From Rhodopseudomonas palustris (GTDB lineage Bacteria > Pseudomonadota > Alphaproteobacteria > Rhizobiales > Xanthobacteraceae): a stretch of 64,000 bases of DNA. Positions 1 through 64,000 of the stretch are shown here, in pieces. Position 1 is the stretch's first letter. Each line of letters starts with the position of its first letter. The notes below the pieces were generated by a model. That model was given only the letters and a program-made list of their open reading frames with translations, was not told the origin of the DNA and made no database searches. The position numbers and the translations under genes are program-made. The stretch covers positions 1 through 64,000 of the forward strand of contig NZ_QYYD01000021.1 of NCBI RefSeq assembly GCF_003591005.1, written 5' to 3'.

Positions 1-2
1 CG

Positions 3-77
3 ATCGACGCCCTGCTCAAACCGCCGCCGACCATCAAAGATCAGCGACAGTTGAGCCTCAGTATTGATCAAATTTAA
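3..77 (+). CDS. C-terminal tail of an unidentified protein (partial)
   Basis: One forward frame is open from the window edge to a TAA and reads as the last 24 residues of a protein, ending in LSLSIDQI. The other two forward frames stop earlier. The stretch is too short to assign a family. It is called only because it runs directly into an intergenic palindromic repeat, which is a usual place for a gene end. It could also be non-coding. Confidence 0.3.
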   Translation: MDALLKPPPTIKDQRQLSLSIDQI

Positions 78-79
78 GC

Positions 80-175
80 CGGACAGCCGTGGGCTCGTCC
101 CGGCCATCCACGCCTTTCCTGCATCTCCTTCAGCCAGGCGTGGATGCCCGGCACAAGGCCGGGCATGACGCGTGG
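80..175. repeat. Two-hairpin intergenic palindromic repeat, copy A
   Basis: This about 95-base element matches, in inverted orientation, a second copy near 37.1 kb. One arm pair is perfect: ATGCCCGGC at 144-152, loop ACAAG, GCCGGGCAT at 158-166. The other hairpin, near 85-108, is partly degenerate. The two hairpins flank a less conserved core containing CTGCATCTC. It lies directly after a gene end. Such elements are, from memory, common between genes in Bradyrhizobiaceae; no transposase is present, so it is REP/BIME-like rather than an insertion sequence. Confidence 0.75.
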
Positions 176-313
176 AAACGAAATGCCCAAGTTTAATGGC
201 CGTATGATCGCTCAGCGTTCTCGACCGCCGTCGCCGACATCTCGCCGGAAGCTTCGTTGCCAAGGACCGGCCCGCTGCCTAGACTTCTGAAATGACGTTC
301 AAATCAAGCACCA

Positions 314-1561
314 ATGACCCGGCGTAGCGGCAGCGCGGATCTGCCGCTGCATGGCGGGCGCGTGCCGCAATGGCTGGCGGACCGGATGTCGACGCTCGGC
401 GCCATCGTCTGCCAGGCGATCGTGCATCACTACGGCCGTGAAGAACTGCTGGCCCGCCTCGCCCATCCGTTCTGGTTTCAGGCGTTCGGCAGCGTGATGG
501 GGATGGACTGGCACTCGTCGGGAATCACCACCAGCGTGATCGGCGCGCTGAAGCGCGGGCTGGCGCCGCTCGGCAATGAGCTCGGCCTCCACGTCTGCGG
601 CGGGCGCGGCCGGCATTCGCGGCGCACGCCGGACGAGCTGACGGCGCTGGGCCAGCGCGTCGGCTTCGACGGCGACGCTTTGACCCGCGCCAGCCGGCTG
701 GTCGCCAAGGTCGACAGCGCCGCGGTGCAGGACGGCTTCGACCTGTATCTGCACGGCTTCTTCGTCGCCGACGACGGCCGGTGGACCGTCGTGCAGCAGG
801 GCATGAGCGAGACCAAGCGGCAGGCGCGCCGCTACCACTGGCATTCGGAAAATCTCAAGAGCTTCGTCGAGGCGCCGCACGCCGCGATCGACGGGCCGAC
901 GCAGGGGCAGATCGTCAACCTCACCGACAAGCGCGCGGCGCCGTCGCGCGAGGCACAGCTCGAATTGCTGGGTGAGCTCGGCCCCGACGGCGTGGTCCGG
1001 ACCTATCTGGATGCGACCACCGAGCCGGCGGCGCAGCCCACGCTGCCGCATCTGATCATGCCGGCGCATCACGACGTCCGCTCCGCCGACGTGTTCACCC
1101 GCCGGCTGCACGGCACGCTGGCGGCGGCGGCCGAGCGCGGCCCGATCGACTTTCCCGAGCTGCTGCTGACGCCCGGCGTCGGCGCCCGCACCGTGCAATC
1201 GCTGGCGATGGTCGCCGAGGTGGTGCATGGCGCGCCGTACCGGTTCGCCGACCCGGCCCGGTTCTCGCTGGCGCACGGCGGCAAGGACCGCCATCCCTAT
1301 CCAGTCCCGATCAAGGTCTATGACGAGACCATCCGGGTGCTGAAATCCGCGGTGCAAAGCGCCAAGCTCGGACGCGACGAGGAGCTGCAAACGATCCGGC
1401 GGCTCGATGCGCAGGCCCGCACCCTGGAGCGGACCGCGAGCGGGCCGTCGTTCGAGGACTATGTCGAGGGCGAACGCAAAGCCTCCCCGGCGCTCGGCGG
1501 ACGCTCGGTGTTCGGCTGGGAAGCCGACCTCGTCAGCCTTGCATCAACGCCGACCAAATGA
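314..1561 (+). CDS. DUF763 domain-containing protein
   Basis: The 415-residue protein begins with the DUF763 pattern: ADLPLHGGRVPQWL, then YGREELLARLAHPFWFQAFG, then DWHSSGITT and a VCGG-RGRHSRRTPDEL stretch around residues 95-115. The family is widespread in bacteria and archaea and has no settled biochemical role. No signal peptide or membrane segment is seen. An ATG 22 bases upstream (at 292) is closed by a TAG in its own frame, so the start is set at the ATG immediately before the conserved N-terminus, although no clear ribosome site precedes it. Its stop overlaps the start of the next gene (ATGA), indicating translational coupling. Confidence 0.85.
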   Translation: MTRRSGSADLPLHGGRVPQWLADRMSTLGAIVCQAIVHHYGREELLARLAHPFWFQAFGSVMGMDWHSSGITTSVIGALKRGLAPLGNELGLHVCGGRGRHSRRTPDELTALGQRVGFDGDALTRASRLVAKVDSAAVQDGFDLYLHGFFVADDGRWTVVQQGMSETKRQARRYHWHSENLKSFVEAPHAAIDGPTQGQIVNLTDKRAAPSREAQLELLGELGPDGVVRTYLDATTEPAAQPTLPHLIMPAHHDVRSADVFTRRLHGTLAAAAERGPIDFPELLLTPGVGARTVQSLAMVAEVVHGAPYRFADPARFSLAHGGKDRHPYPVPIKVYDETIRVLKSAVQSAKLGRDEELQTIRRLDAQARTLERTASGPSFEDYVEGERKASPALGGRSVFGWEADLVSLASTPTK

Positions 1562-2244
1562 CGCGCGCGCCGACGACCGAGCTGTTCAAGATTGAGGGCG
1601 ACAGCGCGATGCCGCTGTCGGCGATCTGGATGAAGCCCGTCAACACCCGCGCCTGCCTGGTGTTGGCCCATGGCGCCGGCGCCGGCATGACGCATCCGTT
1701 CATGGAGCAGGTCGCGACCGGCCTCGCCGCGCACGGCATGGCGACGCTGCGCTTCCAGTTTCCCTACATGGAGAAAGGCAGCAAGCGGCCGGATCAGCCG
1801 GCCGTCGCGCATGCGGCAATCCGCGATGCAGCCGCAGAGGCGCGCCGCCGCGGCGGCAAGCTGCCGCTCTTCGCCGGCGGCAAATCCTTCGGCGGCCGGA
1901 TGACCTCGCAGGCGCAAGCGCTGGCGCCGCTGGACGGCGTCCGCGGCATTGTCTTCCTCGGCTTCCCATTGCATCCGGCCGGAAAGCCGTCTGTTGTCCG
2001 GGCCGAGCACCTCGATGCTGTCCGCGTGCCGATGTTGTTCGTCCAGGGCACCCGCGACAAACTCGCCGAGCCGGAGCTACTTGCCCCAGTGATCCGCAAG
2101 CTCGGCAAGCGCGCCACGCTCCACCCCATCGCCGATGCCGACCACGCCTTCCACGTCCCCGCCCGGAGCGGTCGCCGCGACGGCGATGTGATCGGCGAGA
2201 TCTGTGGGGCTGTTGCGGATTGGGTCGACGCGAAATTTAGCTGA
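1558..2244 (+). CDS. Alpha/beta hydrolase (KANL3/Tex30-like)
   Basis: A 228-residue cytoplasmic alpha/beta hydrolase. The early LAHGAGAGMTHPFM segment is the oxyanion region, GKSFGG near residue 104 is the nucleophile elbow with Ser, GTRD near residue 164 supplies the acid, and ADHAFH near residue 195 supplies the His, so the triad looks complete. This matches the KANL3/Tex30-type hydrolase family often annotated as dienelactone-hydrolase-like. The substrate is unknown. It starts inside the stop codon of the DUF763 gene (ATGA overlap), so the two proteins are probably made together. No regulator is adjacent on the same strand. Confidence 0.85.
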   Translation: MTRAPTTELFKIEGDSAMPLSAIWMKPVNTRACLVLAHGAGAGMTHPFMEQVATGLAAHGMATLRFQFPYMEKGSKRPDQPAVAHAAIRDAAAEARRRGGKLPLFAGGKSFGGRMTSQAQALAPLDGVRGIVFLGFPLHPAGKPSVVRAEHLDAVRVPMLFVQGTRDKLAEPELLAPVIRKLGKRATLHPIADADHAFHVPARSGRRDGDVIGEICGAVADWVDAKFS

Positions 2245-2379
2245 GGAGCCAGACGAAGCGAAGCCGGCGGTCGCAGCGATGAGCGGGCGAACGCCGCCCC
2301 CACAGAGTGAGAGAACTGCGAGTCGCTTGAGATCCTTGGATCGCAGTGCAAGCGTGTGCTCAGCGCGTCCTCCGGCCGA

Positions 2380-2859
2380 TCAGAGAAACCGTCGCCAATT
2401 CTGATTCACCACGTGCTGCTCGAGTCGGGTATCAAGCTTGTCCAGGCATCGGCGCAGCACGTTGATCTCCTCGTCGTCCAGCGCTTTCATCAGTTCCCGC
2501 TCGATCCGGATGACGAAATTTTCGATGTCCTTGTGAACCTTGCGGCCACTCGCGGTGAGCGTCAGGCTGGCGCGCCGCCGGTCCTTCTGGTCGACGTCGC
2601 GGACGATCAACCCTCGGCGCACGAGTAGCTCGATCGCACGGGCCACCTTGAAGGCGTCCGACGAGGTTCGCTTCGCCAGCTGCGCCGCGGTCAGAGGCTG
2701 ATAGCGCGCGATCACCGCGAGGCTGCGCCAGGCCGGCATCGTCAGATCATGCCGCTCCGCATACATCGGCGCCAGATAGCTGCCGATCCGCGACGCGATC
2801 AGGCCGAACCGGTATCCGGTCCAGAGTTCGAGCGGCAGCGTGGTGTCGGCTTTGGTCAT
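2380..2859 (-). CDS. MarR family transcriptional regulator
   Basis: A 159-residue winged-helix protein of normal MarR length. The central part, LTAAQLAKRTSSDAFKVARAIELLVRRGLIVRDVDQKDRRR, contains the recognition helix and the DxxDRR wing typical of MarR. It is transcribed away from the Rieske oxygenase gene, with 155 bases between the two starts. That space holds a TTGCA-TAT-TGCAA inverted repeat, a good candidate for its operator. The likely role is ligand-responsive repression of the oxygenase gene and of itself. Ligand unknown; an aromatic acid or its CoA ester would fit the family. Confidence 0.88.
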   Translation of the reverse strand: MTKADTTLPLELWTGYRFGLIASRIGSYLAPMYAERHDLTMPAWRSLAVIARYQPLTAAQLAKRTSSDAFKVARAIELLVRRGLIVRDVDQKDRRRASLTLTASGRKVHKDIENFVIRIERELMKALDDEEINVLRRCLDKLDTRLEQHVVNQNWRRFL

Positions 2860-2941
2860 GGGCCCATCATCTTCGATCGAACGGCAGTGCGCTGCGGGAG
2901 AGTTCCGGCCCGCTCATACGACGTGGCCTTCGATATCGCAA

Positions 2942-2970
2942 TTGACGCAGTTTATAATTACTTGCATATT
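2942..2970 (+). promoter_or_regulatory. Candidate promoter of the Rieske oxygenase gene
   Basis: TTGACG at 2942-2947 and CATATT at 2965-2970 are spaced by 17 bases and sit 45 bases before the oxygenase ATG. The -10 half overlaps the TTGCA-TAT-TGCAA palindrome, so a bound repressor would block polymerase. Based on consensus matching by eye only. Confidence 0.35.
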
Positions 2971-2974
2971 GCAA
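2962..2974. promoter_or_regulatory. Candidate MarR operator TTGCA-TAT-TGCAA
   Basis: A perfect 5-base inverted repeat with a 3-base centre lies in the divergent space between a MarR gene and a Rieske oxygenase gene. MarR proteins usually bind such short A/T-centred palindromes in their own divergent promoter. Assignment to the neighbouring MarR is inference. Confidence 0.5.
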
Positions 2975-3014
2975 CTAATCGACAGCGAAATGCTGCGTTG
3001 CAAGGGAGAGAGAC

Positions 3015-4343
3015 ATGTCGAAAGCCACGGACGGCTACGATCTCACGCGCGTCGGCCCCGGGACGGTGATGGGCGAATTGATGCGGCAATATTGGATTCC
3101 GGCCGCAATGTCCTCCGAGGTCACCACCGACGGCGATCCGATGCGGCTGATGCTGCTCGGCGAGCAGCTGATCGCGTTTCGCGACAGCTCCGGCCGGGTC
3201 GGCGTACTCGACCATCAATGTCCGCACCGCTGCGCCTCGCTGTTCCTCGGCCGCAACGAGGACAACGGCATCCGCTGCGTCTATCACGGCTGGAAATTCG
3301 ACGTCGACGGCAACTGCCTGGAGATGCCGAACGTGCCGCCGCCGCAGGACTTCAAGGAAAAGGTGCGAGCCAAGAGCTACAAGGTGCGCGAAGCCGCCGG
3401 GCTGATCTGGGTCTATATGGGGGCCCGCGCCGAGGCGCCACCGATGCCGGAGCTCGAGGCGCTGTTCGTGCCCGAGCAAGACCTGACGGTGACGATCCTG
3501 CAGCGCGAGGCCAACTGGCTGCAAGGCCTCGAGGGTGACATCGACACCTCGCATTTCGGCTTCCTGCACGCCGGGCACATCAACCCCGACGATTTCGAAG
3601 AAGGACACCCGGCCCGTCACACCGTGTCCAATCGCGCGCCGGAGTACAAAGTCACCGAGACCGACTGGGGCACGATGTACGGCGCGTTCCGGCCGGAGGC
3701 GAACGGCCAGATGCATTGGCGCATGGCGCATTTCTGCCTGCCGTTCTGGACCCAAACGCCGAATGCGGATTTCCACGACCACGTCGTCGCCAAGGCCTGG
3801 GTGCCGATGGACGACACCCACACCATGCTGATCTCGATCTATGGCGGCACCGGAAAGGGCGCGACCTACTCGTCGTCGAAGCTGAAGTCGGGCGGCAACA
3901 TTCCGGGCGTCGACGGGCTCGACTATCTGCCCAACACCACCGACTGGTTCGGCCGCTGGCGCGCCGTGCAGAACATCGGCAACGACTGGCAGATCGATCG
4001 CGAGGCGCAGCGCAGCAACACGATCTACACCGGCATCCGCAACATCGTGATGCAGGACCAGGCGGTGTGCGAGAGCATGGGCCCGATCGTCGACCACACC
4101 AAGGAGCATCTGGCGCCCAGCGACGTGATGATTTCGCGGACGCGGCGCCGGCTGCTGACGACGGCGCGCGCGCTCGCCACTGACGGCACCATCCCGCCCG
4201 GCGTCGACGATGCCGGCGTGTTCTGGCGCGCCCGCGCCGGCTCGTTCTACATTGACGCCAGCAAGGACTGGCTCGCCGCTTATGACGAGAAGCTGAAGGC
4301 CGCGATCCGATGGCGGGCTCCGAGCCAGCAGGCTGCGGAGTAA
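3015..4343 (+). CDS. Rieske non-heme iron oxygenase, phthalate 4,5-dioxygenase-type large subunit
   Basis: A 442-residue aromatic-ring oxygenase alpha subunit. The Rieske cluster ligands are Cys69, His71, Cys88 and His91 (CPHRC...CVYHGW). The mononuclear iron site is GDIDTSHFGFLH at residues 174-185 with His180 and His185, and the likely Asp ligand lies in MQDQAVCESMG. Overall pattern and length fit the phthalate dioxygenase/vanillate demethylase class, which uses a separate FMN/ferredoxin reductase. No such reductase is in the window. GGGAGAG precedes the ATG. The gene follows a divergent MarR regulator and is followed after 5 bases by a binding-protein gene, so uptake and oxidation of one substrate is plausible. 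The exact substrate is not readable. Confidence 0.88.
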   Translation: MSKATDGYDLTRVGPGTVMGELMRQYWIPAAMSSEVTTDGDPMRLMLLGEQLIAFRDSSGRVGVLDHQCPHRCASLFLGRNEDNGIRCVYHGWKFDVDGNCLEMPNVPPPQDFKEKVRAKSYKVREAAGLIWVYMGARAEAPPMPELEALFVPEQDLTVTILQREANWLQGLEGDIDTSHFGFLHAGHINPDDFEEGHPARHTVSNRAPEYKVTETDWGTMYGAFRPEANGQMHWRMAHFCLPFWTQTPNADFHDHVVAKAWVPMDDTHTMLISIYGGTGKGATYSSSKLKSGGNIPGVDGLDYLPNTTDWFGRWRAVQNIGNDWQIDREAQRSNTIYTGIRNIVMQDQAVCESMGPIVDHTKEHLAPSDVMISRTRRRLLTTARALATDGTIPPGVDDAGVFWRARAGSFYIDASKDWLAAYDEKLKAAIRWRAPSQQAAE

Positions 4344-4348
4344 CAGCC

Positions 4349-5398
4349 ATGAGCACGAAGGAGCGGAAGGGCGGCGCGCTCACGCGCCGCGACGCGGTGC
4401 TGACTCTTGCAGCCGCGGCAGCGCTGCTGGCGCGGCCGCCCACAGCGCAGGCGCAGGATGCCTGGGCCAAGATCGTCGCGGACGCCAAGAAGGAAGGCCG
4501 CGTCGTGATGTACAGCGCCTTCGTCGGGCTCGCTGCACACCAGGACTTGAAGCAGGACTTCCAGTCGACCTATGGCATCACGGTCGACATCCTGGAAGCG
4601 CGCGCCAGCGAGATCCGCGAGCGCATCCGCATCGAGCGCGCCGCCGGGCGGTCCGGCTGCGACGTCTCGGAAAACGGGCGCACTACTACCACGCTGCAGA
4701 TCAAGGAAGAGCAGGCGTTCGAGCCGCACGGCCCGCTGCCGAGTATCGGCCGCCTGAAGAGCGAGTTCGCCAGCGACGGAATCCGGCTGCCGGCCTTCGC
4801 CATCGTCTACGGCATCCTCGCCAACACCATGCAGGTCAAGCCGGACATCGAACCGAAGAGCTGGAAGGATCTGCTCGACCCGCGCTGGAGGGGCAAGATC
4901 CTCAGCGACGATCTGCGCGCGCTCGGCGGCGGCGGTGTGCTGTTCGCCGTGCTGCAGGACGCATTCGGCCGCGACTTTCACGACAAGCTGGCGATGCAGG
5001 AGCTCAAATTCAGCCGCGAGATTCCCGCCAACGAGCGCCGCGTCGCGCGCGGTGAGATGCCGCTCTACATCCCCGACAGCTTGACGTCGATGGCCGGGCT
5101 GAAGGGCCTGCCGGTCAAGTTCATCGTGCCGCAGGAGGGCCTGCCTTATGTCGGCTACGACCTCGCGCTGGTCAAAGGTGCGCCACATCCGAACGCCGCG
5201 CGGCTGCTGATGGAGTACTATCTCGGCAAGCAGATGCAGCAGCGGCTTGCCAAGCTCGGGCTGGTGCCGACCATCAGCGACGAGCTTGCCGACGTCGATC
5301 CGACGATCGCGGCGGTGCAGAAGAGCAAGCTGATGGGCACCACCGATCCGGAGCAGATGAACGCGATGCTGGCGCTTGCCCAGCAGATTTATCGCTAA
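4349..5398 (+). CDS. ABC transporter substrate-binding protein, iron/polyamine class (family 1)
   Basis: A 349-residue periplasmic binding protein with a twin-arginine-like leader (LTRRDAVLTLAAAAALLARP, cleavage likely after AQA). The mature part begins AWAKIVADAKKEGRVVMYSA, typical of the AfuA/FbpA-like fold. It is paralogous to the binding protein at 8328-9341, sharing KILSDD, RRVARGE, YIP and APHPNAARL motifs. Its ATG lies 5 bases after the oxygenase stop; an in-frame earlier start would overlap the oxygenase and lacks a leader. Context suggests an organic acid ligand rather than iron. It converges with the ATPase gene of the same system. Confidence 0.85.
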   Translation: MSTKERKGGALTRRDAVLTLAAAAALLARPPTAQAQDAWAKIVADAKKEGRVVMYSAFVGLAAHQDLKQDFQSTYGITVDILEARASEIRERIRIERAAGRSGCDVSENGRTTTTLQIKEEQAFEPHGPLPSIGRLKSEFASDGIRLPAFAIVYGILANTMQVKPDIEPKSWKDLLDPRWRGKILSDDLRALGGGGVLFAVLQDAFGRDFHDKLAMQELKFSREIPANERRVARGEMPLYIPDSLTSMAGLKGLPVKFIVPQEGLPYVGYDLALVKGAPHPNAARLLMEYYLGKQMQQRLAKLGLVPTISDELADVDPTIAAVQKSKLMGTTDPEQMNAMLALAQQIYR

Positions 5399-5412
5399 GC
5401 GTGGCGAACGAT

Positions 5413-5437
5413 GCCGCGCGCGTGATCAGCGCGCGGC
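5413..5437. terminator. Candidate bidirectional terminator hairpin
   Basis: GCCGCGCGC at 5413-5421 pairs perfectly with GCGCGCGGC at 5429-5437 around a 7-base loop, between two converging genes; it overlaps the last codons of the ATPase gene. There is no T-run on either side, so it may stall rather than be a classical intrinsic terminator. Confidence 0.4.
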
Positions 5438-6538
5438 GCGTTGGCCTTCGACCGCCCAGGCGGCGCGCTGCGGGGCGACCACGACGATGTTGTCGCCGAC
5501 CGCGAAATGCCCGGTGGACGGCGCATCGACATTCATCGGGCCGTCCTCGGTCTCGACCACAATCGAGCGTGTCGGGCCACGAAACACGGTGTGGGCGATC
5601 CGCCCCGCCCATCTGAGATCCTGATCATTGGCGGCGCCGTCGGCGGCGATGCGGGCATCCTCGGGCCTTACCATCACCGTCACCACTTGCCCGGGCCGGA
5701 CCTCGTCGGCGGCCTCGCAGCTGCCGCGCCAGCCGCGGCCGACGACGTCGAGCCGAACGCGGCGGTCGTCGATCCGCGCACAGCCCTCGACATTGGCTTC
5801 GAGCAGATTGGGCGTGCCGAAGAAAGCCGCCACGGTCGGGTTGGCCGGACGCCGATAGATCTCCTCGGGCGCGCCGATCTGCTGGATGCGTCCGCCATGC
5901 ATCACCACCACGCGATCCGACAGCGCCATCGCTTCGGACTGATCGTGGGTGACATAGAGGCTGGTCATGCCGAGGCGCTTCTGGATGGCGCGGAATTCAT
6001 CGCCCATCTGCAGCCGCAGCTTGGCGTCGAGATTGCTGAGCGGCTCGTCGAGCAGCAGCACCTTGGGCTCGAACACCAGCGCCCGGGCGATCGCGACGCG
6101 CTGCTGCTGGCCACCGGACAGCGCCGGCGCCGGCCGCTCGGCGAACGCTTCCATCTCCACCAGCCGCAAGGCGCGCGTGACCTGCTCGCGGATCTCCGCA
6201 TTGCTGCGGCGGCGGACGCGCAGCGGATAGGCGACGTTTTCGAACACGGTCATGTGCGGCCAGATCGCATAGGACTGGAACACCATGCCGAGCCGCCGCC
6301 GCTCCGGCGGGACGAACAGGCCGCGGGTCGCATCGCTGACGATCTCGTCACCAATGCTGATGCGGCCGCCGGTGTTCTGCTCGAGGCCGGCCACCATGCG
6401 CAGCGTCGTCGTCTTGCCGCAGCCCGAGGGGCCGAGCAGCGTGACGAACTCGCCTTCATTGACGCGCAGATCGACGCCGTCGACGGCGACGAAGCTGCCG
6501 AAGCTGCGGCTGACTTTTTCGAGAACGACGTTGGACAT
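5426..6538 (-). CDS. ABC transporter ATP-binding protein, FbpC/PotA type
   Basis: A 370-residue importer ATPase. Walker A GPSGCGKTT is at about 36-44, the signature LSGGQQQR at 140-147, Walker B LLLDEP at 161-166, and the C-terminal third is a TOBE-type domain, as in iron, spermidine and phosphonate importers. GGAGAG precedes the ATG at a good distance. It follows the fused permease gene after 18 bases and belongs to an operon read binding protein, permease, ATPase. It would energise import of the ligand delivered by the family-1 binding proteins at 8328-9341 and 4349-5398. Confidence 0.92.
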   Translation of the reverse strand: MSNVVLEKVSRSFGSFVAVDGVDLRVNEGEFVTLLGPSGCGKTTTLRMVAGLEQNTGGRISIGDEIVSDATRGLFVPPERRRLGMVFQSYAIWPHMTVFENVAYPLRVRRRSNAEIREQVTRALRLVEMEAFAERPAPALSGGQQQRVAIARALVFEPKVLLLDEPLSNLDAKLRLQMGDEFRAIQKRLGMTSLYVTHDQSEAMALSDRVVVMHGGRIQQIGAPEEIYRRPANPTVAAFFGTPNLLEANVEGCARIDDRRVRLDVVGRGWRGSCEAADEVRPGQVVTVMVRPEDARIAADGAANDQDLRWAGRIAHTVFRGPTRSIVVETEDGPMNVDAPSTGHFAVGDNIVVVAPQRAAWAVEGQRAAR

Positions 6539-6556
6539 GATCTCTCCAGATGACCG

Positions 6557-8320
6557 CTACATCGCCCCAATGCGGGAGTTGATGAACTTGAGCTGCACCC
6601 AACGGAACACGATGACCAGCGCCATCATGATCAGGCCGATGACGCTGACCTGCTCGGCATTGCCGTTGGCCCACAGCTTCAGCAGCACGACTGACAGCAC
6701 TTCGGAGCCGACCGAATACAGCAGCACCGAGGCGCTGAGCTCACGCATGATGCCGAAGAACACCAGCACCCAGCCGACCGCGAAGGACGGCCACGCCAGC
6801 GCCAGCACGATGCGCCGCATCGTCTCGATCCATGTCGCGCCATGGACGCGCGAGCATTCCTCGAGGTCGAACGACAGCTGCGCATAGGCGCTCGACATCG
6901 CCCGCACCGATAGCGGCGTGCCGAGCGCGATATAGGCCAGCAGCAGCGCCCAGATCGTGCCGTAGATCGGGATCGAGTGCGGCAGCAGCGCAAAGCCCCA
7001 CAGAAAGCCGACGCCGAGCACGATGCCGGGCATCATCCACGGCAGCCAGGCCATCAGGTCGATCAGCAGTCGGCCACGCCAGCGGGTGCGCACCGAGACG
7101 TAGGCGATGGTGCAGCCGAGCAGCATGGTGGCGGTGGCGCCGACCAGCCCAAGCAACATGGTGTTGCTGAAGCCGCGCCAGAAATCACGGCTGCCGAACA
7201 CCGCCCGATAATGTTCGAGCGTCAGCATGTCCCACTGATAGAAGCCGAAAAACTGGAAGAACGAGCCGATGAACAATTGGCCGACCGGCAGCACCACCGT
7301 GACCACGAAGAACAAGATGCAGAAGCCGAAAGTCGCCCAGCGCCACGCGCCGAGACGCATCACCGCCGGCGAGTAGCCTTTGCCGGTCACGGTCTGGAAG
7401 CTGCGGCCGCGCAGGATCCAGCGCTGCGCCAGCACGATCAGAAACATCAGCCCCATGATCACGAAGCTGATCGCGGTGGCGTACTGATACTGCGGCGGCG
7501 AGCGCTGGTTGATCGAGTCGTAGATGTCCGTGGTGATCACCCGGATGCCGGCCGGCGAGCCGAAGAACAGCGGCGACTCGAAATTTTCGATGCCGCGGAT
7601 GAAGCTGAGGATCGCCGCGCCGGTAAGCGCCGGCAGCACCAGTTGCAGCGTCACGGTCCGGAACGTGCGCCACCGCGATGCGCCACACATCCGCGCCGCC
7701 TCTTCCACCGCCGGATCCATGGCACGGAAGGCGTCGACGATCAGCAGGAACAGGAACGGCACCGAGTACTGCGTCATGTGCCAGACGACGCCGCCATAGG
7801 AATAGACATTGATCGGCGCGGTTTCCGAGCCGGTGATCCACTGATAGAGCTGGTTGAGGAGGCCGACCTGCGGATTGCCGAGCATGCCCCACGCCATCGC
7901 GGTCAGGATCGGCGGGATGAAGAACGGCAGCGTGATCAGCACTTCCAGCGTGCCGCGAAACGGCGTGTCGGTCCGCGCCATTATCCAGGCGAGGAACACC
8001 GCGACGATGACGGACGGGATCGTCTTGGCCAGCGAGATGCCGACGGTGTTGGCGAGTGTCACCACGCTTTGCATGGTGAACACGTCGCGGTAGCCGTCGA
8101 GGTTGAACTCGCCCGCCATGCCGGGCGGTGTCGAATGCAGGCTGCCGTACAGCAGCATCGCCAGCGGATAGACGGTCAGAAACGCCAGGATCGCAATCAA
8201 CACCGCCAGCGCGGCCAGCCGGCCGAACGACGTCGCCTGAAGCCAGCTCCCGATGCCGGAAACGCTGCTGCGTTGCTGCTCGCCGAGCGTGTCGACGCGT
8301 CCGTCCGCTGAGATGGTCAT
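6557..8320 (-). CDS. ABC transporter permease, fused two-domain FbpB/ThiP type
   Basis: A 587-residue integral membrane protein made of two homologous permease halves. Each half carries an EAA-type coupling loop: EEAARMCGASRWRTFRTVTL in the first and LEECSRVHGATWIETMRRIV in the second. Many hydrophobic helices surround them, starting at about residue 32. This single-chain layout is typical of iron(III) and thiamine importers, and also of related importers for organic ligands. It starts 7 bases after the stop of the upstream binding-protein gene and is followed by the ATPase gene. Substrate unassigned. Confidence 0.9.
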   Translation of the reverse strand: MTISADGRVDTLGEQQRSSVSGIGSWLQATSFGRLAALAVLIAILAFLTVYPLAMLLYGSLHSTPPGMAGEFNLDGYRDVFTMQSVVTLANTVGISLAKTIPSVIVAVFLAWIMARTDTPFRGTLEVLITLPFFIPPILTAMAWGMLGNPQVGLLNQLYQWITGSETAPINVYSYGGVVWHMTQYSVPFLFLLIVDAFRAMDPAVEEAARMCGASRWRTFRTVTLQLVLPALTGAAILSFIRGIENFESPLFFGSPAGIRVITTDIYDSINQRSPPQYQYATAISFVIMGLMFLIVLAQRWILRGRSFQTVTGKGYSPAVMRLGAWRWATFGFCILFFVVTVVLPVGQLFIGSFFQFFGFYQWDMLTLEHYRAVFGSRDFWRGFSNTMLLGLVGATATMLLGCTIAYVSVRTRWRGRLLIDLMAWLPWMMPGIVLGVGFLWGFALLPHSIPIYGTIWALLLAYIALGTPLSVRAMSSAYAQLSFDLEECSRVHGATWIETMRRIVLALAWPSFAVGWVLVFFGIMRELSASVLLYSVGSEVLSVVLLKLWANGNAEQVSVIGLIMMALVIVFRWVQLKFINSRIGAM

Positions 8321-8327
8321 CGCCGGG

Positions 8328-9341
8328 TCACGGATACAGCTTCTTGGCGAGGTCCATCATCGCCGGGCGCTCGGAGAGCTTGGTCGGGCCGATCAGCTTG
8401 GCATTGGCGAAGGGCTGCGCCTCGGCGTTGGCCCGCTTGGCGGCTTCCTCGACGACCGGCAGCATCCAGGCATTGGCGTAAAGCAGCTGCGAGTCGACGT
8501 CGAGGAAGTGCTGCATGAACAGCCGCGCGGCGTTGGGATGCGGCGCGTTCTTCAGCATCGCCAGATCCATCTCGGCGAACGGCGCCCCTTCCTTCGGGAT
8601 CACCACCTTGACCGGAAGGCCCTTGAGGTCGGACGCGAAGGCGAACACCTGCGGAATGTAGATCGGATATTCGCCGCGGGCGACGCGCCGCGCGTCGTTG
8701 CGCATGTCGCGGCTGAACACCGGCTTCTGCTCGGCGAGCTTGCGGTTGAACTCAGGGCCCATCTGCTTTTCGAGCAGCGCGAACAGCGTGTTGCCGCTGC
8801 CGAGCGGACGCATGTCGTCCGACAGGATCTTGCCCTTCCACTTCGGATCGGTGAGATCGTTCCAGCTGGTCGGAACGTCGCCGTCCTTGACGAGGCGGGT
8901 GTTGATCAGGATGCCCATCGGCTGCACATAGGCCGGAATGCTGTAGTCGCTGGCCTTGAACGGCGGCCGCAGCTTGGCGGCGTTGGGGATCTCCGGCAGC
9001 TTCTGAATGAAATCGCCGTTCTGCAACTGCTCTTCGATCATCGTCGTGGTGACGATTTCGACGTCGCCGAGGAAGCGGTTGGCAGCCTGCTCGGTGCGGA
9101 TGCGTTCGGTTAGTTCGCTGGCGCGCAGATCGAGGCTTTCGACCGCGATGCCGTATTTCTGCTCGAACGATTTCAGCACGGCGTTAAAGTACGGCGCGCC
9201 GAGCGCCATGTTGTAGACGACGACCTTGCCTTCCTTCTTGGCGGCGTCGACCACCTTATTCCACGCCGCGTCGTCGGCCGCGGACGCTCCCGAAATCGCC
9301 ATGCAAGCGGCCACAGCCGCAACTATCAGCCTGAACAGCAC
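8328..9341 (-). CDS. ABC transporter substrate-binding protein, iron/polyamine class (family 1)
   Basis: A 337-residue periplasmic protein with a Sec leader (LFRLIVAAVAACMAISGASAAD). The mature part starts AAWNKVVDAAKKEGKVVVYN and contains KILSDDMRPLGSGNTLFALL, RRVARGE and APHPNAARLF, all shared with the paralogue at 4349-5398. The start is a GTG, chosen because GGGAGG lies 7 bases before it and the leader begins there. It is first of a three-gene import operon and lies 45 bases after the Rieske ferredoxin-like gene, so it may be the distal part of the amidohydrolase operon. Confidence 0.87.
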   Translation of the reverse strand: MLFRLIVAAVAACMAISGASAADDAAWNKVVDAAKKEGKVVVYNMALGAPYFNAVLKSFEQKYGIAVESLDLRASELTERIRTEQAANRFLGDVEIVTTTMIEEQLQNGDFIQKLPEIPNAAKLRPPFKASDYSIPAYVQPMGILINTRLVKDGDVPTSWNDLTDPKWKGKILSDDMRPLGSGNTLFALLEKQMGPEFNRKLAEQKPVFSRDMRNDARRVARGEYPIYIPQVFAFASDLKGLPVKVVIPKEGAPFAEMDLAMLKNAPHPNAARLFMQHFLDVDSQLLYANAWMLPVVEEAAKRANAEAQPFANAKLIGPTKLSERPAMMDLAKKLYP

Positions 9342-9386
9342 CTAGTCCCTCCCGTTTGATCTTTTCTTATTCGCCGTGCGGCGCCG

Positions 9387-9800
9387 TCAGACGTGCAGCA
9401 CGACGTAGTGTCGGTCGACCTCGACCTGAAACGTTTCGGCGCGTAGTTCGCCTTCGACCAGCGCGCCGCCCGGCTCGACTTTCAGCTCATAGCTCTTCAC
9501 CTTGGTGCGCGACGGATCGCACCATGACCGGCCGGTCCGCAGGTCGAACTCCCAGCCGTGCCACGGGCAGCGCACCATCTCGCCGCGCCGGCTGACCCGA
9601 TAGGACCCGGGCTCGCTGGCTTCGATCACCCCGGTGAGCCGACCCTTGCACAGCGACGCGCCCTCGTGCGGGCAGCGATTGCCGACCGCGAGGTACTCAC
9701 CGTCGACGTTAAAGATGCCGATCTCGCGGCCCTCCACCGTGACGACAAGCCGCTCCCCGGCCGGAATCTGGTCGACGGTGGCGACGACGTGCCGTGTCAT
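9387..9800 (-). CDS. Rieske (2Fe-2S) ferredoxin-like protein
   Basis: A 137-residue single-domain Rieske protein. The cluster motif is CPHEGASL around residue 43 and CPWHGWEF around residue 78, giving two Cys and two His ligands. No membrane segment is present, so it is a soluble electron carrier or small oxygenase ferredoxin. Its start overlaps the stop of the amidohydrolase gene upstream (ATGA-type), which indicates coupling. It may pass electrons to the Rieske oxygenase at 3015-4343, though no reductase gene is nearby. An unusual Cys (RSWCDP) follows the second pair. Confidence 0.85.
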   Translation of the reverse strand: MTRHVVATVDQIPAGERLVVTVEGREIGIFNVDGEYLAVGNRCPHEGASLCKGRLTGVIEASEPGSYRVSRRGEMVRCPWHGWEFDLRTGRSWCDPSRTKVKSYELKVEPGGALVEGELRAETFQVEVDRHYVVLHV

Positions 9801-10903
9801 TTATCGAGTCCATAGAAGTGAGCGGCGTTGCCGTACAGGATCTGTTCGCGCTGCGCCTGGGTCAGATTGGCGCGAAACGCGTAGCGCGGATCGTCGAAGT
9901 CCCAATGCGGATAGTCAGTGGAGAACAGCATCCGGTCCCAGCCAACGCGATCGAACAAATCGAGCAGTTCGGCCGCCGTCGCCGGCTCTTCCATCGGCTG
10001 CGTGGTGAACCAGACGTTCTGGCGCACATACTCCGACGGCGGCCGCTTGAGATGCGGCACTTCGCTGCGCAACCGCGCCCAATGCTTGTCCATTCGCGCG
10101 CTGAGCGACGGCACCCAGCCTAGGCCGCCCTCCATAATCACGACGCGCAGCTGCGGATAGCGCTCGAACACGCCCTCGAACACCAGGCTCGTCAGCGCGG
10201 ACTGCATGATCTGCGCGACCGAATGGTGCTCCTCCATGTAGTAGGACGGCCAGCCCCCGGCGGTCGACGGATGCCCGTTGGTGCCGCCGACATGGATGGT
10301 GATCGGCAGATTGTTACGCACCGCGGCCTCGAAGATCGGCCAGTAGCGGCGACGTCCGATCGGCTCGTCGGTTTTGGGCAGGATCAGGATCTGCGTGAAG
10401 CTCGGATCGCCGCCGCGCGCATCGATCTCGGCGACCGACGCGGCAGTGTCTTCCTGCGCAACCAGCACGGACGCGCGCAGGCGCGGCTCCTGCTTGACCC
10501 AGCGTTCGACCTGCCAGGTGTTCATCGCCCGCGTCAGCGCCGCGCCGAAATCGAGATTGCGCTGGCTGCCCGGATTCCAGCGCAGCGGGATCAGCATGCC
10601 GACCTCGACGCCGTTGGGATCGAGGTGCTGCTGCTGCATCAGCTTCAGGCTCGAACCCGGAGGACCACCCTCCTCCGGATAGGCGTCGGTGCGGGCGGCG
10701 TCCGGTGACATCCGCGGATGCGACAGCGCCTCGGAGAACGCGTGCCGCAGATGGCTGCCATAGATCGTCAGATGATCGATCCAGCGACGCTCCAGATACG
10801 GATGCACCTCGGTCCACGACGTCATCGCCGGATGAATGTCGCAGTCGATCACCTTCAACTTGGATTTTGCCGCCTTCGGCCGGTCGAGTTCGACGATGCT
10901 CAT
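9797..10903 (-). CDS. Amidohydrolase family 2 (ACMSD-like) protein
   Basis: A 368-residue TIM-barrel protein of the ACMSD/amidohydrolase-2 family. The N-terminal metal motif reads DCDIHP, with Asp22 and His24 in place of the usual HxH. Later motifs include ITIHVGG with a likely metal His and FSTDYPHWDFD with the catalytic Asp. The family contains non-oxidative decarboxylases and some hydratases and hydrolases. It overlaps the following paralogue by 4 bases on one side and the Rieske gene by 4 bases on the other. Decarboxylation of an aromatic or muconate-type acid is a reasonable guess, not shown. Confidence 0.85.
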   Translation of the reverse strand: MSIVELDRPKAAKSKLKVIDCDIHPAMTSWTEVHPYLERRWIDHLTIYGSHLRHAFSEALSHPRMSPDAARTDAYPEEGGPPGSSLKLMQQQHLDPNGVEVGMLIPLRWNPGSQRNLDFGAALTRAMNTWQVERWVKQEPRLRASVLVAQEDTAASVAEIDARGGDPSFTQILILPKTDEPIGRRRYWPIFEAAVRNNLPITIHVGGTNGHPSTAGGWPSYYMEEHHSVAQIMQSALTSLVFEGVFERYPQLRVVIMEGGLGWVPSLSARMDKHWARLRSEVPHLKRPPSEYVRQNVWFTTQPMEEPATAAELLDLFDRVGWDRMLFSTDYPHWDFDDPRYAFRANLTQAQREQILYGNAAHFYGLDK

Positions 10904-12021
10904 CGGGCGGGCTCCAAAGAGTTATCCGTGGATTGATCAGCGCTGGCGAGGCGCTGATAGGTGGCGAGCGCGTTGTCGGTCGTGATCTTGCGGACGAGGC
11001 CCGCCGGCAGACCGTCCGGCAGCGCCGCATCGCCGTCGAATTGCCAATGCGGATAGTCGGTCGAGAACAGGAACAGTTCGTCCGACTTGATGTGATCGGC
11101 GAGCCGCAGGATCGCCTCGGCTTCGTCCGCGGCGTCGATCGGCTGCACGGTGAAGCGCACATGGTTGCGGATGAGCTCGGACGGCGCCTGCGTGACCCAC
11201 GGCACCTCGGCGCGGACGCCCTTCCAGGTCTTGTCGGCGCGCCAGATGAAGCCGCTCAGCCAGGTCAGGCCGGATTCGATGAACACCACCTTGAGCCGCG
11301 GAAATTTGGCGAACACGCCCTCCGCGATCAGACTCTGCAGCTGGCTCTCGAACGCGGTCGATTGCGCCACATAGTCTTCGACATAGTAGGACGGCCAGCC
11401 GACGCCGGTCGGTGCGTAGCGATACGTGCTGCCGGCATGAATCCCGATCGGCAGTCCGAGGCGCTCGGCGCGCTCGTAAATCGGCCAGAGCTGACGGCGG
11501 CCGAGCGTGGTCTCGCCCGATACCAGCATCAGGATCTGCACGAATCTGCCATCGGCAGCGCAGCGATCGATCTCGTCAACCGCCAGTTCGGTGTTGTGGG
11601 ACGCGACCGTGATCGACGCCCGCAGGCGCGAGTCCTTGTCCAGCCAGTGCTCGCGCAGCCAGTCATTGGTGGCGCGGCAGAACGCCGACGCCATGTCCTC
11701 GCTGTGCAGCGCCTGCGCGCCGTACAGGCAATTGAGAATGCCGAACCGCGGCTGAAAACGGTCGAGCACGTGACGCTGCATCGCCTGCAGCGAGGTGCCG
11801 GGCTTGGCGCCGCCCTCAATCTGCCAATCCGGCCGGCAGGCCAGCGGCGTATTCTGCGGATAGCTGGTGAGGCTGAGATTGAGTCGATCGAGCGCACGTA
11901 CGTGCACCATCTCGCGCCAATAGTCGTCGAGGTAAGGCAGCAGAACCTGCATCCCCGGGACTGCGGGGTGCAAATCGCAATCGATCGCGCCCGCAAAAGC
12001 TGCGGGACCTGTCCCCGTCAT
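10900..12021 (-). CDS. Amidohydrolase family 2 (ACMSD-like) protein
   Basis: A 373-residue paralogue of the next gene downstream. It has the same DxH start motif (IDCDLHPAV), a mid-barrel GIHAGSTYR segment with the metal His, and FSTDYPHWQFD near residue 320. Two adjacent, similar barrels may form a hetero-oligomer or act on successive intermediates. It is the first gene of the operon amidohydrolase, amidohydrolase, Rieske ferredoxin, perhaps continuing into the transporter. Upstream lies a GTCAA-TTGAC palindrome with a perfect TTGACA on this strand, and a MarR gene faces away. Confidence 0.85.
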   Translation of the reverse strand: MTGTGPAAFAGAIDCDLHPAVPGMQVLLPYLDDYWREMVHVRALDRLNLSLTSYPQNTPLACRPDWQIEGGAKPGTSLQAMQRHVLDRFQPRFGILNCLYGAQALHSEDMASAFCRATNDWLREHWLDKDSRLRASITVASHNTELAVDEIDRCAADGRFVQILMLVSGETTLGRRQLWPIYERAERLGLPIGIHAGSTYRYAPTGVGWPSYYVEDYVAQSTAFESQLQSLIAEGVFAKFPRLKVVFIESGLTWLSGFIWRADKTWKGVRAEVPWVTQAPSELIRNHVRFTVQPIDAADEAEAILRLADHIKSDELFLFSTDYPHWQFDGDAALPDGLPAGLVRKITTDNALATYQRLASADQSTDNSLEPAR

Positions 12022-12095
12022 CGGCGTCTCCCGTCCCGCGGCGTGTTAGTGGTATCCGAAGGTTGAGCTTATGTTGACGGATCAATTAAAGACTT

Positions 12096-12110
12096 GTCAA
12101 GAAATTTGAC
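12096..12110. promoter_or_regulatory. Candidate operator GTCAA-N5-TTGAC
   Basis: A perfect 5-base inverted repeat, GTCAA-GAAAT-TTGAC, lies between a divergent amidohydrolase operon and a MarR gene. It includes TTGACA on the minus strand (12095-12100), a consensus -35 box. A near-identical element, including the flanking TTG on each side, is found at 16278-16291. This sharing suggests a common regulator, possibly the adjacent MarR. Confidence 0.5.
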
Positions 12111-12169
12111 TTGGATCAATGCACCGCAGATCAGGACGGTCAGCGGAACTGACACTGGGGAGTGACGAC

Positions 12170-12673
12170 TTGGCGACGCGCAAACTGTCGATCGCGGAGC
12201 GACCGGTCGACGCGGCATCCGCAGCCACGCGATCTCTCACGCAGGACCATCTCGCGGTGCTGGTGTCGACGATCGGGATGCGGCTCAGCCGCGGATCGTC
12301 CGCCTTCTACAGACGCGCGTTCGACATCAGCACCGTCGAATGGCGACTGCTGATGACGCTCGACCGGATCGAAGCGCTGAACGTCAGCGAGCTGTCGGAG
12401 GCCGCCTTGGTCGACAAGGCCGCGGTCAGCCGCAGCCTCGTCCTGCTCCAGGAGCGCCAACTCATCGATGTGGAACAGACCCGCTCCCGGGGCCGCGCCG
12501 CGATCGCACGCCTGACCGCTGATGGCCGTGCCTTCGTGCGCAAACTCGGCGCGGTCTCGAGCGAGCGCGACGCCCGCTTGTTCAAGACCTTCGCGCCTGA
12601 CGACAAGGCCGCCCTGCGACGTCTGTTGGAGCACCTCGCCAAAGCGCTGGACGACGCAGATTGGGACAGATGA
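12170..12673 (+). CDS. MarR family transcriptional regulator
   Basis: A MarR-type winged-helix protein of about 167 residues. The conserved part runs from LTQDHLAVLV through ISTVEWRLLMTLDRI, then LSEAALVDKAAVSRSLVLLQERQLIDVEQTRSRGRA, which holds the recognition helix and wing. A TTG start at 12170 is preferred because GGGGAG lies 9 bases before it. The ATG at 12119 would add 17 residues but lacks a ribosome site and sits right beside the GTCAA-TTGAC palindrome. It faces away from the amidohydrolase operon and probably controls it. Confidence 0.8.
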   Translation: MATRKLSIAERPVDAASAATRSLTQDHLAVLVSTIGMRLSRGSSAFYRRAFDISTVEWRLLMTLDRIEALNVSELSEAALVDKAAVSRSLVLLQERQLIDVEQTRSRGRAAIARLTADGRAFVRKLGAVSSERDARLFKTFAPDDKAALRRLLEHLAKALDDADWDR

Positions 12674-12769
12674 GCTGAGGCTGCCCTCCAGATCACTTGG
12701 TCGCTTTCCTCCAGGCACAACGCGCAGTGACGTCTGGCCCGCGCCCCTCATCGGTGATCGAATACGTCC

Positions 12770-14011
12770 ATGAGCGCACCTTGGATCAATCTGGCCGTCG
12801 CCTTGGCACTCGGCTTGTTCATCGGGCTGGATAGGGAACGTCGCAAAGGTGACGGCCCTACCCGGAGCGCCGCCGGCATTCGCACCTTTGCGATCACCGC
12901 GCTGCTCGGCGCACTGGCAGTCCTGATCGGCGGTACCTGGTTGCTGGTCGCTGCCGTGGGCGGTCTGGCGGCCTTGACGGCGATCTCCTACTGGCAAAGC
13001 CGTCGCACCGATCCCGGACTCACCTCCGAGGTCGCGCTACTTGCCACGCCCATGATCGGGGCGCTGGCGATGTCGGACATGCCATTGGCCAGCGGCGTCG
13101 CTGTCGCAGTCGTGGCGGTGCTTGCAGCAAAACCCGCTGTTCATCACTTCGCCAAGCGCACCTTGTCCGAGACGGAGGTCAGCGATGCCCTCGTCTTCGC
13201 GATCGCAACGGCGGTGATCTGGCCACTGCTTCCAGACCAGCCGTTGGGACCATACGGATCGCTCAACCCTCACAAGATCTGGCTTCTGGTCGTCCTGATC
13301 CTGGCGATCGGTGGCGCGGGCCATATTCTCGGCCGCCTGCTCGGCCCGCGATTCGGCCTGCCTATTGCTGGACTGGCTTCGGGTTTCGCGTCGAGTACCG
13401 CAACGATCAGTTCGATGGCGCACCGGGCCGCGAATGACCCTTCATCGCTGCCGGCTGCGGTCGCGGGAGCCGCGCTCTCGACGATCGCGACATTCGTGCA
13501 GCTCGCCGTCATACTGTTTGCCGTAAGCACGCCGACCCTGGTGATCATGGCTCCGGCGCTCGCAGCGGGAGGAAGCGTCGCCGCCATCTACGGAATCGCC
13601 TTTACGCTCGTCGCACTCAGATCGACCGGGTCCGAAGCGCCGCTGGACGGTCGCGCATTCAGCATTAGGACCGCGCTGGTGCTGGCTGCCACGATGGCCG
13701 TCATGTTGATGATCGCCGCCATCTTGCGGGATCGATTGGGCGAGGTCGGGATCGCGATAGGCGCTTTGTTTGCAGGTCTCGTTGATACTCATGCCGCGGC
13801 GATATCCGTCGCCTCGCTCGTCGCATCCGGTACCCTGCTTCCCGAGCAGAGCGTCCTGCCAATCGTTGCTGCCATGACGTCCAATGCCCTGATGAAGGTC
13901 GCGATGACACTCGGCCCCGAGCGCGGCCGTTTTGCGGTGCGGGTCGTTCCCGGGCTGGTGCTATCCATGATCGCAACCTGGGCGGTGGCGAGCACGATGG
14001 CGATGCGATGA
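12770..14011 (+). CDS. MgtC/SapB family membrane protein with DUF4010 domain
   Basis: A 413-residue integral membrane protein. The N-terminal MgtC-like part reads NLAVALALGLFIGLDRERRKG with the LDRERR loop and AGIRTFAITALLGAL, typical of the family. The C-terminal two thirds match DUF4010, with about eight further hydrophobic helices and a conserved GFASSTATISSMA stretch. The role of this two-domain type is unknown; MgtC itself is linked to low-magnesium growth. It has no evident operon partner: a MarR gene ends 96 bases before and a TetR gene converges 178 bases after. It looks unrelated to the catabolic neighbours. Confidence 0.85.
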   Translation: MSAPWINLAVALALGLFIGLDRERRKGDGPTRSAAGIRTFAITALLGALAVLIGGTWLLVAAVGGLAALTAISYWQSRRTDPGLTSEVALLATPMIGALAMSDMPLASGVAVAVVAVLAAKPAVHHFAKRTLSETEVSDALVFAIATAVIWPLLPDQPLGPYGSLNPHKIWLLVVLILAIGGAGHILGRLLGPRFGLPIAGLASGFASSTATISSMAHRAANDPSSLPAAVAGAALSTIATFVQLAVILFAVSTPTLVIMAPALAAGGSVAAIYGIAFTLVALRSTGSEAPLDGRAFSIRTALVLAATMAVMLMIAAILRDRLGEVGIAIGALFAGLVDTHAAAISVASLVASGTLLPEQSVLPIVAAMTSNALMKVAMTLGPERGRFAVRVVPGLVLSMIATWAVASTMAMR

Positions 14012-14189
14012 TCGCGGAGGCTGCCATTGCAATACACTTCGGTGAGGTCCGCTTCTGGCTCTCAGCGACGTGCTTCGTCAGGTGGGCATCACTGCAGGCA
14101 CGAGTGAGCAAGAATGCAAGCCTGCATGCCACTGGCGATGATTTCGAGCCGCGCTCCTCACCTATGGAAGTGTGAGAAATTCGGACCCC

Positions 14190-14891
14190 TCAGTCCTCCG
14201 CTCCAGACGAGCGATCGGTTTTCGCTTCCATGAGGCCATGGCTGATGAATTTGCGATAGGTCTCGACCGCCTCGGACAAGGCGGCGTCAATATTTTGACT
14301 TCGTGCGACCTGCTGCGAAAAAACATAATCGCGCGCCGAGATCAGCAGATAGGCGAGTGTGTCGAGTTCGCTCTCCTTGTACTGCGGCAATTCGCCTTGA
14401 TGCCAACTGCGCATCAGCGCGCGCCGGAACCGCGCCAGAATATTGTCTATGTGCTTGCGGTACGCTGCTGGCGCCGCGACCGGGGCCTCGTGCAGCAGGC
14501 GGAAAAACCAGGGATGCTGCCGCGCGTATTCCAGAAATCCGACAAAGCCGCGGATCTCCATGTCGACGAAACCGGACGCGCCCTTGACGCGGGTGTGCAG
14601 GAACTCGAGCACCTCTCGGCCCTTCATCGGCAACAGGTCATCGAACAATTCGTCGCGACTGCCGAAGTAAGCGTAGAACGTGCCGTGGCCAAGACCGGCG
14701 CGCTCCATGATCCGCGAGATCGAAGCTTCGGCGTAGCCGTATTCTCCGACGATCTCGGCCGCGGCGTCGTAGATCGCCTGCCGGTTGCGGACGGATTTTT
14801 CGGCGCGAGTGAGCTTGCGAATCCGGCCGTCGGGCGCGCGAGACGAGGCGGGATTGGCGGGCCGGGTGAGCGCGGTCTTCGTTCTCGCCAT
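14190..14891 (-). CDS. TetR family transcriptional regulator
   Basis: A 233-residue TetR protein with a basic, disordered first 35 residues. The helix-turn-helix is NRQAIYDAAAEIVGEYGYAEASISRIMERAGLGHGTFYAYFGSRDELF read in parts, ending in the classic GTFYAYF. The ligand domain follows from about residue 90. It is transcribed in the same direction as the binding-protein gene upstream (15024-16220), 132 bases away. It may control that gene or the ligase operon at 16.4 kb. No clear palindrome was found in its own upstream space. Confidence 0.87.
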   Translation of the reverse strand: MARTKTALTRPANPASSRAPDGRIRKLTRAEKSVRNRQAIYDAAAEIVGEYGYAEASISRIMERAGLGHGTFYAYFGSRDELFDDLLPMKGREVLEFLHTRVKGASGFVDMEIRGFVGFLEYARQHPWFFRLLHEAPVAAPAAYRKHIDNILARFRRALMRSWHQGELPQYKESELDTLAYLLISARDYVFSQQVARSQNIDAALSEAVETYRKFISHGLMEAKTDRSSGAED

Positions 14892-15023
14892 GGATGCGAT
14901 TCAATGCCTCTGCTAGGCTGCGCCAATTGCGACTTGCGATGCTCGGCTGTGACCGGCCGAACATCGCTGTTTTAGCTGCCCCGCCCCTTCAAGACCAGCC
15001 ACCGGCCTGAAGCTGCGGAACGG

Positions 15024-16220
15024 TCATTTGAGCAACGGACAGGCCTTGTCGCCGAGCGGACGCCAGGCGTTGTCCGGCTCGATCTCGCTGACGATCTGGT
15101 AGTAGTCCCACGGCTCCCTGGACTCCGCCGGCGTCTTCGTCCGTGCCACATACGCCTTGCGCGGCAGCCGGCCGTCCTCCCGCAGCTTGACGCCGTCGGT
15201 GTAGAAGTCGTTCACCGGAAGCTCACGCATCTTCGCCATGACCTTGTCGGCGTCGAAGCTGCCGGCGGCTTCGACGGCCTTGAGCAGATGCATCGTCGAA
15301 CTATAGACGGCGGCGTGGGCCTCTGCCGGCATCACCTTGTTGCGTGCGAAAAACCGCTCGGACCATTCGCGGGTCCGCTTGTCGAGATTCCAGTACCACA
15401 CCGTCGCGAACAGGATGTTCTGAGCCTGCTGCGGCCCGAGGCCATGCGCGTCGGACAGCAGGAAAGCGAGCGCGACGAGCTGCTGACCGCCGCCGCCGAG
15501 CCCGAATTCGTGCGCTTGCTTGATCATGTTGGTGAGGTCCTGCCCGGCCGTGAGAAACGCCACGGTGTCGGCCCCGGACGACTGCGCCCGAACCAGAAAC
15601 GACGAGAAGTCCATGGTGCCCGGCGGATGGCGAACGCTGTCGACGATCTCGCCGCCGCTTGCTGACACGACTTTCTTCACCTCGCTCTCCAGCGAATGGC
15701 CGAACGCCCAATCCTGCACGATCAGAAACCATTTCTTGCGGCCCTGCCGCAGCAGCGCTGCGGGCAGCGCGTGCGCGAACAAATAGGAATCGTGGCTCCA
15801 CTGCGCGGTGTTTGGTGAGCACGCTTTGCCGGTGAGATCGGCGCTCGAGGCACCGGCGTAGATGGCGATCTTGTTCTTGCTCTGAACCAGTTCGCGCACG
15901 GCCAGCGCGACCGCTGAGTTGCCGATATCCGTCACCACATCGACGCCGTCGACGTCGAACCATTTCCGCGCGATGCCGGCGCCGATATCGGGCTTGTTCT
16001 GATGATCGGCGAATACCAGCTCGACCGGCCGGCCGTTGACCGTCTTGCCGAAATCCTCGATCGCCATGCGCGCGCCGTCGACCGAGCCGGCGCCGAGCGA
16101 CGACGAGAGAATACCGGTCATATCGGTGAGTACGCCGATCTTGTACGGCCGATTGTCCTGCGCGCCGGCCGAACCGGCCAGCAGTGCCAGTGCCGCGATC
16201 GCGGCGATCCAAACCTTCAT
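15024..16220 (-). CDS. LIV-type ABC transporter substrate-binding protein (orphan)
   Basis: A 398-residue periplasmic type-1 binding protein with a Sec leader (KVWIAAIAALALLAGSAGAQD). The mature start YKIGVLTDMTGILSSSLGAGSVDGARMAIEDFG is the usual Peripla_BP_6 pattern. No permease or ATPase gene is adjacent, so it must feed a transporter encoded elsewhere, possibly that at 21.2-24.5 kb. It is divergent from an acyl-CoA ligase operon and shares a regulatory space holding the GTCAA-ATAA-TTGAC palindrome, so it likely binds the acid activated by that ligase. A good GGGAGG ribosome site precedes the ATG. Confidence 0.87.
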   Translation of the reverse strand: MKVWIAAIAALALLAGSAGAQDNRPYKIGVLTDMTGILSSSLGAGSVDGARMAIEDFGKTVNGRPVELVFADHQNKPDIGAGIARKWFDVDGVDVVTDIGNSAVALAVRELVQSKNKIAIYAGASSADLTGKACSPNTAQWSHDSYLFAHALPAALLRQGRKKWFLIVQDWAFGHSLESEVKKVVSASGGEIVDSVRHPPGTMDFSSFLVRAQSSGADTVAFLTAGQDLTNMIKQAHEFGLGGGGQQLVALAFLLSDAHGLGPQQAQNILFATVWYWNLDKRTREWSERFFARNKVMPAEAHAAVYSSTMHLLKAVEAAGSFDADKVMAKMRELPVNDFYTDGVKLREDGRLPRKAYVARTKTPAESREPWDYYQIVSEIEPDNAWRPLGDKACPLLK

Positions 16221-16277
16221 GTGATAACCTCCCTGCCTTTATTGTTGATCATAAAACAAACACTACTTCAATGCGTT

Positions 16278-16291
16278 GTCAAATAATTGAC
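16278..16291. promoter_or_regulatory. Candidate operator GTCAA-N4-TTGAC
   Basis: A perfect inverted repeat, GTCAA-ATAA-TTGAC, lies between a divergent binding-protein gene and an acyl-CoA ligase operon. It carries TTGACA on the minus strand and TTGACT on the plus strand, so it would cover both -35 boxes. It closely matches the element at 12096-12110, including the outer TTG on both sides. Confidence 0.55.
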
Positions 16292-16316
16292 TTGCGAGTC
16301 GAAAGTCGAATAGATT
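16287..16316 (+). promoter_or_regulatory. Candidate promoter of the ligase/crotonase/SDR operon
   Basis: TTGACT at 16287-16292 and TAGATT at 16311-16316 are spaced by 18 bases and lie 40 bases before the ligase ATG. The -35 box is part of the GTCAA-TTGAC palindrome, consistent with repression. Eye-matched only. Confidence 0.4.
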
Positions 16317-16355
16317 GACCGCAAGAAGACTTAGACGAGCAGCGGGGAGACGCGA

Positions 16356-17981
16356 ATGGTCGGATCGGCAGACGCCGGCGGTCGGATTCCAGCCGAGGCT
16401 GAGACCGCCACGGTGTTCGATCTGGTGCGGCGCCAGGCCTCGCAGCGCCCCGACGCCATCGCATTGACGGCGGCGTCGCGGTTCGGCGGAGAACACAGCC
16501 TGTCCTATTCGGCGCTGCTTGACCGGGCGACCATGCTCGCCGCCGGACTGTGCCGGCTGCAGCTGTCGCAAGGCGACCGCGTCGGCCTGATGTTCGACAA
16601 CGAGTCGGCGCTGGAAGCGGCGATCACAATGCTGGCGCTGCATCGGCTCGGGCTCGTTGTCGTGCCGGTGAACACCCGCTTCGCGGCGGAGGAGATCGTC
16701 TATGTGCTCGGCAAAGCGGACTGCGGCGCCATCGTCGCGGCACAGGAATTCGTGGCGCTCGTGTCGGCGCTACGGGAACGCATTCCGTCGCTGCAATCGA
16801 TCGTCGGGGTCGGTGACAAGCTGCCCGCAGACGTCATCGATTGGCGGGAAATGGCAGAGACGGACGGGACGATATTCACGGCGTGGCCGGAGGTCTCGCC
16901 AGATGCGATTTCGGAGATCCTGTTCACGTCCGGCACCACCGCGCATCCGAAGGGCGCGGTGATGACGCACAGCCGCAGCGTGATCTCGGCCTACGGCTTC
17001 GCCGACGCGCTGAGCTTGGACGCCGACGACGTCTACCAGAGCTTCTTTCCGTTCTTCACCACCGCGGCATTGCACTGTGTACTGCTGCCGTCGTGGTGGG
17101 CCGGCGCCGAAGCGGTACTCGACCGACGGTTCGATCTGCCCGAGATCCTCGCCCGCATGCATCGTCGACGCGCCACCAAATACATCGGCGCGCCAACCTT
17201 CTACGTCTTCCTGCTGGAGACTTACGATCCCGCCGCGCACGATCTGTCCTCGATCCGGATGTTCGATTATGGCGGCGCCTCGATGTCGGTCGAAGTGATC
17301 CGCAAGCTGGCGGCGACCTTCCCCTCGGTCGAATTGCGCCAGACCTACGGCATGACCGAAAGCGGCCCATCCGGCACGGTCATGCGCGGCCCAGACAATC
17401 TGATCAAGCCCGGCGCGGTCGGCCGGCCATGGGCGCTGACCGAAGTGCGCATCGCCGGCGGCGAGGGCTGCATTGTCGGGCCGGGCGAGCGCGGCGAGAT
17501 TGAGATCCGGAGCCCGGCGGTGATGCGCGAATATTTCGGCGAGCCGCAGCTCACCGCAGCGACCTTCCACGACGGCTGGCTGCGCACCGGCGACATCGGT
17601 TACCTCGACCAGGATGGCTATCTGTTTCACGTCGATCGCAAGAAGGACATGATCATTCGGGGCGGCCACAACATCGGCTCGCTCGAAGTCGAAGAGGTGT
17701 TCTTCGCGCATCCCGCCGTGGTTGAGGCCGCGGTGATCTCGGTGCCGCATCCCAAGCTGGGCGAAGACATTTGCGCGTTCGTCGTGCCGCAGACGGGACA
17801 CACCATCACCGCCGACGAGCTGCGCGCGTTCTGCATCGGCAAGCTGGCCGACTACAAAATACCCCGATGGATCGAATTCGCCGACACGCTGCCGCGTGGT
17901 CCGATGGGAAAGGTGCTGAAGACGCAGCTGCGCGATCGGGTGCAGCAGCGGCTTGCCGAAGGAGACAGGAATGCAGTTTGA
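16356..17981 (+). CDS. AMP-dependent acyl-CoA synthetase/ligase
   Basis: A 541-residue adenylate-forming enzyme. The phosphate-binding loop is FTSGTTAHPKG at residues 180-190, the A5 motif is QTYGMTESG, the A7-A8 region is GYLDQDGYLFHVDRKKDMIIRGG, and the catalytic Lys lies in GPMGKVLK near the end. It would activate a carboxylic acid with ATP and CoA; the acid is unknown. GGGGAG precedes the ATG. It is the first gene of an operon with a crotonase (11-base overlap) and an SDR, a minimal set for activation followed by hydration and dehydrogenation. Confidence 0.9.
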   Translation: MVGSADAGGRIPAEAETATVFDLVRRQASQRPDAIALTAASRFGGEHSLSYSALLDRATMLAAGLCRLQLSQGDRVGLMFDNESALEAAITMLALHRLGLVVVPVNTRFAAEEIVYVLGKADCGAIVAAQEFVALVSALRERIPSLQSIVGVGDKLPADVIDWREMAETDGTIFTAWPEVSPDAISEILFTSGTTAHPKGAVMTHSRSVISAYGFADALSLDADDVYQSFFPFFTTAALHCVLLPSWWAGAEAVLDRRFDLPEILARMHRRRATKYIGAPTFYVFLLETYDPAAHDLSSIRMFDYGGASMSVEVIRKLAATFPSVELRQTYGMTESGPSGTVMRGPDNLIKPGAVGRPWALTEVRIAGGEGCIVGPGERGEIEIRSPAVMREYFGEPQLTAATFHDGWLRTGDIGYLDQDGYLFHVDRKKDMIIRGGHNIGSLEVEEVFFAHPAVVEAAVISVPHPKLGEDICAFVVPQTGHTITADELRAFCIGKLADYKIPRWIEFADTLPRGPMGKVLKTQLRDRVQQRLAEGDRNAV

Positions 17982-18765
17982 CGATTACCAGGCGTTGCGC
18001 TTCGACCGGCGCGGGCGGGTGCTGACGATCACCATGAACCGACCGGACACCCTCAACGCGGTCGACGCCACGCTGCATCGGGAATTGTCGCGCGTGTTCA
18101 TCGACGCGGCGCTCGATCCCGACTCCGACGTGATCGTGCTGACCGGCGCCGGCCGCGCGTTCTGCGCCGGCGGCGACGTCGGCTGGATGCAGGATGCCAT
18201 CGATCATCCGGAGAGCTTCGAGACCACCGTGTCGGAAGCCAAGGCGATCATCTTCACGCTGCTCGACTGCGAGAAGCCGATCATCGCCAGGATCAACGGC
18301 CCGGCGGTGGGGCTCGGCGCCACGCTCGGCTTGTTCTGCGACGTCATCTTCGCCGATGAAGCCACCTATATCGCCGATCCGCACGTCTCGATCGGAATGG
18401 TGGCTGGTGACGGCGGCGCGGTGATCTGGCCGCAGTTGATCGGCTTCGCGCGCGCCAAGGAATACTTGCTGACGGGCGATCGCATCCCGGCCCGCCGCGC
18501 GGCCGAGATCGGGCTGATCAACCACGCCGTTCCGGCGGCCGAACTATCGGCGGCGGTCGACGCCTTCGCCGACCGGCTGGCCGGCGGCTCCACCAAGGCG
18601 ATCCGCTGGACCAAGGTGACCACCAACATCGCCTTGAAGCAGCTCGCCCACAGCATGATGGACACCGGCCTCGCCTATGAGGCGCTGACCAATATCAGCG
18701 ACGACCACCGACAGCGCGTCGACGCGTTCCTCAAGCGCACCGCGACCGGGAGCAAGGCGCGATGA
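17971..18765 (+). CDS. Enoyl-CoA hydratase/isomerase (crotonase) family protein
   Basis: A 264-residue crotonase. The oxyanion segment is LTGAGRAFCAGGDVGWM and the second is GPAVGLGATLGLFCDV. The position of the first catalytic Glu of typical hydratases is occupied by Thr in GLGATLGL, and the second region reads SIGMVAGDGGAVIWP. It closely resembles the crotonase at 58620-59399. The ATG at 17971 is chosen over an in-frame TTG at 17953 because GAAGGAG lies 6 bases before it. It overlaps the ligase end and is followed by the SDR gene with a 4-base overlap. Confidence 0.88.
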   Translation: MQFDDYQALRFDRRGRVLTITMNRPDTLNAVDATLHRELSRVFIDAALDPDSDVIVLTGAGRAFCAGGDVGWMQDAIDHPESFETTVSEAKAIIFTLLDCEKPIIARINGPAVGLGATLGLFCDVIFADEATYIADPHVSIGMVAGDGGAVIWPQLIGFARAKEYLLTGDRIPARRAAEIGLINHAVPAAELSAAVDAFADRLAGGSTKAIRWTKVTTNIALKQLAHSMMDTGLAYEALTNISDDHRQRVDAFLKRTATGSKAR

Positions 18766-19526
18766 CCGGGCGGCTGGACGGCAGGAAGGCGCTGATCACG
18801 GGCGCCGCCGGCGGCATCGGGCTGGCGATCGCACGGCGTTTCGCTGCCAACGGCGCGCAGGTGGCGATTGCCGACCTGCAGCAGCAGCGCCTGAGCGCGG
18901 CGCTGACCGAGCTGCCGGACAAATCCGTCGCGGTGGTGGCCGATATCTCGTCGGAGGACGGCGTCGAGCGGATGCTGGCGGACGCGGAAGAGCGGCTCGG
19001 GCCGCTCGACATCCTGGTGAATAATGCGGGGATCGCCGAGCCGATCGTCCGCACCGTCGATCAGAAGCTCTCGGACTGGGAGCGCGTCATCGACGTCAAT
19101 CTGCGCGGCACCTTCCTCGCCTGCCGCGGCTTTGCGGCCCGGGCGCTGCCGCGCCGCAGCCCGGGCGCCATCGTGAACATCGGCTCGGTGGCGGGGCTCG
19201 GCGGCATCCCGAGCTCGAACGGCTACGGCGTGTCGAAGGCAGCGATCGCGCATCTGACCCGCAACCTGGCCTGCGAATGGTCCGCGAAGGGCCTCCGGGT
19301 GAATTGCGTCGCGCCCGGCTACATCGATGCGCCGATGTCGGCCGAGATGTTCGCCGACTCGCGGGTCGATCGCAGCCGGATCGAGCAACGCGTGCCGCTG
19401 CGACGCCTCGGCGCCGCCGACGAAATCGCCGCCGCGGTGGCGTTCCTCGCCTCCGACGATGCCTCCTACATCACCGGCGTCGTGCTGCCGGTCGATGGTG
19501 GCTGGTGCGCCTATGGCGGGCCATAG
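18762..19526 (+). CDS. Short-chain dehydrogenase/reductase (SDR)
   Basis: A 254-residue classical SDR. The NAD(P) motif TGAAGGIG is at 14-21, NNAG near residue 88, the catalytic Ser in NIGSVAG, and YGVSK gives the Tyr-Lys pair. An Asp after the second strand (VAIADLQ) favours NAD over NADP. The C-terminal LPVDGGW motif is intact. In this operon it most likely oxidises the 3-hydroxyacyl-CoA made by the preceding crotonase. It overlaps that gene by 4 bases (ATGA). A hairpin follows 22 bases after the stop. Confidence 0.9.
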   Translation: MTGRLDGRKALITGAAGGIGLAIARRFAANGAQVAIADLQQQRLSAALTELPDKSVAVVADISSEDGVERMLADAEERLGPLDILVNNAGIAEPIVRTVDQKLSDWERVIDVNLRGTFLACRGFAARALPRRSPGAIVNIGSVAGLGGIPSSNGYGVSKAAIAHLTRNLACEWSAKGLRVNCVAPGYIDAPMSAEMFADSRVDRSRIEQRVPLRRLGAADEIAAAVAFLASDDASYITGVVLPVDGGWCAYGGP

Positions 19527-19547
19527 GCGCGTTGCAGCGGGATCACC

Positions 19548-19570
19548 TCACCGCGGCGGCCGCGCGGTGA
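19548..19570. terminator. Candidate bidirectional terminator hairpin
   Basis: TCACCGCG at 19548-19555 pairs with CGCGGTGA at 19563-19570 around a 7-base loop, between the converging SDR and ligase genes. A T-run is lacking, so this is a weak terminator call. Confidence 0.4.
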
Positions 19571-19595
19571 TCACCGGTGGCGCGACTCGGGCTCG

Positions 19596-21182
19596 CTAGC
19601 GCCCTGCTTCGCGGTCCCAGGCCGTGGCCGCGCCCCGCTTGCGCAGCACCGCGCGCTGGACCTTGCCGGTGGCGGTCTTCGGCAATTCCCCGACGAACTC
19701 GATGTAACGCGGCGCCGCGAAGCGCGGCAGCACCTTGTCGGCGTGGCTGGTGATGGCGCTGACGTCGAGCGCCGCGCCCGGTGCCGGCACGATCGCCAGC
19801 ATCAGTTCGTCCTCGCCGCCGGGAATGCTCGACGGCACGGCGTATGCGGCAACTTCCTCGATGCCGGCGAGATCGCCGAGGGCTTCCTCGACCTCGCTCG
19901 CCGCGATGTTCTCGCCGCGCCGGCGGATGCAGTCCTTGATCCGATCGACGAAGGTCACGAGACCGTCGGCGTCCATGATCGCCGCATCGCCGGTGTGAAA
20001 CCACAGATTGCGCCACGCCTCGACGGTGCGATCGGGCATGTTGTGGTAGCCGGCCATGAAGCCGAACGGCAGTTTCGGCCGGACCAGGATCTCGCCCAGT
20101 TCGCCGGGCGGCTTGCGCTGGTCGGTCTCCGGGTCAGCGATGATCAGCTCGAAATGCTCGTCATGAACCCAGCCCGCGGCGCCGGGCGCCGATTGGCCGA
20201 GCCGTCCCCAGATCGGGATGTTGACTTCGGTCATGCCGAAGCCGGACAGCACATCCTTGACGCCGAAGCGGCGGCGAAACTCGGCGTCGTGCGCCGGCAG
20301 ATTGGGCGCGTTGCAGACGGCGCGTAGCGCGTTGTCGCGGTCGCTGTCCTGCGGCGGCTGCACCACGACGAAGGCGGCCAATGCGCCGAGCGAGTTGGTC
20401 ACGGTGCAACCGTGCTCACGGATGTCGCTGATCCAGTTCGAGGCGCTGAAGCGCTGCCGGATCACCGCCGGGATGCCGACCTGCAGGCTGGCGCCGAGCT
20501 GCATCAACAGCCCGTTGGCGTGAAACAATGGCACGCAAATGTAGAACACATCGCGCTCATGGAGCTGCATCGCCTTGCGCTGGCCGACGCCGTACAGCGT
20601 GCAATGCGCGTGCGGCATCAGCACGCCCTTGGACGGACCACTGGTGCCCGACGTGTACATGATGCAGGCGATATCGTGACCGGAAGGCAGCGGGCCGTCA
20701 TACGGCGCCGCGTCGCGCCAACCCTTCCACGAGATCAGCTCGCAACCGGCGCGCGCGGCAGGGACGCAGTCGTCGGCCACCAGGATGGTACGCAGCGAGC
20801 CGACCTTGTCCGCAACCTCGAGCACGGCGCCGAGCAGCGAGGGATCGACGATAGCGATGCCGGCACCGCAATTGGTCAATTGATGCTGCAGAAAAGCGCC
20901 GCGGAGTTCGGTGTTCAGCATCACCGCGACGGCGCCGAGCGTGCCGATGCCCATGAAGCTGCGCACGATGTCGGTGCCGTTCGGCATCAGCACCGCCACT
21001 GGATCGCCCGGCTTGACGCCGGACGTGGCCAGATAGCTGGCGATGCGCCGCGCGTCGATTGCGGCGGCGCCGAAGGTCAGGCTGTCGCCGTCGACCGTCT
21101 TGAGCCACAGCGCGTCCGGCCGCGATTGCCCCTGGGTCTGCAGAATGCGCGGGAGAACCCAATCCTGCGTATCAGCCGACAT
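19596..21182 (-). CDS. AMP-dependent acyl-CoA ligase (CaiC-like)
   Basis: A 528-residue adenylate-forming enzyme. The P-loop is MYTSGTSGPSKG, the A5 motif FGMTEVN, the adenine/ribose region FHTGDAAIMDADG, the hinge DRIKDCIRRRGENI, and the catalytic Lys is in KTATGKVQR near the C-terminus. It is closer to carnitine/crotonobetaine-CoA ligases than to the ligase at 16.4 kb. The ATG at 21182 matches where homologous N-termini begin; the frame stays open much farther upstream without conservation. It is the last gene of the LIV transporter operon, 35 bases after the LivF-type gene, so the imported acid is probably its substrate. Confidence 0.88.
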   Translation of the reverse strand: MSADTQDWVLPRILQTQGQSRPDALWLKTVDGDSLTFGAAAIDARRIASYLATSGVKPGDPVAVLMPNGTDIVRSFMGIGTLGAVAVMLNTELRGAFLQHQLTNCGAGIAIVDPSLLGAVLEVADKVGSLRTILVADDCVPAARAGCELISWKGWRDAAPYDGPLPSGHDIACIMYTSGTSGPSKGVLMPHAHCTLYGVGQRKAMQLHERDVFYICVPLFHANGLLMQLGASLQVGIPAVIRQRFSASNWISDIREHGCTVTNSLGALAAFVVVQPPQDSDRDNALRAVCNAPNLPAHDAEFRRRFGVKDVLSGFGMTEVNIPIWGRLGQSAPGAAGWVHDEHFELIIADPETDQRKPPGELGEILVRPKLPFGFMAGYHNMPDRTVEAWRNLWFHTGDAAIMDADGLVTFVDRIKDCIRRRGENIAASEVEEALGDLAGIEEVAAYAVPSSIPGGEDELMLAIVPAPGAALDVSAITSHADKVLPRFAAPRYIEFVGELPKTATGKVQRAVLRKRGAATAWDREAGR

Positions 21183-21217
21183 ACTCAATTTGCGTGCTCC
21201 AGTTGCTAGTCGCGGTC

Positions 21218-21902
<685 letters not shown>

Positions 21903-21910
<8 letters not shown>

Positions 21911-22676
21911 GGGGCGCCGCCTCCGAACCGAGATACAAGCGTCGGACCTCGGCGTTGGCCCACACCGCGCTCGGACGATCCTGCATCAGCACTTCGCCGC
22001 TCACCATCACCACGACCTCGTCGGCGATCTTGTCGACGGCCTCCATGTTGTGCTCGACCAGCAGCACGCTGCGGCCCTTGCGCACCTGCTGCAGCAGCGC
22101 CATGGTCGGTTCGATCTCGGCCTGGCCGACGCCGGCGAGCGGCTCGTCGAGCAGCAGCACCTTCGGGTCCGGGATCAGCGCGATGCCGATTTCGACCGAG
22201 CGCTGCTTGCCGTGACTGAGCATCGTCACCGGCCAATCGAGTTCATCTTCCAGCCCGACCAGCGCCGCGACCTCGCGGGCGCGCCGCTCCAGTGCCGGCC
22301 AGCCGGACACCGGCCGCCAGCACGGCTGCCAGCCGAAGGCGCGCGACTGCGCCGCCAGCCGCAGATTTTCCAGCACCGTCATGTCGTGGAAGATGTTGAT
22401 GATCTGGAAGCTGCGGCCGAGCCCGGCGGCGGCGCGGCGGTGGACCGGCAGCCGGGTGATATCGACGTCGCCGAGCCTGATGCGGCCCGAGGCCAGCGCC
22501 ACCCGGCCGCTGATCGCGTTAATCAGCGTCGTCTTGCCGGCGCCGTTCGGGCCGATCAGCGCCAGCGTCTGGCCGGACCGCAGCTGCAGCGAGACGTCGC
22601 TGACCGCGCGAAACGCGCCGAAGCGGACCGCGACCTGCTCACAGGCAAAAGCGGGAGGAGATGTCAGCGGCGCCAC
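21903..22676 (-). CDS. LIV-type ABC transporter ATP-binding protein (LivG-like)
   Basis: A 257-residue ATPase. Walker A GPNGAGKTT lies at 42-50, the signature is LSHGKQRSVEIGIAL, a typical LivG variation, and Walker B is LLLDEP. A GTG start at 22676 is chosen because it overlaps the permease stop (13 bases) and fits the family N-terminus; the frame is open far upstream but inside the permease gene. The second ATPase of the importer in this operon. Confidence 0.9.
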
Positions 22677-23605
22677 AGCTTCTTCCCCAGTCCGGCGATG
22701 CCGTTCGGCAGATAAATCGTGCAGACGATGAAGATGACGCCGAGCAGGCCGTACCAGTGCTCGGTGTGCGCCGACAGCTGTTCGCGCAGCAGCTCGACCA
22801 GAGCGACGCCGATCACCGGACCGATCAGATGGCCGCTGCCGCCGAGCAGCGTCATGATCACCACGTCGCCCGAGATCTTCCAGCCGAGCAGCTGCGGGCT
22901 GACATACATCATCAGCGACGCCAGCAGCGCGCCGGCGAGGCCGGACACCGCGCCGGACAGGATCAGCGCCGTCAGCCGCAGCGCGCCGACGTTGAATCCG
23001 ACCTGTTCGGCCCGCACCGGATTCTGGCGGATGCCGCGCAGCGCCTGCCCGAGCGGCGACGCCTGCAGCACGCCGCAGAACGCCAGCGCGGCGACGAAGA
23101 AGCCGAAGATCACCCAGTAGAAATTGGCGGCGTTGAAGAAGTCGATGTCGAACGCATGCGGGCGAGGCACGCCCGGCAGCCCGTCGACCCCGCCCGACAG
23201 CTGCCGCAGCCGCGTCGTCATCACGATCGCGATCAGTTCGGCGAGCATCAACGTCATCAGCGCGAAGTACAATCCGGAGACGCGGCGGCCGATCAGGCCG
23301 AACAGGCCGGCGGTGGCGCCGCCGACCACGATCGCAGCAAGCATCCCGGCGGAGAACGGCAGCTCGGCCGACAGCATCGTCCACGCCGCCGCGTAGGCGC
23401 CCATCCCGAAGAAGGCGGCGTGGCCGAACGACAAGAGCCCGGCGAGCCCGAACGAGATGTAGTAGCCGAGCGCAAAGATCGACCAGGCCATGATCAGCGC
23501 GGCGAAGTACAGCACGCCTTCGTCGGCCGACACGAGCGGGGTCGCGGCGAACGCCAGCGCCAGCACCACGACGGTGATCGCGTTCGCATAGCGTGTGATC
23601 GTCAT
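22664..23605 (-). CDS. LIV-type ABC transporter permease (LivM-like)
   Basis: A 313-residue membrane protein with about nine hydrophobic helices. The FGHAAFFGMGAYAAAW motif and the GLYFALMTLMLAELI and LLGGSGHLIGPVIG segments identify LivM. The start at 23605 gives an ATGA overlap with the LivH-type gene; a longer frame would overlap that gene more. It pairs with LivH as the membrane channel. Confidence 0.9.
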   Translation of the reverse strand: MTITRYANAITVVVLALAFAATPLVSADEGVLYFAALIMAWSIFALGYYISFGLAGLLSFGHAAFFGMGAYAAAWTMLSAELPFSAGMLAAIVVGGATAGLFGLIGRRVSGLYFALMTLMLAELIAIVMTTRLRQLSGGVDGLPGVPRPHAFDIDFFNAANFYWVIFGFFVAALAFCGVLQASPLGQALRGIRQNPVRAEQVGFNVGALRLTALILSGAVSGLAGALLASLMMYVSPQLLGWKISGDVVIMTLLGGSGHLIGPVIGVALVELLREQLSAHTEHWYGLLGVIFIVCTIYLPNGIAGLGKKLWRR

Positions 23606-24459
23606 GACGTCCGCAGCCTTATTCCGAACAGGCCTTGCGGCCGGACCAGCAGCGTCACGACCAGGACCCCGTAGGTGGCGATGTCGATCCATTCTGCGGC
23701 GTATTGCTGGCCGTAGGCCCGCGTCATGCCGATCAGCAGCGCGCCCACGACCGCGCCGCGGATGTTGCCGAGGCCGCCGATGATCACCACGATGAAGCAG
23801 TCGAGGATGATCGAAAAACCCATCTGCAGCTGGATCGGCAGCATCGGCCCGGCGATCGCGCCGGCGACCCCGGCCAGCGCCGCGCCGAGCGCGAACAGCG
23901 CGGTGCGAACCCGGCCGACGTCGACGCCCAGCATCTCGGCCATCCCGGCGTTGTTGCTGCTCGCCCGCAGCACGAGGCCGAGCTTGGTGCGTTCGATCCC
24001 GAAGAACAGCAGCACGACCATCGCGGCGCCGAACAGCACGACGAACAGCCGATACTTCGAAATGTCGGTGCCGAACAGATGCACCGCGCCGGACAAGCCC
24101 GGCGGCGGCGCGATGTTGTGAAGCTGCAGGCCCCAGATCATCCGCACCGCTTCCTCGATCACGAGGATCAGACCGAACGTCGCGACCAACTGGAATTCGT
24201 GCGGCCGCTCATAGATCGGCCGCAGCACGACGCGTTCGATGCCGGCACCGACCACCGCCAGCACGATCGGCGCCACCAGCAGCGCGAGCCAGAAGTTCTG
24301 CGTGGTGGCGGCGACCTGATAGGCCACATAGGCGCCCAGCATGTAGATCGCGCCGTGGGCGAAGTTGATGATGCCCAGCATGCCGAAGATCAGCGTCAGT
24401 CCCGCGGCGAGCAGGAACAGCAGCATGGCGATGCTGAGGCCGATGACGAAGGTCGACAT
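23602..24459 (-). CDS. LIV-type ABC transporter permease (LivH-like)
   Basis: A 285-residue membrane protein with about eight helices. GLTLIFGMLGIINFAHGAIYMLGAY near residues 21-45 is the LivH hallmark, read in two parts, and GGLGNIRGAVVGA is the cytoplasmic coupling region. It lies 64 bases after the binding-protein gene and overlaps the LivM-type gene by 4 bases. Confidence 0.92.
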   Translation of the reverse strand: MSTFVIGLSIAMLLFLLAAGLTLIFGMLGIINFAHGAIYMLGAYVAYQVAATTQNFWLALLVAPIVLAVVGAGIERVVLRPIYERPHEFQLVATFGLILVIEEAVRMIWGLQLHNIAPPPGLSGAVHLFGTDISKYRLFVVLFGAAMVVLLFFGIERTKLGLVLRASSNNAGMAEMLGVDVGRVRTALFALGAALAGVAGAIAGPMLPIQLQMGFSIILDCFIVVIIGGLGNIRGAVVGALLIGMTRAYGQQYAAEWIDIATYGVLVVTLLVRPQGLFGIRLRTS

Positions 24460-24523
24460 CTGTCGCTCGCAGGACCGTGGCGGGTGAGGTTTGGGTGGGT
24501 TGGCGGTCAGCCGGCTGTCGGCG

Positions 24524-25702
24524 TCATGGGCACGGCTTGAACAAGGTGGTCGCCGGCATGGTCTCGACCACCTTCATGACCACCGGCATGCCTTCGCTGC
24601 CCGCCTCGGCGACACCGAACAAGCCGACCTGCTCGGCCTGGTTCTCGCAGGCACGAATCCGCTTCACGCCCTCGACCGAGTCCTCGCGCACGCTGGTCTT
24701 GAACGCGTCGACCCATTTCTCCTTGTCCCAGCTCTTGGTGCTTTCCACCGTGTCCAGCCACCAGCTCAGACCGTCATAGGCTTCGCCGGCGTACTGGCTC
24801 GGCAGCTCGCCGTATTTCGCCTTGTAGGCCGCGACGAACTTCTTGTTGCGGGGCGTGTCCTGGCTGAAGTGATAACGCAGCGTCGAGCTGACGCCGATCG
24901 AGCCAGCCGGCCCGACCGCCTGGCCGAGCGTCTCGTCCATCAGCATCGTGCCCAGCACCTTCATCTTCTGCGGCAGATTGATTTCGCCGCCCTGCTTCAG
25001 CGCAGTGACGACATCGCCGCCGACGACGATCAGCGCCAGCCCGTCCGCGCCGGATTTGACTGCCTTGTCGAGGATGATCGAATAGTCCTTGGATCCGATC
25101 GGCGCAAACTCCTCGCCCACCACTTCGATGCCCTTGCCGGCAAGATCGGCCTTCAGCTCCGTCCACATCTCGCGGCCGACCTGATAGTCGGCGACAATGC
25201 CGTACATCTTCTTCACGGACTGACGCTTGGCGAATTCGCCGATCATGATGTTTTCCATCGGCACCGTGTTCGAGGTGCGGAAGGTGTAGCGGTTGCCGTC
25301 TGTGCCGGTGATGCGCGAATCCGCCGACAGCGTCACGATCATCGGCACCTTGCGCTGACCGGTCAGCTTCATGATCGCCAGCGTCGAGCCCGACGACACC
25401 TCGCCGAACACGGTGTCGACGCCTTGCGACAGCGCGCGAGTGGCCTTTTGCACCGCAACCTGCGACGACGTCTCGGTGTCTTCCCAAACGATTTCGATCG
25501 GCTTGCCGAGCACCTGACCGCCGCGCTCTTCGATCGCGATGGTGGCTCCGCGCCGCATGTTTTCGCCGATGATGCCCCACGCTCCGCTCAGCGAGACGAT
25601 GCCGGCGATCTTGAATTTGTCGCGGGTCTGTGCCGACGCGGGCAGCGCGATGCCGGACAGCACGGCGATCGACAGACAGATGCTTGCGGTGAGCCGTTTC
25701 AT
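24524..25702 (-). CDS. LIV-type ABC transporter substrate-binding protein
   Basis: A 392-residue periplasmic receptor with a Sec leader (KRLTASICLSIAVLSGIALPASAQ). The mature start FKIAGIVSLSGAWGIIGENMRRGATIAIEERGG is typical of Peripla_BP_6 proteins. It heads the operon binding protein, LivH, LivM, LivG, LivF, acyl-CoA ligase. A good -35/-10 pair (TTGATA and TATTAC, 17-base spacing) lies upstream on this strand. GGGAGG precedes the ATG. The ligand is unknown; the downstream ligase suggests a carboxylic acid. Confidence 0.9.
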   Translation of the reverse strand: MKRLTASICLSIAVLSGIALPASAQTRDKFKIAGIVSLSGAWGIIGENMRRGATIAIEERGGQVLGKPIEIVWEDTETSSQVAVQKATRALSQGVDTVFGEVSSGSTLAIMKLTGQRKVPMIVTLSADSRITGTDGNRYTFRTSNTVPMENIMIGEFAKRQSVKKMYGIVADYQVGREMWTELKADLAGKGIEVVGEEFAPIGSKDYSIILDKAVKSGADGLALIVVGGDVVTALKQGGEINLPQKMKVLGTMLMDETLGQAVGPAGSIGVSSTLRYHFSQDTPRNKKFVAAYKAKYGELPSQYAGEAYDGLSWWLDTVESTKSWDKEKWVDAFKTSVREDSVEGVKRIRACENQAEQVGLFGVAEAGSEGMPVVMKVVETMPATTLFKPCP

Positions 25703-25753
25703 GATGCCTCCCTGGATCTCTGTACGTGGCGCTTGCCGCGCCCTTGACGCCAG

Positions 25754-25782
25754 GTAATATCACCGGCACGGCAATATATCAA
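25754..25782 (-). promoter_or_regulatory. Candidate promoter of the LIV/ligase operon
   Basis: On the minus strand TTGATA (25782-25777) and TATTAC (25759-25754) are spaced by exactly 17 bases and lie about 50 bases before the binding-protein start. This is among the best sigma-70-like matches seen by eye in the window. Confidence 0.45.
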
Positions 25783-25813
25783 TAATGTTTCACTAATTGG
25801 GAGGACGGCCATC

Positions 25814-26404
25814 GTGAGCGAGATCGCCCCGCTTGCTGCAGACGCGAACACCGACAGCGAGGACCTGCGGCAACTGATCGCATTCGTCGGCTATCGGCCG
25901 AACGCGCTGTTCACCATGGCCAAGCGTCCCGGGCTGCTCGACGCGGTGCTGGGCCTGGTGCGCGTCACCGTGCGCGGCGACGGCCAACTGTCCGAAGGCC
26001 TGCGTTTCCTGATCGCGGCCGAAACCAGTCGCGCCGCCGGCTGCCGCTACAGTGCGGCGCACGCCGCCCACGCCGCCGCCCATGCCGGGGAGCCCGAGGA
26101 CAAGATCGCCGCGCTGCCTGCGTATCAGTCGTCGGCGCTGTACGACGCGGCGGAGCGCGCCGCGCTGGCTTTCGCCAGCGTCGGCGGCGAACTGCCGATG
26201 CGCCCCGCGGCGGCGGCGTTCGCAGCCGCCCGAATCCACTTTCCGGAACCGGCACTGATCGAAATACTTGGGGTTATCTCGGCGTTCGGTTGGTTCAACC
26301 GGTGGAATTCGCTTAACAACTCCGACCTCGAGGCCGAACCTGCGGCGTTTGCCCAGCGCATCGGCTGGCTGCAGCCCGAACAGTTCATGCGAAGAAAGGC
26401 CTGA
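25814..26404 (+). CDS. Carboxymuconolactone decarboxylase/AhpD-like protein
   Basis: A 196-residue all-helical protein of the AhpD/CMD superfamily (peroxidase-related type). The core is LSEGLRFLIAAETSRAAGCRYSAAHAAHAA, in which the AhpD CxxC-xxxH motif appears as CRYSAAH, so the second Cys is replaced by Ser. That makes thiol-disulfide peroxidase chemistry of the AhpD kind unlikely in its usual form. The start is a GTG with GGGAGG 9 bases before it. It is divergent from the LIV operon and followed after 4 bases by a MarR regulator, with which it forms an operon. Confidence 0.8.
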   Translation: MSEIAPLAADANTDSEDLRQLIAFVGYRPNALFTMAKRPGLLDAVLGLVRVTVRGDGQLSEGLRFLIAAETSRAAGCRYSAAHAAHAAAHAGEPEDKIAALPAYQSSALYDAAERAALAFASVGGELPMRPAAAAFAAARIHFPEPALIEILGVISAFGWFNRWNSLNNSDLEAEPAAFAQRIGWLQPEQFMRRKA

Positions 26405-26408
26405 AGCA

Positions 26409-26924
26409 ATGACACGCGTGCTGCGGAAGGCGGAGAGCCGGCGCGACAGCAAGGCCCCGTTCTCCTTCAGCGAGCAGTCGCTTCACCGCACGCTCGAGCT
26501 GGTGTTCTACGCCCACATGGAAATGGCCGACCTGGCCAACCAGGTGCTGGCCCTGCACAAGCTCGGCCGGGCTCATCACCGGGTCTTGTACTTCGTGGTG
26601 CAGCAGCCGGGCATCACCGTCAACGAATTGATCTCGATCCTGCGCATCACCAACCAGGCGCTGTCGCGGACGATCAATCAGCTGGCGCAGATGCAGCTGA
26701 TCGAACAGAAACCCGGACAGCAGGACCGCAGGCATCGCTGCAACTTCCCGACCCCGAAGGGCATCGCGCTTTGCCGGCAGCTCACGCGGCTGCAATATCA
26801 GCATATCGACCGGAGCCTTGCCGGCGTGCCGCGCGAGGATCTGAAGGTGTTCTGGGACGTGCTACTGCGGATGGTGCGCGAAAAGGACCGCGCCTGGATC
26901 ACCACATCCGATCAGCTGAAGTGA
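26409..26924 (+). CDS. MarR family transcriptional regulator
   Basis: A 171-residue winged-helix protein. The DNA-binding part reads ITVNELISILRITNQALSRTINQLAQMQLIEQKPGQQDRRH, with the QDRR wing typical of MarR. The ATG at 26409 lies 4 bases after the AhpD-like gene; the longer frame would overlap that gene by 137 bases without conservation. It probably regulates the divergent LIV/ligase operon at 25.7 kb and its own operon. Confidence 0.85.
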   Translation: MTRVLRKAESRRDSKAPFSFSEQSLHRTLELVFYAHMEMADLANQVLALHKLGRAHHRVLYFVVQQPGITVNELISILRITNQALSRTINQLAQMQLIEQKPGQQDRRHRCNFPTPKGIALCRQLTRLQYQHIDRSLAGVPREDLKVFWDVLLRMVREKDRAWITTSDQLK

Positions 26925-27036
26925 CGGCGCCCATCGCGCAGGCCTGGGCCACCACCGTGGCCGGCAGCGTTGTTGCACGTCGCCTTCGCGCACTATGGTG
27001 GCCGGCCGCCGTCTCGGCAGACTTCAAGCTGTCTCT

Positions 27037-27852
27037 TCAGGACGCGAGCGAATAGGACTTGAGCTCGGCTTCAGCATGCCGGGGCGAGAAGCATGTGACG
27101 TGCGCGCCGGGCGAGCTTAGCATGTGAACGCTCCGCTTCATCTCCTCGAGGATCAGCATTTCCTTCTGCTCGAGTTCGCGGACCGTGCCGCCGACGCCGA
27201 GCGCGAATGTGCGGCCGTAGCGCTGGATCGGGGTCATCATGCCGATCACGCCCTTCCCTCGCTGCACGGTGTGCTTGGAAAATACGTAGCCCTGCTTCTG
27301 GATGGTGTGGACCTGCCCCAGCACCTCCGACAGACCCACCCGCTCGGTGTCGCTCTTGCCGTAGTTGATCCGCCGAACCAGCTTGTCGATCGCCGCGTCG
27401 CTTTTCGAGCTCAGCAGCAGCCAACCGAGACCCGACCTTGCGATCGAGCGGACTGTCCCGGCCCTGATTGCGACGTTCGCGCAGGACGCGGGAATGAAAA
27501 CATGAACGTATTGGGCAAAGACGTCACTCTGCGTCGCGATGCTGACCGGCTGTTCGGTGATGGCGCTCAGCCGCTCCATGATGCCGAGCACCTGGTTATC
27601 GTCGAACAGCGCGCCCGGCACCCAGTGTCCGAGAGCGTGGCAGCGCATGGTCGGCATGTAGGTGCGCGAAGCGCGGTCGTAATCCAGATAGCCGAGCATG
27701 ACCAGGCTCTTCAGCAGGACGGACGCGCTCGACACCGGATAGCCGAATTGCTCGGCGATTTCCTTCAAACTCGAAGGTCGCTGGACCACATCGAAATATT
27801 CGAACACTTCGAAGATGCGGCCTGCGGTCTTGATGACGCTTTGTTCAGCCAT
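27037..27852 (-). CDS. IclR family transcriptional regulator
   Basis: A 271-residue IclR-type protein. The winged helix spans about residues 8-70 (AGRIFEVFEYFDVVQRPSSLKEIAEQFGYPVSSASVLLKSL in parts), and the C-terminal effector domain ends near GGTVRELEQKEMLILEEMK. The start at 27852 is favoured because GGGAGG lies 6 bases before the ATG; the frame stays open for 39 more codons without family similarity. It follows a TetR gene on the same strand by 40 bases. IclR proteins often govern aromatic or acyl catabolism; the target here is unknown. Confidence 0.85.
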   Translation of the reverse strand: MAEQSVIKTAGRIFEVFEYFDVVQRPSSLKEIAEQFGYPVSSASVLLKSLVMLGYLDYDRASRTYMPTMRCHALGHWVPGALFDDNQVLGIMERLSAITEQPVSIATQSDVFAQYVHVFIPASCANVAIRAGTVRSIARSGLGWLLLSSKSDAAIDKLVRRINYGKSDTERVGLSEVLGQVHTIQKQGYVFSKHTVQRGKGVIGMMTPIQRYGRTFALGVGGTVRELEQKEMLILEEMKRSVHMLSSPGAHVTCFSPRHAEAELKSYSLAS

Positions 27853-27892
27853 GATAACCTCCCTGGACGTATTTTCGTAAAGCGTGATGCGC

Positions 27893-28519
27893 TCAGCCTG
27901 CATCCTGGCGCGCCAGCCCTCCGACGAGTTGGATGGCCTGGACGCATACCGCTTCGCGATCGAACGCATCCGAATTGACGCGGAGCTGCAGCGCTAAGCC
28001 GCGCAGCATGCCGACAATCAGCGCGGCCAGCACGGCTGGGCGCACGGCTGCGTCGATCTCGCCGTTGGCCTGCGCCTCGACGATCATGCGCTCGAGGTAG
28101 GTGCGGAAAGCCCTGTCGGCCGCAACGAACGCGCTGCGGATCTCGCGATCACTGCCGAGCGCCTCACCAAGCAGCACGTAGAACGCGCGGCTGGCGGAGT
28201 CGGTCGAGGCCTGCGCCAAGAACGATCGGATCGCGGCGTTCAGCGACGCCAGCCCGCCCGGCATCTTGTTGTCGCGGGTGACGCGCTGCAGGAAGCGCTT
28301 CTGCACCTGTTTGGTCACCGCCTGAATCAGGCCGGCCTTCGAGCCGAACCGCGCCATCACCAGCCCATGGCTGAAGCCGGCGCGTTTGGCGATGGCATGG
28401 ATCGACGCCTTGGCGCCTTCGGCGGCCACCAGCTCGATAGCGGCATTGAGGATCGCCTCGGTCGACTCGGCCGCACGCGCGGACTGCTTGCTGACGGCCG
28501 ACGACTGCGCGGCAGGCAT
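27893..28519 (-). CDS. TetR family transcriptional regulator
   Basis: A TetR protein of 208 residues from this start. The DNA-binding domain is STEAILNAAIELVAAEGAKASIHAIAKRAGFSHGLVMARFGSKAGLI read in parts, followed by a helical ligand domain. Two starts are possible: ATG 28519 (used here) and ATG 28546, which would place the start 8 bases from a perfect TATATGATCATATA palindrome and lacks a ribosome site. It is divergent from the phosphotransferase-fold gene and probably represses both through that palindrome. Confidence 0.82.
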   Translation of the reverse strand: MPAAQSSAVSKQSARAAESTEAILNAAIELVAAEGAKASIHAIAKRAGFSHGLVMARFGSKAGLIQAVTKQVQKRFLQRVTRDNKMPGGLASLNAAIRSFLAQASTDSASRAFYVLLGEALGSDREIRSAFVAADRAFRTYLERMIVEAQANGEIDAAVRPAVLAALIVGMLRGLALQLRVNSDAFDREAVCVQAIQLVGGLARQDAG

Positions 28520-28553
28520 GATGACGGTTCTCGTTGCCTCGACCATGGGTTTA

Positions 28554-28567
28554 TATATGATCATATA
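28554..28567. promoter_or_regulatory. Candidate TetR operator TATATGATCATATA
   Basis: A perfect 14-base palindrome lies in the space between a TetR gene and a divergent phosphotransferase-fold gene. TetR proteins usually bind such palindromes in their own divergent promoter. The A/T-rich run stands out in GC-rich surroundings. Confidence 0.6.
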
Positions 28568-28624
28568 CCGAAAGTCGATGCGTCTGGCGTGGTGCATCGG
28601 TCAAAGTCGTGGAGAAGACCCAAG

Positions 28625-29671
28625 ATGCCCCGCGCCTTCGAGCCCGAGCTTGTTCCCGTCCTGCCCAATCACCGGTTCGATGAGGGCGCCTTGCTGCGCT
28701 ATCTGGACAGCCACCTCGCCGGATTCGAAGGCCCGTGCCGCGTGCAGCAATTTCAGGGCGGCCAGTCCAACCCGACCTTTCATCTCGCCGCGGCATCCGG
28801 CAACTACGTGCTGCGCAAGCGGCCAGGCGGGACGCTGGTGCAATCCGCGCATGCGGTCGATCGCGAGTATCGCATCATGGCGGCGCTGGGCGGCACAGGC
28901 GTGCCGGTGCCGAAGGCGCTGCTGTACTGCGCCGACGCTGCGGTGATCGGCACGGATTTCTTCGTCATGGCGCACCTGCCGGGGCGGATTATCACCGATC
29001 CGCTGATCAAAGGCGTCGCCGTGGCCGAGCGCGACGCGATCTACCGCGATCTCGCGCGTACGCTGGCGCGGCTGCACGCGGTTGACCCCGCCAGGGTCGG
29101 CCTCGGCGACTACGGCCGCGTCGGTGACTACATCCCGCGGCAGCTGGCGCGCTGGTCGAGGCAATACGCCGAAACCAACCTGCCGCAGGTGCCGGAGATG
29201 GACGAATTCCTCGGCTGGCTGCGCGAGCGCGTGCCGGCCATTCGCGACGAGACCACGATCGCGCATGGCGACTATCGGCTCGGCAATGTCATCATCCATC
29301 CGACCGAGCCGCGCGTCATCGGCATCCTCGACTGGGAGCTGTCGACGCTGGGCCATCCGCTGGCCGACCTGGCTTATTGCTGCCTGCCCTGGTATCTGCC
29401 GCCCGACTTGAACGGCCTCGCCGATGAAGACGCCGCAACGATTCCGTCGCAGGCGCAATTCGTCGCCGATTATTGCGAGCAGGCGGGGCGCGACGCGATC
29501 CCGGATTTTACCTTCTTCGTGGTGTTCTCGCTGTATCGCTGGGCCGCGATTGTCGCCGGCGTGTATCGCCGGGCGCTCGATGGCAATGCCTCGGATCCGC
29601 GCGCCATCGGCTCGGGCGAGCGCTTCAAGCACATCGTGAAGACGGCGACGGGGCTGATCCGCGCGGCGTAG
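28625..29671 (+). CDS. Phosphotransferase (APH/ACAD10-11 N-terminal type) family protein
   Basis: A 348-residue protein-kinase-like fold of the aminoglycoside-phosphotransferase family. The nucleotide-binding Lys is in YVLRKRPGG, the catalytic loop is IAHGDYRLGNVIIHP with HGDxxxxN, and the metal Asp is in GILDWELSTLGHPLADLA. This subgroup resembles the N-terminal domain of ACAD10/ACAD11, which phosphorylates 4-hydroxyacyl-CoA, so a role in 4-hydroxy acid breakdown is more likely than drug resistance. It faces away from the TetR gene and converges with the amidohydrolase gene, 3 bases apart. Confidence 0.85.
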   Translation: MPRAFEPELVPVLPNHRFDEGALLRYLDSHLAGFEGPCRVQQFQGGQSNPTFHLAAASGNYVLRKRPGGTLVQSAHAVDREYRIMAALGGTGVPVPKALLYCADAAVIGTDFFVMAHLPGRIITDPLIKGVAVAERDAIYRDLARTLARLHAVDPARVGLGDYGRVGDYIPRQLARWSRQYAETNLPQVPEMDEFLGWLRERVPAIRDETTIAHGDYRLGNVIIHPTEPRVIGILDWELSTLGHPLADLAYCCLPWYLPPDLNGLADEDAATIPSQAQFVADYCEQAGRDAIPDFTFFVVFSLYRWAAIVAGVYRRALDGNASDPRAIGSGERFKHIVKTATGLIRAA

Positions 29672-29674
29672 CGA

Positions 29675-30529
29675 TCAGAAGCCGTACAGCGCCGCCGCGT
29701 TGTCAACCAGAATCTTGCGGCGCGTCGCGGCGTCCGGGATGCACGTCAGCATCAGATCGATTAGCACGCTCTCGGCCGGCAGGGTCTCAGGCGTATGGCC
29801 GACATGCGGCCAGTCGCTGCCCCAGACCAGCCGATCCGGGTTAGCAGCGACCAGCGCCTGCATGAAGGCCGCCGTGTCGTCATAAGGCGCGCCCTTGCGC
29901 GTATTTCGATCGGCACCCGAGATCTTGCACCAATAGCGGCCGGTCTTCAGCCGCGCCAGAAAGGACTGAAAACCCGCATAGTGCACGGTCTTATCAGTCA
30001 TGGTGCGGCCCATATGGTCGATCACGAAATCGAGCGGCAGCGCTTCGATCTCGCCCGCGAGCGCGTCGAGGTCGCCGGTCTCGATCCACAGCTGCGCGTG
30101 CCAGCCGCGCTCGGCAATCCGCGGCGCCAGCGTCTTCAAGCCGTCGAAGCTGAGGCCGCCGCTCGACACCGGCTTGCCGTCCTGACGCAGCATGTTGACG
30201 CGCGCGCCGCGAAACCCCGCGGCGGTCAACTCGTCGAGCCGCTTGTCGCTGACGTCGTCCTGCAGCACCGCGACGCCGCGGAGCTTGTCCGGAAAACGCT
30301 TCAGCGCCTGCAAGGTCACTTCGTTGTCGGCACCCGCAGCCAGCGCATGGACGATCACACCGCGCGCGATGCCGATCTCGTCCCACATCGCGAACAGCGC
30401 TTCGACCGGAAACTCCTGCACCGGCGAGAAGCGGCCCTCGGACTGCGCCGGGTAGGTCGCGAACGGCCCGTAGATATGCACGTGACAATCCGTACTTCCG
30501 TCGGGAAGTCGCTTGCTATCATCTGCCAT
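29675..30529 (-). CDS. Amidohydrolase, 2-pyrone-4,6-dicarboxylate lactonase (LigI)-like
   Basis: A 284-residue TIM-barrel hydrolase. It has the N-terminal metal motif DCHVHIYGP, FVIDHMGR in the middle and WGSDWPHVGH near residue 235, the pattern of LigI-type lactonases and related metal-dependent hydrolases. It may open a lactone or pyrone ring. It is the last gene of an operon that starts with a dienelactone hydrolase and runs through a binding protein and LivHMGF. The gap to the LivF-type gene is 21 bases. Its substrate is unproven. Confidence 0.86.
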   Translation of the reverse strand: MADDSKRLPDGSTDCHVHIYGPFATYPAQSEGRFSPVQEFPVEALFAMWDEIGIARGVIVHALAAGADNEVTLQALKRFPDKLRGVAVLQDDVSDKRLDELTAAGFRGARVNMLRQDGKPVSSGGLSFDGLKTLAPRIAERGWHAQLWIETGDLDALAGEIEALPLDFVIDHMGRTMTDKTVHYAGFQSFLARLKTGRYWCKISGADRNTRKGAPYDDTAAFMQALVAANPDRLVWGSDWPHVGHTPETLPAESVLIDLMLTCIPDAATRRKILVDNAAALYGF

Positions 30530-30550
30530 ACTGGCCTCCGCAACCGGCGA

Positions 30551-31247
<697 letters not shown>

Positions 31248-31255
<8 letters not shown>

Positions 31256-32042
31256 CGTCGGATCCGAGATAGGCGGTGATCACCTCGGGATGGCGGAACA
31301 CCTCCTCCGGCGCATCGACGGTGATAGGTCGCCCATCGACCAGCACCAAAGCGCGGCCGCACAGCGCCTTGATCACCGTCATGTCATGCTCCACGATAAC
31401 GACGGTGCGGCCCTGCGCCACCTTCTCGATCAGCGCGATGAAATCCGCGGTCTCGCGCCCGTTCATGCCGGCGGCGGGCTCGTCGAGGAACAGCAGCTTC
31501 GGATCGGACATCAACGCCACAGCCACCGCGAGGCGGCGCTGCACGCCGTAGGACAGCGTATTGCCGATGCGATCGCGATCCTGCGACAGGCCAGACATTG
31601 CCAGGACATCCTCGGCCTTGGCACGAAACGCGGCCATCTCGGTGCGATACGCCTCGCTGCCGACGATGCGACCGATCACCGAATGGGTGAAGCTGGCGTG
31701 GCGGCCGTACAGCAGATTGTCGTAGACGGTGGCCTCGCCGAACACGGCCGTGCGCTGGAACGTGCGCGCCACGCCGGAGCGTGCCACCACATGCGGGCTG
31801 ATCTTGCCGACGTCCTGCGCCAACACCTCGATCCGCCCCGAGGTCGGCTTGGTGATGCCGCAGAGGACGTCGAAGAACGTCGACTTGCCGGCGCCGTTCG
31901 GACCGATGATGCCGAACACCTCGCCCTCGCCCACTGTCAGGCTGACGCCGTTGAGCGCTACCACGCCGCCATAGCGTTTGACGATATCGATGGCGCGGAT
32001 CGCGACCGGCCGACCGCCCGTATCAGCGAGAGCTGTTTGCAC
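31248..32042 (-). CDS. LIV-type ABC transporter ATP-binding protein (LivG-like)
   Basis: A 264-residue ATPase. Walker A GPNGAGKST is at 47-55; the signature reads LSYGVQRRLAVAVAL, a LivG-type variation; Walker B is LLFLDEP. It overlaps the LivM-type gene by 20 bases and the LivF-type by 8. It provides the second nucleotide-binding subunit of the importer. Confidence 0.92.
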
Positions 32043-33051
32043 GGCGACCTCCCTTTAATCGCGACGCCAGGCTGGCGATGATCCTGTGCAGGCCGCCTGG
32101 CGCGAAAATCATGATGACCACGATCAGCAGCGAGAACACCAGCACGCGGACATTGGGATCGAGGTCGAGATAATACGGCAGGATGCTGAAGATCACCGCG
32201 CCGATGATCGGCCCGACCAGCAGCCCGGTGCCGCCGATCAGCACCGCCAGCAGCGCATCGACGGTGTTGGCGACGGAGAAAATCTCGGGGGTGACGATCT
32301 GCGTGTACGGCACGCACAACGCGCCGCCGAGCGCCGCGATCGGCGCGCTGAGCATGAACGCCTTCAGCCGCTGGCGGAACACGTCGACGCCGATCGACTG
32401 CGCAAGGTGGCGGTTCTGCCTCACGCTCTCGATTGCCGCGCCGAATTGCGACGAGCGCACCGCGTGCAGCAGCAGCACCATCGCGATCAGCACCGCGGCG
32501 CACACCCAGAAATAGGATCGCGGCTCGGTCATCAGCAGCGGGCCGAACTTGATCGGGGGGAAGCCGAAAATGCCGAGCGGACCTTCGGTGAGGTGCGTCA
32601 GGTTCAGCGCCGCCACCATCATCACGCCGGACAGGCCCCACGACACAATCGAGAAATAGGCGCCGGTCAGCCGCAGCGTCATCCAGCCGATCGCCGCCGC
32701 GGCCGCCGTCGACAGCAGCATGCCGACCAGGATCGTCACCTCGTAAGGCAGGCCGAACTTCACCATGCCGATGCCGACGCTGTAGGCGCCGAGGCCGAAG
32801 AACACGCATTGGCCGAGCGGCACTTCGCCGAGGCCGCCGAGCATCAGATTGAGGCTGAGCGCGAACAGCGCGAACGCACAGGTGTAGCCCGCGAGAGTGA
32901 TGACGAAGGTGTTGGTGACGAACAGCCCGAACACGACCGCGACAGCGGCGGCCGCAAGCGTCAATGCCGGCACTGCCCACGATCGACGGGGCACGGACGG
33001 CGTCATCATGTCGGGCTGCGCCGCAGCCACATTTTCAACAGAGCCGGTCAT
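32023..33051 (-). CDS. LIV-type ABC transporter permease (LivM-like)
   Basis: A 342-residue membrane protein with about ten hydrophobic helices after a 25-residue cytoplasmic start. LGQCVFFGLGAYSVG, GAYFSIVSWGLSGVMM and LIGGTGLLVGPIIG are the LivM hallmarks. It follows the LivH-type gene by 1 base and overlaps the LivG-type gene by 20 bases. Confidence 0.92.
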   Translation of the reverse strand: MTGSVENVAAAQPDMMTPSVPRRSWAVPALTLAAAAVAVVFGLFVTNTFVITLAGYTCAFALFALSLNLMLGGLGEVPLGQCVFFGLGAYSVGIGMVKFGLPYEVTILVGMLLSTAAAAAIGWMTLRLTGAYFSIVSWGLSGVMMVAALNLTHLTEGPLGIFGFPPIKFGPLLMTEPRSYFWVCAAVLIAMVLLLHAVRSSQFGAAIESVRQNRHLAQSIGVDVFRQRLKAFMLSAPIAALGGALCVPYTQIVTPEIFSVANTVDALLAVLIGGTGLLVGPIIGAVIFSILPYYLDLDPNVRVLVFSLLIVVIMIFAPGGLHRIIASLASRLKGGRRANSSR

Positions 33052-33052
33052 C

Positions 33053-33928
33053 TCAATGCCTGTAGAGTTGCGGGCGGCCCATCAGCCCCTGCGGCCACAG
33101 CAACAGCACCGCGATCACCAGCGTCCATCCGAGCGCCGGCGTCCACGACACCGACACGTAGGTCTCGAACAGCGCATTGGCGACGCCGATCAGCAGCGCG
33201 CCGAGCATCGCACCGGTGATGCTGCCCATGCCGCCGAGGATCACCACGGTGAAGCCTGTGATCAGCGTGGCGTGACCCATCGTCGGATAGGCGGTGACAA
33301 TCGGCGTCAGCAGAGCGCCGGCGAGGCCTGCCGCGGCGACGCCGACCACGAAGGAGAGGCTGCGGATCAGCGGCACGTTGATGCCCGAATACAGCGCCCC
33401 GCGTGGATTCTGCGCCACCGCAAGCACCTGCTGCCCTTTGACTGAGAACCGCAGCCAAAGACCGAACGCCGCCAACACCGCGATCGAAACGACCAGCACG
33501 AAGATGCGCTGCCCGGTAATCAGGATGTTCGCGACGGACAGCGTGGTCTGTGAGAACGGCGAGCTGATCGGATGCGGATCCGGCCCGAACAACAGAATCA
33601 GCGCCGCCACGAAGGCCTGCCCGAGCGCGAAGGTGACGATCAGGGAGCCGTGCGAGCCCTCCTCGTAGACCACGCGGCGGATCACCAGATATTCGGTGAC
33701 GAAACCGACGATCGCTGTGGCCACGAAGGCGATCGGCAGCGACACCAGATATGGCACGCCGTAGCTGTTCAGCAGGAACACCGCATAGGCGCCGATCGCG
33801 AAGAACGCGCCGTGGGCGAAGTTGGCGATGTGCAGGATGCCGAACACCAGCGTCAGGCCGACGGCGATCACCGCGTAGCTGGCGCCGAGCACCAGCCCGT
33901 TGACCAGCGTTTGGATCAGAAGCGTCAT
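33053..33928 (-). CDS. LIV-type ABC transporter permease (LivH-like)
   Basis: A 291-residue membrane protein with about eight helices. GLTLVFGILHIANFAHGAFF is the LivH signature near residues 24-43 and LGGMGSITGAMLGA is the coupling region. It lies 25 bases after the binding-protein gene and pairs with the LivM-type permease. Confidence 0.92.
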   Translation of the reverse strand: MTLLIQTLVNGLVLGASYAVIAVGLTLVFGILHIANFAHGAFFAIGAYAVFLLNSYGVPYLVSLPIAFVATAIVGFVTEYLVIRRVVYEEGSHGSLIVTFALGQAFVAALILLFGPDPHPISSPFSQTTLSVANILITGQRIFVLVVSIAVLAAFGLWLRFSVKGQQVLAVAQNPRGALYSGINVPLIRSLSFVVGVAAAGLAGALLTPIVTAYPTMGHATLITGFTVVILGGMGSITGAMLGALLIGVANALFETYVSVSWTPALGWTLVIAVLLLWPQGLMGRPQLYRH

Positions 33929-33953
33929 GCCCGGCTCCTTGCGATCGCACTCA

Positions 33954-35093
33954 TCACTGCACGCGGACCACTTCGAGCTGGGTCAGCTTGCCGCCCTTGA
34001 CCTGCTGAATATAGAAATTCGGCGCCCGCGCCCGGCCCTTGGCGTCGAATTTCAGCTCGCCGCGCGGCGACGGCCAGGCGTTGTCGCGCAGCGTCTTGGA
34101 GATCTTGTCGTAGTCGGAATCGGTGCCGGCCTTGTCCATCGCGGCGGCGATCGTCTTGACGGCCTCATAGATCACCAGATTGCCCTTGCCGGGGTCGAGA
34201 TTGTACTTCTTCCGATAGGCCTCGATGAACGCATTCGCCTTGTCGTCCGCGCCCGGCACCATGAAGATTTCGCCGGTGATGACGCCGTCCATCGCGCCTT
34301 CCGACGGCGCCAGCATGCCGGGCACCACGACGCCGGGCGACATCACTTCCTTGGGGAAGCCGCCGAGCTGACGGATCTGCTTCCACAGCTGCGCGGCGCG
34401 CGCCGGATAGGCATCCGCGACGTAGATCATCTCCGGATTGAGCGATTTGATCTTGGTGATGATCGAGGTGAAATCGTTGGTCTCGGCGTCGTAGGTCGAG
34501 ACGTTGACGAGTTCGATATTCGCCTTCTTCAGGCTCTCGCGCAGCAGTTCCAGCACCGTCTTGTTGAATTCGGTGTTCTCGCCCATGTAGGCGACGGTCT
34601 TCGGCTTCAGCTTGTCGACGATATAGGCGTTGAACGACATCGCGTTGGCCGAGACGGTGTTGTTGACCTGAAACAGCCATGGGCTGCCCTGCTCGGTGAT
34701 CGCGTCGGCCTGCGCACCGGCGTTGACCTGCAGGATCCTGTTGCGCGTCACCGATGATTCCGCCAGCACTACCGAGCTGTTGGTGCCGCCGGTGATCGCC
34801 TTGACGCGGCCCATCGAAATCAGCTTCTGCACCGCGGCGACGCCGCCCTGCGGCGAGCCCTTCTCGTCCTCGAACACCAGTTCGATCTTGCGGCCGCCGA
34901 GAATGCCGCCGGCGTTGTTGATCTCTTCGACCGCCAGCTCGGCGCCGCGCTTGGAGTCCTGCCCGTAGGTCGCGGCCGCGCCGGACAGCGGCGCTGCGAT
35001 GCCGATCCGCACGGTTTCTTGCGCGATCGCGCCGGAGCTCAAGAAGCCGAGCGCGAGGGCGACCGCGGCGAGGCGCTTCGTCGAGTTATGCAT
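33954..35093 (-). CDS. LIV-type ABC transporter substrate-binding protein
   Basis: A 379-residue periplasmic receptor with a Sec leader (NSTKRLAAVALALGFLSSGAIAQE). The mature start VRIGIAAPLSGAAATYGQDSKRGAELAVEEINNAGG matches Peripla_BP_6. It lies between a dienelactone hydrolase gene (30 bases before) and the LivH-type gene. The operon promoter region, about 0.9 kb upstream before the hydrolase, carries two TTCAC-N4-GTGAA elements. The ligand is likely the pathway acid of the 29.7-44.7 kb block. Confidence 0.9.
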   Translation of the reverse strand: MHNSTKRLAAVALALGFLSSGAIAQETVRIGIAAPLSGAAATYGQDSKRGAELAVEEINNAGGILGGRKIELVFEDEKGSPQGGVAAVQKLISMGRVKAITGGTNSSVVLAESSVTRNRILQVNAGAQADAITEQGSPWLFQVNNTVSANAMSFNAYIVDKLKPKTVAYMGENTEFNKTVLELLRESLKKANIELVNVSTYDAETNDFTSIITKIKSLNPEMIYVADAYPARAAQLWKQIRQLGGFPKEVMSPGVVVPGMLAPSEGAMDGVITGEIFMVPGADDKANAFIEAYRKKYNLDPGKGNLVIYEAVKTIAAAMDKAGTDSDYDKISKTLRDNAWPSPRGELKFDAKGRARAPNFYIQQVKGGKLTQLEVVRVQ

Positions 35094-35123
35094 GCTGTGT
35101 TCCTGAAGGTGCGTTGAGTCGGA

Positions 35124-35867
35124 TCAGAGATTGCGGCGGAACAGCGCGAACAGCCGCTCCCAGTGCCGCTCAGCGCTGTCTTTGTGATAAAGGCGGCGGG
35201 TCGGAAACGCGAAGCCGTGTTCGGATTCCGGATACATTTCGATGTGGCCGTTGACGCCGCTCTCGTCGAAGATCTGTTTGAGCTTCTGTAGATCTTCGTT
35301 GCTGATGTAGTGGTCGTGCTCGGCGCAGGCGAGATACATCTCGCCCTTGATCTTGTGCGCAGCGAGGTGCGCGGAGTCCGGCGCGTCGGTGATCAGGCGC
35401 GCGCCGTAGACCGAGGCCGAGGCGCCAACGCGGTCCGCGAAGGTGCCGGCGTTACGCAGCACATAGCGGCCGCTCATGCAGTAGCCGACCATCCCCACCT
35501 TGCCGGGCCGCGCCATCTTGTCGGCGTCGAGATACTTGAACAGCTCCGCCGTGTCCTCCTCCACCATCGTGTTGGTGAGGTGGCGATTGAGCTTCCACAA
35601 CAATTCGATCTTGTCGGTGTAGGCCGGGTCGCGCAGCCGGTTGGCGTCGAGATCGACATAGCGCGCCAGCCGGTAGTACATGTTCGGCATGATCACGTAA
35701 TAGCCGACCGTGGCGATGCGGCGACACATGTCGGCGAGCTCATCGCGCACGCCGACCGAATCCATGTTGAAGATCACCACCGGGAATGGGCCATCGCCGT
35801 CCGGATGGTAGATGTAAGTGTTCATCGAGCCGTCGCGCGTCGCGATATCGACGACCGATTCCTTCAT
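35124..35867 (-). CDS. Dienelactone hydrolase family protein
   Basis: A 247-residue alpha/beta hydrolase of the dienelactone hydrolase family. The nucleophile elbow GYCMSGRY near residue 118 carries Cys in the GxCxG context, the acid is in AEHDHY and the His in SEHGFAFP. It would hydrolyse a lactone or ester. The ATG at 35867 is preceded by GGAGAGG; the longer frame upstream would run across the regulatory elements and lacks similarity. It heads the operon that continues into the LIV transporter and the LigI-like lactonase, so two lactone-type hydrolases bracket the importer. Confidence 0.88.
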   Translation of the reverse strand: MKESVVDIATRDGSMNTYIYHPDGDGPFPVVIFNMDSVGVRDELADMCRRIATVGYYVIMPNMYYRLARYVDLDANRLRDPAYTDKIELLWKLNRHLTNTMVEEDTAELFKYLDADKMARPGKVGMVGYCMSGRYVLRNAGTFADRVGASASVYGARLITDAPDSAHLAAHKIKGEMYLACAEHDHYISNEDLQKLKQIFDESGVNGHIEMYPESEHGFAFPTRRLYHKDSAERHWERLFALFRRNL

Positions 35868-35968
35868 GAATCCTCTCCGAATTTTGTTTGTTGGCGCATC
35901 GCGCAAGTTGGATCGATTATGCGCCCGCGACCTTCGCCGTCCAGCGGATTCAGGATCGCGCCCAAACT

Positions 35969-35982
35969 TCCACATTCGTGAA
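35969..35982. promoter_or_regulatory. Candidate operator, TTCAC-N4-GTGAA family (one mismatch)
   Basis: TCCAC-ATTC-GTGAA matches the inverted repeat TTCAC-N4-GTGAA with one change. It lies about 100 bases before the dienelactone hydrolase start and 150 bases before the divergent crotonase start, 72 bases from a perfect copy at 36041. Confidence 0.5.
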
Positions 35983-36040
35983 AATCGCCGAAGCAGCACG
36001 TGACCGAACGTCGCCGCCGCGCCTGGGTAGCTGCCCAGAA

Positions 36041-36054
36041 TTCACGGATGTGAA
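36041..36054. promoter_or_regulatory. Candidate operator TTCAC-N4-GTGAA (perfect arms)
   Basis: TTCAC-GGAT-GTGAA has perfect 5-base arms and lies 78 bases before the crotonase ATG, in the divergent space shared with the dienelactone hydrolase operon. The same arms occur at 43337-43350 between two other genes of the block. Confidence 0.6.
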
Positions 36055-36131
36055 AGACGCCGCTCGCGGGCGAATTTGCTTGGCACCGCGCGCCCCGTCG
36101 CGATACGCGCGACCAGCACCGGAGGCTACTC

Positions 36132-36935
36132 ATGTCCAGCGAGCACATCCTCACGACGATCCAAGACCGCGTCGCCACCCTCACCTTTAATCACCCGGCG
36201 CAGATGAACGCCTGGGGCCCGGCGTTGGAAGCAGCATTGCGGGACGCGATCGCCGTATGCGCCGCGAATGACGAGGTGCGTGCGATCGTGCTGACCGGCG
36301 CGGGCCGCGCCTTCTGCGTCGGCGCCGAGATGGGCCGGCTGGCGTCCAACTCTTCCGCGTCGCAACCCGCCGCGGCCGCGGTGGTCCCGGAAACCGGCAC
36401 GGGCAATTTCGATCAGCGCTACAGCTATCTGCTCGATGTGCCGAAGCCGATCATCGCCGCGATCAACGGGCCGGTCGCGGGCGTGGGATTGTGCATCGCG
36501 CTGTATTGCGACCTCCGCTACATGGCGGCTGGCAACAAGATGTCGACCTCGTTCGCGCGCCGCGGCCTGGTCGCTGAGCACGGCAGTGCGTGGATGCTGA
36601 GCCGCCTGATCGGGCCGATGAACGCAGCCGACCTGCTGCTCTCGGCGCGCACCATCACGGCGGAGGACGCAGCCCAGATGGGGCTGGTCCGGGTGCTGCC
36701 GCAGGACGGCTTCCTCGCCGGCGTTCAGGCGATCGCGTCCGACCTCGCGAACCTGTCGTCGCCGCGATCGATGGGGATCATCAAGCGACAGCTCAACCTC
36801 GCGCCGTTCCAATCGCTGGCTGAGGCGACCAAGCTGGCGGACGACGAGATCGCCAAATGCCGCGGCACCGAAGACTTCAAGGAAGGCGTAGCGCACTTCG
36901 TCGAAAAACGCCGCCCCGCCTTCACCGGCCGCTGA
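36132..36935 (+). CDS. Enoyl-CoA hydratase/isomerase (crotonase) family protein
   Basis: A 267-residue crotonase. The first oxyanion segment is LTGAGRAFCVGAEMGRL; the second is GPVAGVGLCIALYCDLR at about residues 113-128, where the usual catalytic Glu (GGxxE pattern) is replaced by Ile. GLVAEHGSAWML contains a Glu near the second catalytic position. It has an insertion around residues 71-92 (Ser/Ala-rich). The gene stands alone on the plus strand, divergent from the dienelactone hydrolase operon and convergent with the other crotonase operon. Two TTCAC-type elements precede it. Confidence 0.87.
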   Translation: MSSEHILTTIQDRVATLTFNHPAQMNAWGPALEAALRDAIAVCAANDEVRAIVLTGAGRAFCVGAEMGRLASNSSASQPAAAAVVPETGTGNFDQRYSYLLDVPKPIIAAINGPVAGVGLCIALYCDLRYMAAGNKMSTSFARRGLVAEHGSAWMLSRLIGPMNAADLLLSARTITAEDAAQMGLVRVLPQDGFLAGVQAIASDLANLSSPRSMGIIKRQLNLAPFQSLAEATKLADDEIAKCRGTEDFKEGVAHFVEKRRPAFTGR

Positions 36936-37052
36936 GCGGCGCGGGGTCCGTTTGTTGGTTGCTTCAGTCGTTATGGCTTTCCAGGCGCACTGAGTCTTCA
37001 TCCTGAAAGGTCCGCCCCGATCGACGGCGTTCTGAATGGGGCGATTCTCTAT

Positions 37053-37147
37053 CCACGCATCATGCCCGGCCTTGTGCCGGGCATCGACGCCTTGCTGACG
37101 GGAGATGCAGAACAGGCGTGGATGGCCGGGACAAGCCCGGCCATGAC
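37053..37147. repeat. Two-hairpin intergenic palindromic repeat, copy B
   Basis: An inverted match of copy A at 80-175. It holds two perfect 9-base stems: ATGCCCGGC/GCCGGGCAT at 37062-37084 with loop CTTGT, and ATGGCCGGG/CCCGGCCAT at 37122-37144 with loop ACAAG, separated by a core with GAGATGCAG. It lies between two converging crotonase genes, where it may also act as a transcription-ending structure. Confidence 0.8.
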
Positions 37148-37191
37148 GAGACTCATTGCGATCTGAACGATCGCGGAAACTCCCAACTGCG

Positions 37192-37965
37192 CTAGCGCCC
37201 CTTGAAGTTCGCGACGCGGCGCTCGGCGGTGGCTTTGACGCCTTCCTTGAAGTCTTCGGTGTCGCGCAGGCGGTTCTGTTCCTGCAGTTCGTGGTCGGTC
37301 GCGGCGGCGATGCGGTCGGCGAGGCCGGCGCGCATCGTGGCGCGCGTCGAGAGCAGGCCGAGCGGCGAGCATTCGGCGATTTCGCTGGCGAGCTTCATGG
37401 CCTCGTCGCGCACCTGATCCTGCGGCACGCAGAGATTGGCCAGCCCCATCCGCAGCGCGTCTTCGCCGGTGACGCGGCGGCTGGTGTAGAACATCAGCTC
37501 GGCGTTGTTCTTGCCGATCAGTTCGGGAAGCGCGGTGGTGAGACCGAAGCCGGGGTGAAAGCCGAGCTTGGTGAAGTTCGCCGCAAAGCGGGCTTCCGGA
37601 CAGGTGACGCGGAAGTCCGCCGAGATGGCGAGGCCGAGCCCGCCGCCGATTGCGGCGCCCTGCACGGCCGCGACGATCGGCTTCCTGTTACGATAGATCC
37701 GGACCGCCTCGACATACAACTCGTTGCCGCCGCGCGTGCGGTTGGCAGTGGCCGGCGCGTTGGAGAAGTCCGCGCCGGCACAGAACGCCTTGCCCTGCGC
37801 GGCCAGCACCACTGCCCGGCAATTCGCATCGGCGTCGATGGCATCGAGCGCGTCGGCGATGTCCTTGATCAGCACCACGTCGAAGAAGTTCAGCGGTGGC
37901 CGGCGGATTTCGATGGTGGTGACGTGGCCATTGGCCTCGACATGGATGTCGCGCTGCGTGCTCAT
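37192..37965 (-). CDS. Enoyl-CoA hydratase/isomerase (crotonase) family protein
   Basis: A 257-residue crotonase. Oxyanion segments are AAQGKAFCAGADFSN and GAAIGGGLGLAISADFR; the first catalytic Glu position is Gly/Leu, and the later segment reads LGFHPGFGLTTALPELIG. The C-terminus EDFKEGVKATAERRVANFKGR is typical. The ATG at 37965 is used; an upstream extension would overlap the dehydrogenase gene. It is the last gene of the operon CoA-transferase, two dehydrogenases, crotonase, 17 bases after the dehydrogenase stop. Confidence 0.88.
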   Translation of the reverse strand: MSTQRDIHVEANGHVTTIEIRRPPLNFFDVVLIKDIADALDAIDADANCRAVVLAAQGKAFCAGADFSNAPATANRTRGGNELYVEAVRIYRNRKPIVAAVQGAAIGGGLGLAISADFRVTCPEARFAANFTKLGFHPGFGLTTALPELIGKNNAELMFYTSRRVTGEDALRMGLANLCVPQDQVRDEAMKLASEIAECSPLGLLSTRATMRAGLADRIAAATDHELQEQNRLRDTEDFKEGVKATAERRVANFKGR

Positions 37966-37982
37966 AGTGATGTCCTTTGTTG

Positions 37983-39143
37983 TCAGCGCAGGCCGAGCCC
38001 GCGCGCGATGATGCCGCGTAGCACCTCGGTGGTGCCGCCCTGGATGGTGAGCTTCGGCGCGATCTTGAGGTTGAAGGTGAGGCATTCGTCGAACGCGGCG
38101 TGATTGGAGGACTCGGGGTCGGCAAACGCCGCGAGTTCGCGCGCGCGGTGCGGCAATTGCTGCTCCCACAGCGTGCCCATGTCCTTGACGATGGCCGCTT
38201 CCACCACCGGCTCGCGCCCCGCGGCGAGCATGCCGGCGACCGACACCGACATGCGGCGCAGCGTGTGCAGCTGAGCGACCAGGCGCCCGATGCCTTCCGC
38301 GGCGCGGATATCCGGATTGGGACCGACAGCGCGCACGAGTTCGGTCAGCACCGCGTAGGTTTCGAGGAATCGCTCCGGCCCGCTGCGTTCATAGGCGAGC
38401 TCGGAGGTCGCCTGCTTCCACGCGCCGTCGATCTCGCCGAGTACGTGGTCATCGGGGATGAACGCGTTGTCGAACACCACCTCGTTGAATTCGCGCTGGC
38501 CGCTCATCTGCCCGATCGGATTGCAGGCGATGCCGGGCGTCTTCATGTCGACCAGGAACGAGGTCAGGCCGTGGCGCCGATTCTCCTTGGTCGACGGCGA
38601 CGTGCGGAACAGGCCGATCATGTAGTCGGAGACGTTGGCGTTGCTGGTCCAGATCTTGGTGCCGTTGACCGACCAGCCGCCGTCCGTCCGGGTCGCGCGC
38701 GTCTTTGCCGCGAACAGATCCGATCCGGAGTCCGGCTCGCTCATGCCGATGCAGAAGCTGATCTCGCCGCGGATGATACGCGGCAGGATGTCGGCTTTGA
38801 TCTTCTCCGAGCCGTAGCGGATGATGGTCGGGCCGCTCTGCCGATCCGCCACGAAGAAATGCCGCACCGGCGCATTGGCCACGCGCATCTCCTCGGTGAC
38901 GACGTAGCGCTCTAGGAAGCTGCGCTCCTGCCCGCCATATTGCTTCGGCCAGGTCATGCCGATCCAGCCGCGCGCGGCGACGCGCTTGGCGAAGTCCCTG
39001 GCCAATTCGGCGCTGCCGCCTTCGCGCTCCGGCGTGAAATGGCCGGCGGCGATTTCCTCCGCGAGAAACGCGCGGACGTCGGCGCGCAGTTTCTGGCAAT
39101 GCTCCGGCAGGCGAATGGGATCGAAGCGCAGCGCTGCGGTCAT
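37983..39143 (-). CDS. Acyl-CoA dehydrogenase (FadE-type subunit 1)
   Basis: A 386-residue flavin dehydrogenase. Segments SFCIGMSEPDSGSDL and VNGTKIWTSNA are the flavin/substrate loops, and ELAYERSGPERFLE contains the Glu seen as catalytic base in FadE-type members. It lies next to a second, shorter and more divergent dehydrogenase; such pairs often form alpha2beta2 enzymes for sterol, cyclic or branched acyl-CoAs. The ATG at 39143 has AGGAGA before it. The gap to the partner gene is 14 bases. Confidence 0.9.
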   Translation of the reverse strand: MTAALRFDPIRLPEHCQKLRADVRAFLAEEIAAGHFTPEREGGSAELARDFAKRVAARGWIGMTWPKQYGGQERSFLERYVVTEEMRVANAPVRHFFVADRQSGPTIIRYGSEKIKADILPRIIRGEISFCIGMSEPDSGSDLFAAKTRATRTDGGWSVNGTKIWTSNANVSDYMIGLFRTSPSTKENRRHGLTSFLVDMKTPGIACNPIGQMSGQREFNEVVFDNAFIPDDHVLGEIDGAWKQATSELAYERSGPERFLETYAVLTELVRAVGPNPDIRAAEGIGRLVAQLHTLRRMSVSVAGMLAAGREPVVEAAIVKDMGTLWEQQLPHRARELAAFADPESSNHAAFDECLTFNLKIAPKLTIQGGTTEVLRGIIARGLGLR

Positions 39144-39157
39144 AGATGTTCTCCTGC

Positions 39158-40228
39158 TTAGCGAGATGCCACGAGCGGCCACAACTCATCGGCGCCATGC
39201 TCGGTCACGAACCGGCCGAGCTCTGCCGCCCAATGACTTTCGGAGCCGAAATCGTCGCGCCACGACAATGCGCGCAGCGAATAGCGATGCAGCACATGCT
39301 CGTCGGTGTAGCCGATGGCGCCATGGACCTGATGCGCGATGCCGGTCGCCGTCTCGGCAGCCTCGCCGCAGCGGATTTTTGCGGATGCGATCTCGAGCAG
39401 CGCTTCATCGCTCCCGAGCGGCAGCGTTGCGATGGTCTGCGCCGCCGAGTTCGCCGCGCTAACCGCCGCCGCGACTTCGCCGGCGAGCCGCGCGAGATTG
39501 TGCTGCACCGCCTGGTATTTCGCGATCTTCTTTTCGAACGCGACGCGCTCGCCAGCGTAGCGCACGGAAATCTCCAGCAGCGTCTCGAGCGCGCCTGCGA
39601 TCTGCTGGCAACGCACCGCGCTGCCCATCAGCGCGAGTTGCCGCATATCGAAGTCACCGGGCGCGTCCGCGGCCGCTACCGGCTGAACGCGATCGAACAC
39701 CACATCGTCGCTCGGATCGCCGGCGAGCGACGAACCCTGCCCGATGCTGCAGGCGCTGCGCTCGACCAGCGCGATCGTCACGCCCTCCCCTTCTGCCTTG
39801 GACGCGGCCACAACGATCAGCTGGGCGTCGCGGGCAAACGGCACGCGTTGCGCGGTGCCGCTGATCGAACCATCAGCCGCGATCCGGCAAGGCCCGCGCG
39901 GCCCGCTCGGCGCCAGGGTCATCGTGCCCTGCGGCGCGGCGATGCCGGCCCGCGCCAGCAGCCAGCCAGCCAGCATCGTCTCGGCGAGCGGGACGGCGAG
40001 CGCCGCACGCCCGGCGGCACGCAAAACGCCGAAGCCCTCTTCAAGGCTGACGCCGGCGCCGCCATGCGTTTCGTCGACCCACGACAGCAGCAGTCCATTG
40101 TCGGCCAGCGCCTGCAGCAGCGGCGCTTTCCAACGCTCGTCCTTCGTGGCGATGACGGTTTGCGGATCGGCGAGATCGCGGAAGATGCGCTCGGCCGTCT
40201 CCACGACGATCAACTCATCGTCGGACAT
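39158..40228 (-). CDS. Acyl-CoA dehydrogenase (divergent partner subunit)
   Basis: A 356-residue acyl-CoA dehydrogenase-like protein. The helical N-terminus contains WVDETHGGAGVSLEEGFGVLRAAGR read in parts, and the C-terminal domain has YAGERVAFEKKIAKYQAVQHNLA and AIGYTDEHVLHRY. The YERSGPERFLE-type catalytic Glu segment of its neighbour is absent, so it is probably the non-catalytic partner of a heteromeric enzyme. The ATG at 40228 has AAGGAG 9 bases before it. It sits between the CoA-transferase and the other dehydrogenase. Confidence 0.87.
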   Translation of the reverse strand: MSDDELIVVETAERIFRDLADPQTVIATKDERWKAPLLQALADNGLLLSWVDETHGGAGVSLEEGFGVLRAAGRAALAVPLAETMLAGWLLARAGIAAPQGTMTLAPSGPRGPCRIAADGSISGTAQRVPFARDAQLIVVAASKAEGEGVTIALVERSACSIGQGSSLAGDPSDDVVFDRVQPVAAADAPGDFDMRQLALMGSAVRCQQIAGALETLLEISVRYAGERVAFEKKIAKYQAVQHNLARLAGEVAAAVSAANSAAQTIATLPLGSDEALLEIASAKIRCGEAAETATGIAHQVHGAIGYTDEHVLHRYSLRALSWRDDFGSESHWAAELGRFVTEHGADELWPLVASR

Positions 40229-40261
40229 GACATGGCTCCTTGAGAACAAAGATCAGTTCGC

Positions 40262-41500
40262 TCACGCCGTCGCGGCCTGATGCGGCGGTTCGGGCGTGGC
40301 GACGACGCCGTCGGCTTCGAGCGAGGCGATATCGGCTGCGCCGAGGCCGAGATATTCGGCGAGGATCTCGTGCGTGTGCTGGCTGAGGCGCGGGGACGGC
40401 CGATCATCGGCCGGATCGGCGCCATGGATACGCAGCGGACTGCCCGGCACCACGATGCGGCCGAATTGCGGGTGATCGATCCAGCGCAGCATGCCGCGCT
40501 CGTGCATGTGTTTGTCGTTGGTGACCTCGATCAGGTCGCGCACCGGCGCCGACGGCACCTTGAACTTGCCGAACACCCTGAAGGCTTCCGCCTTGGTGTG
40601 GCGCGAGGTCCACTCCGAAATGATGCGGTCGACCTCGTCGATATGGACGACGCGGGCGGGCTTCGAAGCAAACCGCGGATCGCCGATCAGATCCTTACGG
40701 TCGATCGCGCCGAGCAGGTTCGCCCAATGCGTCTCGTTGATGCCGATGATGGCGATGAAACCATCCGACGTCGGATAGACGTTATACGGCGCGGCCGCGA
40801 GTCCGCCGTGGCGATTGCCGGTGCGCGGCGGCGCGATGTTCTTGTCGTAGACGAAGGCGAGATTGGACGCGAGCGTCGGATACACCGTCTCCTGCATCGC
40901 GACTTCGACCAGGCGGCCCGCGCCGGTGAAAGTGCGCTCGTACAGCGCGGTCATGATTGCCGCGTAGAGATGAATGCCGCTGAGAAAGTCCACCACGGCG
41001 GGCCCGCATTTCACCGGCGGACCATCCGGAAAGCCCGTGACGCTCATCAGCCCCGACGCGGCCTGCACGGTGATATCCATCGCAAGATTGTCGCGGTCCG
41101 GGCCGGACAAGCCGTAGCCCGAACCCGACGCGTAGATCAGCCGCGGATTGATCGCGGAGAGCACCTCCCAGCCGACGCCGAGCTTGTCCATCACGCCCGG
41201 CGCGTAGTTCTCCAGCAGCACGTCGGCCTGCGCGACCAGCTTCTTGAGAATGTCCTTGCCGCGCGGGCTTTTCAGATCGAGCGTGATGCCGCGTTTGTTG
41301 GCGTTCAACATGGCGAACGGAACAGCCGCGCCCTTGCTGACATTGACGCGCTGCCGGATCGGTTCACCTGCGAGCGGCTCGATCTTGATGACGTTGGCGC
41401 CGGCCTGCGCCATCAGGAACGTGGCGTAAGGTCCCTGATAGACCTGGCCGAGATCAACGACGGTCACCCCGTCGAGCGGTCGATTTTTGCGATCTGCCAC
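40262..41500 (-). CDS. CaiB/BaiF family CoA-transferase
   Basis: A 412-residue family III CoA-transferase. It begins LDGVTVVDLGQVYQGPYATFLMAQAGANVIKIEP, and the catalytic Asp is in NLAMDITVQAASGLM around residue 143. It would load CoA from a donor thioester onto a carboxylic acid, replacing an ATP-using ligase, which is absent from this block. It starts the operon with two acyl-CoA dehydrogenases and a crotonase (gap 33 bases to the next gene). The 140 bases before it hold a GTGAAAA half of the TTCAC-N4-GTGAA element at 41623. Confidence 0.9.
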   Translation of the reverse strand: MADRKNRPLDGVTVVDLGQVYQGPYATFLMAQAGANVIKIEPLAGEPIRQRVNVSKGAAVPFAMLNANKRGITLDLKSPRGKDILKKLVAQADVLLENYAPGVMDKLGVGWEVLSAINPRLIYASGSGYGLSGPDRDNLAMDITVQAASGLMSVTGFPDGPPVKCGPAVVDFLSGIHLYAAIMTALYERTFTGAGRLVEVAMQETVYPTLASNLAFVYDKNIAPPRTGNRHGGLAAAPYNVYPTSDGFIAIIGINETHWANLLGAIDRKDLIGDPRFASKPARVVHIDEVDRIISEWTSRHTKAEAFRVFGKFKVPSAPVRDLIEVTNDKHMHERGMLRWIDHPQFGRIVVPGSPLRIHGADPADDRPSPRLSQHTHEILAEYLGLGAADIASLEADGVVATPEPPHQAATA

Positions 41501-41622
41501 GATTCAACTACTCATCTGCGCGAGGCGTCGACGAACGCGCGCTCGCTTCACCGATCGTCAATGTGTGAGACCGCCCCGCGATAATCCAGCGGAAACGGCG
41601 CGCCGGGCTCATTTGCATATCC

Positions 41623-41627
41623 GTGAA
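41623..41627. promoter_or_regulatory. Half-site of the TTCAC-N4-GTGAA element (weak)
   Basis: GTGAA, continuing as GTGAAAAA, lies 123 bases before the CoA-transferase start, but the left arm reads TGCAT instead of TTCAC. It may be a degenerate operator of the CoA-transferase operon or chance. Confidence 0.2.
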
Positions 41628-41640
41628 AAACGCGGCCTTG

Positions 41641-42087
41641 CTATTTGGCAGCGCGCACCGCGGCGGTCGACGATGCGGTTGCGATCAGCCGATCGTCGGC
41701 GTCGCGAAGTTCGGCCTCGAGGAACGCGATGGTGCGGCCGATGCGAACCACCTTGCCGTACGACCTGTAAGTTCCCGGATGCGCGGCGAGCAGAAACGCC
41801 ACCTTGATCTCGAGGCTGGCGACCGACGTGCCGGGATCGGACAGGAAGTGACACGCCGTCGCCATCGCCGCGTCTAGCCATCCGGTGACGATGCCGCCCT
41901 GCACGATGCCGCCTCTCGGATGTCCCGGCACCGAATGGCAATGGCGCGTTTCAGCTAGCCACTCCATCGTCGCGCGGCGCAACGTCTCGTCGTAGCCGAT
42001 CAGCCGGCCGTTCAGCAGATCCCACGCCGGCGGGTGCCGCGCCTGGATCATCGCCACGATCTCGGCGACGCTGTGAGTCTCAGCCAC
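41641..42087 (-). CDS. PaaI-type acyl-CoA thioesterase (hotdog fold)
   Basis: A 148-residue hotdog protein. The core GGIVQGGIVTGWLDAAMATAC is the PaaI-type active-site segment, followed by ASLEIKVAFLLAAHPGTYR. It would hydrolyse acyl-CoA thioesters, perhaps rescuing CoA from dead-end intermediates. The start is a GTG that overlaps the reductase stop by 8 bases and has GGAGGG before it; the frame is open for 79 more codons inside the reductase gene without similarity. The operon is reductase then thioesterase. Confidence 0.85.
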   Translation of the reverse strand: MAETHSVAEIVAMIQARHPPAWDLLNGRLIGYDETLRRATMEWLAETRHCHSVPGHPRGGIVQGGIVTGWLDAAMATACHFLSDPGTSVASLEIKVAFLLAAHPGTYRSYGKVVRIGRTIAFLEAELRDADDRLIATASSTAAVRAAK

Positions 42088-43258
42088 GCGACGCGCCCTC
42101 CTCGGCAAGGCCGCGCTGATAGGTCGACGGATTGCAACCGAAGCCGCGCGAGGCGCGCTTGGCGAGCCAATAACCGGCCTGCGCCGGCACGTCGGCATAG
42201 CGCGACGCGACGCCGAGTTTCTCGGCGGCGTCCATCGCCCAGTTCGGATTGTTGAGGAATTCGCGGCCGACCGCGACGAGATCGGCCTGGCCCTTTTGCA
42301 GAATGTCTTCGGCCTGGTCGCCATGGATGATCAGGCCGACCGCCATCGTCATGATATCGGCCTCGCGCTTGATCTGCTCGGCATAGGGCACCTGATATCC
42401 ATAGCGCGTCAGGCGGGCGAAGTTCGGCACCTTGCTGGTCGTGCCGCCGGTGCTGCAATCGATCACATCCACGCCGCGTGTCTTCAGCTCCTTGGCGAGC
42501 GCGACGTTCTCGGTCGGTCCCCACCCGGCATCGTCCTCGATCGACAGCCGCATGAACAGCGGCTTCTCGGCCGGCCAGTGCTGACGCACGCACTCGGCGA
42601 CCTCGAGCGCAAACCGCATCCGGTTGGCGAGCGATCCGCCGTATTCGTCGGTGCGCCGGTTCGACTCCGGCGACAGAAACGAATGGATCAGATAGCCGTG
42701 GGCGCCGTGCAGCTCGATCATGTCGAAGCCGCAGGCATGCGCCCTGGCGGCGGCGCGGCCCCAGGCGGCGACCGCCTCCGGAATTTCATCACGACGCAGC
42801 TCCCGCGGCGTTGTCCAGCCTTCGCCATACGGAATCGCGCTCGGCCCGATGATGTCCCAGTCGTCCCAATCCGCCACCTCAGGCACGCGCGACAGCGGCC
42901 CGTCGCCTTCCCAAGGACGCTTGCTCTTGCCCTTGCGGCCGGTATGGCCCAGTTGCAGGCCCGCCGCAGCTCCGTTGGATTTGATGAACGATGCGATCCG
43001 GGACAGGCCGGGAATGAATTTGTCGTCCCACAGCCCGAGGTCGCCGAGCGTGCCGCAGCCGCGCCGCTCCACCTTGGTCGATTCGACGATCACCAGACCG
43101 GCGCCACCCGCGGCGAAGCGGCCGACATTGACCAGATGCCAGTCGGTGACGAAGCCCGCTTCGCCCGAATATTGATGCATCGGCGCGACGACGACGCGGT
43201 TCTTCAACGTCAATCCTCGGATTTGCATCGGCGAGAACAGCAGCGGCGCCTCGGACAT
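42080..43258 (-). CDS. Old yellow enzyme-type NADH:flavin oxidoreductase
   Basis: A 392-residue FMN barrel. VVVAPMHQYSGEAGFVTDWHL is the N-terminal FMN site, read as PMHQYS; LQLGHTGRKG follows, and the substrate His/Asn-type pair lies in ELHGAHGYLIHSFLSP, with RTDEYGGSLANR typical of the YqjM/NamA group and xenobiotic reductases. VGREFLNNPNW closes the FMN site. It lacks the C-terminal iron-sulfur/FAD half of dienoyl-CoA reductases, so it is a single-domain ene-reductase. It would reduce an activated C=C bond. Divergent from a binding-protein gene, with a strong palindrome between them. Confidence 0.9.
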   Translation of the reverse strand: MSEAPLLFSPMQIRGLTLKNRVVVAPMHQYSGEAGFVTDWHLVNVGRFAAGGAGLVIVESTKVERRGCGTLGDLGLWDDKFIPGLSRIASFIKSNGAAAGLQLGHTGRKGKSKRPWEGDGPLSRVPEVADWDDWDIIGPSAIPYGEGWTTPRELRRDEIPEAVAAWGRAAARAHACGFDMIELHGAHGYLIHSFLSPESNRRTDEYGGSLANRMRFALEVAECVRQHWPAEKPLFMRLSIEDDAGWGPTENVALAKELKTRGVDVIDCSTGGTTSKVPNFARLTRYGYQVPYAEQIKREADIMTMAVGLIIHGDQAEDILQKGQADLVAVGREFLNNPNWAMDAAEKLGVASRYADVPAQAGYWLAKRASRGFGCNPSTYQRGLAEEGASRG

Positions 43259-43334
43259 TCGAACCTCCCGTGATTTTTGATCATCCTACGGCCCATCTAC
43301 GGCGCGCGCCATCCGCCACGTGTGAGCGCCGGAT

Positions 43335-43352
43335 TTTTCACGAACGTGAAAA
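43335..43352. promoter_or_regulatory. Candidate operator TTTTCACG-AA-CGTGAAAA
   Basis: Perfect 8-base arms flank a 2-base centre, 77 bases before the reductase start and 107 bases before the binding-protein start, in their divergent space. It contains the TTCAC-N4-GTGAA core seen at 35969 and 36041, and is the strongest copy. Confidence 0.7.
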
Positions 43353-43458
43353 TGGAAGGCGCAACGCCAAAAGCGGCGGAAGCTGATCGCCTTCCCCGGC
43401 ACGGCCCGTTAGCGTTGCCGAAAACACGTCGCAACGACAATGAACGGGAGTAATCGCC

Positions 43459-44673
43459 ATGCGATCCGCCTTGCTGCTCACTGCCTTGTTGGCCCTGGTC
43501 TTGCCCTCAACGGCTGACGCCCAGGGAGCCAGGAAATACGGACCCGGCGTCACCGATACCGAGATCAAGATCGGCAACATCATGCCCTACAGCGGGCCGG
43601 CCTCCTCCTTCGGCAACATCGGCAAGGCCGAGGCGCAATTCTTCAAGATGATCAACGACAATGGCGGCATCAACGGCCGCAAGATCAACTTCGTGTCCTA
43701 TGATGACGGCTACAGCCCGCCGAAAACGGTCGAGCAGGCGCGCAAGCTGGTGGAGGACGACGAGGTGCTGTTCCTGTTCAACCCGATGGGTACGGCGGGG
43801 AACAGCGCTATCAGGAAGTATCTCAATCAGAAAATGGTGCCGCAGCTGTTCGTCGGCTCGGGCGCGACGAAGTTCAACGATCCATCGGCATTCCCCTGGA
43901 CGATGGGATGGCTTCCCAGCTACCAGGCTGAGGCACGCATCTATGCGCAATACATCCTCAAGAATATTCCGGATGCGAAAATCGGAATCCTTTATCAGAA
44001 CGACGATCTCGGCAAGGATTTCGTCCAGGGCCTGAACGATGGCCTGGGCGGAAAGATCAAGCCGGTGATGCAGATTTCCTACGAGTTCACTGACCCGACC
44101 GTCGATTCGCAGATCTCGCGCCTTCAGGCCGCAGGCGTCAACGTTCTGCTGAACGCATCGACGCCGAAATTCGCCGCCCAGGCGATCCGGCGGGTCGCCA
44201 CGTTGAAGTGGGACGTCACTCACTTTCTGGTCGCGCTGTCATCGTCGGTCGGCGCCACGATCCGTCCCGCGGGCCCGGAGAACGCCGTTGGCCTGATCTC
44301 GAGTTCCTACGCGAAAGACCCTACAGATCCGAACTGGGCCGACGATCCGGGCTTCAAACGCTATCAGCAGTTCATTACGAACTATCTGGATGGCGCCGAC
44401 AAATCCGATCCCGCACTGCCTTACGCATTCAATGCCGGCAATCTGATCGTCAAGGTGCTGCAGCAGTGCGGCGACGAACTCACGCGCGAGAACGTCATGA
44501 AGCAGGCGGCCGATCTCAAGAACGTCGAGCTCGACATGCTGCTCCCCGGCATCAAGATCAACACCTCGGCGTCGGACTATGAACCGATCGACCAGGTGCA
44601 GATGATGCGCTTTGACGGCGCCTCATGGGTCCGGTTCGGAGACATGTACACTGCAGGCATTGCTTCGAACTAA
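43459..44673 (+). CDS. LIV-type ABC transporter substrate-binding protein (no adjacent channel)
   Basis: A 404-residue periplasmic receptor with a Sec leader (RSALLLTALLALVLPSTADAQ). YGPGVTDTEIKIGNIMPYSGPASSFGNIGKAEAQFFKMIND marks the amide/aromatic-acid subgroup of Peripla_BP_6. No permease is adjacent; the importer at 30.6-33.9 kb, whose operon carries the same operator type, could serve it. GGGAG precedes the ATG. It lies divergent from the ene-reductase gene. Confidence 0.9.
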   Translation: MRSALLLTALLALVLPSTADAQGARKYGPGVTDTEIKIGNIMPYSGPASSFGNIGKAEAQFFKMINDNGGINGRKINFVSYDDGYSPPKTVEQARKLVEDDEVLFLFNPMGTAGNSAIRKYLNQKMVPQLFVGSGATKFNDPSAFPWTMGWLPSYQAEARIYAQYILKNIPDAKIGILYQNDDLGKDFVQGLNDGLGGKIKPVMQISYEFTDPTVDSQISRLQAAGVNVLLNASTPKFAAQAIRRVATLKWDVTHFLVALSSSVGATIRPAGPENAVGLISSSYAKDPTDPNWADDPGFKRYQQFITNYLDGADKSDPALPYAFNAGNLIVKVLQQCGDELTRENVMKQAADLKNVELDMLLPGIKINTSASDYEPIDQVQMMRFDGASWVRFGDMYTAGIASN

Positions 44674-44874
44674 TCGCGCGCGAGCGTTGCGGCAATTTCG
44701 CTCGATGCCTCCGCGTCAGACTGGGGGTCGGCACCGCCGGCTCCCAGGCGCCGGAGTAAGGACGACCAAACAGCGAAAACCGGTCAGAGGCCTCGGAGCG
44801 GTGTGCGGCCAAGCCAGCCAATTTCTTTAGCTCGGCTCGATCTACCGACAAAAAGCATCACGTGAGGCCCTCGA

Positions 44875-46889
<2,015 letters not shown>

Positions 46890-46897
46890 AGCTGTTC

Positions 46898-48571
46898 CTA
46901 CAACGGCATGTTGTCGTGCTTCTTGGCCGGGACTTCCATCTTCTTGTCGCGCAGCATCGCGAGCGCGCGGGCGATCCGGCGCCTCGTGGCGTGCGGCATG
47001 ATGACGTCGTCGATGTAGCCGCGTTCGGCGGCGACGAACGGCGACAGGAAGCGGTCCTCGTATTCCTTGGTACGGGCCGCGATCTTGTCGGGGTCGTTCA
47101 TGTCCTGGCGGAAGATGATCTCGACCGCGCCCTTGGCGCCCATCACGGCGATTTGCGCGGTCGGCCAGGCGTAGTTGATGTCGGCGCCGATCTCCTTCGA
47201 CGCCATGACGTCGAACGCGCCGCCATAGGCCTTGCGGGTGATCAGCGTCACCAGCGGCACGGTGCATTGCGAGAACGCGAACAAGAGCTTGGCGCCGTGC
47301 TTGATCAGGCCGCCGTATTCCTGCGCGGTGCCCGGCAGGAAGCCCGGCACGTCAACAAAGGTCACGATCGGGATGTTGAAGGCGTCGCAGAACCGCACGA
47401 AGCGTGCCGCCTTGCGTGAGGCGTCGCTGTCGAGCACGCCGGCCAGCACCATCGGCTGGTTGGCGACGAAGCCGACGGTACGGCCGGCGACGCGGCCGAA
47501 GCCGGTGATGATGTTCTTGGCGAACGTATCCTGCAGCTCGAAGAAGTCGCCCTCGTCCACGACCTTCAGGATCAGCTCCTTCATGTCGTAGGGCTTGTTC
47601 GGATTGTCCGGGATCAGCGTGTCGAGCGAAAAGTCCTCGCGCTCGATGTCGTCGAAGCTCGGCCATTCCGGCACGCCTTCGGACGAATTGGCCGGCAGGA
47701 AGTCGACCAGCCGGCGCATCTGCAGCAGCGTCTCGACGTCGTTCTCGAAGGCGCCGTCGGCGATCGAGGATTTGGTGGCGTGCACCGAGGCGCCGCCGAG
47801 TTCTTCCGGCGTCACCACCTCGTTGGTCACCGTCTTGACCACGTCGGGGCCGGTGACGAACATGTAGCTGGTGTTCTTCACCATGAAGATGAAGTCGGTC
47901 ATCGCCGGGGCGTAGACGTCGCCGCCGGCGCAGGGGCCCATGATGACGCTGATCTGCGGGATCACGCCGGACGCCTGCACCACGCGGCGGAATACGTAGG
48001 AGTAACCCGCGAGCGCCGCGACGCCCTCTTGGATGCGGGCGCCGCCGGCGTCGTAGAGGCCGATGATCGGCGCACGCGCCTTCAGCGCCATATCCTGGAT
48101 CTTGGTGATCTTCGCCGCATGCGTTTCGGACAATGAGCCGCCGAACACGGTGAAATCCTTGGCGAACACGAACACCTTGCGGCCGTTCACGGTGCCCCAG
48201 CCGGTGACCACACCGTCTCCCGGAATTTTGGTCTTCTCCATCCCGAATTCGGTCGAGCGGTGCTGGACGAACATGTCCATTTCCTCGAACGAATGCTTGT
48301 CGAGCAGCAGGTCGATCCGCTCCCGCGCGGTGAGGCGGCCGCGCGAGTGCTGCGCGTCGATGCGCTTCTCGCCGCCGCCGAGTTTGGCACCGGCGCGACG
48401 TTGTTCGAGGGCTTCGAGAACGGACCTCGAGCGGCGCGCCTTATCTATGAGTTTTGCCGAGTGGAGGCAGGTCGGTGCAGATGCCTTCGAAAACGTCGGC
48501 GGCCATGCCGATGGTCTCACCGAGGGTCGGATGCGGGTGAATGGTCTTGCCGATATCGACTGCATCGGCAC
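46898..48571 (-). CDS. pccB: Propionyl-CoA carboxylase beta subunit (start codon lost or displaced)
   Basis: A carboxyltransferase subunit. Family similarity begins at [17 protein letters not shown] (codon at about 48421) and continues unbroken through [31 protein letters not shown] and [16 protein letters not shown] to the end, about 510 residues as usual. There is no ATG, GTG or TTG close to the conserved beginning. The nearest in-frame starts, GTG 48520 and ATG 48571 (used as the limit here), lie inside the E3 gene in another frame and would add 33-50 unrelated residues. The next internal ATG, at 48280, would remove 47 conserved residues. It would act with PccA to make methylmalonyl-CoA. 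Confidence 0.8.
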
Positions 48572-50168
48572 CCATCTCGATCGCCAGACAGATTTCCCCG
48601 ATCAACTCGCCGGCATGCGGGCCGACGATCACGCCCCCGACGATGCGACCCGTGTCGGCGTCGAACATCAGCTTCGTCATGCCATAGGACGCGCCCGATG
48701 CGATCGCCCGGCCGGACGCGGCCCATGGGAATTTGGCCGAACGAATTGTCCCGCCGGACTCAGCAACGTCGCGCTCGGACTTGCCGACCCAGGCGATCTC
48801 AGGATCCGTATAAGCGACATTGGGGACGATCTTCGCCGCAAAGGCCGCCGGCTTGCCGGCAGCGACTTCCGCGGCGACGTGCCCCTCATGCACCGCCTTG
48901 TGGGCCAGCATCGGTCCGCCGACGACGTCGCCGATGGCGAAGATGTTGTGCGCTGTCGTTCTCATCTGGTCGTCGACTTTGATGAAGCCGTGATCGTCGA
49001 TTGCGACGTCGATCCGGTCGAGGCCGAGCGCGCCGCTGTTGGGAACGCGGCCGGCCGATTGCAGCACGAGATCGTAGGATCGCGTCTGGACCGATGCGCC
49101 CGTGATACCAACCGTCACGCCGCCCGGCGTGATCGCGGCGGTTGTTACGCTGCTGGCAACGTCGATATGCTCGAAGCGATGCGCGTTGCGCGAGCGCCAG
49201 ATTTTCACCGCATCGGCATCGACGCCGGCCAGGATATCGGGGAGCCGTTCGACGAGATCGATCTTGGCGCCGAGCGCGCTGTAGACGGTCGCCATCTCCA
49301 GCCCGATGATCCCCGCGCCGATCACCAGCATGCGTTGCGGAATGCTGCGCAGCGCGAGCGCGCCGGTCGAAGTCACGACCCGCTCGTCCTCGGGAAGCAT
49401 CGGCAGTTCGACTGCGCGTGAGCCCGTCGCGATGATGCAGTGTCCGAATTCGATCTGCTGCGCACTTGCCGCAGCGCCGGCGACCGCGAGCCGCGTGGCG
49501 GAGACGAATGTCGCCGTGCCGCGGATCACGGTGACGCGGCGCGCCGCCGCCATCTGGCTCAGCCCATCCGTCAGCTTCTTGACGGTGCTATCCTTGAATG
49601 CGCGCAATGCCGGCAGATCGATCTGCGGCGCGGCGAAACGAATGCCGGTGTCGGCGATCCGCTCGGCTTCCTCCTTGACCGCCGCAACATGCAGCAGCGC
49701 CTTCGACGGGATGCAGCCGACATTGAGACAGACACCGCCCAAGGTGTCGTATCGCTCGACGAGCGCCGTCTTCAGTCCGAGGTCTGCGGCCCGATACGCC
49801 GCCGAATATCCGCCGGGGCCACCGCCGATCACGACGAGGTCGTAGCGCTGGATATCACTTGCGCGCGGGCCGGCATCGGACTGGCTGGGCGAGACCGTCT
49901 CGGCTTTCGCGCCGAGCTCGCGCGATGCCGTCGCCGCGGCCATCGCGATGAGCGTGCCTTGGGACACCTTGTCGCCGACGCGGAGGGCGACGCTTGCGAT
50001 CACGCCATCGAGCGGCGACGGAATCTCCAGCGTCGCCTTGTCGGATTCGACGACGATCAAGGCCTGCTCGCGCGCGACGACGTCGCCGGGCTTGACGTGA
50101 ATTTCGACAACTTCAACGTCGCGGAAATCCCCGATGTCGGGGACCCGGATCTCTTCTGTGCGCTGCAT
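48441..50168 (-). CDS. lpdA: Dihydrolipoyl dehydrogenase (E3) with N-terminal lipoyl domain
   Basis: A 575-residue E3. Residues 1-80 form a lipoyl domain with the lipoyl Lys44 in [10 protein letters not shown]. The FAD motif GGGPGG is at 115-120, the redox-active pair Cys147/Cys152 in [13 protein letters not shown], an NAD site in [10 protein letters not shown], and the C-terminal HPHPTLGE active-site segment. Lipoyl-E3 fusions of this type accompany AceE-type complexes in beta- and gammaproteobacteria. GAGGAT precedes the ATG. It follows the E2 gene by 8 bases and its stop directly abuts the conserved start of pccB. Confidence 0.92.
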
Positions 50169-50176
50169 CTCTATCC

Positions 50177-51454
50177 TCACAAAGCCAAGCGCCGCAGATC
50201 GGTCAGCACCGAGGCGACGAAGCCGAGGAAGCGGGCTCCCGCCACGCCATCGACCACGCGGTGATCCCACGACAGACTGAGCGGCAGCATCAGCCGCGGC
50301 TCGAATTCTCTGCCGTTCCAGACCGCTTCGGTGGCCGCACGCCCGGCGCCGAGGATCGCTACCTCCGGCGCGTTGATGATCGGCGTAAATCCCTGACCGC
50401 CGACGCCGCCCAGAGACGACACAGAGAAACAGCCGCCCTGCATATCGGCCGAGGCGAGCTGTCCGGCGATCGCCTTGTCGGCGAGCGAACGCATTTCTGC
50501 GGCGATCTGCCGAAGGCCCTTTCGGTCACAGTCTCGGATCACCGGCACGACCAGACCTTTCGGCGTGTCGACGGCGAAGCCGATATGGACGTAGCGCTTG
50601 AGGATCAGCTCGTCGCCCTCGAGCGACGAATTGAAGCGCGGGTATTTGATCAGCGCCAGCGCCGCCGCCTTGATCAGCAGCGACACCATGGTGAGCTTCG
50701 CGGTGTCTTTCGCCGCCTCGGCATTGGCGAGCTGGCGAAACGCTTCGGCGTCGGTGACGTCGGCGCGGTCGAAATTCGTCACATGAGGAATGACGCTCCA
50801 GTTGCGCGCGAGATTGGTGCCGGTCAGCTTCTGGATCCGCGTCAGCGGCAGACGCTCGACCGCTCCATACTTTTCGTAGTCCACCTTGGGCCAATCGAGC
50901 GGCGTATGGGAAGCCGGAGTCGTCGCCGGTCCCGATCGCACCAGGCCGTTGACGAAGGCCGCGACATCCTCGCGCAGGATCCGGCCCTTGGGGCCGGTGG
51001 GCACGACAGCGTCCAGCGCAACTCCGAGCTCGCGCGCCAACGCGCGGACCGACGGCGATGCATGCGCGGCGCCGGAGGGCTGCTGCGGTGCGCGTGCTCC
51101 CGAGTCAGCGACTGGAGCGGCGGGCGCCGGCGGCTTCGGCACCGCGGCCTGTTGCGGGACAACGTGCTCCGGTTTTGGCGCCGGCACAGCCGGCGGCGGC
51201 GCGGGGGATTCGCCGCGACCTTCAAGGATCATCAGAACCGAGCCTTGCGAGACTCTCGCGCCGACATCGATCAGCAGCTTGGTCACCGTGCCCGCGGCCG
51301 GGGACGGCACCTCCATGGTGGCCTTGTCGGATTCGATCGACAACAGCGGCATGTCGATGGTGACCTCGTCGCCGACCGCCACATTGATTTCGACCACCGG
51401 AACGTCTTTGTAGTCGCCGATATCCGGCAGAACGATTTGCATAGAATGCGACAT
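50177..51454 (-). CDS. aceF: Dihydrolipoamide acyltransferase (E2) of a 2-oxoacid dehydrogenase complex
   Basis: A 425-residue E2 with one lipoyl domain (Lys44 in ESDKATMEVP), a Pro/Ala linker, an E3/E1-binding domain (SPSVRALARELG and GPKGRILREDV), and the catalytic domain ending in DHRVVDG near residue 400. It would transfer the acyl group to CoA. The start ATG 51454 gives MSHSMQ; MQIV at 51442 is also possible. It lies 17 bases after the E1 gene. A single lipoyl domain is fewer than in E. coli AceF. Confidence 0.9.
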   Translation of the reverse strand: MSHSMQIVLPDIGDYKDVPVVEINVAVGDEVTIDMPLLSIESDKATMEVPSPAAGTVTKLLIDVGARVSQGSVLMILEGRGESPAPPPAVPAPKPEHVVPQQAAVPKPPAPAAPVADSGARAPQQPSGAAHASPSVRALARELGVALDAVVPTGPKGRILREDVAAFVNGLVRSGPATTPASHTPLDWPKVDYEKYGAVERLPLTRIQKLTGTNLARNWSVIPHVTNFDRADVTDAEAFRQLANAEAAKDTAKLTMVSLLIKAAALALIKYPRFNSSLEGDELILKRYVHIGFAVDTPKGLVVPVIRDCDRKGLRQIAAEMRSLADKAIAGQLASADMQGGCFSVSSLGGVGGQGFTPIINAPEVAILGAGRAATEAVWNGREFEPRLMLPLSLSWDHRVVDGVAGARFLGFVASVLTDLRRLAL

Positions 51455-51471
51455 GGCGCTTCGCCCCTCTC

Positions 51472-54147
51472 TCAGCGGGACCAGGGCGATGGGTCGCCGG
51501 CCGGCAATTGATAGCGCGCGATCGCGTCGGCGACCTGCTGCCGCGTGACGTCGCCCGTTTTCGCCAGCGCCGATAGCGCCGCGACGACGATCTGCTGACG
51601 ATCGACCTCGAAGAAGGCGCGCAGCGCCGCGCGCGTATCGCTGCGCCCGAAGCCGTCGGTGCCGAGCACCGTAAACGGCGCTTCGATGTAGGAGCCGATC
51701 AGTTGCGGATAGGCGCGGACATAATCCGACGCCGCGACGATCGGCGTGGTGCCGCCGAGGCACTTGGCGACGTGGCTTTCGACCGGGTCCGACAGCGGCG
51801 CGAGCCGATTGGTTCGCTCGACCTCGCGCGCGTCTCGCGCCAACTCGGAATAGCTGGTCGCCGACCAGACTTCGCTCGACACGCCCCATTCGCTGTCCAG
51901 CATCGACGCGGCGGCGAGCACTTCCGGCAGAATGGCGCCCGAGCCGACCAGGCGTAGCTTCGCCGGTCCGTCAGCGCTCGGGCGAACCCGATAGAGGCCC
52001 TTGATGATGCCCTCTTCCGCATCGGCGGGCATCGAGGGCTGCGCGTAGTTCTCGTTCATTACCGTGAGGTAGTAGAACTCGTCGTTGCCCTGCTCGAGCA
52101 TCGACCGCATGCCGTGATCGACGATCACGGCCACCTCGTAGGAGAACGCCGGATCGTAAGCCCGGCAGTTCGGCACGGTCGCCGCCATCAGATGGCTGGA
52201 GCCGTCCTGATGCTGCAAGCCTTCGCCGCCGAGCGTGGTGCGGCCGGCCGTGGCGCCGATCAGAAAGCCACGTGCACGCTGGTCCGCCGCCGCCCAGATC
52301 AAATCGCCGACGCGCTGAAAGCCGAACATCGAGTAGTAGATATAGAACGGCAGCAACGGGAAGTTATGGATGCTGTAGGAGGTCGCCGCGGCGGTCCAGG
52401 ATGAGATCGCCCCGGCCTCGGTGATGCCCTCCTCGAGCAGCTGACCGTCGATCGCCTCCTTGTAGTACAGCATCGAGCCGGCATCCTCCGGCTCATAGAG
52501 CTGCCCTGCCGGCGAGTAGATGCCGACCTGCCGGAACAAATTGGCCATGCCGAAGGTGCGGGCTTCGTCGGCGACGATCGGGACGATGCGCGGCCCCAGC
52601 GTCTTGTCCTTCAGCAGATTGGTGAACAGCCGCACGATCGCCATCGTGGTCGAGGTTTCCTTGCCGTCGCCGCGCAGCGCGAACTCGGCATAGGATTGCA
52701 GCGGCGGCACGGGCAGCGGCTGCGAGGCGCGTCGCCGCGCCGGCATGTAGCCATCGAGCGCCGCGCGGCGGGCGCGCAGATACTGGATTTCCGCGCTGTC
52801 CTCCGCCGGCCTGAAGAACTCCAGGTTTTCGACCTGCGCGTTGCTGAGCGGCAGAGCGAAGCGATCGCGGAACGCATACAGCGCGTCGACGTCGAGCTTC
52901 TTGGCCTGGTGCGACGTCATGCGCGACTCGCCGGCGCCGCCCATGCCGTAGCCCTTTTTGGTCTTCGCCAGAATGACGGTGGGCCGGCCCTTGGTGTCCT
53001 TGGCGGCAGCAAACGCCGCGAACAGTTTCTTGAAATCGTGACCGCCGCGCTTCAGGCCATCGATATCCGCGTCCGACATGTGCGCGACCAGCGCCCGGAC
53101 CTCCGGATCCTCGCTGAAGAAGTTGGCGAGGTTGTAGGCTCCATCCTTGGCGCCGAGCGTCTGATATTTGCCGTCGACCGTCTCGGCGAATTTGCGCAGC
53201 AGCGCGTGCTTGCTGTCGCGCGCGAAGATATCGTCCCAGTCCGATCCCCACAGCACCTTGATGACGTTCCAGCCTGCGCCCTGGAACAGCGATTCCAATT
53301 CCTGGATCACCTGGCCATTGCCGCGGACCGGCCCGTCGAGGCGCTGCAGGTTGCAATTGACGATGAAGGTGAGGTTGTCGAGATTTTCGCGCGCCGCCAG
53401 TGCGAGGCCGGCGATCGATTCCGGCTCGTCCATCTCGCCGTCGCCAAACACGCCCCAGACGTGTCGGCCCACCGTCTGCACCAGACCGCGGTGCTGCAGA
53501 TACTTCATGAACCGCGCCTGGTAGATCGCGCTGATCGGCCCAAGGCCCATCGATGCGGAGGGCACCTGCCAGAACTCGGGCATCAGCCAGGGATGCGGAT
53601 AGGACGACAGGCCGGGACCGCTCAGTTCCTGGCGATACAGCTTCAGATTCTCGTCCGACAGCCGGCCTTCGAGAAACGCGCGTGCATAGACTCCGGGCGA
53701 CGAGTGCGGCTGGAAATACACCAAGTCGCCTTCGGACTCCGCGCTCGAGGCGCGGAAGAAATGATTGAAGCCGACTTCAAAAATCTCCGCGGCGGAGGCG
53801 TAGCTGGCGACGTGGCCGCCGAGTTCGCCGTAAGCCTTGTTGGCGCGGACCACCATCGCCAGCGCATTCCAGCGAATGATCGCCGTCAACCGGGTCTCGA
53901 TTGCGATGTCTCCGGGATAAGGCTGCTGCCGCTCCAGCGGAATCGAATTGCGATACGGCGAATAGGGCGGCGCGTCCGGCAGCACGCCGAGCTCCTTGGC
54001 ACGCCGGTCGAGCGCAGCCAGAATGAAACGCACGCGTTCCGCGCCTGCGCTGTGGTGGAGCGACCCTAGCGACGCGAGCCAATCAGCGGTCTCGACCGCG
54101 TCTTGATCGGCGTGGGCTTTGCGCGGCGGATCGATGTGTACAGTCAT
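51472..54147 (-). CDS. aceE: Homodimeric-type pyruvate/2-oxoacid dehydrogenase E1
   Basis: An 891-residue AceE-family E1, normal length. The thiamine diphosphate motif runs GDGEMDEPESIAG to FIVNCNLQRLDGPV around residues 230-270, and SGPGLSSYPHPWLMPEFWQVPS, ESRMTSHQAKKL and AGRTTLGGEGLQHQDG segments follow the family, read in parts. GAGGAG precedes the ATG. Alphaproteobacteria usually run pyruvate dehydrogenase with a separate alpha/beta E1, so this AceE-type operon is probably an accessory complex. AceE relatives such as MdeB act on 2-oxobutyrate, which would suit the propionyl-CoA carboxylase genes downstream. First gene of the operon. Confidence 0.9.
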   Translation of the reverse strand: MTVHIDPPRKAHADQDAVETADWLASLGSLHHSAGAERVRFILAALDRRAKELGVLPDAPPYSPYRNSIPLERQQPYPGDIAIETRLTAIIRWNALAMVVRANKAYGELGGHVASYASAAEIFEVGFNHFFRASSAESEGDLVYFQPHSSPGVYARAFLEGRLSDENLKLYRQELSGPGLSSYPHPWLMPEFWQVPSASMGLGPISAIYQARFMKYLQHRGLVQTVGRHVWGVFGDGEMDEPESIAGLALAARENLDNLTFIVNCNLQRLDGPVRGNGQVIQELESLFQGAGWNVIKVLWGSDWDDIFARDSKHALLRKFAETVDGKYQTLGAKDGAYNLANFFSEDPEVRALVAHMSDADIDGLKRGGHDFKKLFAAFAAAKDTKGRPTVILAKTKKGYGMGGAGESRMTSHQAKKLDVDALYAFRDRFALPLSNAQVENLEFFRPAEDSAEIQYLRARRAALDGYMPARRRASQPLPVPPLQSYAEFALRGDGKETSTTMAIVRLFTNLLKDKTLGPRIVPIVADEARTFGMANLFRQVGIYSPAGQLYEPEDAGSMLYYKEAIDGQLLEEGITEAGAISSWTAAATSYSIHNFPLLPFYIYYSMFGFQRVGDLIWAAADQRARGFLIGATAGRTTLGGEGLQHQDGSSHLMAATVPNCRAYDPAFSYEVAVIVDHGMRSMLEQGNDEFYYLTVMNENYAQPSMPADAEEGIIKGLYRVRPSADGPAKLRLVGSGAILPEVLAAASMLDSEWGVSSEVWSATSYSELARDAREVERTNRLAPLSDPVESHVAKCLGGTTPIVAASDYVRAYPQLIGSYIEAPFTVLGTDGFGRSDTRAALRAFFEVDRQQIVVAALSALAKTGDVTRQQVADAIARYQLPAGDPSPWSR

Positions 54148-54478
54148 GCGTCGGGCTCCTCGAAAGCCCGCACGTGGTAGCATCGGGTACTGTGGCACGT
54201 GCTGCTGAATACGGCCGCGGTGTGGGCTCGTATGCAGCATTCTCTGCTGCGGGATTAATCAGGAGATGAGCGCGCTACGCTGCGTCGCGGCTTTCTCGAC
54301 GTTCCGACGACGGAGAATGCCGAATGACTAAGCGTACACGCGCAGGTAGCGGGCATCATGTCGCGGACCGGCGGAACTGACGGCTTGCCGCGACTAGTGA
54401 CCTGCGCTTGGAAAGCAGCTAATCTCGGATCGCCATCAGGAGTGCGCCAACGCCTGGCAGATTTGACGAATTGGCAGG
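54148..54478. other. Intergenic space between divergent aceE and AraC genes
   Basis: 331 bases with no supported gene. It must hold the promoters of the dehydrogenase operon and the AraC gene. No convincing -35/-10 pair or long palindrome was seen by eye. Small frames inside show no recognisable product. Confidence 0.5.
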
Positions 54479-55345
54479 ATGGGAATGCCGCCCGAGACCG
54501 AATTCGATCCAGATTTTGCACGGATGGATCTGCCTGATCTGCGGATCAACTACGACCCGGTCGATCCGGATCAGTTCGACCGTCCCATCACTTCGTTCTG
54601 TCTTGAAACCAGCAAAGACAACGACGATCTGCCGCTGCACTCGCACCGCAAGGGGCAACTGGTCGTCGCGTCTCATGGCTCGGTGATGTGCCGGGCACCG
54701 GGCGGCTTGTGGATCGTGCCGCCGCAAGGCGCGGTGTGGATCCCGGCCGGCGTGCAGCACAGCAACTGCGTCGCCGATTTCGGCAAGCTCTACACCGTGT
54801 TCATCGATCCACAGGTCAGCATGCTGCCGCGGACCTGCTGCACGCTGATGATCACATCGCTGGTGCGCGAGTTGATCCACCGGCTATCGGTGTTCCCGCC
54901 GCTCTACCCGCTGGAGGGGCCGACCAGCCGCCTCGGGCGGGTGCTGCTCGACGAGCTGGTCCAGATGCCGACGACGGATGAAATGTATCTGCCGATCTCC
55001 GCCGACGCCCGTCTTCAACACCTCGCGACATCGCTGCTGCAGAATCCCGGCGACCGCAGCACCATGGACGAGGTCGCTTCGCGCTATGCGATGAGCGAGA
55101 GCACATTTGCCCGCCTGATCGTGAAGGAAACGGGGATGACATTCGGGCGCTGGCGACAGCGTCTGCACATCCTCGTCGCGATGCAGCGCCTCACGGCGGG
55201 CAGCTCGGTGCAGGCGGTGTCGCTGGAACTCGGGTACGAGACGCCGAGCGCGTTCATCACAATGTTCAAGAAGACGATGGGAAAGAGCCCTCGGCGCTTC
55301 CTGGCCGAGCGGGCGCGCATGATCAATTCGGAGATCTTGTCGTAG
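54479..55345 (+). CDS. AraC family transcriptional regulator
   Basis: A 288-residue protein with an N-terminal cupin-type sensor (LPLHSHRKGQLVVASHG, then VPPQGAVWIPAGVQHSN, typical of the AraC_N ligand domain) and a C-terminal double helix-turn-helix (MDEVASRYAMSESTFARL and SVQAVSLELGYETPSAFITMFKK). It is divergent from the aceE operon and is the likely regulator of that operon, possibly responding to a 2-oxo or fatty acid. ATG 54479 or 54485 are both possible starts. Confidence 0.88.
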   Translation: MGMPPETEFDPDFARMDLPDLRINYDPVDPDQFDRPITSFCLETSKDNDDLPLHSHRKGQLVVASHGSVMCRAPGGLWIVPPQGAVWIPAGVQHSNCVADFGKLYTVFIDPQVSMLPRTCCTLMITSLVRELIHRLSVFPPLYPLEGPTSRLGRVLLDELVQMPTTDEMYLPISADARLQHLATSLLQNPGDRSTMDEVASRYAMSESTFARLIVKETGMTFGRWRQRLHILVAMQRLTAGSSVQAVSLELGYETPSAFITMFKKTMGKSPRRFLAERARMINSEILS

Positions 55346-55378
55346 CGGCTCTCTCGCCGCTCCGGCCGCCAGTGGTGA

Positions 55379-55403
55379 CGGCCCCACGATCATGGTGGGG
55401 CCG
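55379..55403. terminator. Candidate bidirectional terminator hairpin
   Basis: CGGCCCCAC at 55379-55387 and GTGGGGCCG at 55395-55403 form a perfect 9-base stem with a 7-base loop, between the converging AraC and binding-protein genes. No T-run follows. Confidence 0.5.
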
Positions 55404-55418
55404 CATAGCGTCGGAAGG

Positions 55419-56642
55419 TCAGCGCTTGCTGTAGGGCGCGAGCGGATATTCAAGCGACGCTTCGGCGATGGCCTTTGGAGCCACCACCCGCGGCCTGCCC
55501 TTCAGGCCCTGCAGCATCACCATCGAACAATGAATATTCTGCCCGGTGTCGTCGAACTTGGTGTTGTCGCCATACATCAGCGTCGGCTTCAGATCGGTGG
55601 CCTTCAGCGCGCCGTGAATCGCCGCCGATTCTGTCGACGCTGCCCGCGTCACCGCATCTGCGACGATCTGCACGGCCTCGAACGCGCAGCCGGCATTAGC
55701 ATCGAACCAATCGTTCGGGTAGTCGGACGTGAACATCTTCATGATCTTGTCGGTCTCGGCCCCCTTCGGATTGAGCCACAGCGCCGACAGGATCGGCCCG
55801 TCACCGTATTTTCCGAGCGCGTCGTGATACGCCTTGTCGGACACGCCGTTGGAATTGGGCGAGAACACCATCTTCGGATCCCAGCCCTGCTTGATGCATT
55901 CGCGCGCGATCATGATCGCGTCGTTGACGCGCGTGACCGAGATCAGCGCATCGGCGCCCGACGCTTTCGCCTTGGCGACCTCGACCGACAGATCCTTGGC
56001 CTTCTCGTCATAGGCGACATACTGCGCGATCTTGAGCGGGACATCGACTTCCTTCCAGGCCTGACCGATGCTCGCCGCGGTCGATTGCCCCATCGTGTTG
56101 TTGAGATGCAGCACGACGGCGCTGCTCGGCGGATCCTTTAGCGTGCCGAGCACCGACTTCAGTTCGGCCAGCGATTGCCGCACGATGGTGAGTGACGTCG
56201 GATAATAGCGGAACACCTGGGTGAAGCCCTGCGAGGTCACCTGGGTGGCGCTCGCGATGTGGACCACCATCGGCACCTTGGCGGCCTCGCAGGCCTGCAG
56301 CGCCGAGATCGTGGCGCCGGAATCCCAGGCGCCGATCAGCACGGTGCAGCCCTGCCGGATCAGGCTCTCAGCAGCGATGCGGCCGTTCTCCGGGCGGCTC
56401 TGCGTGTCAGCGTGAACGATCTCGATGTCGAGGCCGAATTTCTCACGCGCGAACTTGGCGCCGAGATCGATGCCGCGCACGCAGGCCTGGCCGGGAAACG
56501 CCAGCACGCCGCTGCTCGGCATGATCGCCCCGACCTTCACCTTGGTCTTCGCCGCGAAGGATGGCCTTGTTACCAGGCCCGCCGCAATTCCCAATCCGGT
56601 TCCGACAATCGTCCGCCGCGTGAGTCCGCCTTGCTTGGTCAT
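55419..56642 (-). CDS. LIV-type ABC transporter substrate-binding protein
   Basis: A 407-residue periplasmic receptor with a twin-arginine-like leader (GLTRRTIVGTGLGIAAGLV), unlike the Sec leaders of the other LIV-type receptors here. The mature part begins VKVGAIMPSSGVLAFPGQACVRGIDLGAKF. The ATG at 56642 places the leader at the N-terminus; the frame is open 38 codons farther without sense. It is the last gene of the operon running down from beyond 64 kb with LivFGM, so it probably serves that importer. Gap of 110 bases after the ligase gene. Confidence 0.88.
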   Translation of the reverse strand: MTKQGGLTRRTIVGTGLGIAAGLVTRPSFAAKTKVKVGAIMPSSGVLAFPGQACVRGIDLGAKFAREKFGLDIEIVHADTQSRPENGRIAAESLIRQGCTVLIGAWDSGATISALQACEAAKVPMVVHIASATQVTSQGFTQVFRYYPTSLTIVRQSLAELKSVLGTLKDPPSSAVVLHLNNTMGQSTAASIGQAWKEVDVPLKIAQYVAYDEKAKDLSVEVAKAKASGADALISVTRVNDAIMIARECIKQGWDPKMVFSPNSNGVSDKAYHDALGKYGDGPILSALWLNPKGAETDKIMKMFTSDYPNDWFDANAGCAFEAVQIVADAVTRAASTESAAIHGALKATDLKPTLMYGDNTKFDDTGQNIHCSMVMLQGLKGRPRVVAPKAIAEASLEYPLAPYSKR

Positions 56643-56752
56643 CTCGATGCCCTGTTGCTGAAGGAAAGAAAACGATCTCGACTCGTAGCTTCGTCCACGT
56701 AGTTGCGACCGGCGTCGGCAAGCGTCGCCGTGCGCTGCGCCGGCCGCCGTTG

Positions 56753-58618
56753 TCAAAGGCCCATCTCGGCCTTGATCAGTCGTTCCTCGGTCTCGTCATA
56801 GAGCGAGGCGATCAGCGCGTGATAGCGCTCGTTGATCTGCTTGCGACGCTTCTTGCGCGTCGGCGTCATCACGCCGTTCTCCAGCGACAATTCCTCCGGC
56901 AGGATGCGGAACGCCTTGATCTGCTCGGCTCGCGCCAGTTTTCCGTTGGCCTTGCCGATTTCCGCCTCGATCAGCCGGTTGACGATCTCGGAGGATGCGA
57001 GATCTGCGTAGCTGGCGATCTTGTCGTCGCGCGACCTTGCCCAATCCATCGTGGCGGTGGCATCGACCTCGATCAGCGCGGTGAGATATTTTCGTCCCTC
57101 CCCGATCACCGCCGCTTCGGAGATGAAAGGGCTGTGCCGCAGTTCGTTTTCGATCTGTGTCGGGCTGATCGACTTGCCGTTGGAGGTGTTGATGATCTCC
57201 TTCTTGCGGTCGACCAGCTTGAACAGCCCATCCGCCGACACCTCGACGATGTCGCCGGTGTAGAGCCAGCCGTCGCGTAGCGCTGACTTGGTCTCCTCCG
57301 GCTTGTTCCAATAGCCGGCAAACAAGCCCGGCCCGCGGACGATCATCTCGCCGTCTTGCAACACGGCGGTTTCCCAGGCCGGATCGGGCAGCGGCACGCC
57401 GACATTGCCGGCCTGCGGCCACTCCGCCATCTGCACCAGATTGGCGCCGACCAGTTCGGTCTGGCCGTAGCATTCCTTGAGCTGCAGGCCCCACAGCTGC
57501 CACAGCGACATCAGCTCGGACGGCATCGCAGCCGACGAGGTGAACGCGACCTTGAGCTCGTCGAAACCGATCTCCGCGAGCAGCGGCTGGAACACCTCGG
57601 CGCGGCAAGCCGCGAACAGTTTGGCGACGAAGGCATCCTCGTCGCCGCGCTGACGGTCTTCGAGTGCCCGGCGCGCGATCGTCATGGCGAGGGCGTAGTT
57701 CGGATTTCCGGCCGCGCCGGCCGGGTGCACTTTGCTGAGGATCTGGGTCGCAAACCGCTGATAGAATCGCGGCGGCGCCATGTAATAGGTGGGCTTCACC
57801 TCCTTGATCGTCTGGGCGAAGTCCGCGGTGGTCTCGCCGAAATACGGAACCGCGTCGGCGAACAGCGGCAGCGCCGTCGCCTGCCCGCGCGCGACGGTGT
57901 GCGACATCGGCAAATGCACCACCACCCGGTGCTCGTCCTCGCGCATGCTGGGGCCGAACAAGGTGATGCAATGAGCGCCGGCCAGAACGGAGAGATGCGT
58001 CAACATCGCCCCTTTAGGATTGCCGGTCGTCCCCGACGTGTAGCCGATGCTGACCACGTCCGACGCCTTCGCGATCGCGCTCTCTTTTTGCAGATAAGCC
58101 TGCGCGTTAACGTCCTCTGCGCCGACGAACTCGGCGAGCGACGTGATCGACGCTGTGGCCTCGCCGGTCCAATCGGGATCGAGCACGACGATGCCGCGGA
58201 GTTGCTCGGCCTGACCGGAGGCGAGCACGATGCGAAGCTGCTGTTCGCCGCCGACGAAGGCGAACTTCGCGCCCGAGTCCGTGAGGCAGTAAGCCACTTC
58301 TTCGGACGACGAGGTGAAGTACACGCCCACCATGACGCCGCCGGCGCACATCGTGGCCATGTCGGCGATCAGCCACTCTTCGGACGAATCGCCCATGATC
58401 GCGACCCGGTCGCCGCGTTCGAGACCAGCACGCCGCAGCGCGCTGGCCAGGTTCACGACACGCTGCGCATAGGCGCCCCACGTCATGGCGGTCCAGACGC
58501 CGTGACGTTTCTGTTGCAAGGCGATCTTGTCGGGCCGCTCCGCGAGCCGCGCAGCCAGAAGCTGCGCGACGGTCGTATCGGCCAACTGGGCGCCGGATGT
58601 AATCGCAGCGACGTCCAT
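56753..58618 (-). CDS. Long-chain-type AMP-dependent acyl-CoA synthetase
   Basis: A 621-residue adenylate-forming enzyme of the FAA1/long-chain type. The P-loop is GYTSGTTGNPKG, the A5 motif CYGQTE, the GWLYTGDIVEV region and DRKKEIINTSNGKSISP, with the C-terminal helical extension usual for this group. It would make an acyl-CoA from a fatty or aryl-alkanoic acid. It follows the crotonase gene by 1 base, indicating tight coupling. Confidence 0.9.
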   Translation of the reverse strand: MDVAAITSGAQLADTTVAQLLAARLAERPDKIALQQKRHGVWTAMTWGAYAQRVVNLASALRRAGLERGDRVAIMGDSSEEWLIADMATMCAGGVMVGVYFTSSSEEVAYCLTDSGAKFAFVGGEQQLRIVLASGQAEQLRGIVVLDPDWTGEATASITSLAEFVGAEDVNAQAYLQKESAIAKASDVVSIGYTSGTTGNPKGAMLTHLSVLAGAHCITLFGPSMREDEHRVVVHLPMSHTVARGQATALPLFADAVPYFGETTADFAQTIKEVKPTYYMAPPRFYQRFATQILSKVHPAGAAGNPNYALAMTIARRALEDRQRGDEDAFVAKLFAACRAEVFQPLLAEIGFDELKVAFTSSAAMPSELMSLWQLWGLQLKECYGQTELVGANLVQMAEWPQAGNVGVPLPDPAWETAVLQDGEMIVRGPGLFAGYWNKPEETKSALRDGWLYTGDIVEVSADGLFKLVDRKKEIINTSNGKSISPTQIENELRHSPFISEAAVIGEGRKYLTALIEVDATATMDWARSRDDKIASYADLASSEIVNRLIEAEIGKANGKLARAEQIKAFRILPEELSLENGVMTPTRKKRRKQINERYHALIASLYDETEERLIKAEMGL

Positions 58619-58619
58619 C

Positions 58620-59399
58620 TCAGCGCTCCGCGAAACGCTTGCGCTTGGCGGCGAATGCGGCGACCGCCTCGGCCCGCTCGGGCGATTTGAACGTCAACAT
58701 CTCCAGCGCCGCCGAGGTGTCGAGCAGCAAATGGGTGTACTGCTTGATGATCTTGTTGACGCTGTATTTGGTCCAGATGATCGATTCTTTCGGCCCGCTC
58801 GCCAGCAGCTCGGCATACTCGATCGCGGCATCGAGCACGCTGCCGTCGGTGATCACCTCGTTGATCATGCCGATCGCGGCCGCTTTCTCGGCGGAGATGA
58901 ATTCGCCGGTCATGAGATAGTGCTTGGCCCGGACCGGCCCCATCAACAGCGGCCACATCACCGCACCACCGTCGCCGGCGACGACGCCGGCATTGACATG
59001 CGTGTCGGCGAAGCGCGCGGTCGCGCTGGCGTAGATCACGTCGCAGAATAGCGCGAGCGTGGCCCCGAGGCCGACCGCAACGCCGTTGACGGCCGCGACG
59101 ATCGGAACTTCGACTTCCAGCATGTTGCGGATCAGGTGACGACCGCTGCGCGTCGGCGACGGCAGCGTGCCCTTGTCCAGCGACTTCTGGTCGCCGCCCG
59201 AGCAAAACCCGCGGCCGGCGCCGGTGAGAACGATCGCGTTGACGGAGCTGTCGTGATCCAATTTGACGAAGACGTCTTCGAGCTCCTCGTGCATCTCCCA
59301 GTTGATGGCGTTGAGGATCTCCGGGCGATTCATCGTCACGACCGCAACGCCGGTGGCGCGCTTGTCGACGAGCAGATACTTGTAGTTGAATTGCGACAT
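58620..59399 (-). CDS. Enoyl-CoA hydratase/isomerase (crotonase) family protein
   Basis: A 259-residue crotonase closely resembling that at 17971-18765: both have GLGATLxLFCDVI, a VAGDGGAVxWP segment and the RAKxYLxTG stretch. The first catalytic Glu position is Thr, as there. The other oxyanion segment is LTGAGRGFCSGGDQKSL. ATG 59399 with GGTGAG before it is chosen over an in-frame GTG at 59408. It lies between a flavin oxidoreductase gene and the ligase gene. Confidence 0.88.
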   Translation of the reverse strand: MSQFNYKYLLVDKRATGVAVVTMNRPEILNAINWEMHEELEDVFVKLDHDSSVNAIVLTGAGRGFCSGGDQKSLDKGTLPSPTRSGRHLIRNMLEVEVPIVAAVNGVAVGLGATLALFCDVIYASATARFADTHVNAGVVAGDGGAVMWPLLMGPVRAKHYLMTGEFISAEKAAAIGMINEVITDGSVLDAAIEYAELLASGPKESIIWTKYSVNKIIKQYTHLLLDTSAALEMLTFKSPERAEAVAAFAAKRKRFAER

Positions 59400-59414
59400 C
59401 GATCTCACCGTTGC

Positions 59415-60548
59415 TTACTGGTTCTGGCTGCGCATCTGGCGGATCGTGCCGAGGATTTCCTCGGTCGGCCGCACGACGTTGTTGCGATCGTTGAAATGCG
59501 GGATCACGTAGCGGCCGACCATGTCGATCGCCTCCATGATCTTTTCGTGCGGCACGGAGTCCATGTGCAGCAGCACTTCGTCGATCCCCATGGCCTCGAA
59601 CTTCTCGATCTGGCGGATGACCGTATCGGGGCTGCCGCACACCGTGGTGGCCGACTCGTTGACCAAGTAGTCCCAGTCATTGGCGGCACGCTCCATCGAC
59701 GGCACGCTCTCGCCCATGTATTTGTAATCGTCGGCAATCGCCGCGAGGCGCGGATAGGCGTCGGTCGAGATCTTGGCGTAGTGCATCAGCGGGCCGGCAT
59801 AGTCCGCCTTGGCCTGCTCGTCGGTCTTGCCGATGCCGATGAACAGCGGGACGCCGATGCGCGGACGCTGCAGCGGGCCTTCCTCGTCGCGCTTCCAGTT
59901 CTTGTGGTAGGCGTCGATCAGCTTCTGCTGGGCGTCCCAGCCCTGATAGATGTTGCTGCTCATCACCGCGAAGCCCTGCGACCCCGCCCAGACGTGGCTG
60001 CGCTCGCTGGTCGCGGCGATGCCGATCACCGGATGCGGCTTCTGCAGCGGCTTGGGCACCAGCTGACGCGGCGGGATCTGGTAGTACTTGCCGTCGAAGG
60101 TGAAGATGTCCTGGCGCATCGCCTTCTTCAGCAGCGCCAGCCCTTCTTCCATCTGCGGCAGCGTCTCGTTCGGGTCGACGTTGAACGCCCGCATCGCGAT
60201 CGTCGTATTGGCGCGGCCGCCGTAGAATTCCATCCGGCCGTTGGACAGGATATCGGTCACCGCAAGCCGCTCGGCCGAGCGCAAGGCGTGGTTGATGCGC
60301 TGCGGCATCAACGTCACGGCCGCGCGCAGCTTGACGCGCGACGTCACCGCGGCCAGATAGCCGAACACCACTTCGGGCGCCGAGCTCGATATGCCGCCGA
60401 GCGCGACGTGCTGCTCGGAGAGCGCGACGCAGTCGAAGCCGACTTTCTCGGCCAGGCGGACTTCGTCGACCAGTTCGTGAAGCCTGCGCGAGTAACTGTG
60501 GCCGACCTGGGTTTCCTGCTCAGACCAGAACCCAAACGTAAGTGCCAT
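59415..60548 (-). CDS. LLM class (luciferase-like) flavin-dependent oxidoreductase
   Basis: A 377-residue bacterial-luciferase-type barrel. The N-terminal AEKVGFDCVALSEQHVALGG, then DILSNGRMEFYGGRA and PVIGIAATSERSHVWAGSQG, are typical of this family, which uses reduced F420 or FMN. It may perform a monooxygenation or oxidation in the acyl-CoA pathway of this operon. An inverted repeat overlaps the start codon. It lies 157 bases after the creatininase-type gene. Confidence 0.88.
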   Translation of the reverse strand: MALTFGFWSEQETQVGHSYSRRLHELVDEVRLAEKVGFDCVALSEQHVALGGISSSAPEVVFGYLAAVTSRVKLRAAVTLMPQRINHALRSAERLAVTDILSNGRMEFYGGRANTTIAMRAFNVDPNETLPQMEEGLALLKKAMRQDIFTFDGKYYQIPPRQLVPKPLQKPHPVIGIAATSERSHVWAGSQGFAVMSSNIYQGWDAQQKLIDAYHKNWKRDEEGPLQRPRIGVPLFIGIGKTDEQAKADYAGPLMHYAKISTDAYPRLAAIADDYKYMGESVPSMERAANDWDYLVNESATTVCGSPDTVIRQIEKFEAMGIDEVLLHMDSVPHEKIMEAIDMVGRYVIPHFNDRNNVVRPTEEILGTIRQMRSQNQ

Positions 60549-60579
60549 GTCTCAATCCTTTTAGCTTTCGAGATGGCAC
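60542..60579 (-). promoter_or_regulatory. Inverted repeat enclosing the ribosome site of the LLM oxidoreductase gene
   Basis: On the minus strand GTGCCAT (60579-60573) pairs perfectly with ATGGCAC (60548-60542), which includes the start codon; CTC/GAG can extend the stem around a 2-base bulge, leaving the AAGGA ribosome site in the loop. This could hide the start codon in the mRNA. No covariation data are available. Confidence 0.3.
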
Positions 60580-60705
60580 AGGGTTTCATAGGCAGAGCGA
60601 TATTTTCGCCCGAAGGCCGCGCCGCGTAGCAACGCTTTCCGAATTTTATGCTGTCCGCATTCGTAAGATGGCAGAAGCCGCAAAACGCATGGATGCGCGG
60701 GGCCG

Positions 60706-61497
60706 TCAGCGGCGGGCGTCGCCGGCCGGAGTGCCGCCATCGAACGTCTCGATCAGCAGGTCGGCGACCGCCGCGAGGCAGGCTTCGCCGATCTCACGGC
60801 TCGCGCCGAACGGGCTGCCGATCACGCCGTTAGCCGACACCGAGCGGATGCCGTTCTTCCACATCATTTCGAGATCGGCCTCCGACAAGCCGCCGAGATG
60901 GCCGACCTCGAAGCGGTCCTGCCTGACGCTGTCCGGCCGGATGACCATCATCAGCGAGGTCTCGGCGATATCGGCGTGGCCGCCGACGGCCGCCACATCG
61001 CCTCCGGCATCGCGCACCGCGTGGCGCCACGTGTCGATCCATGTCGTCGAGTCGGTGAACGCCAGGATCTCGACATCCGAAGAGACGGCTTCGCGCAGGC
61101 GACCGAGCATGTCCTTGAGCACCGGAAAATTGCCGATATGGCCTGAATGGATGAGGATGCGCTTGAACCCGTGCCGCGCCATGCTGGTGCAATAATCGAG
61201 ACAAATCGCTTCGAGCGTCTCTGGGCGCAGCGAAATCGTGCCTGCGAACGGCAGGTGGTGAGACGAGCAGCCGGTCTTGATCGTCGGCGCCACCAGCGTG
61301 GCGCCGCGGCGGCGCGCGATCCGCTCGGCCAGCGCGTCGGCATGATCCGCGTCCATGCCCAAAGACAAATGCGGCCCATGCTGCTCGACGGCCCCGAGCG
61401 GGATCACCACCGTGGTGCAGCCTTGCGCCAGCGCAGCGGCGATTTCCTCGTGGCTCATCTGCTCCAGATAGATCTGGTCGGGATATCCGCGCGCCAT
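60706..61497 (-). CDS. Creatininase family protein
   Basis: A 263-residue metal-dependent amidohydrolase of the creatininase fold. VIPLGAVEQHGPHLSLGMDADHADALAERIA gives the Glu-His-Asp-His metal ligands in EQH, D and DH positions, read in two parts, and ILIHSGHIGN is the second conserved segment. A Glu ligand is probable in EVGHLGG, which replaces the usual DxHAGxxET. The substrate is unknown; many members are not creatininases. It follows the crotonase gene by 4 bases in the operon. Confidence 0.85.
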   Translation of the reverse strand: MARGYPDQIYLEQMSHEEIAAALAQGCTTVVIPLGAVEQHGPHLSLGMDADHADALAERIARRRGATLVAPTIKTGCSSHHLPFAGTISLRPETLEAICLDYCTSMARHGFKRILIHSGHIGNFPVLKDMLGRLREAVSSDVEILAFTDSTTWIDTWRHAVRDAGGDVAAVGGHADIAETSLMMVIRPDSVRQDRFEVGHLGGLSEADLEMMWKNGIRSVSANGVIGSPFGASREIGEACLAAVADLLIETFDGGTPAGDARR

Positions 61498-61501
61498 CAG
61501 C

Positions 61502-62266
61502 TCAGCCCTTATTGTTCTTCGACAGAAACCTCGCCCGCGCGTTGGTCGAACTCTCGGCTGTGACGTAGGCGTCGAGATCCGCCACGGTCATCTCCTCGAG
61601 CGCCTGATCGCTCATCTGGGCGGTGCGGTTGAGCGATCGTTTGATGGCGTGGAACAGCTTGCGGTCCTTCTGCCGCAGTGCGCCGCAGACCTCGCGGGCC
61701 CGGGACGCCACCTCCGCGGTCGCGACGATCTCGTTCACGGCGCCGATCGCCACGGCGTGCTCGGCGCCGACGAGGTCGCCCCAATACAGCAGTTGCTGCG
61801 CCGCCCGCACGCCGAGCTTTTCGACGGCGCGGCGCATGCCTTTGGTCACCGGCAGCAGGCCGTGGTTGATTTCCGGAAATCCGACCTTGCACGCCGCATC
61901 GGCCACGACGTAGTCCGCATGCAGCAGAAACTCCAAGGCGCCGCCGACCGCGTAGCCGCGAACGGCGCAGACGATGGGCCCCGGATAAGTCTCCATCACC
62001 ACCAGCAGTTCGTGGAAGAACCGGATGCGCGGCCTTGCGACCTCGAGCCCCACGACTTCCTTGATATCGCCGCCGGCGCTGAAGAAGCGGTCGCCGCTGC
62101 CGGTGAGAATGATGCCGGGCGGGCTCTCCTCGCCGGCAAGGCCCTTGATGGTGTCCAGCAGTTCGACGATGAGCTGCGCGTTCAGCGCGTTGGCCGGCGG
62201 CCGGTTCATGGTGATCGTGACCAGATCGCGATCGCGCTCGATCAGGAGGGAAGTGGTGGTGTTCAT
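61502..62266 (-). CDS. Enoyl-CoA hydratase/isomerase (crotonase) family protein
   Basis: A 254-residue crotonase. Unlike the other four in the window it keeps a Glu at the first catalytic position (GYAVGGALEFLLHADY). The first oxyanion segment is LTGSGDRFFSAGGDIKEV. The ATG at 62266 is used; a longer frame upstream lacks similarity. It lies 108 bases after the LivF-type gene and 4 bases before the creatininase-type gene. Confidence 0.87.
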   Translation of the reverse strand: MNTTTSLLIERDRDLVTITMNRPPANALNAQLIVELLDTIKGLAGEESPPGIILTGSGDRFFSAGGDIKEVVGLEVARPRIRFFHELLVVMETYPGPIVCAVRGYAVGGALEFLLHADYVVADAACKVGFPEINHGLLPVTKGMRRAVEKLGVRAAQQLLYWGDLVGAEHAVAIGAVNEIVATAEVASRAREVCGALRQKDRKLFHAIKRSLNRTAQMSDQALEEMTVADLDAYVTAESSTNARARFLSKNNKG

Positions 62267-62374
62267 CGGCAAGACCCAGGCGACAGGCGGCTGCAACAGA
62301 AGGGAATCGGTGGACCGGACGGCGGCGGCGCAACGAAAGTCGCCACGCCAGCGGGCCAAGCGAGACGGCGCGCC

Positions 62375-63094
62375 TTACAGTCCCAGATAGGCACGCTGGA
62401 CATCGGGGTTCTCGAGCAGATCGCGGCTCGGTCCATGCAGCACCACCGAGCCGTTCTCGAGCACATAGCCGCGGCTGCTCAGCGCCAGCGATTTCGCGAC
62501 ATTCTGCTCGACCAGCAGCACCGTGATGCCCCGGTCGTTGAGCGATTTGACGACGTCGAACATCACGTCGGTGAGCGCCGGCGACAGCCCGATCGACGGC
62601 TCGTCGAACATCACGATCTCGGGCTTCGACATGATCGCCCGGCCGATCGCCAGCATCTGCTGCTCGCCGCCGGACAGCGTGCCGGCCAGTTGGTCCCGCC
62701 GTTCGCGCAGCCGCCCGAACAACTGATAGACGGAGTCGAGCGTGGTCGCGCGATCTTGCCTCGCGCGCTTCAGCGAGCCGCCGATCAACAGATTGTCCTC
62801 GACCGAGAGCGCGCCGAAGATCTGGCGGCCTTCGGCGACCTGGGCGATGCCCATTTCGCAGATGTCCCACGGAGGCCGCCGCGAAATATCGACCCCGTTG
62901 ATCCTCACGGACCCGCGCGACGACGGCACGATCCCGGCGATCGAGCGGATCAGCGATGTCTTGCCGGCGCCGTTGGCGCCGACCACGCAGATTAGTTCGC
63001 CCTTGTGGATGCGGAGCGAGACGCCGTTCAGCGCATTCGAGCCGTCATAGGCCACGCACAAATCGTCGATGGTGAGCAGCGCATCGTCAGGCAT
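62375..63094 (-). CDS. LIV-type ABC transporter ATP-binding protein (LivF-like)
   Basis: A 239-residue ATPase. Walker A GANGAGKTS is at 39-47, LSGGEQQ and IVMFDEP follow, and the DNLLIGG segment and length fit LivF. It overlaps the LivG-type gene by 8 bases. It belongs to the third LIV importer of the window, whose remaining genes lie beyond the right edge. Confidence 0.92.
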   Translation of the reverse strand: MPDDALLTIDDLCVAYDGSNALNGVSLRIHKGELICVVGANGAGKTSLIRSIAGIVPSSRGSVRINGVDISRRPPWDICEMGIAQVAEGRQIFGALSVEDNLLIGGSLKRARQDRATTLDSVYQLFGRLRERRDQLAGTLSGGEQQMLAIGRAIMSKPEIVMFDEPSIGLSPALTDVMFDVVKSLNDRGITVLLVEQNVAKSLALSSRGYVLENGSVVLHGPSRDLLENPDVQRAYLGL

Positions 63095-63812
63095 GGAAGC
63101 CGGCTCCCAGATAACTTTCCAGCACCGCAGGATCCGCCACCACTTCCGACGGTTTGCCCTCGGCGATCTTGGCGCCGTGGTGAAGCACCACCACGGTCGA
63201 CGCCACTTCCATCACGATCCGCATCACGTGCTCGACCAATAGGATCGTCAGTCCGCCCGCGGCGAGCTTGTGCAGCACGCCGACGACGCCGGCCGCTTCC
63301 GTCGGCCGCAGCCCCGCCATCACCTCGTCGAGCAGCAGCAGTTTGGGCCGGGTCGACAGCGCCTTGGCCATCTCCAGCATCTTGCGATCGGGCAACGTCA
63401 ACTGATCGGTGCGGGCATTCGCCTTGCCGGCGAGCCCGACGCTCTCGAGCGACTCATAGGCCTTCTCACGCGCCTCCTTGACGCTCGTCGTCCAGCTGAA
63501 GGCGCCGACCATCGCATTCTCCAGCACCGACATGTCTTTCATCGGCCGAACGATCTGGAAGGTCCGCGCAATGCCCATGCGGCACACCGCTTCGGGCGGC
63601 TCGCGCTCGAGCGAACGGCCTTCGAACACCACCTGCCCGGCGGTCGGCCGCAGCGCGCCGGCGACGAGATTGAAGCAGGTTGTCTTGCCGGCGCCGTTCG
63701 GCCCGATCAGCGCGGTGATGCGGCCTGCCTCCAATGAGAAGCTGACGTCGTTGACCGCGACCAATCCGATGAACGCCTTCGTGAGGTTCTTCACTTCGAG
63801 CAGCGCGGTCAT
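63087..63812 (-). CDS. LIV-type ABC transporter ATP-binding protein (LivG-like)
   Basis: A 241-residue ATPase. Walker A GPNGAGKTT is at 37-45; the signature reads LTLPDRKMLEMAKAL, a diverged LivG form; Walker B is LLLLDEV, with Val instead of the usual Pro. It overlaps the LivM-type gene by 4 bases and the LivF-type gene by 8. Confidence 0.9.
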   Translation of the reverse strand: MTALLEVKNLTKAFIGLVAVNDVSFSLEAGRITALIGPNGAGKTTCFNLVAGALRPTAGQVVFEGRSLEREPPEAVCRMGIARTFQIVRPMKDMSVLENAMVGAFSWTTSVKEAREKAYESLESVGLAGKANARTDQLTLPDRKMLEMAKALSTRPKLLLLDEVMAGLRPTEAAGVVGVLHKLAAGGLTILLVEHVMRIVMEVASTVVVLHHGAKIAEGKPSEVVADPAVLESYLGAGFHA

Positions 63813-64000
63813 TCTTCGACCTTCCGCAATTGTGCAATCGGTCCACGCGCCGGCAGCTGGATCGCCTCATAGCGCCGGACAATCGCCGGCCAGATCCCGT
63901 CGGGCAGAAACCACACGACCAGGATCAGCACCGCCCCGTAGGCGACGCTGTTCAGTCCGGGCAGCCCTAGGCTGTCGCCGAGCGCTCCCATGGCGTGATG
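63809..64000 (-). CDS. LIV-type ABC transporter permease (LivM-like), C-terminal end only
   Basis: The frame is open to the window edge and reads the last 63 residues of a LivM-type permease: a final coupling region, a hydrophobic helix (VAYGAVLILVVWFLPDGIWP) and a charged tail. The ATG at 63991 is internal, because similarity to the family requires about 300 residues upstream. ATGA overlap with the LivG-type gene. Confidence 0.85.
   Translation of the reverse strand, partial: HHAMGALGDSLGLPGLNSVAYGAVLILVVWFLPDGIWPAIVRRYEAIQLPARGPIAQLRKVEE

Follow-up and report, generated by a model that had tools for sequence, protein, structure and literature searches.

A catabolic gene block in Rhodopseudomonas palustris carries before its transcription units the palindrome TTYCAY-N4-RTGRAA, which probably serves as operator for IclR1, an IclR-family regulator that would activate four transcription units of organic acid catabolism. 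The sites, their conservation and spacing and the linked regulator family are observed, whereas binding, activation, a ligand and the substrate are inferred. The units that share the palindrome most likely form a real regulon, likely bound by a regulator of the IclR family. The window referred to below is the whole stretch analysed, 64,000 nucleotides in length.

Genes and candidate operators of the block

The features of the block are collected in Table 1. Some of the window sites deviate by one or two letters from the full palindrome, and their four-base centres are GAAC, ATTC, GGAT and ATCC. The original prediction had placed TCCAC-ATTC-GTGAA and TTCAC-GGAT-GTGAA in the divergent space 35868-36131, and both are found there, at 35969-35982 and 36041-36054; its divergent-space element TTTTCACG-AA-CGTGAAAA likewise corresponds to 43335-43352, the span over which the symmetry of site 4 extends. 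A GTGAAAA half-site had also been assigned to the CoA-transferase operon. These letters are present at 41623-41629, but they constitute the right arm of a complete degenerate palindrome (site 3) rather than a half. This palindrome is kept letter for letter before the same gene in Afipia, within an identical run of 19 bases whose surroundings are little conserved.

Among solved structures, the amidohydrolase is nearest to 2-pyrone-4,6-dicarboxylate hydrolases and OYE to YqjM/XenA-like ene-reductases, a hint that the pathway substrate may be a cyclic or lactone-type acid. Homology of the thioesterase frame is limited to its last part (relatives are of about 140 aa). A plasmid search with the DLH region returned one distant match.

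Table 1. Coordinates of genes and putative operators in the window.
Feature	Position	Strand	Basis or remark
IclR1, proposed regulator (IclR family)	27037-27852	-	PF09339, 37.1 bits; PDB 3d3o, E 2e-20
TetR-family gene just before IclR1	27893-28597	-	PF00440; start uncertain
TATATGATCATATA, palindrome unlike the block's	28554-28567		at TetR gene start
Amidohydrolase	29675-30529	-	PF04909; 4d8l, E 7e-43
LIV-type importer	30551-35093	-	Pfam for SBP, LivG, LivF
LivF	30551-31255	-	Pfam
LivG	31248-32042	-	Pfam
LivM	32023-33051	-	position and similarity to counterparts in relatives
LivH	33053-33928	-	position and similarity to counterparts in relatives
SBP	33954-35093	-	Pfam
DLH, dienelactone-hydrolase-family protein	35124-35867	-	PF01738; start from alignment with relatives
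Site 1, TTCCACATTCGTGAAA	35968-35983		putative operator, DLH-LIV operon (minus strand); exact TTYCAYNNNNRTGRAA
Site 2, ATTCACGGATGTGAAA	36040-36055		putative operator, crotonase gene (plus strand); pattern search of window
Lone crotonase (enoyl-CoA hydratase family)	36132-36935	+	PF00378
CoA-transferase operon	37192-41500	-	Pfam
ECH	37192-38169	-	Pfam; start uncertain
Acyl-CoA dehydrogenase	37983-39182	-	Pfam
Acyl-CoA dehydrogenase	39158-40249	-	Pfam
CoA-transferase family III	40262-41500	-	Pfam
Site 3, TTGCATATCCGTGAAA	41613-41628		putative operator, CoA-transferase operon; identical in Afipia, counterparts in G1211 and LIN-12
Thioesterase frame	41641-42324	-	TIGR00369, PF03061
OYE-family ene-reductase	42080-43258	-	PF00724; PDB 7o0t, E 3e-94
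Site 4, TTTCACGAACGTGAAA	43336-43351		putative operator, OYE/thioesterase, perhaps also receptor gene 43459; 12/12 letters
Extra periplasmic receptor (SBP2)	43459-44673	+	PF13458

Conservation of the palindrome in other genomes

Counterparts of the block were found in 11 other genomes, including distant relatives (Afipia, Chelatococcus, Bradyrhizobium and MAGs), and the palindrome precedes the equivalent transcription units. The DLH site starts 127-137 bp before the gene start in all 11. Sites occur before CaiB in the four genomes (4/4) where this gene has its own promoter and in none of the eight where it follows LivF. Counterparts of site 4 were found before OYE in 7/8 other genomes with an OYE of at least 71% identity; in Chelatococcus, no site was found before OYE or SBP2. 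When 16 promoters from outside the window were searched de novo for dyads, TTTCA-N6-TGAAA was recovered in 15, against a shuffled mean of 1.45. Upstream of the block DLH genes, 12/12 sequences reached at least 10 letters; in 66 of 67 loci of paralogous DLH genes taken as a control (L112, with a match at a contig edge, was omitted), none reached 11/12 letters and one reached 10. In the de novo and promoter-phase sets, G222 was the sole Bradyrhizobium block genome besides G1211 because close relatives would repeat, and the 48% OYE of G1211 was omitted. Against shuffled sequences the score of the LIN-12 DLH site did not stand out (p 0.45), and the Bradyrhizobium IclR and crotonase sites mostly gave p of about 0.1. 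Among internal control rows, 2/77 fell at p <0.05, both being the LivM row.

The comparison of orthologous promoters called for at the outset thus revealed conserved, positioned sites before the counterpart units of relatives. The claim of one regulon is thereby supported for the LIV/hydrolase operon, the crotonase, OYE/thioesterase and the CoA-transferase operon. Inclusion of the extra receptor at 43459 has weaker support: an Afipia gene on another contig, 51.5% identical, is preceded by the same palindrome (TTTCACATCCGTGAAA), but the receptor promoters have no -35 element at the common spacing described below and the Chelatococcus receptor lacks a site.

An IclR-family gene accompanies the block

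The regulator had originally been considered not evident. However, an IclR-family gene lies in the window, and relatives of its product are encoded in the block of all 11 other genomes, adjoining DLH in ten and one gene away in LIN-12; in nine genomes the counterpart stands between DLH and the crotonase. IclR1 possesses an N-terminal IclR helix-turn-helix (PF09339, 37.1 bits vs a cut-off of 22), and its residues 80-246 match the C-terminal effector domain of a putative IclR regulator (PDB 3d3o), although this domain had no Pfam match at E 1e-5. The window gene is no longer adjacent to DLH: it lies about 1.8 kb past the end of the LIV operon, behind the TetR gene. Its product shares only 49-55% identity with those encoded in the blocks and groups with the LIN-12 block IclR at 94/86, on a long branch and with support below the tree program's own mark. 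The recognition-helix letters YPVSSAS are common to IclR1 and the block-linked proteins.

In relatives, a palindrome is centred about 22-27 bp before the IclR1 start, and IclR1 therefore probably limits its own synthesis there. The window gene is without such a site.

Promoter geometry and the sign of control

Across 17 promoters, each taken with one site, the best -35-like element begins 32.5 (±1) bp beyond the centre of the palindrome in 13 and lies elsewhere in the remaining four. The mean -35 score at +32.5 bp was 7.12 of 12 vs 3.7 elsewhere, and 0/500 shuffles scored as high. This set omits the Chelatococcus OYE promoter, which has no site, and both receptor promoters (43459 and its Afipia homologue), which score poorly and show no -35 element at the common spacing; with receptors included the mean was 6.67 over 21. 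The window crotonase row was scored with site 2, though site 1 scores higher, and TTGGCA was admitted as a -35 variant post hoc, once it had been seen. When TTGACA alone was allowed, a position of about +32 persisted for the DLH, OYE and three CaiB promoters but not for the crotonase rows. In the window, the DLH promoter contains TGGACG-N16-CATAAT (35943-35916) as -35/-10-like elements starting 32.5 bp from the centre of site 1, and the crotonase promoter contains TTGGCA (36080-36085) at the same distance from site 2, with a poor -10.

A single palindrome upstream of the -35 at a fixed distance points to activation, and this position, relative to predicted starts, is the one expected of an IclR activator. 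The reverse arrangement, whereby IclR1 represses the same regulon and leaves its operators when substrate is present, would accord with the many IclR-family proteins that are repressors and with the relatives' own site near the IclR1 start codon, where binding would block transcription; it is nevertheless unlikely, as the fixed distance of about 32 bp that separates the palindrome from the downstream -35 at the target promoters is a better fit to activation.

The mean score for a tandem partner site peaked at 20 bp (5.69 vs about 3.8), mostly among close Bradyrhizobium relatives and with spaces entering the count from both sides; in the window, no partner reached a score of 8. A CTG[AT]A half lies 20 bp past the palindrome in the DLH promoters of 5/6 lineages.

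Other candidate regulators

A paralogue, IclR2, is encoded on C18 of the same genome. Binding of the sites by IclR2, with or without IclR1, would be in keeping with its identity to the Afipia block IclR (54%, compared with 55% for IclR1) and with its promoter, which carries the related TTCCATGGATATGGAA, including an exact TTYCAYNNNNRTGRAA. Conversely, IclR2 has another recognition helix (YPTSSAA), its own operator-like palindrome and a separate clade at 100/100, shared with four Bradyrhizobium proteins that precede a paralogous amidohydrolase-CaiB-OYE set; those four Bradyrhizobium-genus genomes also retain a separate IclR1 in the block. The IclR2 module of C18 and of these genomes thus resembles the block in having a related palindrome and a paralogous regulator, whose gene is divergent from the amidohydrolase-CaiB-OYE set, but differs in the recognition helix. 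The 20 kb surrounding IclR2 in its own genome revealed neither a LIV importer nor DLH. We consider a role for IclR2 at the block sites improbable.

Binding by a regulator of another family, either the TetR protein at 27893 or one encoded elsewhere, with the IclR linkage a coincidence, appears very unlikely. The TetR gene does adjoin IclR1 in the window; its start, however, bears a palindrome of its own, TATATGATCATATA, as had been proposed, which has a single occurrence in the window when one mismatch is allowed and which the block sites do not resemble. Furthermore, tblastn with the TetR protein detected no TetR counterpart in the block stretches fetched for the relatives, whereas IclR1 was present in 11/11. 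Both IclR2 and TetR were accordingly ranked below IclR1.

Frequency of the motif in the window and genomes

In the window, TTCACNNNNGTGAA at up to one mismatch gave four matches vs 1.02 expected, the fourth (33240) lying within LivH, and 4/100 shuffles reached four. By itself the window is thus only mildly unusual and its evidence weak; the 14-base motif was not decisive as proof. Across the 5.62 Mb genome, the exact 10-base pattern occurred in five places, two of them in the block (reversed control, two), and TTTCACNNNNGTGAAA at up to one mismatch in five, three of them in the block and the remaining two in reading frames. Exact TTYCAYNNNNRTGRAA occurred in four places (reversed control, none): 35968, 43336, C18:24177 in the promoter of the paralogous IclR gene and C6:116785 inside a frame. 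Allowing more mismatches diluted the signal (53 places vs 23; 50 vs 19). Scans at one or two mismatches in this genome and Afipia gave mostly background, with inspected matches often in reading frames. A mechanical frame caller placed 9 of 20 inspected own-genome loci in frames, including site 1 (L046), solely on account of a GTG upstream in the DLH frame; the start common to relatives is 35867.

Exact matches outside the block were fetched at 15 places in other genomes and one in this genome, a subset of all such matches. In Afipia, 5/6 were in frames and one preceded the receptor homologue. The five in G1211 comprised two in frames, two intergenic without obvious link and one that precedes an unrelated IclR gene (28%) by 5 bp. 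G1146 and G1260 had two each, three in frames and one (L192) overlapping a frame end. Seven genomes without the block still held 0-5 exact TTYCAYNNNNRTGRAA matches each, and exact TTYCAYNNNNRTGRAA was absent from the block in 5/7 Bradyrhizobium-genus block genomes searched.

That the palindromes reflect chance or coding bias, as the shuffled windows and the many in-frame matches at two mismatches might suggest, is extremely improbable given independent recovery of the motif from other genomes' promoters, its fixed positions, the CaiB natural control and the clean paralogous DLH control.

Discussion

We propose that an IclR1 dimer would bind the palindrome about 68 bp before each predicted transcription start, possibly with a second dimer 20 bp downstream at the DLH promoter. 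Together with a ligand, probably the pathway substrate or an intermediate, IclR1 would activate DLH-LIV-amidohydrolase (site 1), the crotonase (site 2), CoA-transferase/dehydrogenases/ECH (site 3) and OYE/thioesterase (site 4, perhaps with receptor 43459). The block would import an organic acid, convert it to a CoA thioester and degrade it.

PcaU, PobR and CatR, IclR-type regulators of aromatic catabolism, similarly control organic acid transport and breakdown, and several of them are activators. The motif class given for them is GTNCG-N5-6-CGNAC (PMC8222616), which differs from the block sites. The block palindrome fits the IclR group 1 operator consensus, GKTYCRYW3-4RYGRAMC (Suvorova and Gelfand 2021, PMC8222616): 12/12 arm letters are compatible (TTYCAY/RTGRAA vs KTYCRY/RYGRAM) and a four-base centre is permitted, although the block sites lack the outer G/C and the all-W centre. 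Tandem sites 18-22 bp apart are common but not universal in this group, with about 20 bp described, and three-box sites are reported for PcaU, PobR and HmgR (PMC8222616); the CTG[AT]A half of the block DLH promoters resembles the latter. Functions of IclR regulons include LIV transporters and catabolism via CoA thioesters; in the portion of that work drawn on here, the orthologous group of the block and the fixed -35 distance were not found described (PMC8222616). Within their coverage, literature searches on the block and on its motif returned no publication on this regulon.

An anonymous motif has thus become a testable regulon that would tie together genes of one pathway, with a named candidate regulator and four promoters of predicted geometry. 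The CaiB site, retained solely in genomes with a separate CaiB promoter, serves as a natural control, and the fixed spacing of 32.5 bp provides a simple activation prediction for an IclR group. A relocated regulator with targets that retain their operators offers an instructive example of rewiring. In this genome the IclR1 gene would have been relocated behind the TetR gene, without its own site. Tentatively, and with considerable doubt, IclR1 may have moved from its own regulon into the TetR transcription unit, losing its operator while its targets kept theirs, such that two signals would be needed to open the pathway. If so, a self-limiting local switch became subordinate to TetR, whose ligand would permit synthesis of IclR1 before the ligand of IclR1 opens the block.

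A conserved palindrome marks the promoters of the block

The original prediction placed the block under one regulon, and the sites it claimed are present in the sequence. In the window alone, TTCACNNNNGTGAA with at most one mismatch gives four matches against 1.02 expected, a number equalled in 4 of 100 shuffles; the window-only case for the motif is weak. The organism's own genome (5.62 Mb, 91 contigs) was also scanned. The exact 10-base pattern TTCACNNNNGTGAA occurs at five places genome-wide versus two for the control, and the longer TTTCACNNNNGTGAAA (at most one mismatch) also at five, three within the block and two in reading frames. Exact matches to TTYCAYNNNNRTGRAA, a pattern fixed once the variable letters were known from relatives, number four versus none for the reversed control; this count is partly circular because the window's own two sites contributed to the pattern. 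These four are sites 1 and 4, the C18 promoter of a paralogous IclR gene and one place within a frame. The tests in other genomes are free of that circularity.

Eleven other genomes have a DLH orthologue at 68-72% identity: Afipia sp. Root123D2, Chelatococcus reniformis, the MAG LIN-12, five Bradyrhizobium entries (one MAG), and G222, G1146 and G1211 of the Bradyrhizobium genus. Comparison of orthologous promoters had been proposed with the original prediction, and a palindrome of this type recurs in most of them. Upstream of DLH it starts 127-137 bp before the gene in all 11; nine of them have a shuffle p of 0.0175 or lower, Chelatococcus 0.05 and LIN-12 0.45. For OYE (at least 71% identity) it starts 87-93 bp upstream in eight of nine genomes, window counted, the exception being Chelatococcus, where no palindrome was found. 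CaiB provides a natural control: the palindrome is present in all four genomes with a separate CaiB promoter (window, Afipia, G1211, LIN-12) and in 0/8 in which the gene is placed after LivF. The crotonase/IclR space carries it clearly in Afipia, G1211 and LIN-12, more weakly in Chelatococcus (p about 0.05) and weakly in most Bradyrhizobium (p 0.005-0.13). Among control rows of operon-internal genes, p fell below 0.05 in 2/77, both at LivM.

When every inverted 5-mer pair with a spacer of 0-12 was searched for de novo in 16 non-window promoters, TTTCA-N6-TGAAA, the block palindrome itself, ranked second (15/16 promoters, shuffled mean 1.45, z 8.5), behind TTACA-N6-TGTAA of the same layout (10/16, z 8.9); the highest z across 40 shuffles was 3.4. 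A single regulon over the block, in which the receptor 43459 may be included, is supported.

Occurrence of the block is patchy. DLH matches were found in 2/397 genomes of the order sample (own genome counted), in 1/385 of the class sample (the own genome) and in 8/242 of the genus of G222; across 15 same-genus genomes the best match reached 48% and no orthologue was present. The other 67 DLH loci retrieved, with one on own contig C54, form a second, paralogous family (46-51%), common among the Bradyrhizobium loci fetched and lacking the palindrome. In 66 paralogous upstreams no stretch reaches 11 of the 12 palindrome letters and one reaches 10, versus at least 10 in all 12 block DLH upstreams.

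Sites, promoter elements and neighbouring features (own genome unless stated)
Feature	Position	Promoter element	Remark
Site 1	35968-35983	TGGACG-N16-CATAAT	toward DLH; also sole match of consensus scan
Site 2	36040-36055	TTGGCA	toward crotonase
Site 3	41613-41628		precedes CaiB
Site 4	43336-43351	ATGGCG-N18-TAGGAT	toward OYE; missed by stricter scan
IclR1 gene	27037-27852 (-)		candidate regulator
TetR gene	27893-28597		TATATGATCATATA at its start, 28554-28567
Plus-strand frame	28626-29671		between TetR gene and amidohydrolase
Biotin-dependent acyl-CoA carboxylase set	44875-48571		after block
IclR2 module	C18 (L139), 6113-10548		TTCCATGGATATGGAA in divergent space
Paralogous DLH	C54, 3624-4349
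G1211 IclR gene	L189, 1787-2535		TTTCACTATTGTGAAA 5 bp upstream of start

Promoter geometry suggests activation

In 17 promoters a -35/-10-like element scored best on average with its start 32.5 bp past the palindrome centre (mean 7.12/12 versus 3.7 at other offsets; 0/500 shuffles as high), and the best element lay within 1 bp of this offset in 13. The four window promoters alone gave 7.5 versus 3.47. With the -35 restricted to TTGACA, the spacing was still seen in the DLH, OYE and 3/4 CaiB promoters and not in the crotonase promoters. The two receptor promoters did not show the -35 phase. Since each site in the space 35868-36131 has its own spaced promoter element, the pair is read as one putative operator per promoter. 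A palindrome centre near -68 would fit an activator. IclR1 in relatives is preceded by a site whose centre lies about 22-27 bp upstream of the IclR1 start, as might be expected for self-repression; a survey of IclR operators gives -22 as the commonest position (PMC8222616). No such self-site was found in the window at 27800-28700 with up to three mismatches.

IclR1 is the likely regulator

The regulator had been thought not evident; a candidate can now be proposed, as an IclR-family gene lies in the block in all 11 other genomes. It stands between crotonase and DLH in nine, between CaiB and DLH in G1211, and between CaiB and an amidohydrolase followed by DLH in LIN-12. The window has no gene at that position within the block. 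Its IclR1 gene lies behind the TetR gene, about 1.8 kb past the LIV operon end. IclR1 and the C18 paralogue IclR2 are near-equal in identity to the Afipia protein (55% and 54%). In a tree of 21 proteins, IclR1 sits on a long branch and groups with LIN-12 (94/86), and IclR2 joins four Bradyrhizobium IclR2 proteins at 100/100. The recognition helix reads YPVSSAS in IclR1 and the block-linked proteins, whereas IclR2 proteins have YPTSSAA. IclR2 is divergent from its own amidohydrolase-CaiB-OYE set (63%, 64% and 49% to the window counterparts), a paralogous regulator and gene set found near the block in four Bradyrhizobium-genus genomes. Given gene placement, the tree, the recognition-helix letters and IclR2's own gene set, IclR1 is the likely regulator of the block, with binding predicted.

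IclR1 starts 40 bp past the TetR stop, and TATATGATCATATA is a likely TetR operator. The frame at 28626-29671 has an Afipia homologue (L180, 43%) adjoining an acyl-CoA dehydrogenase and a TetR-looking frame. The G1211 IclR gene at L189 is unrelated (28%) and adjoins CaiB-like and crotonase-like genes.

Relation to known IclR operators

In the survey of IclR operators, group 1 has the operator GKTYCRYW3-4RYGRAMC and tandem sites at 18-22 bp, and the regulated functions surveyed include LIV transporters and CoA-thioester catabolism; the motif and gene set of the block fit this group (PMC8222616). A literature search found no paper on this block.
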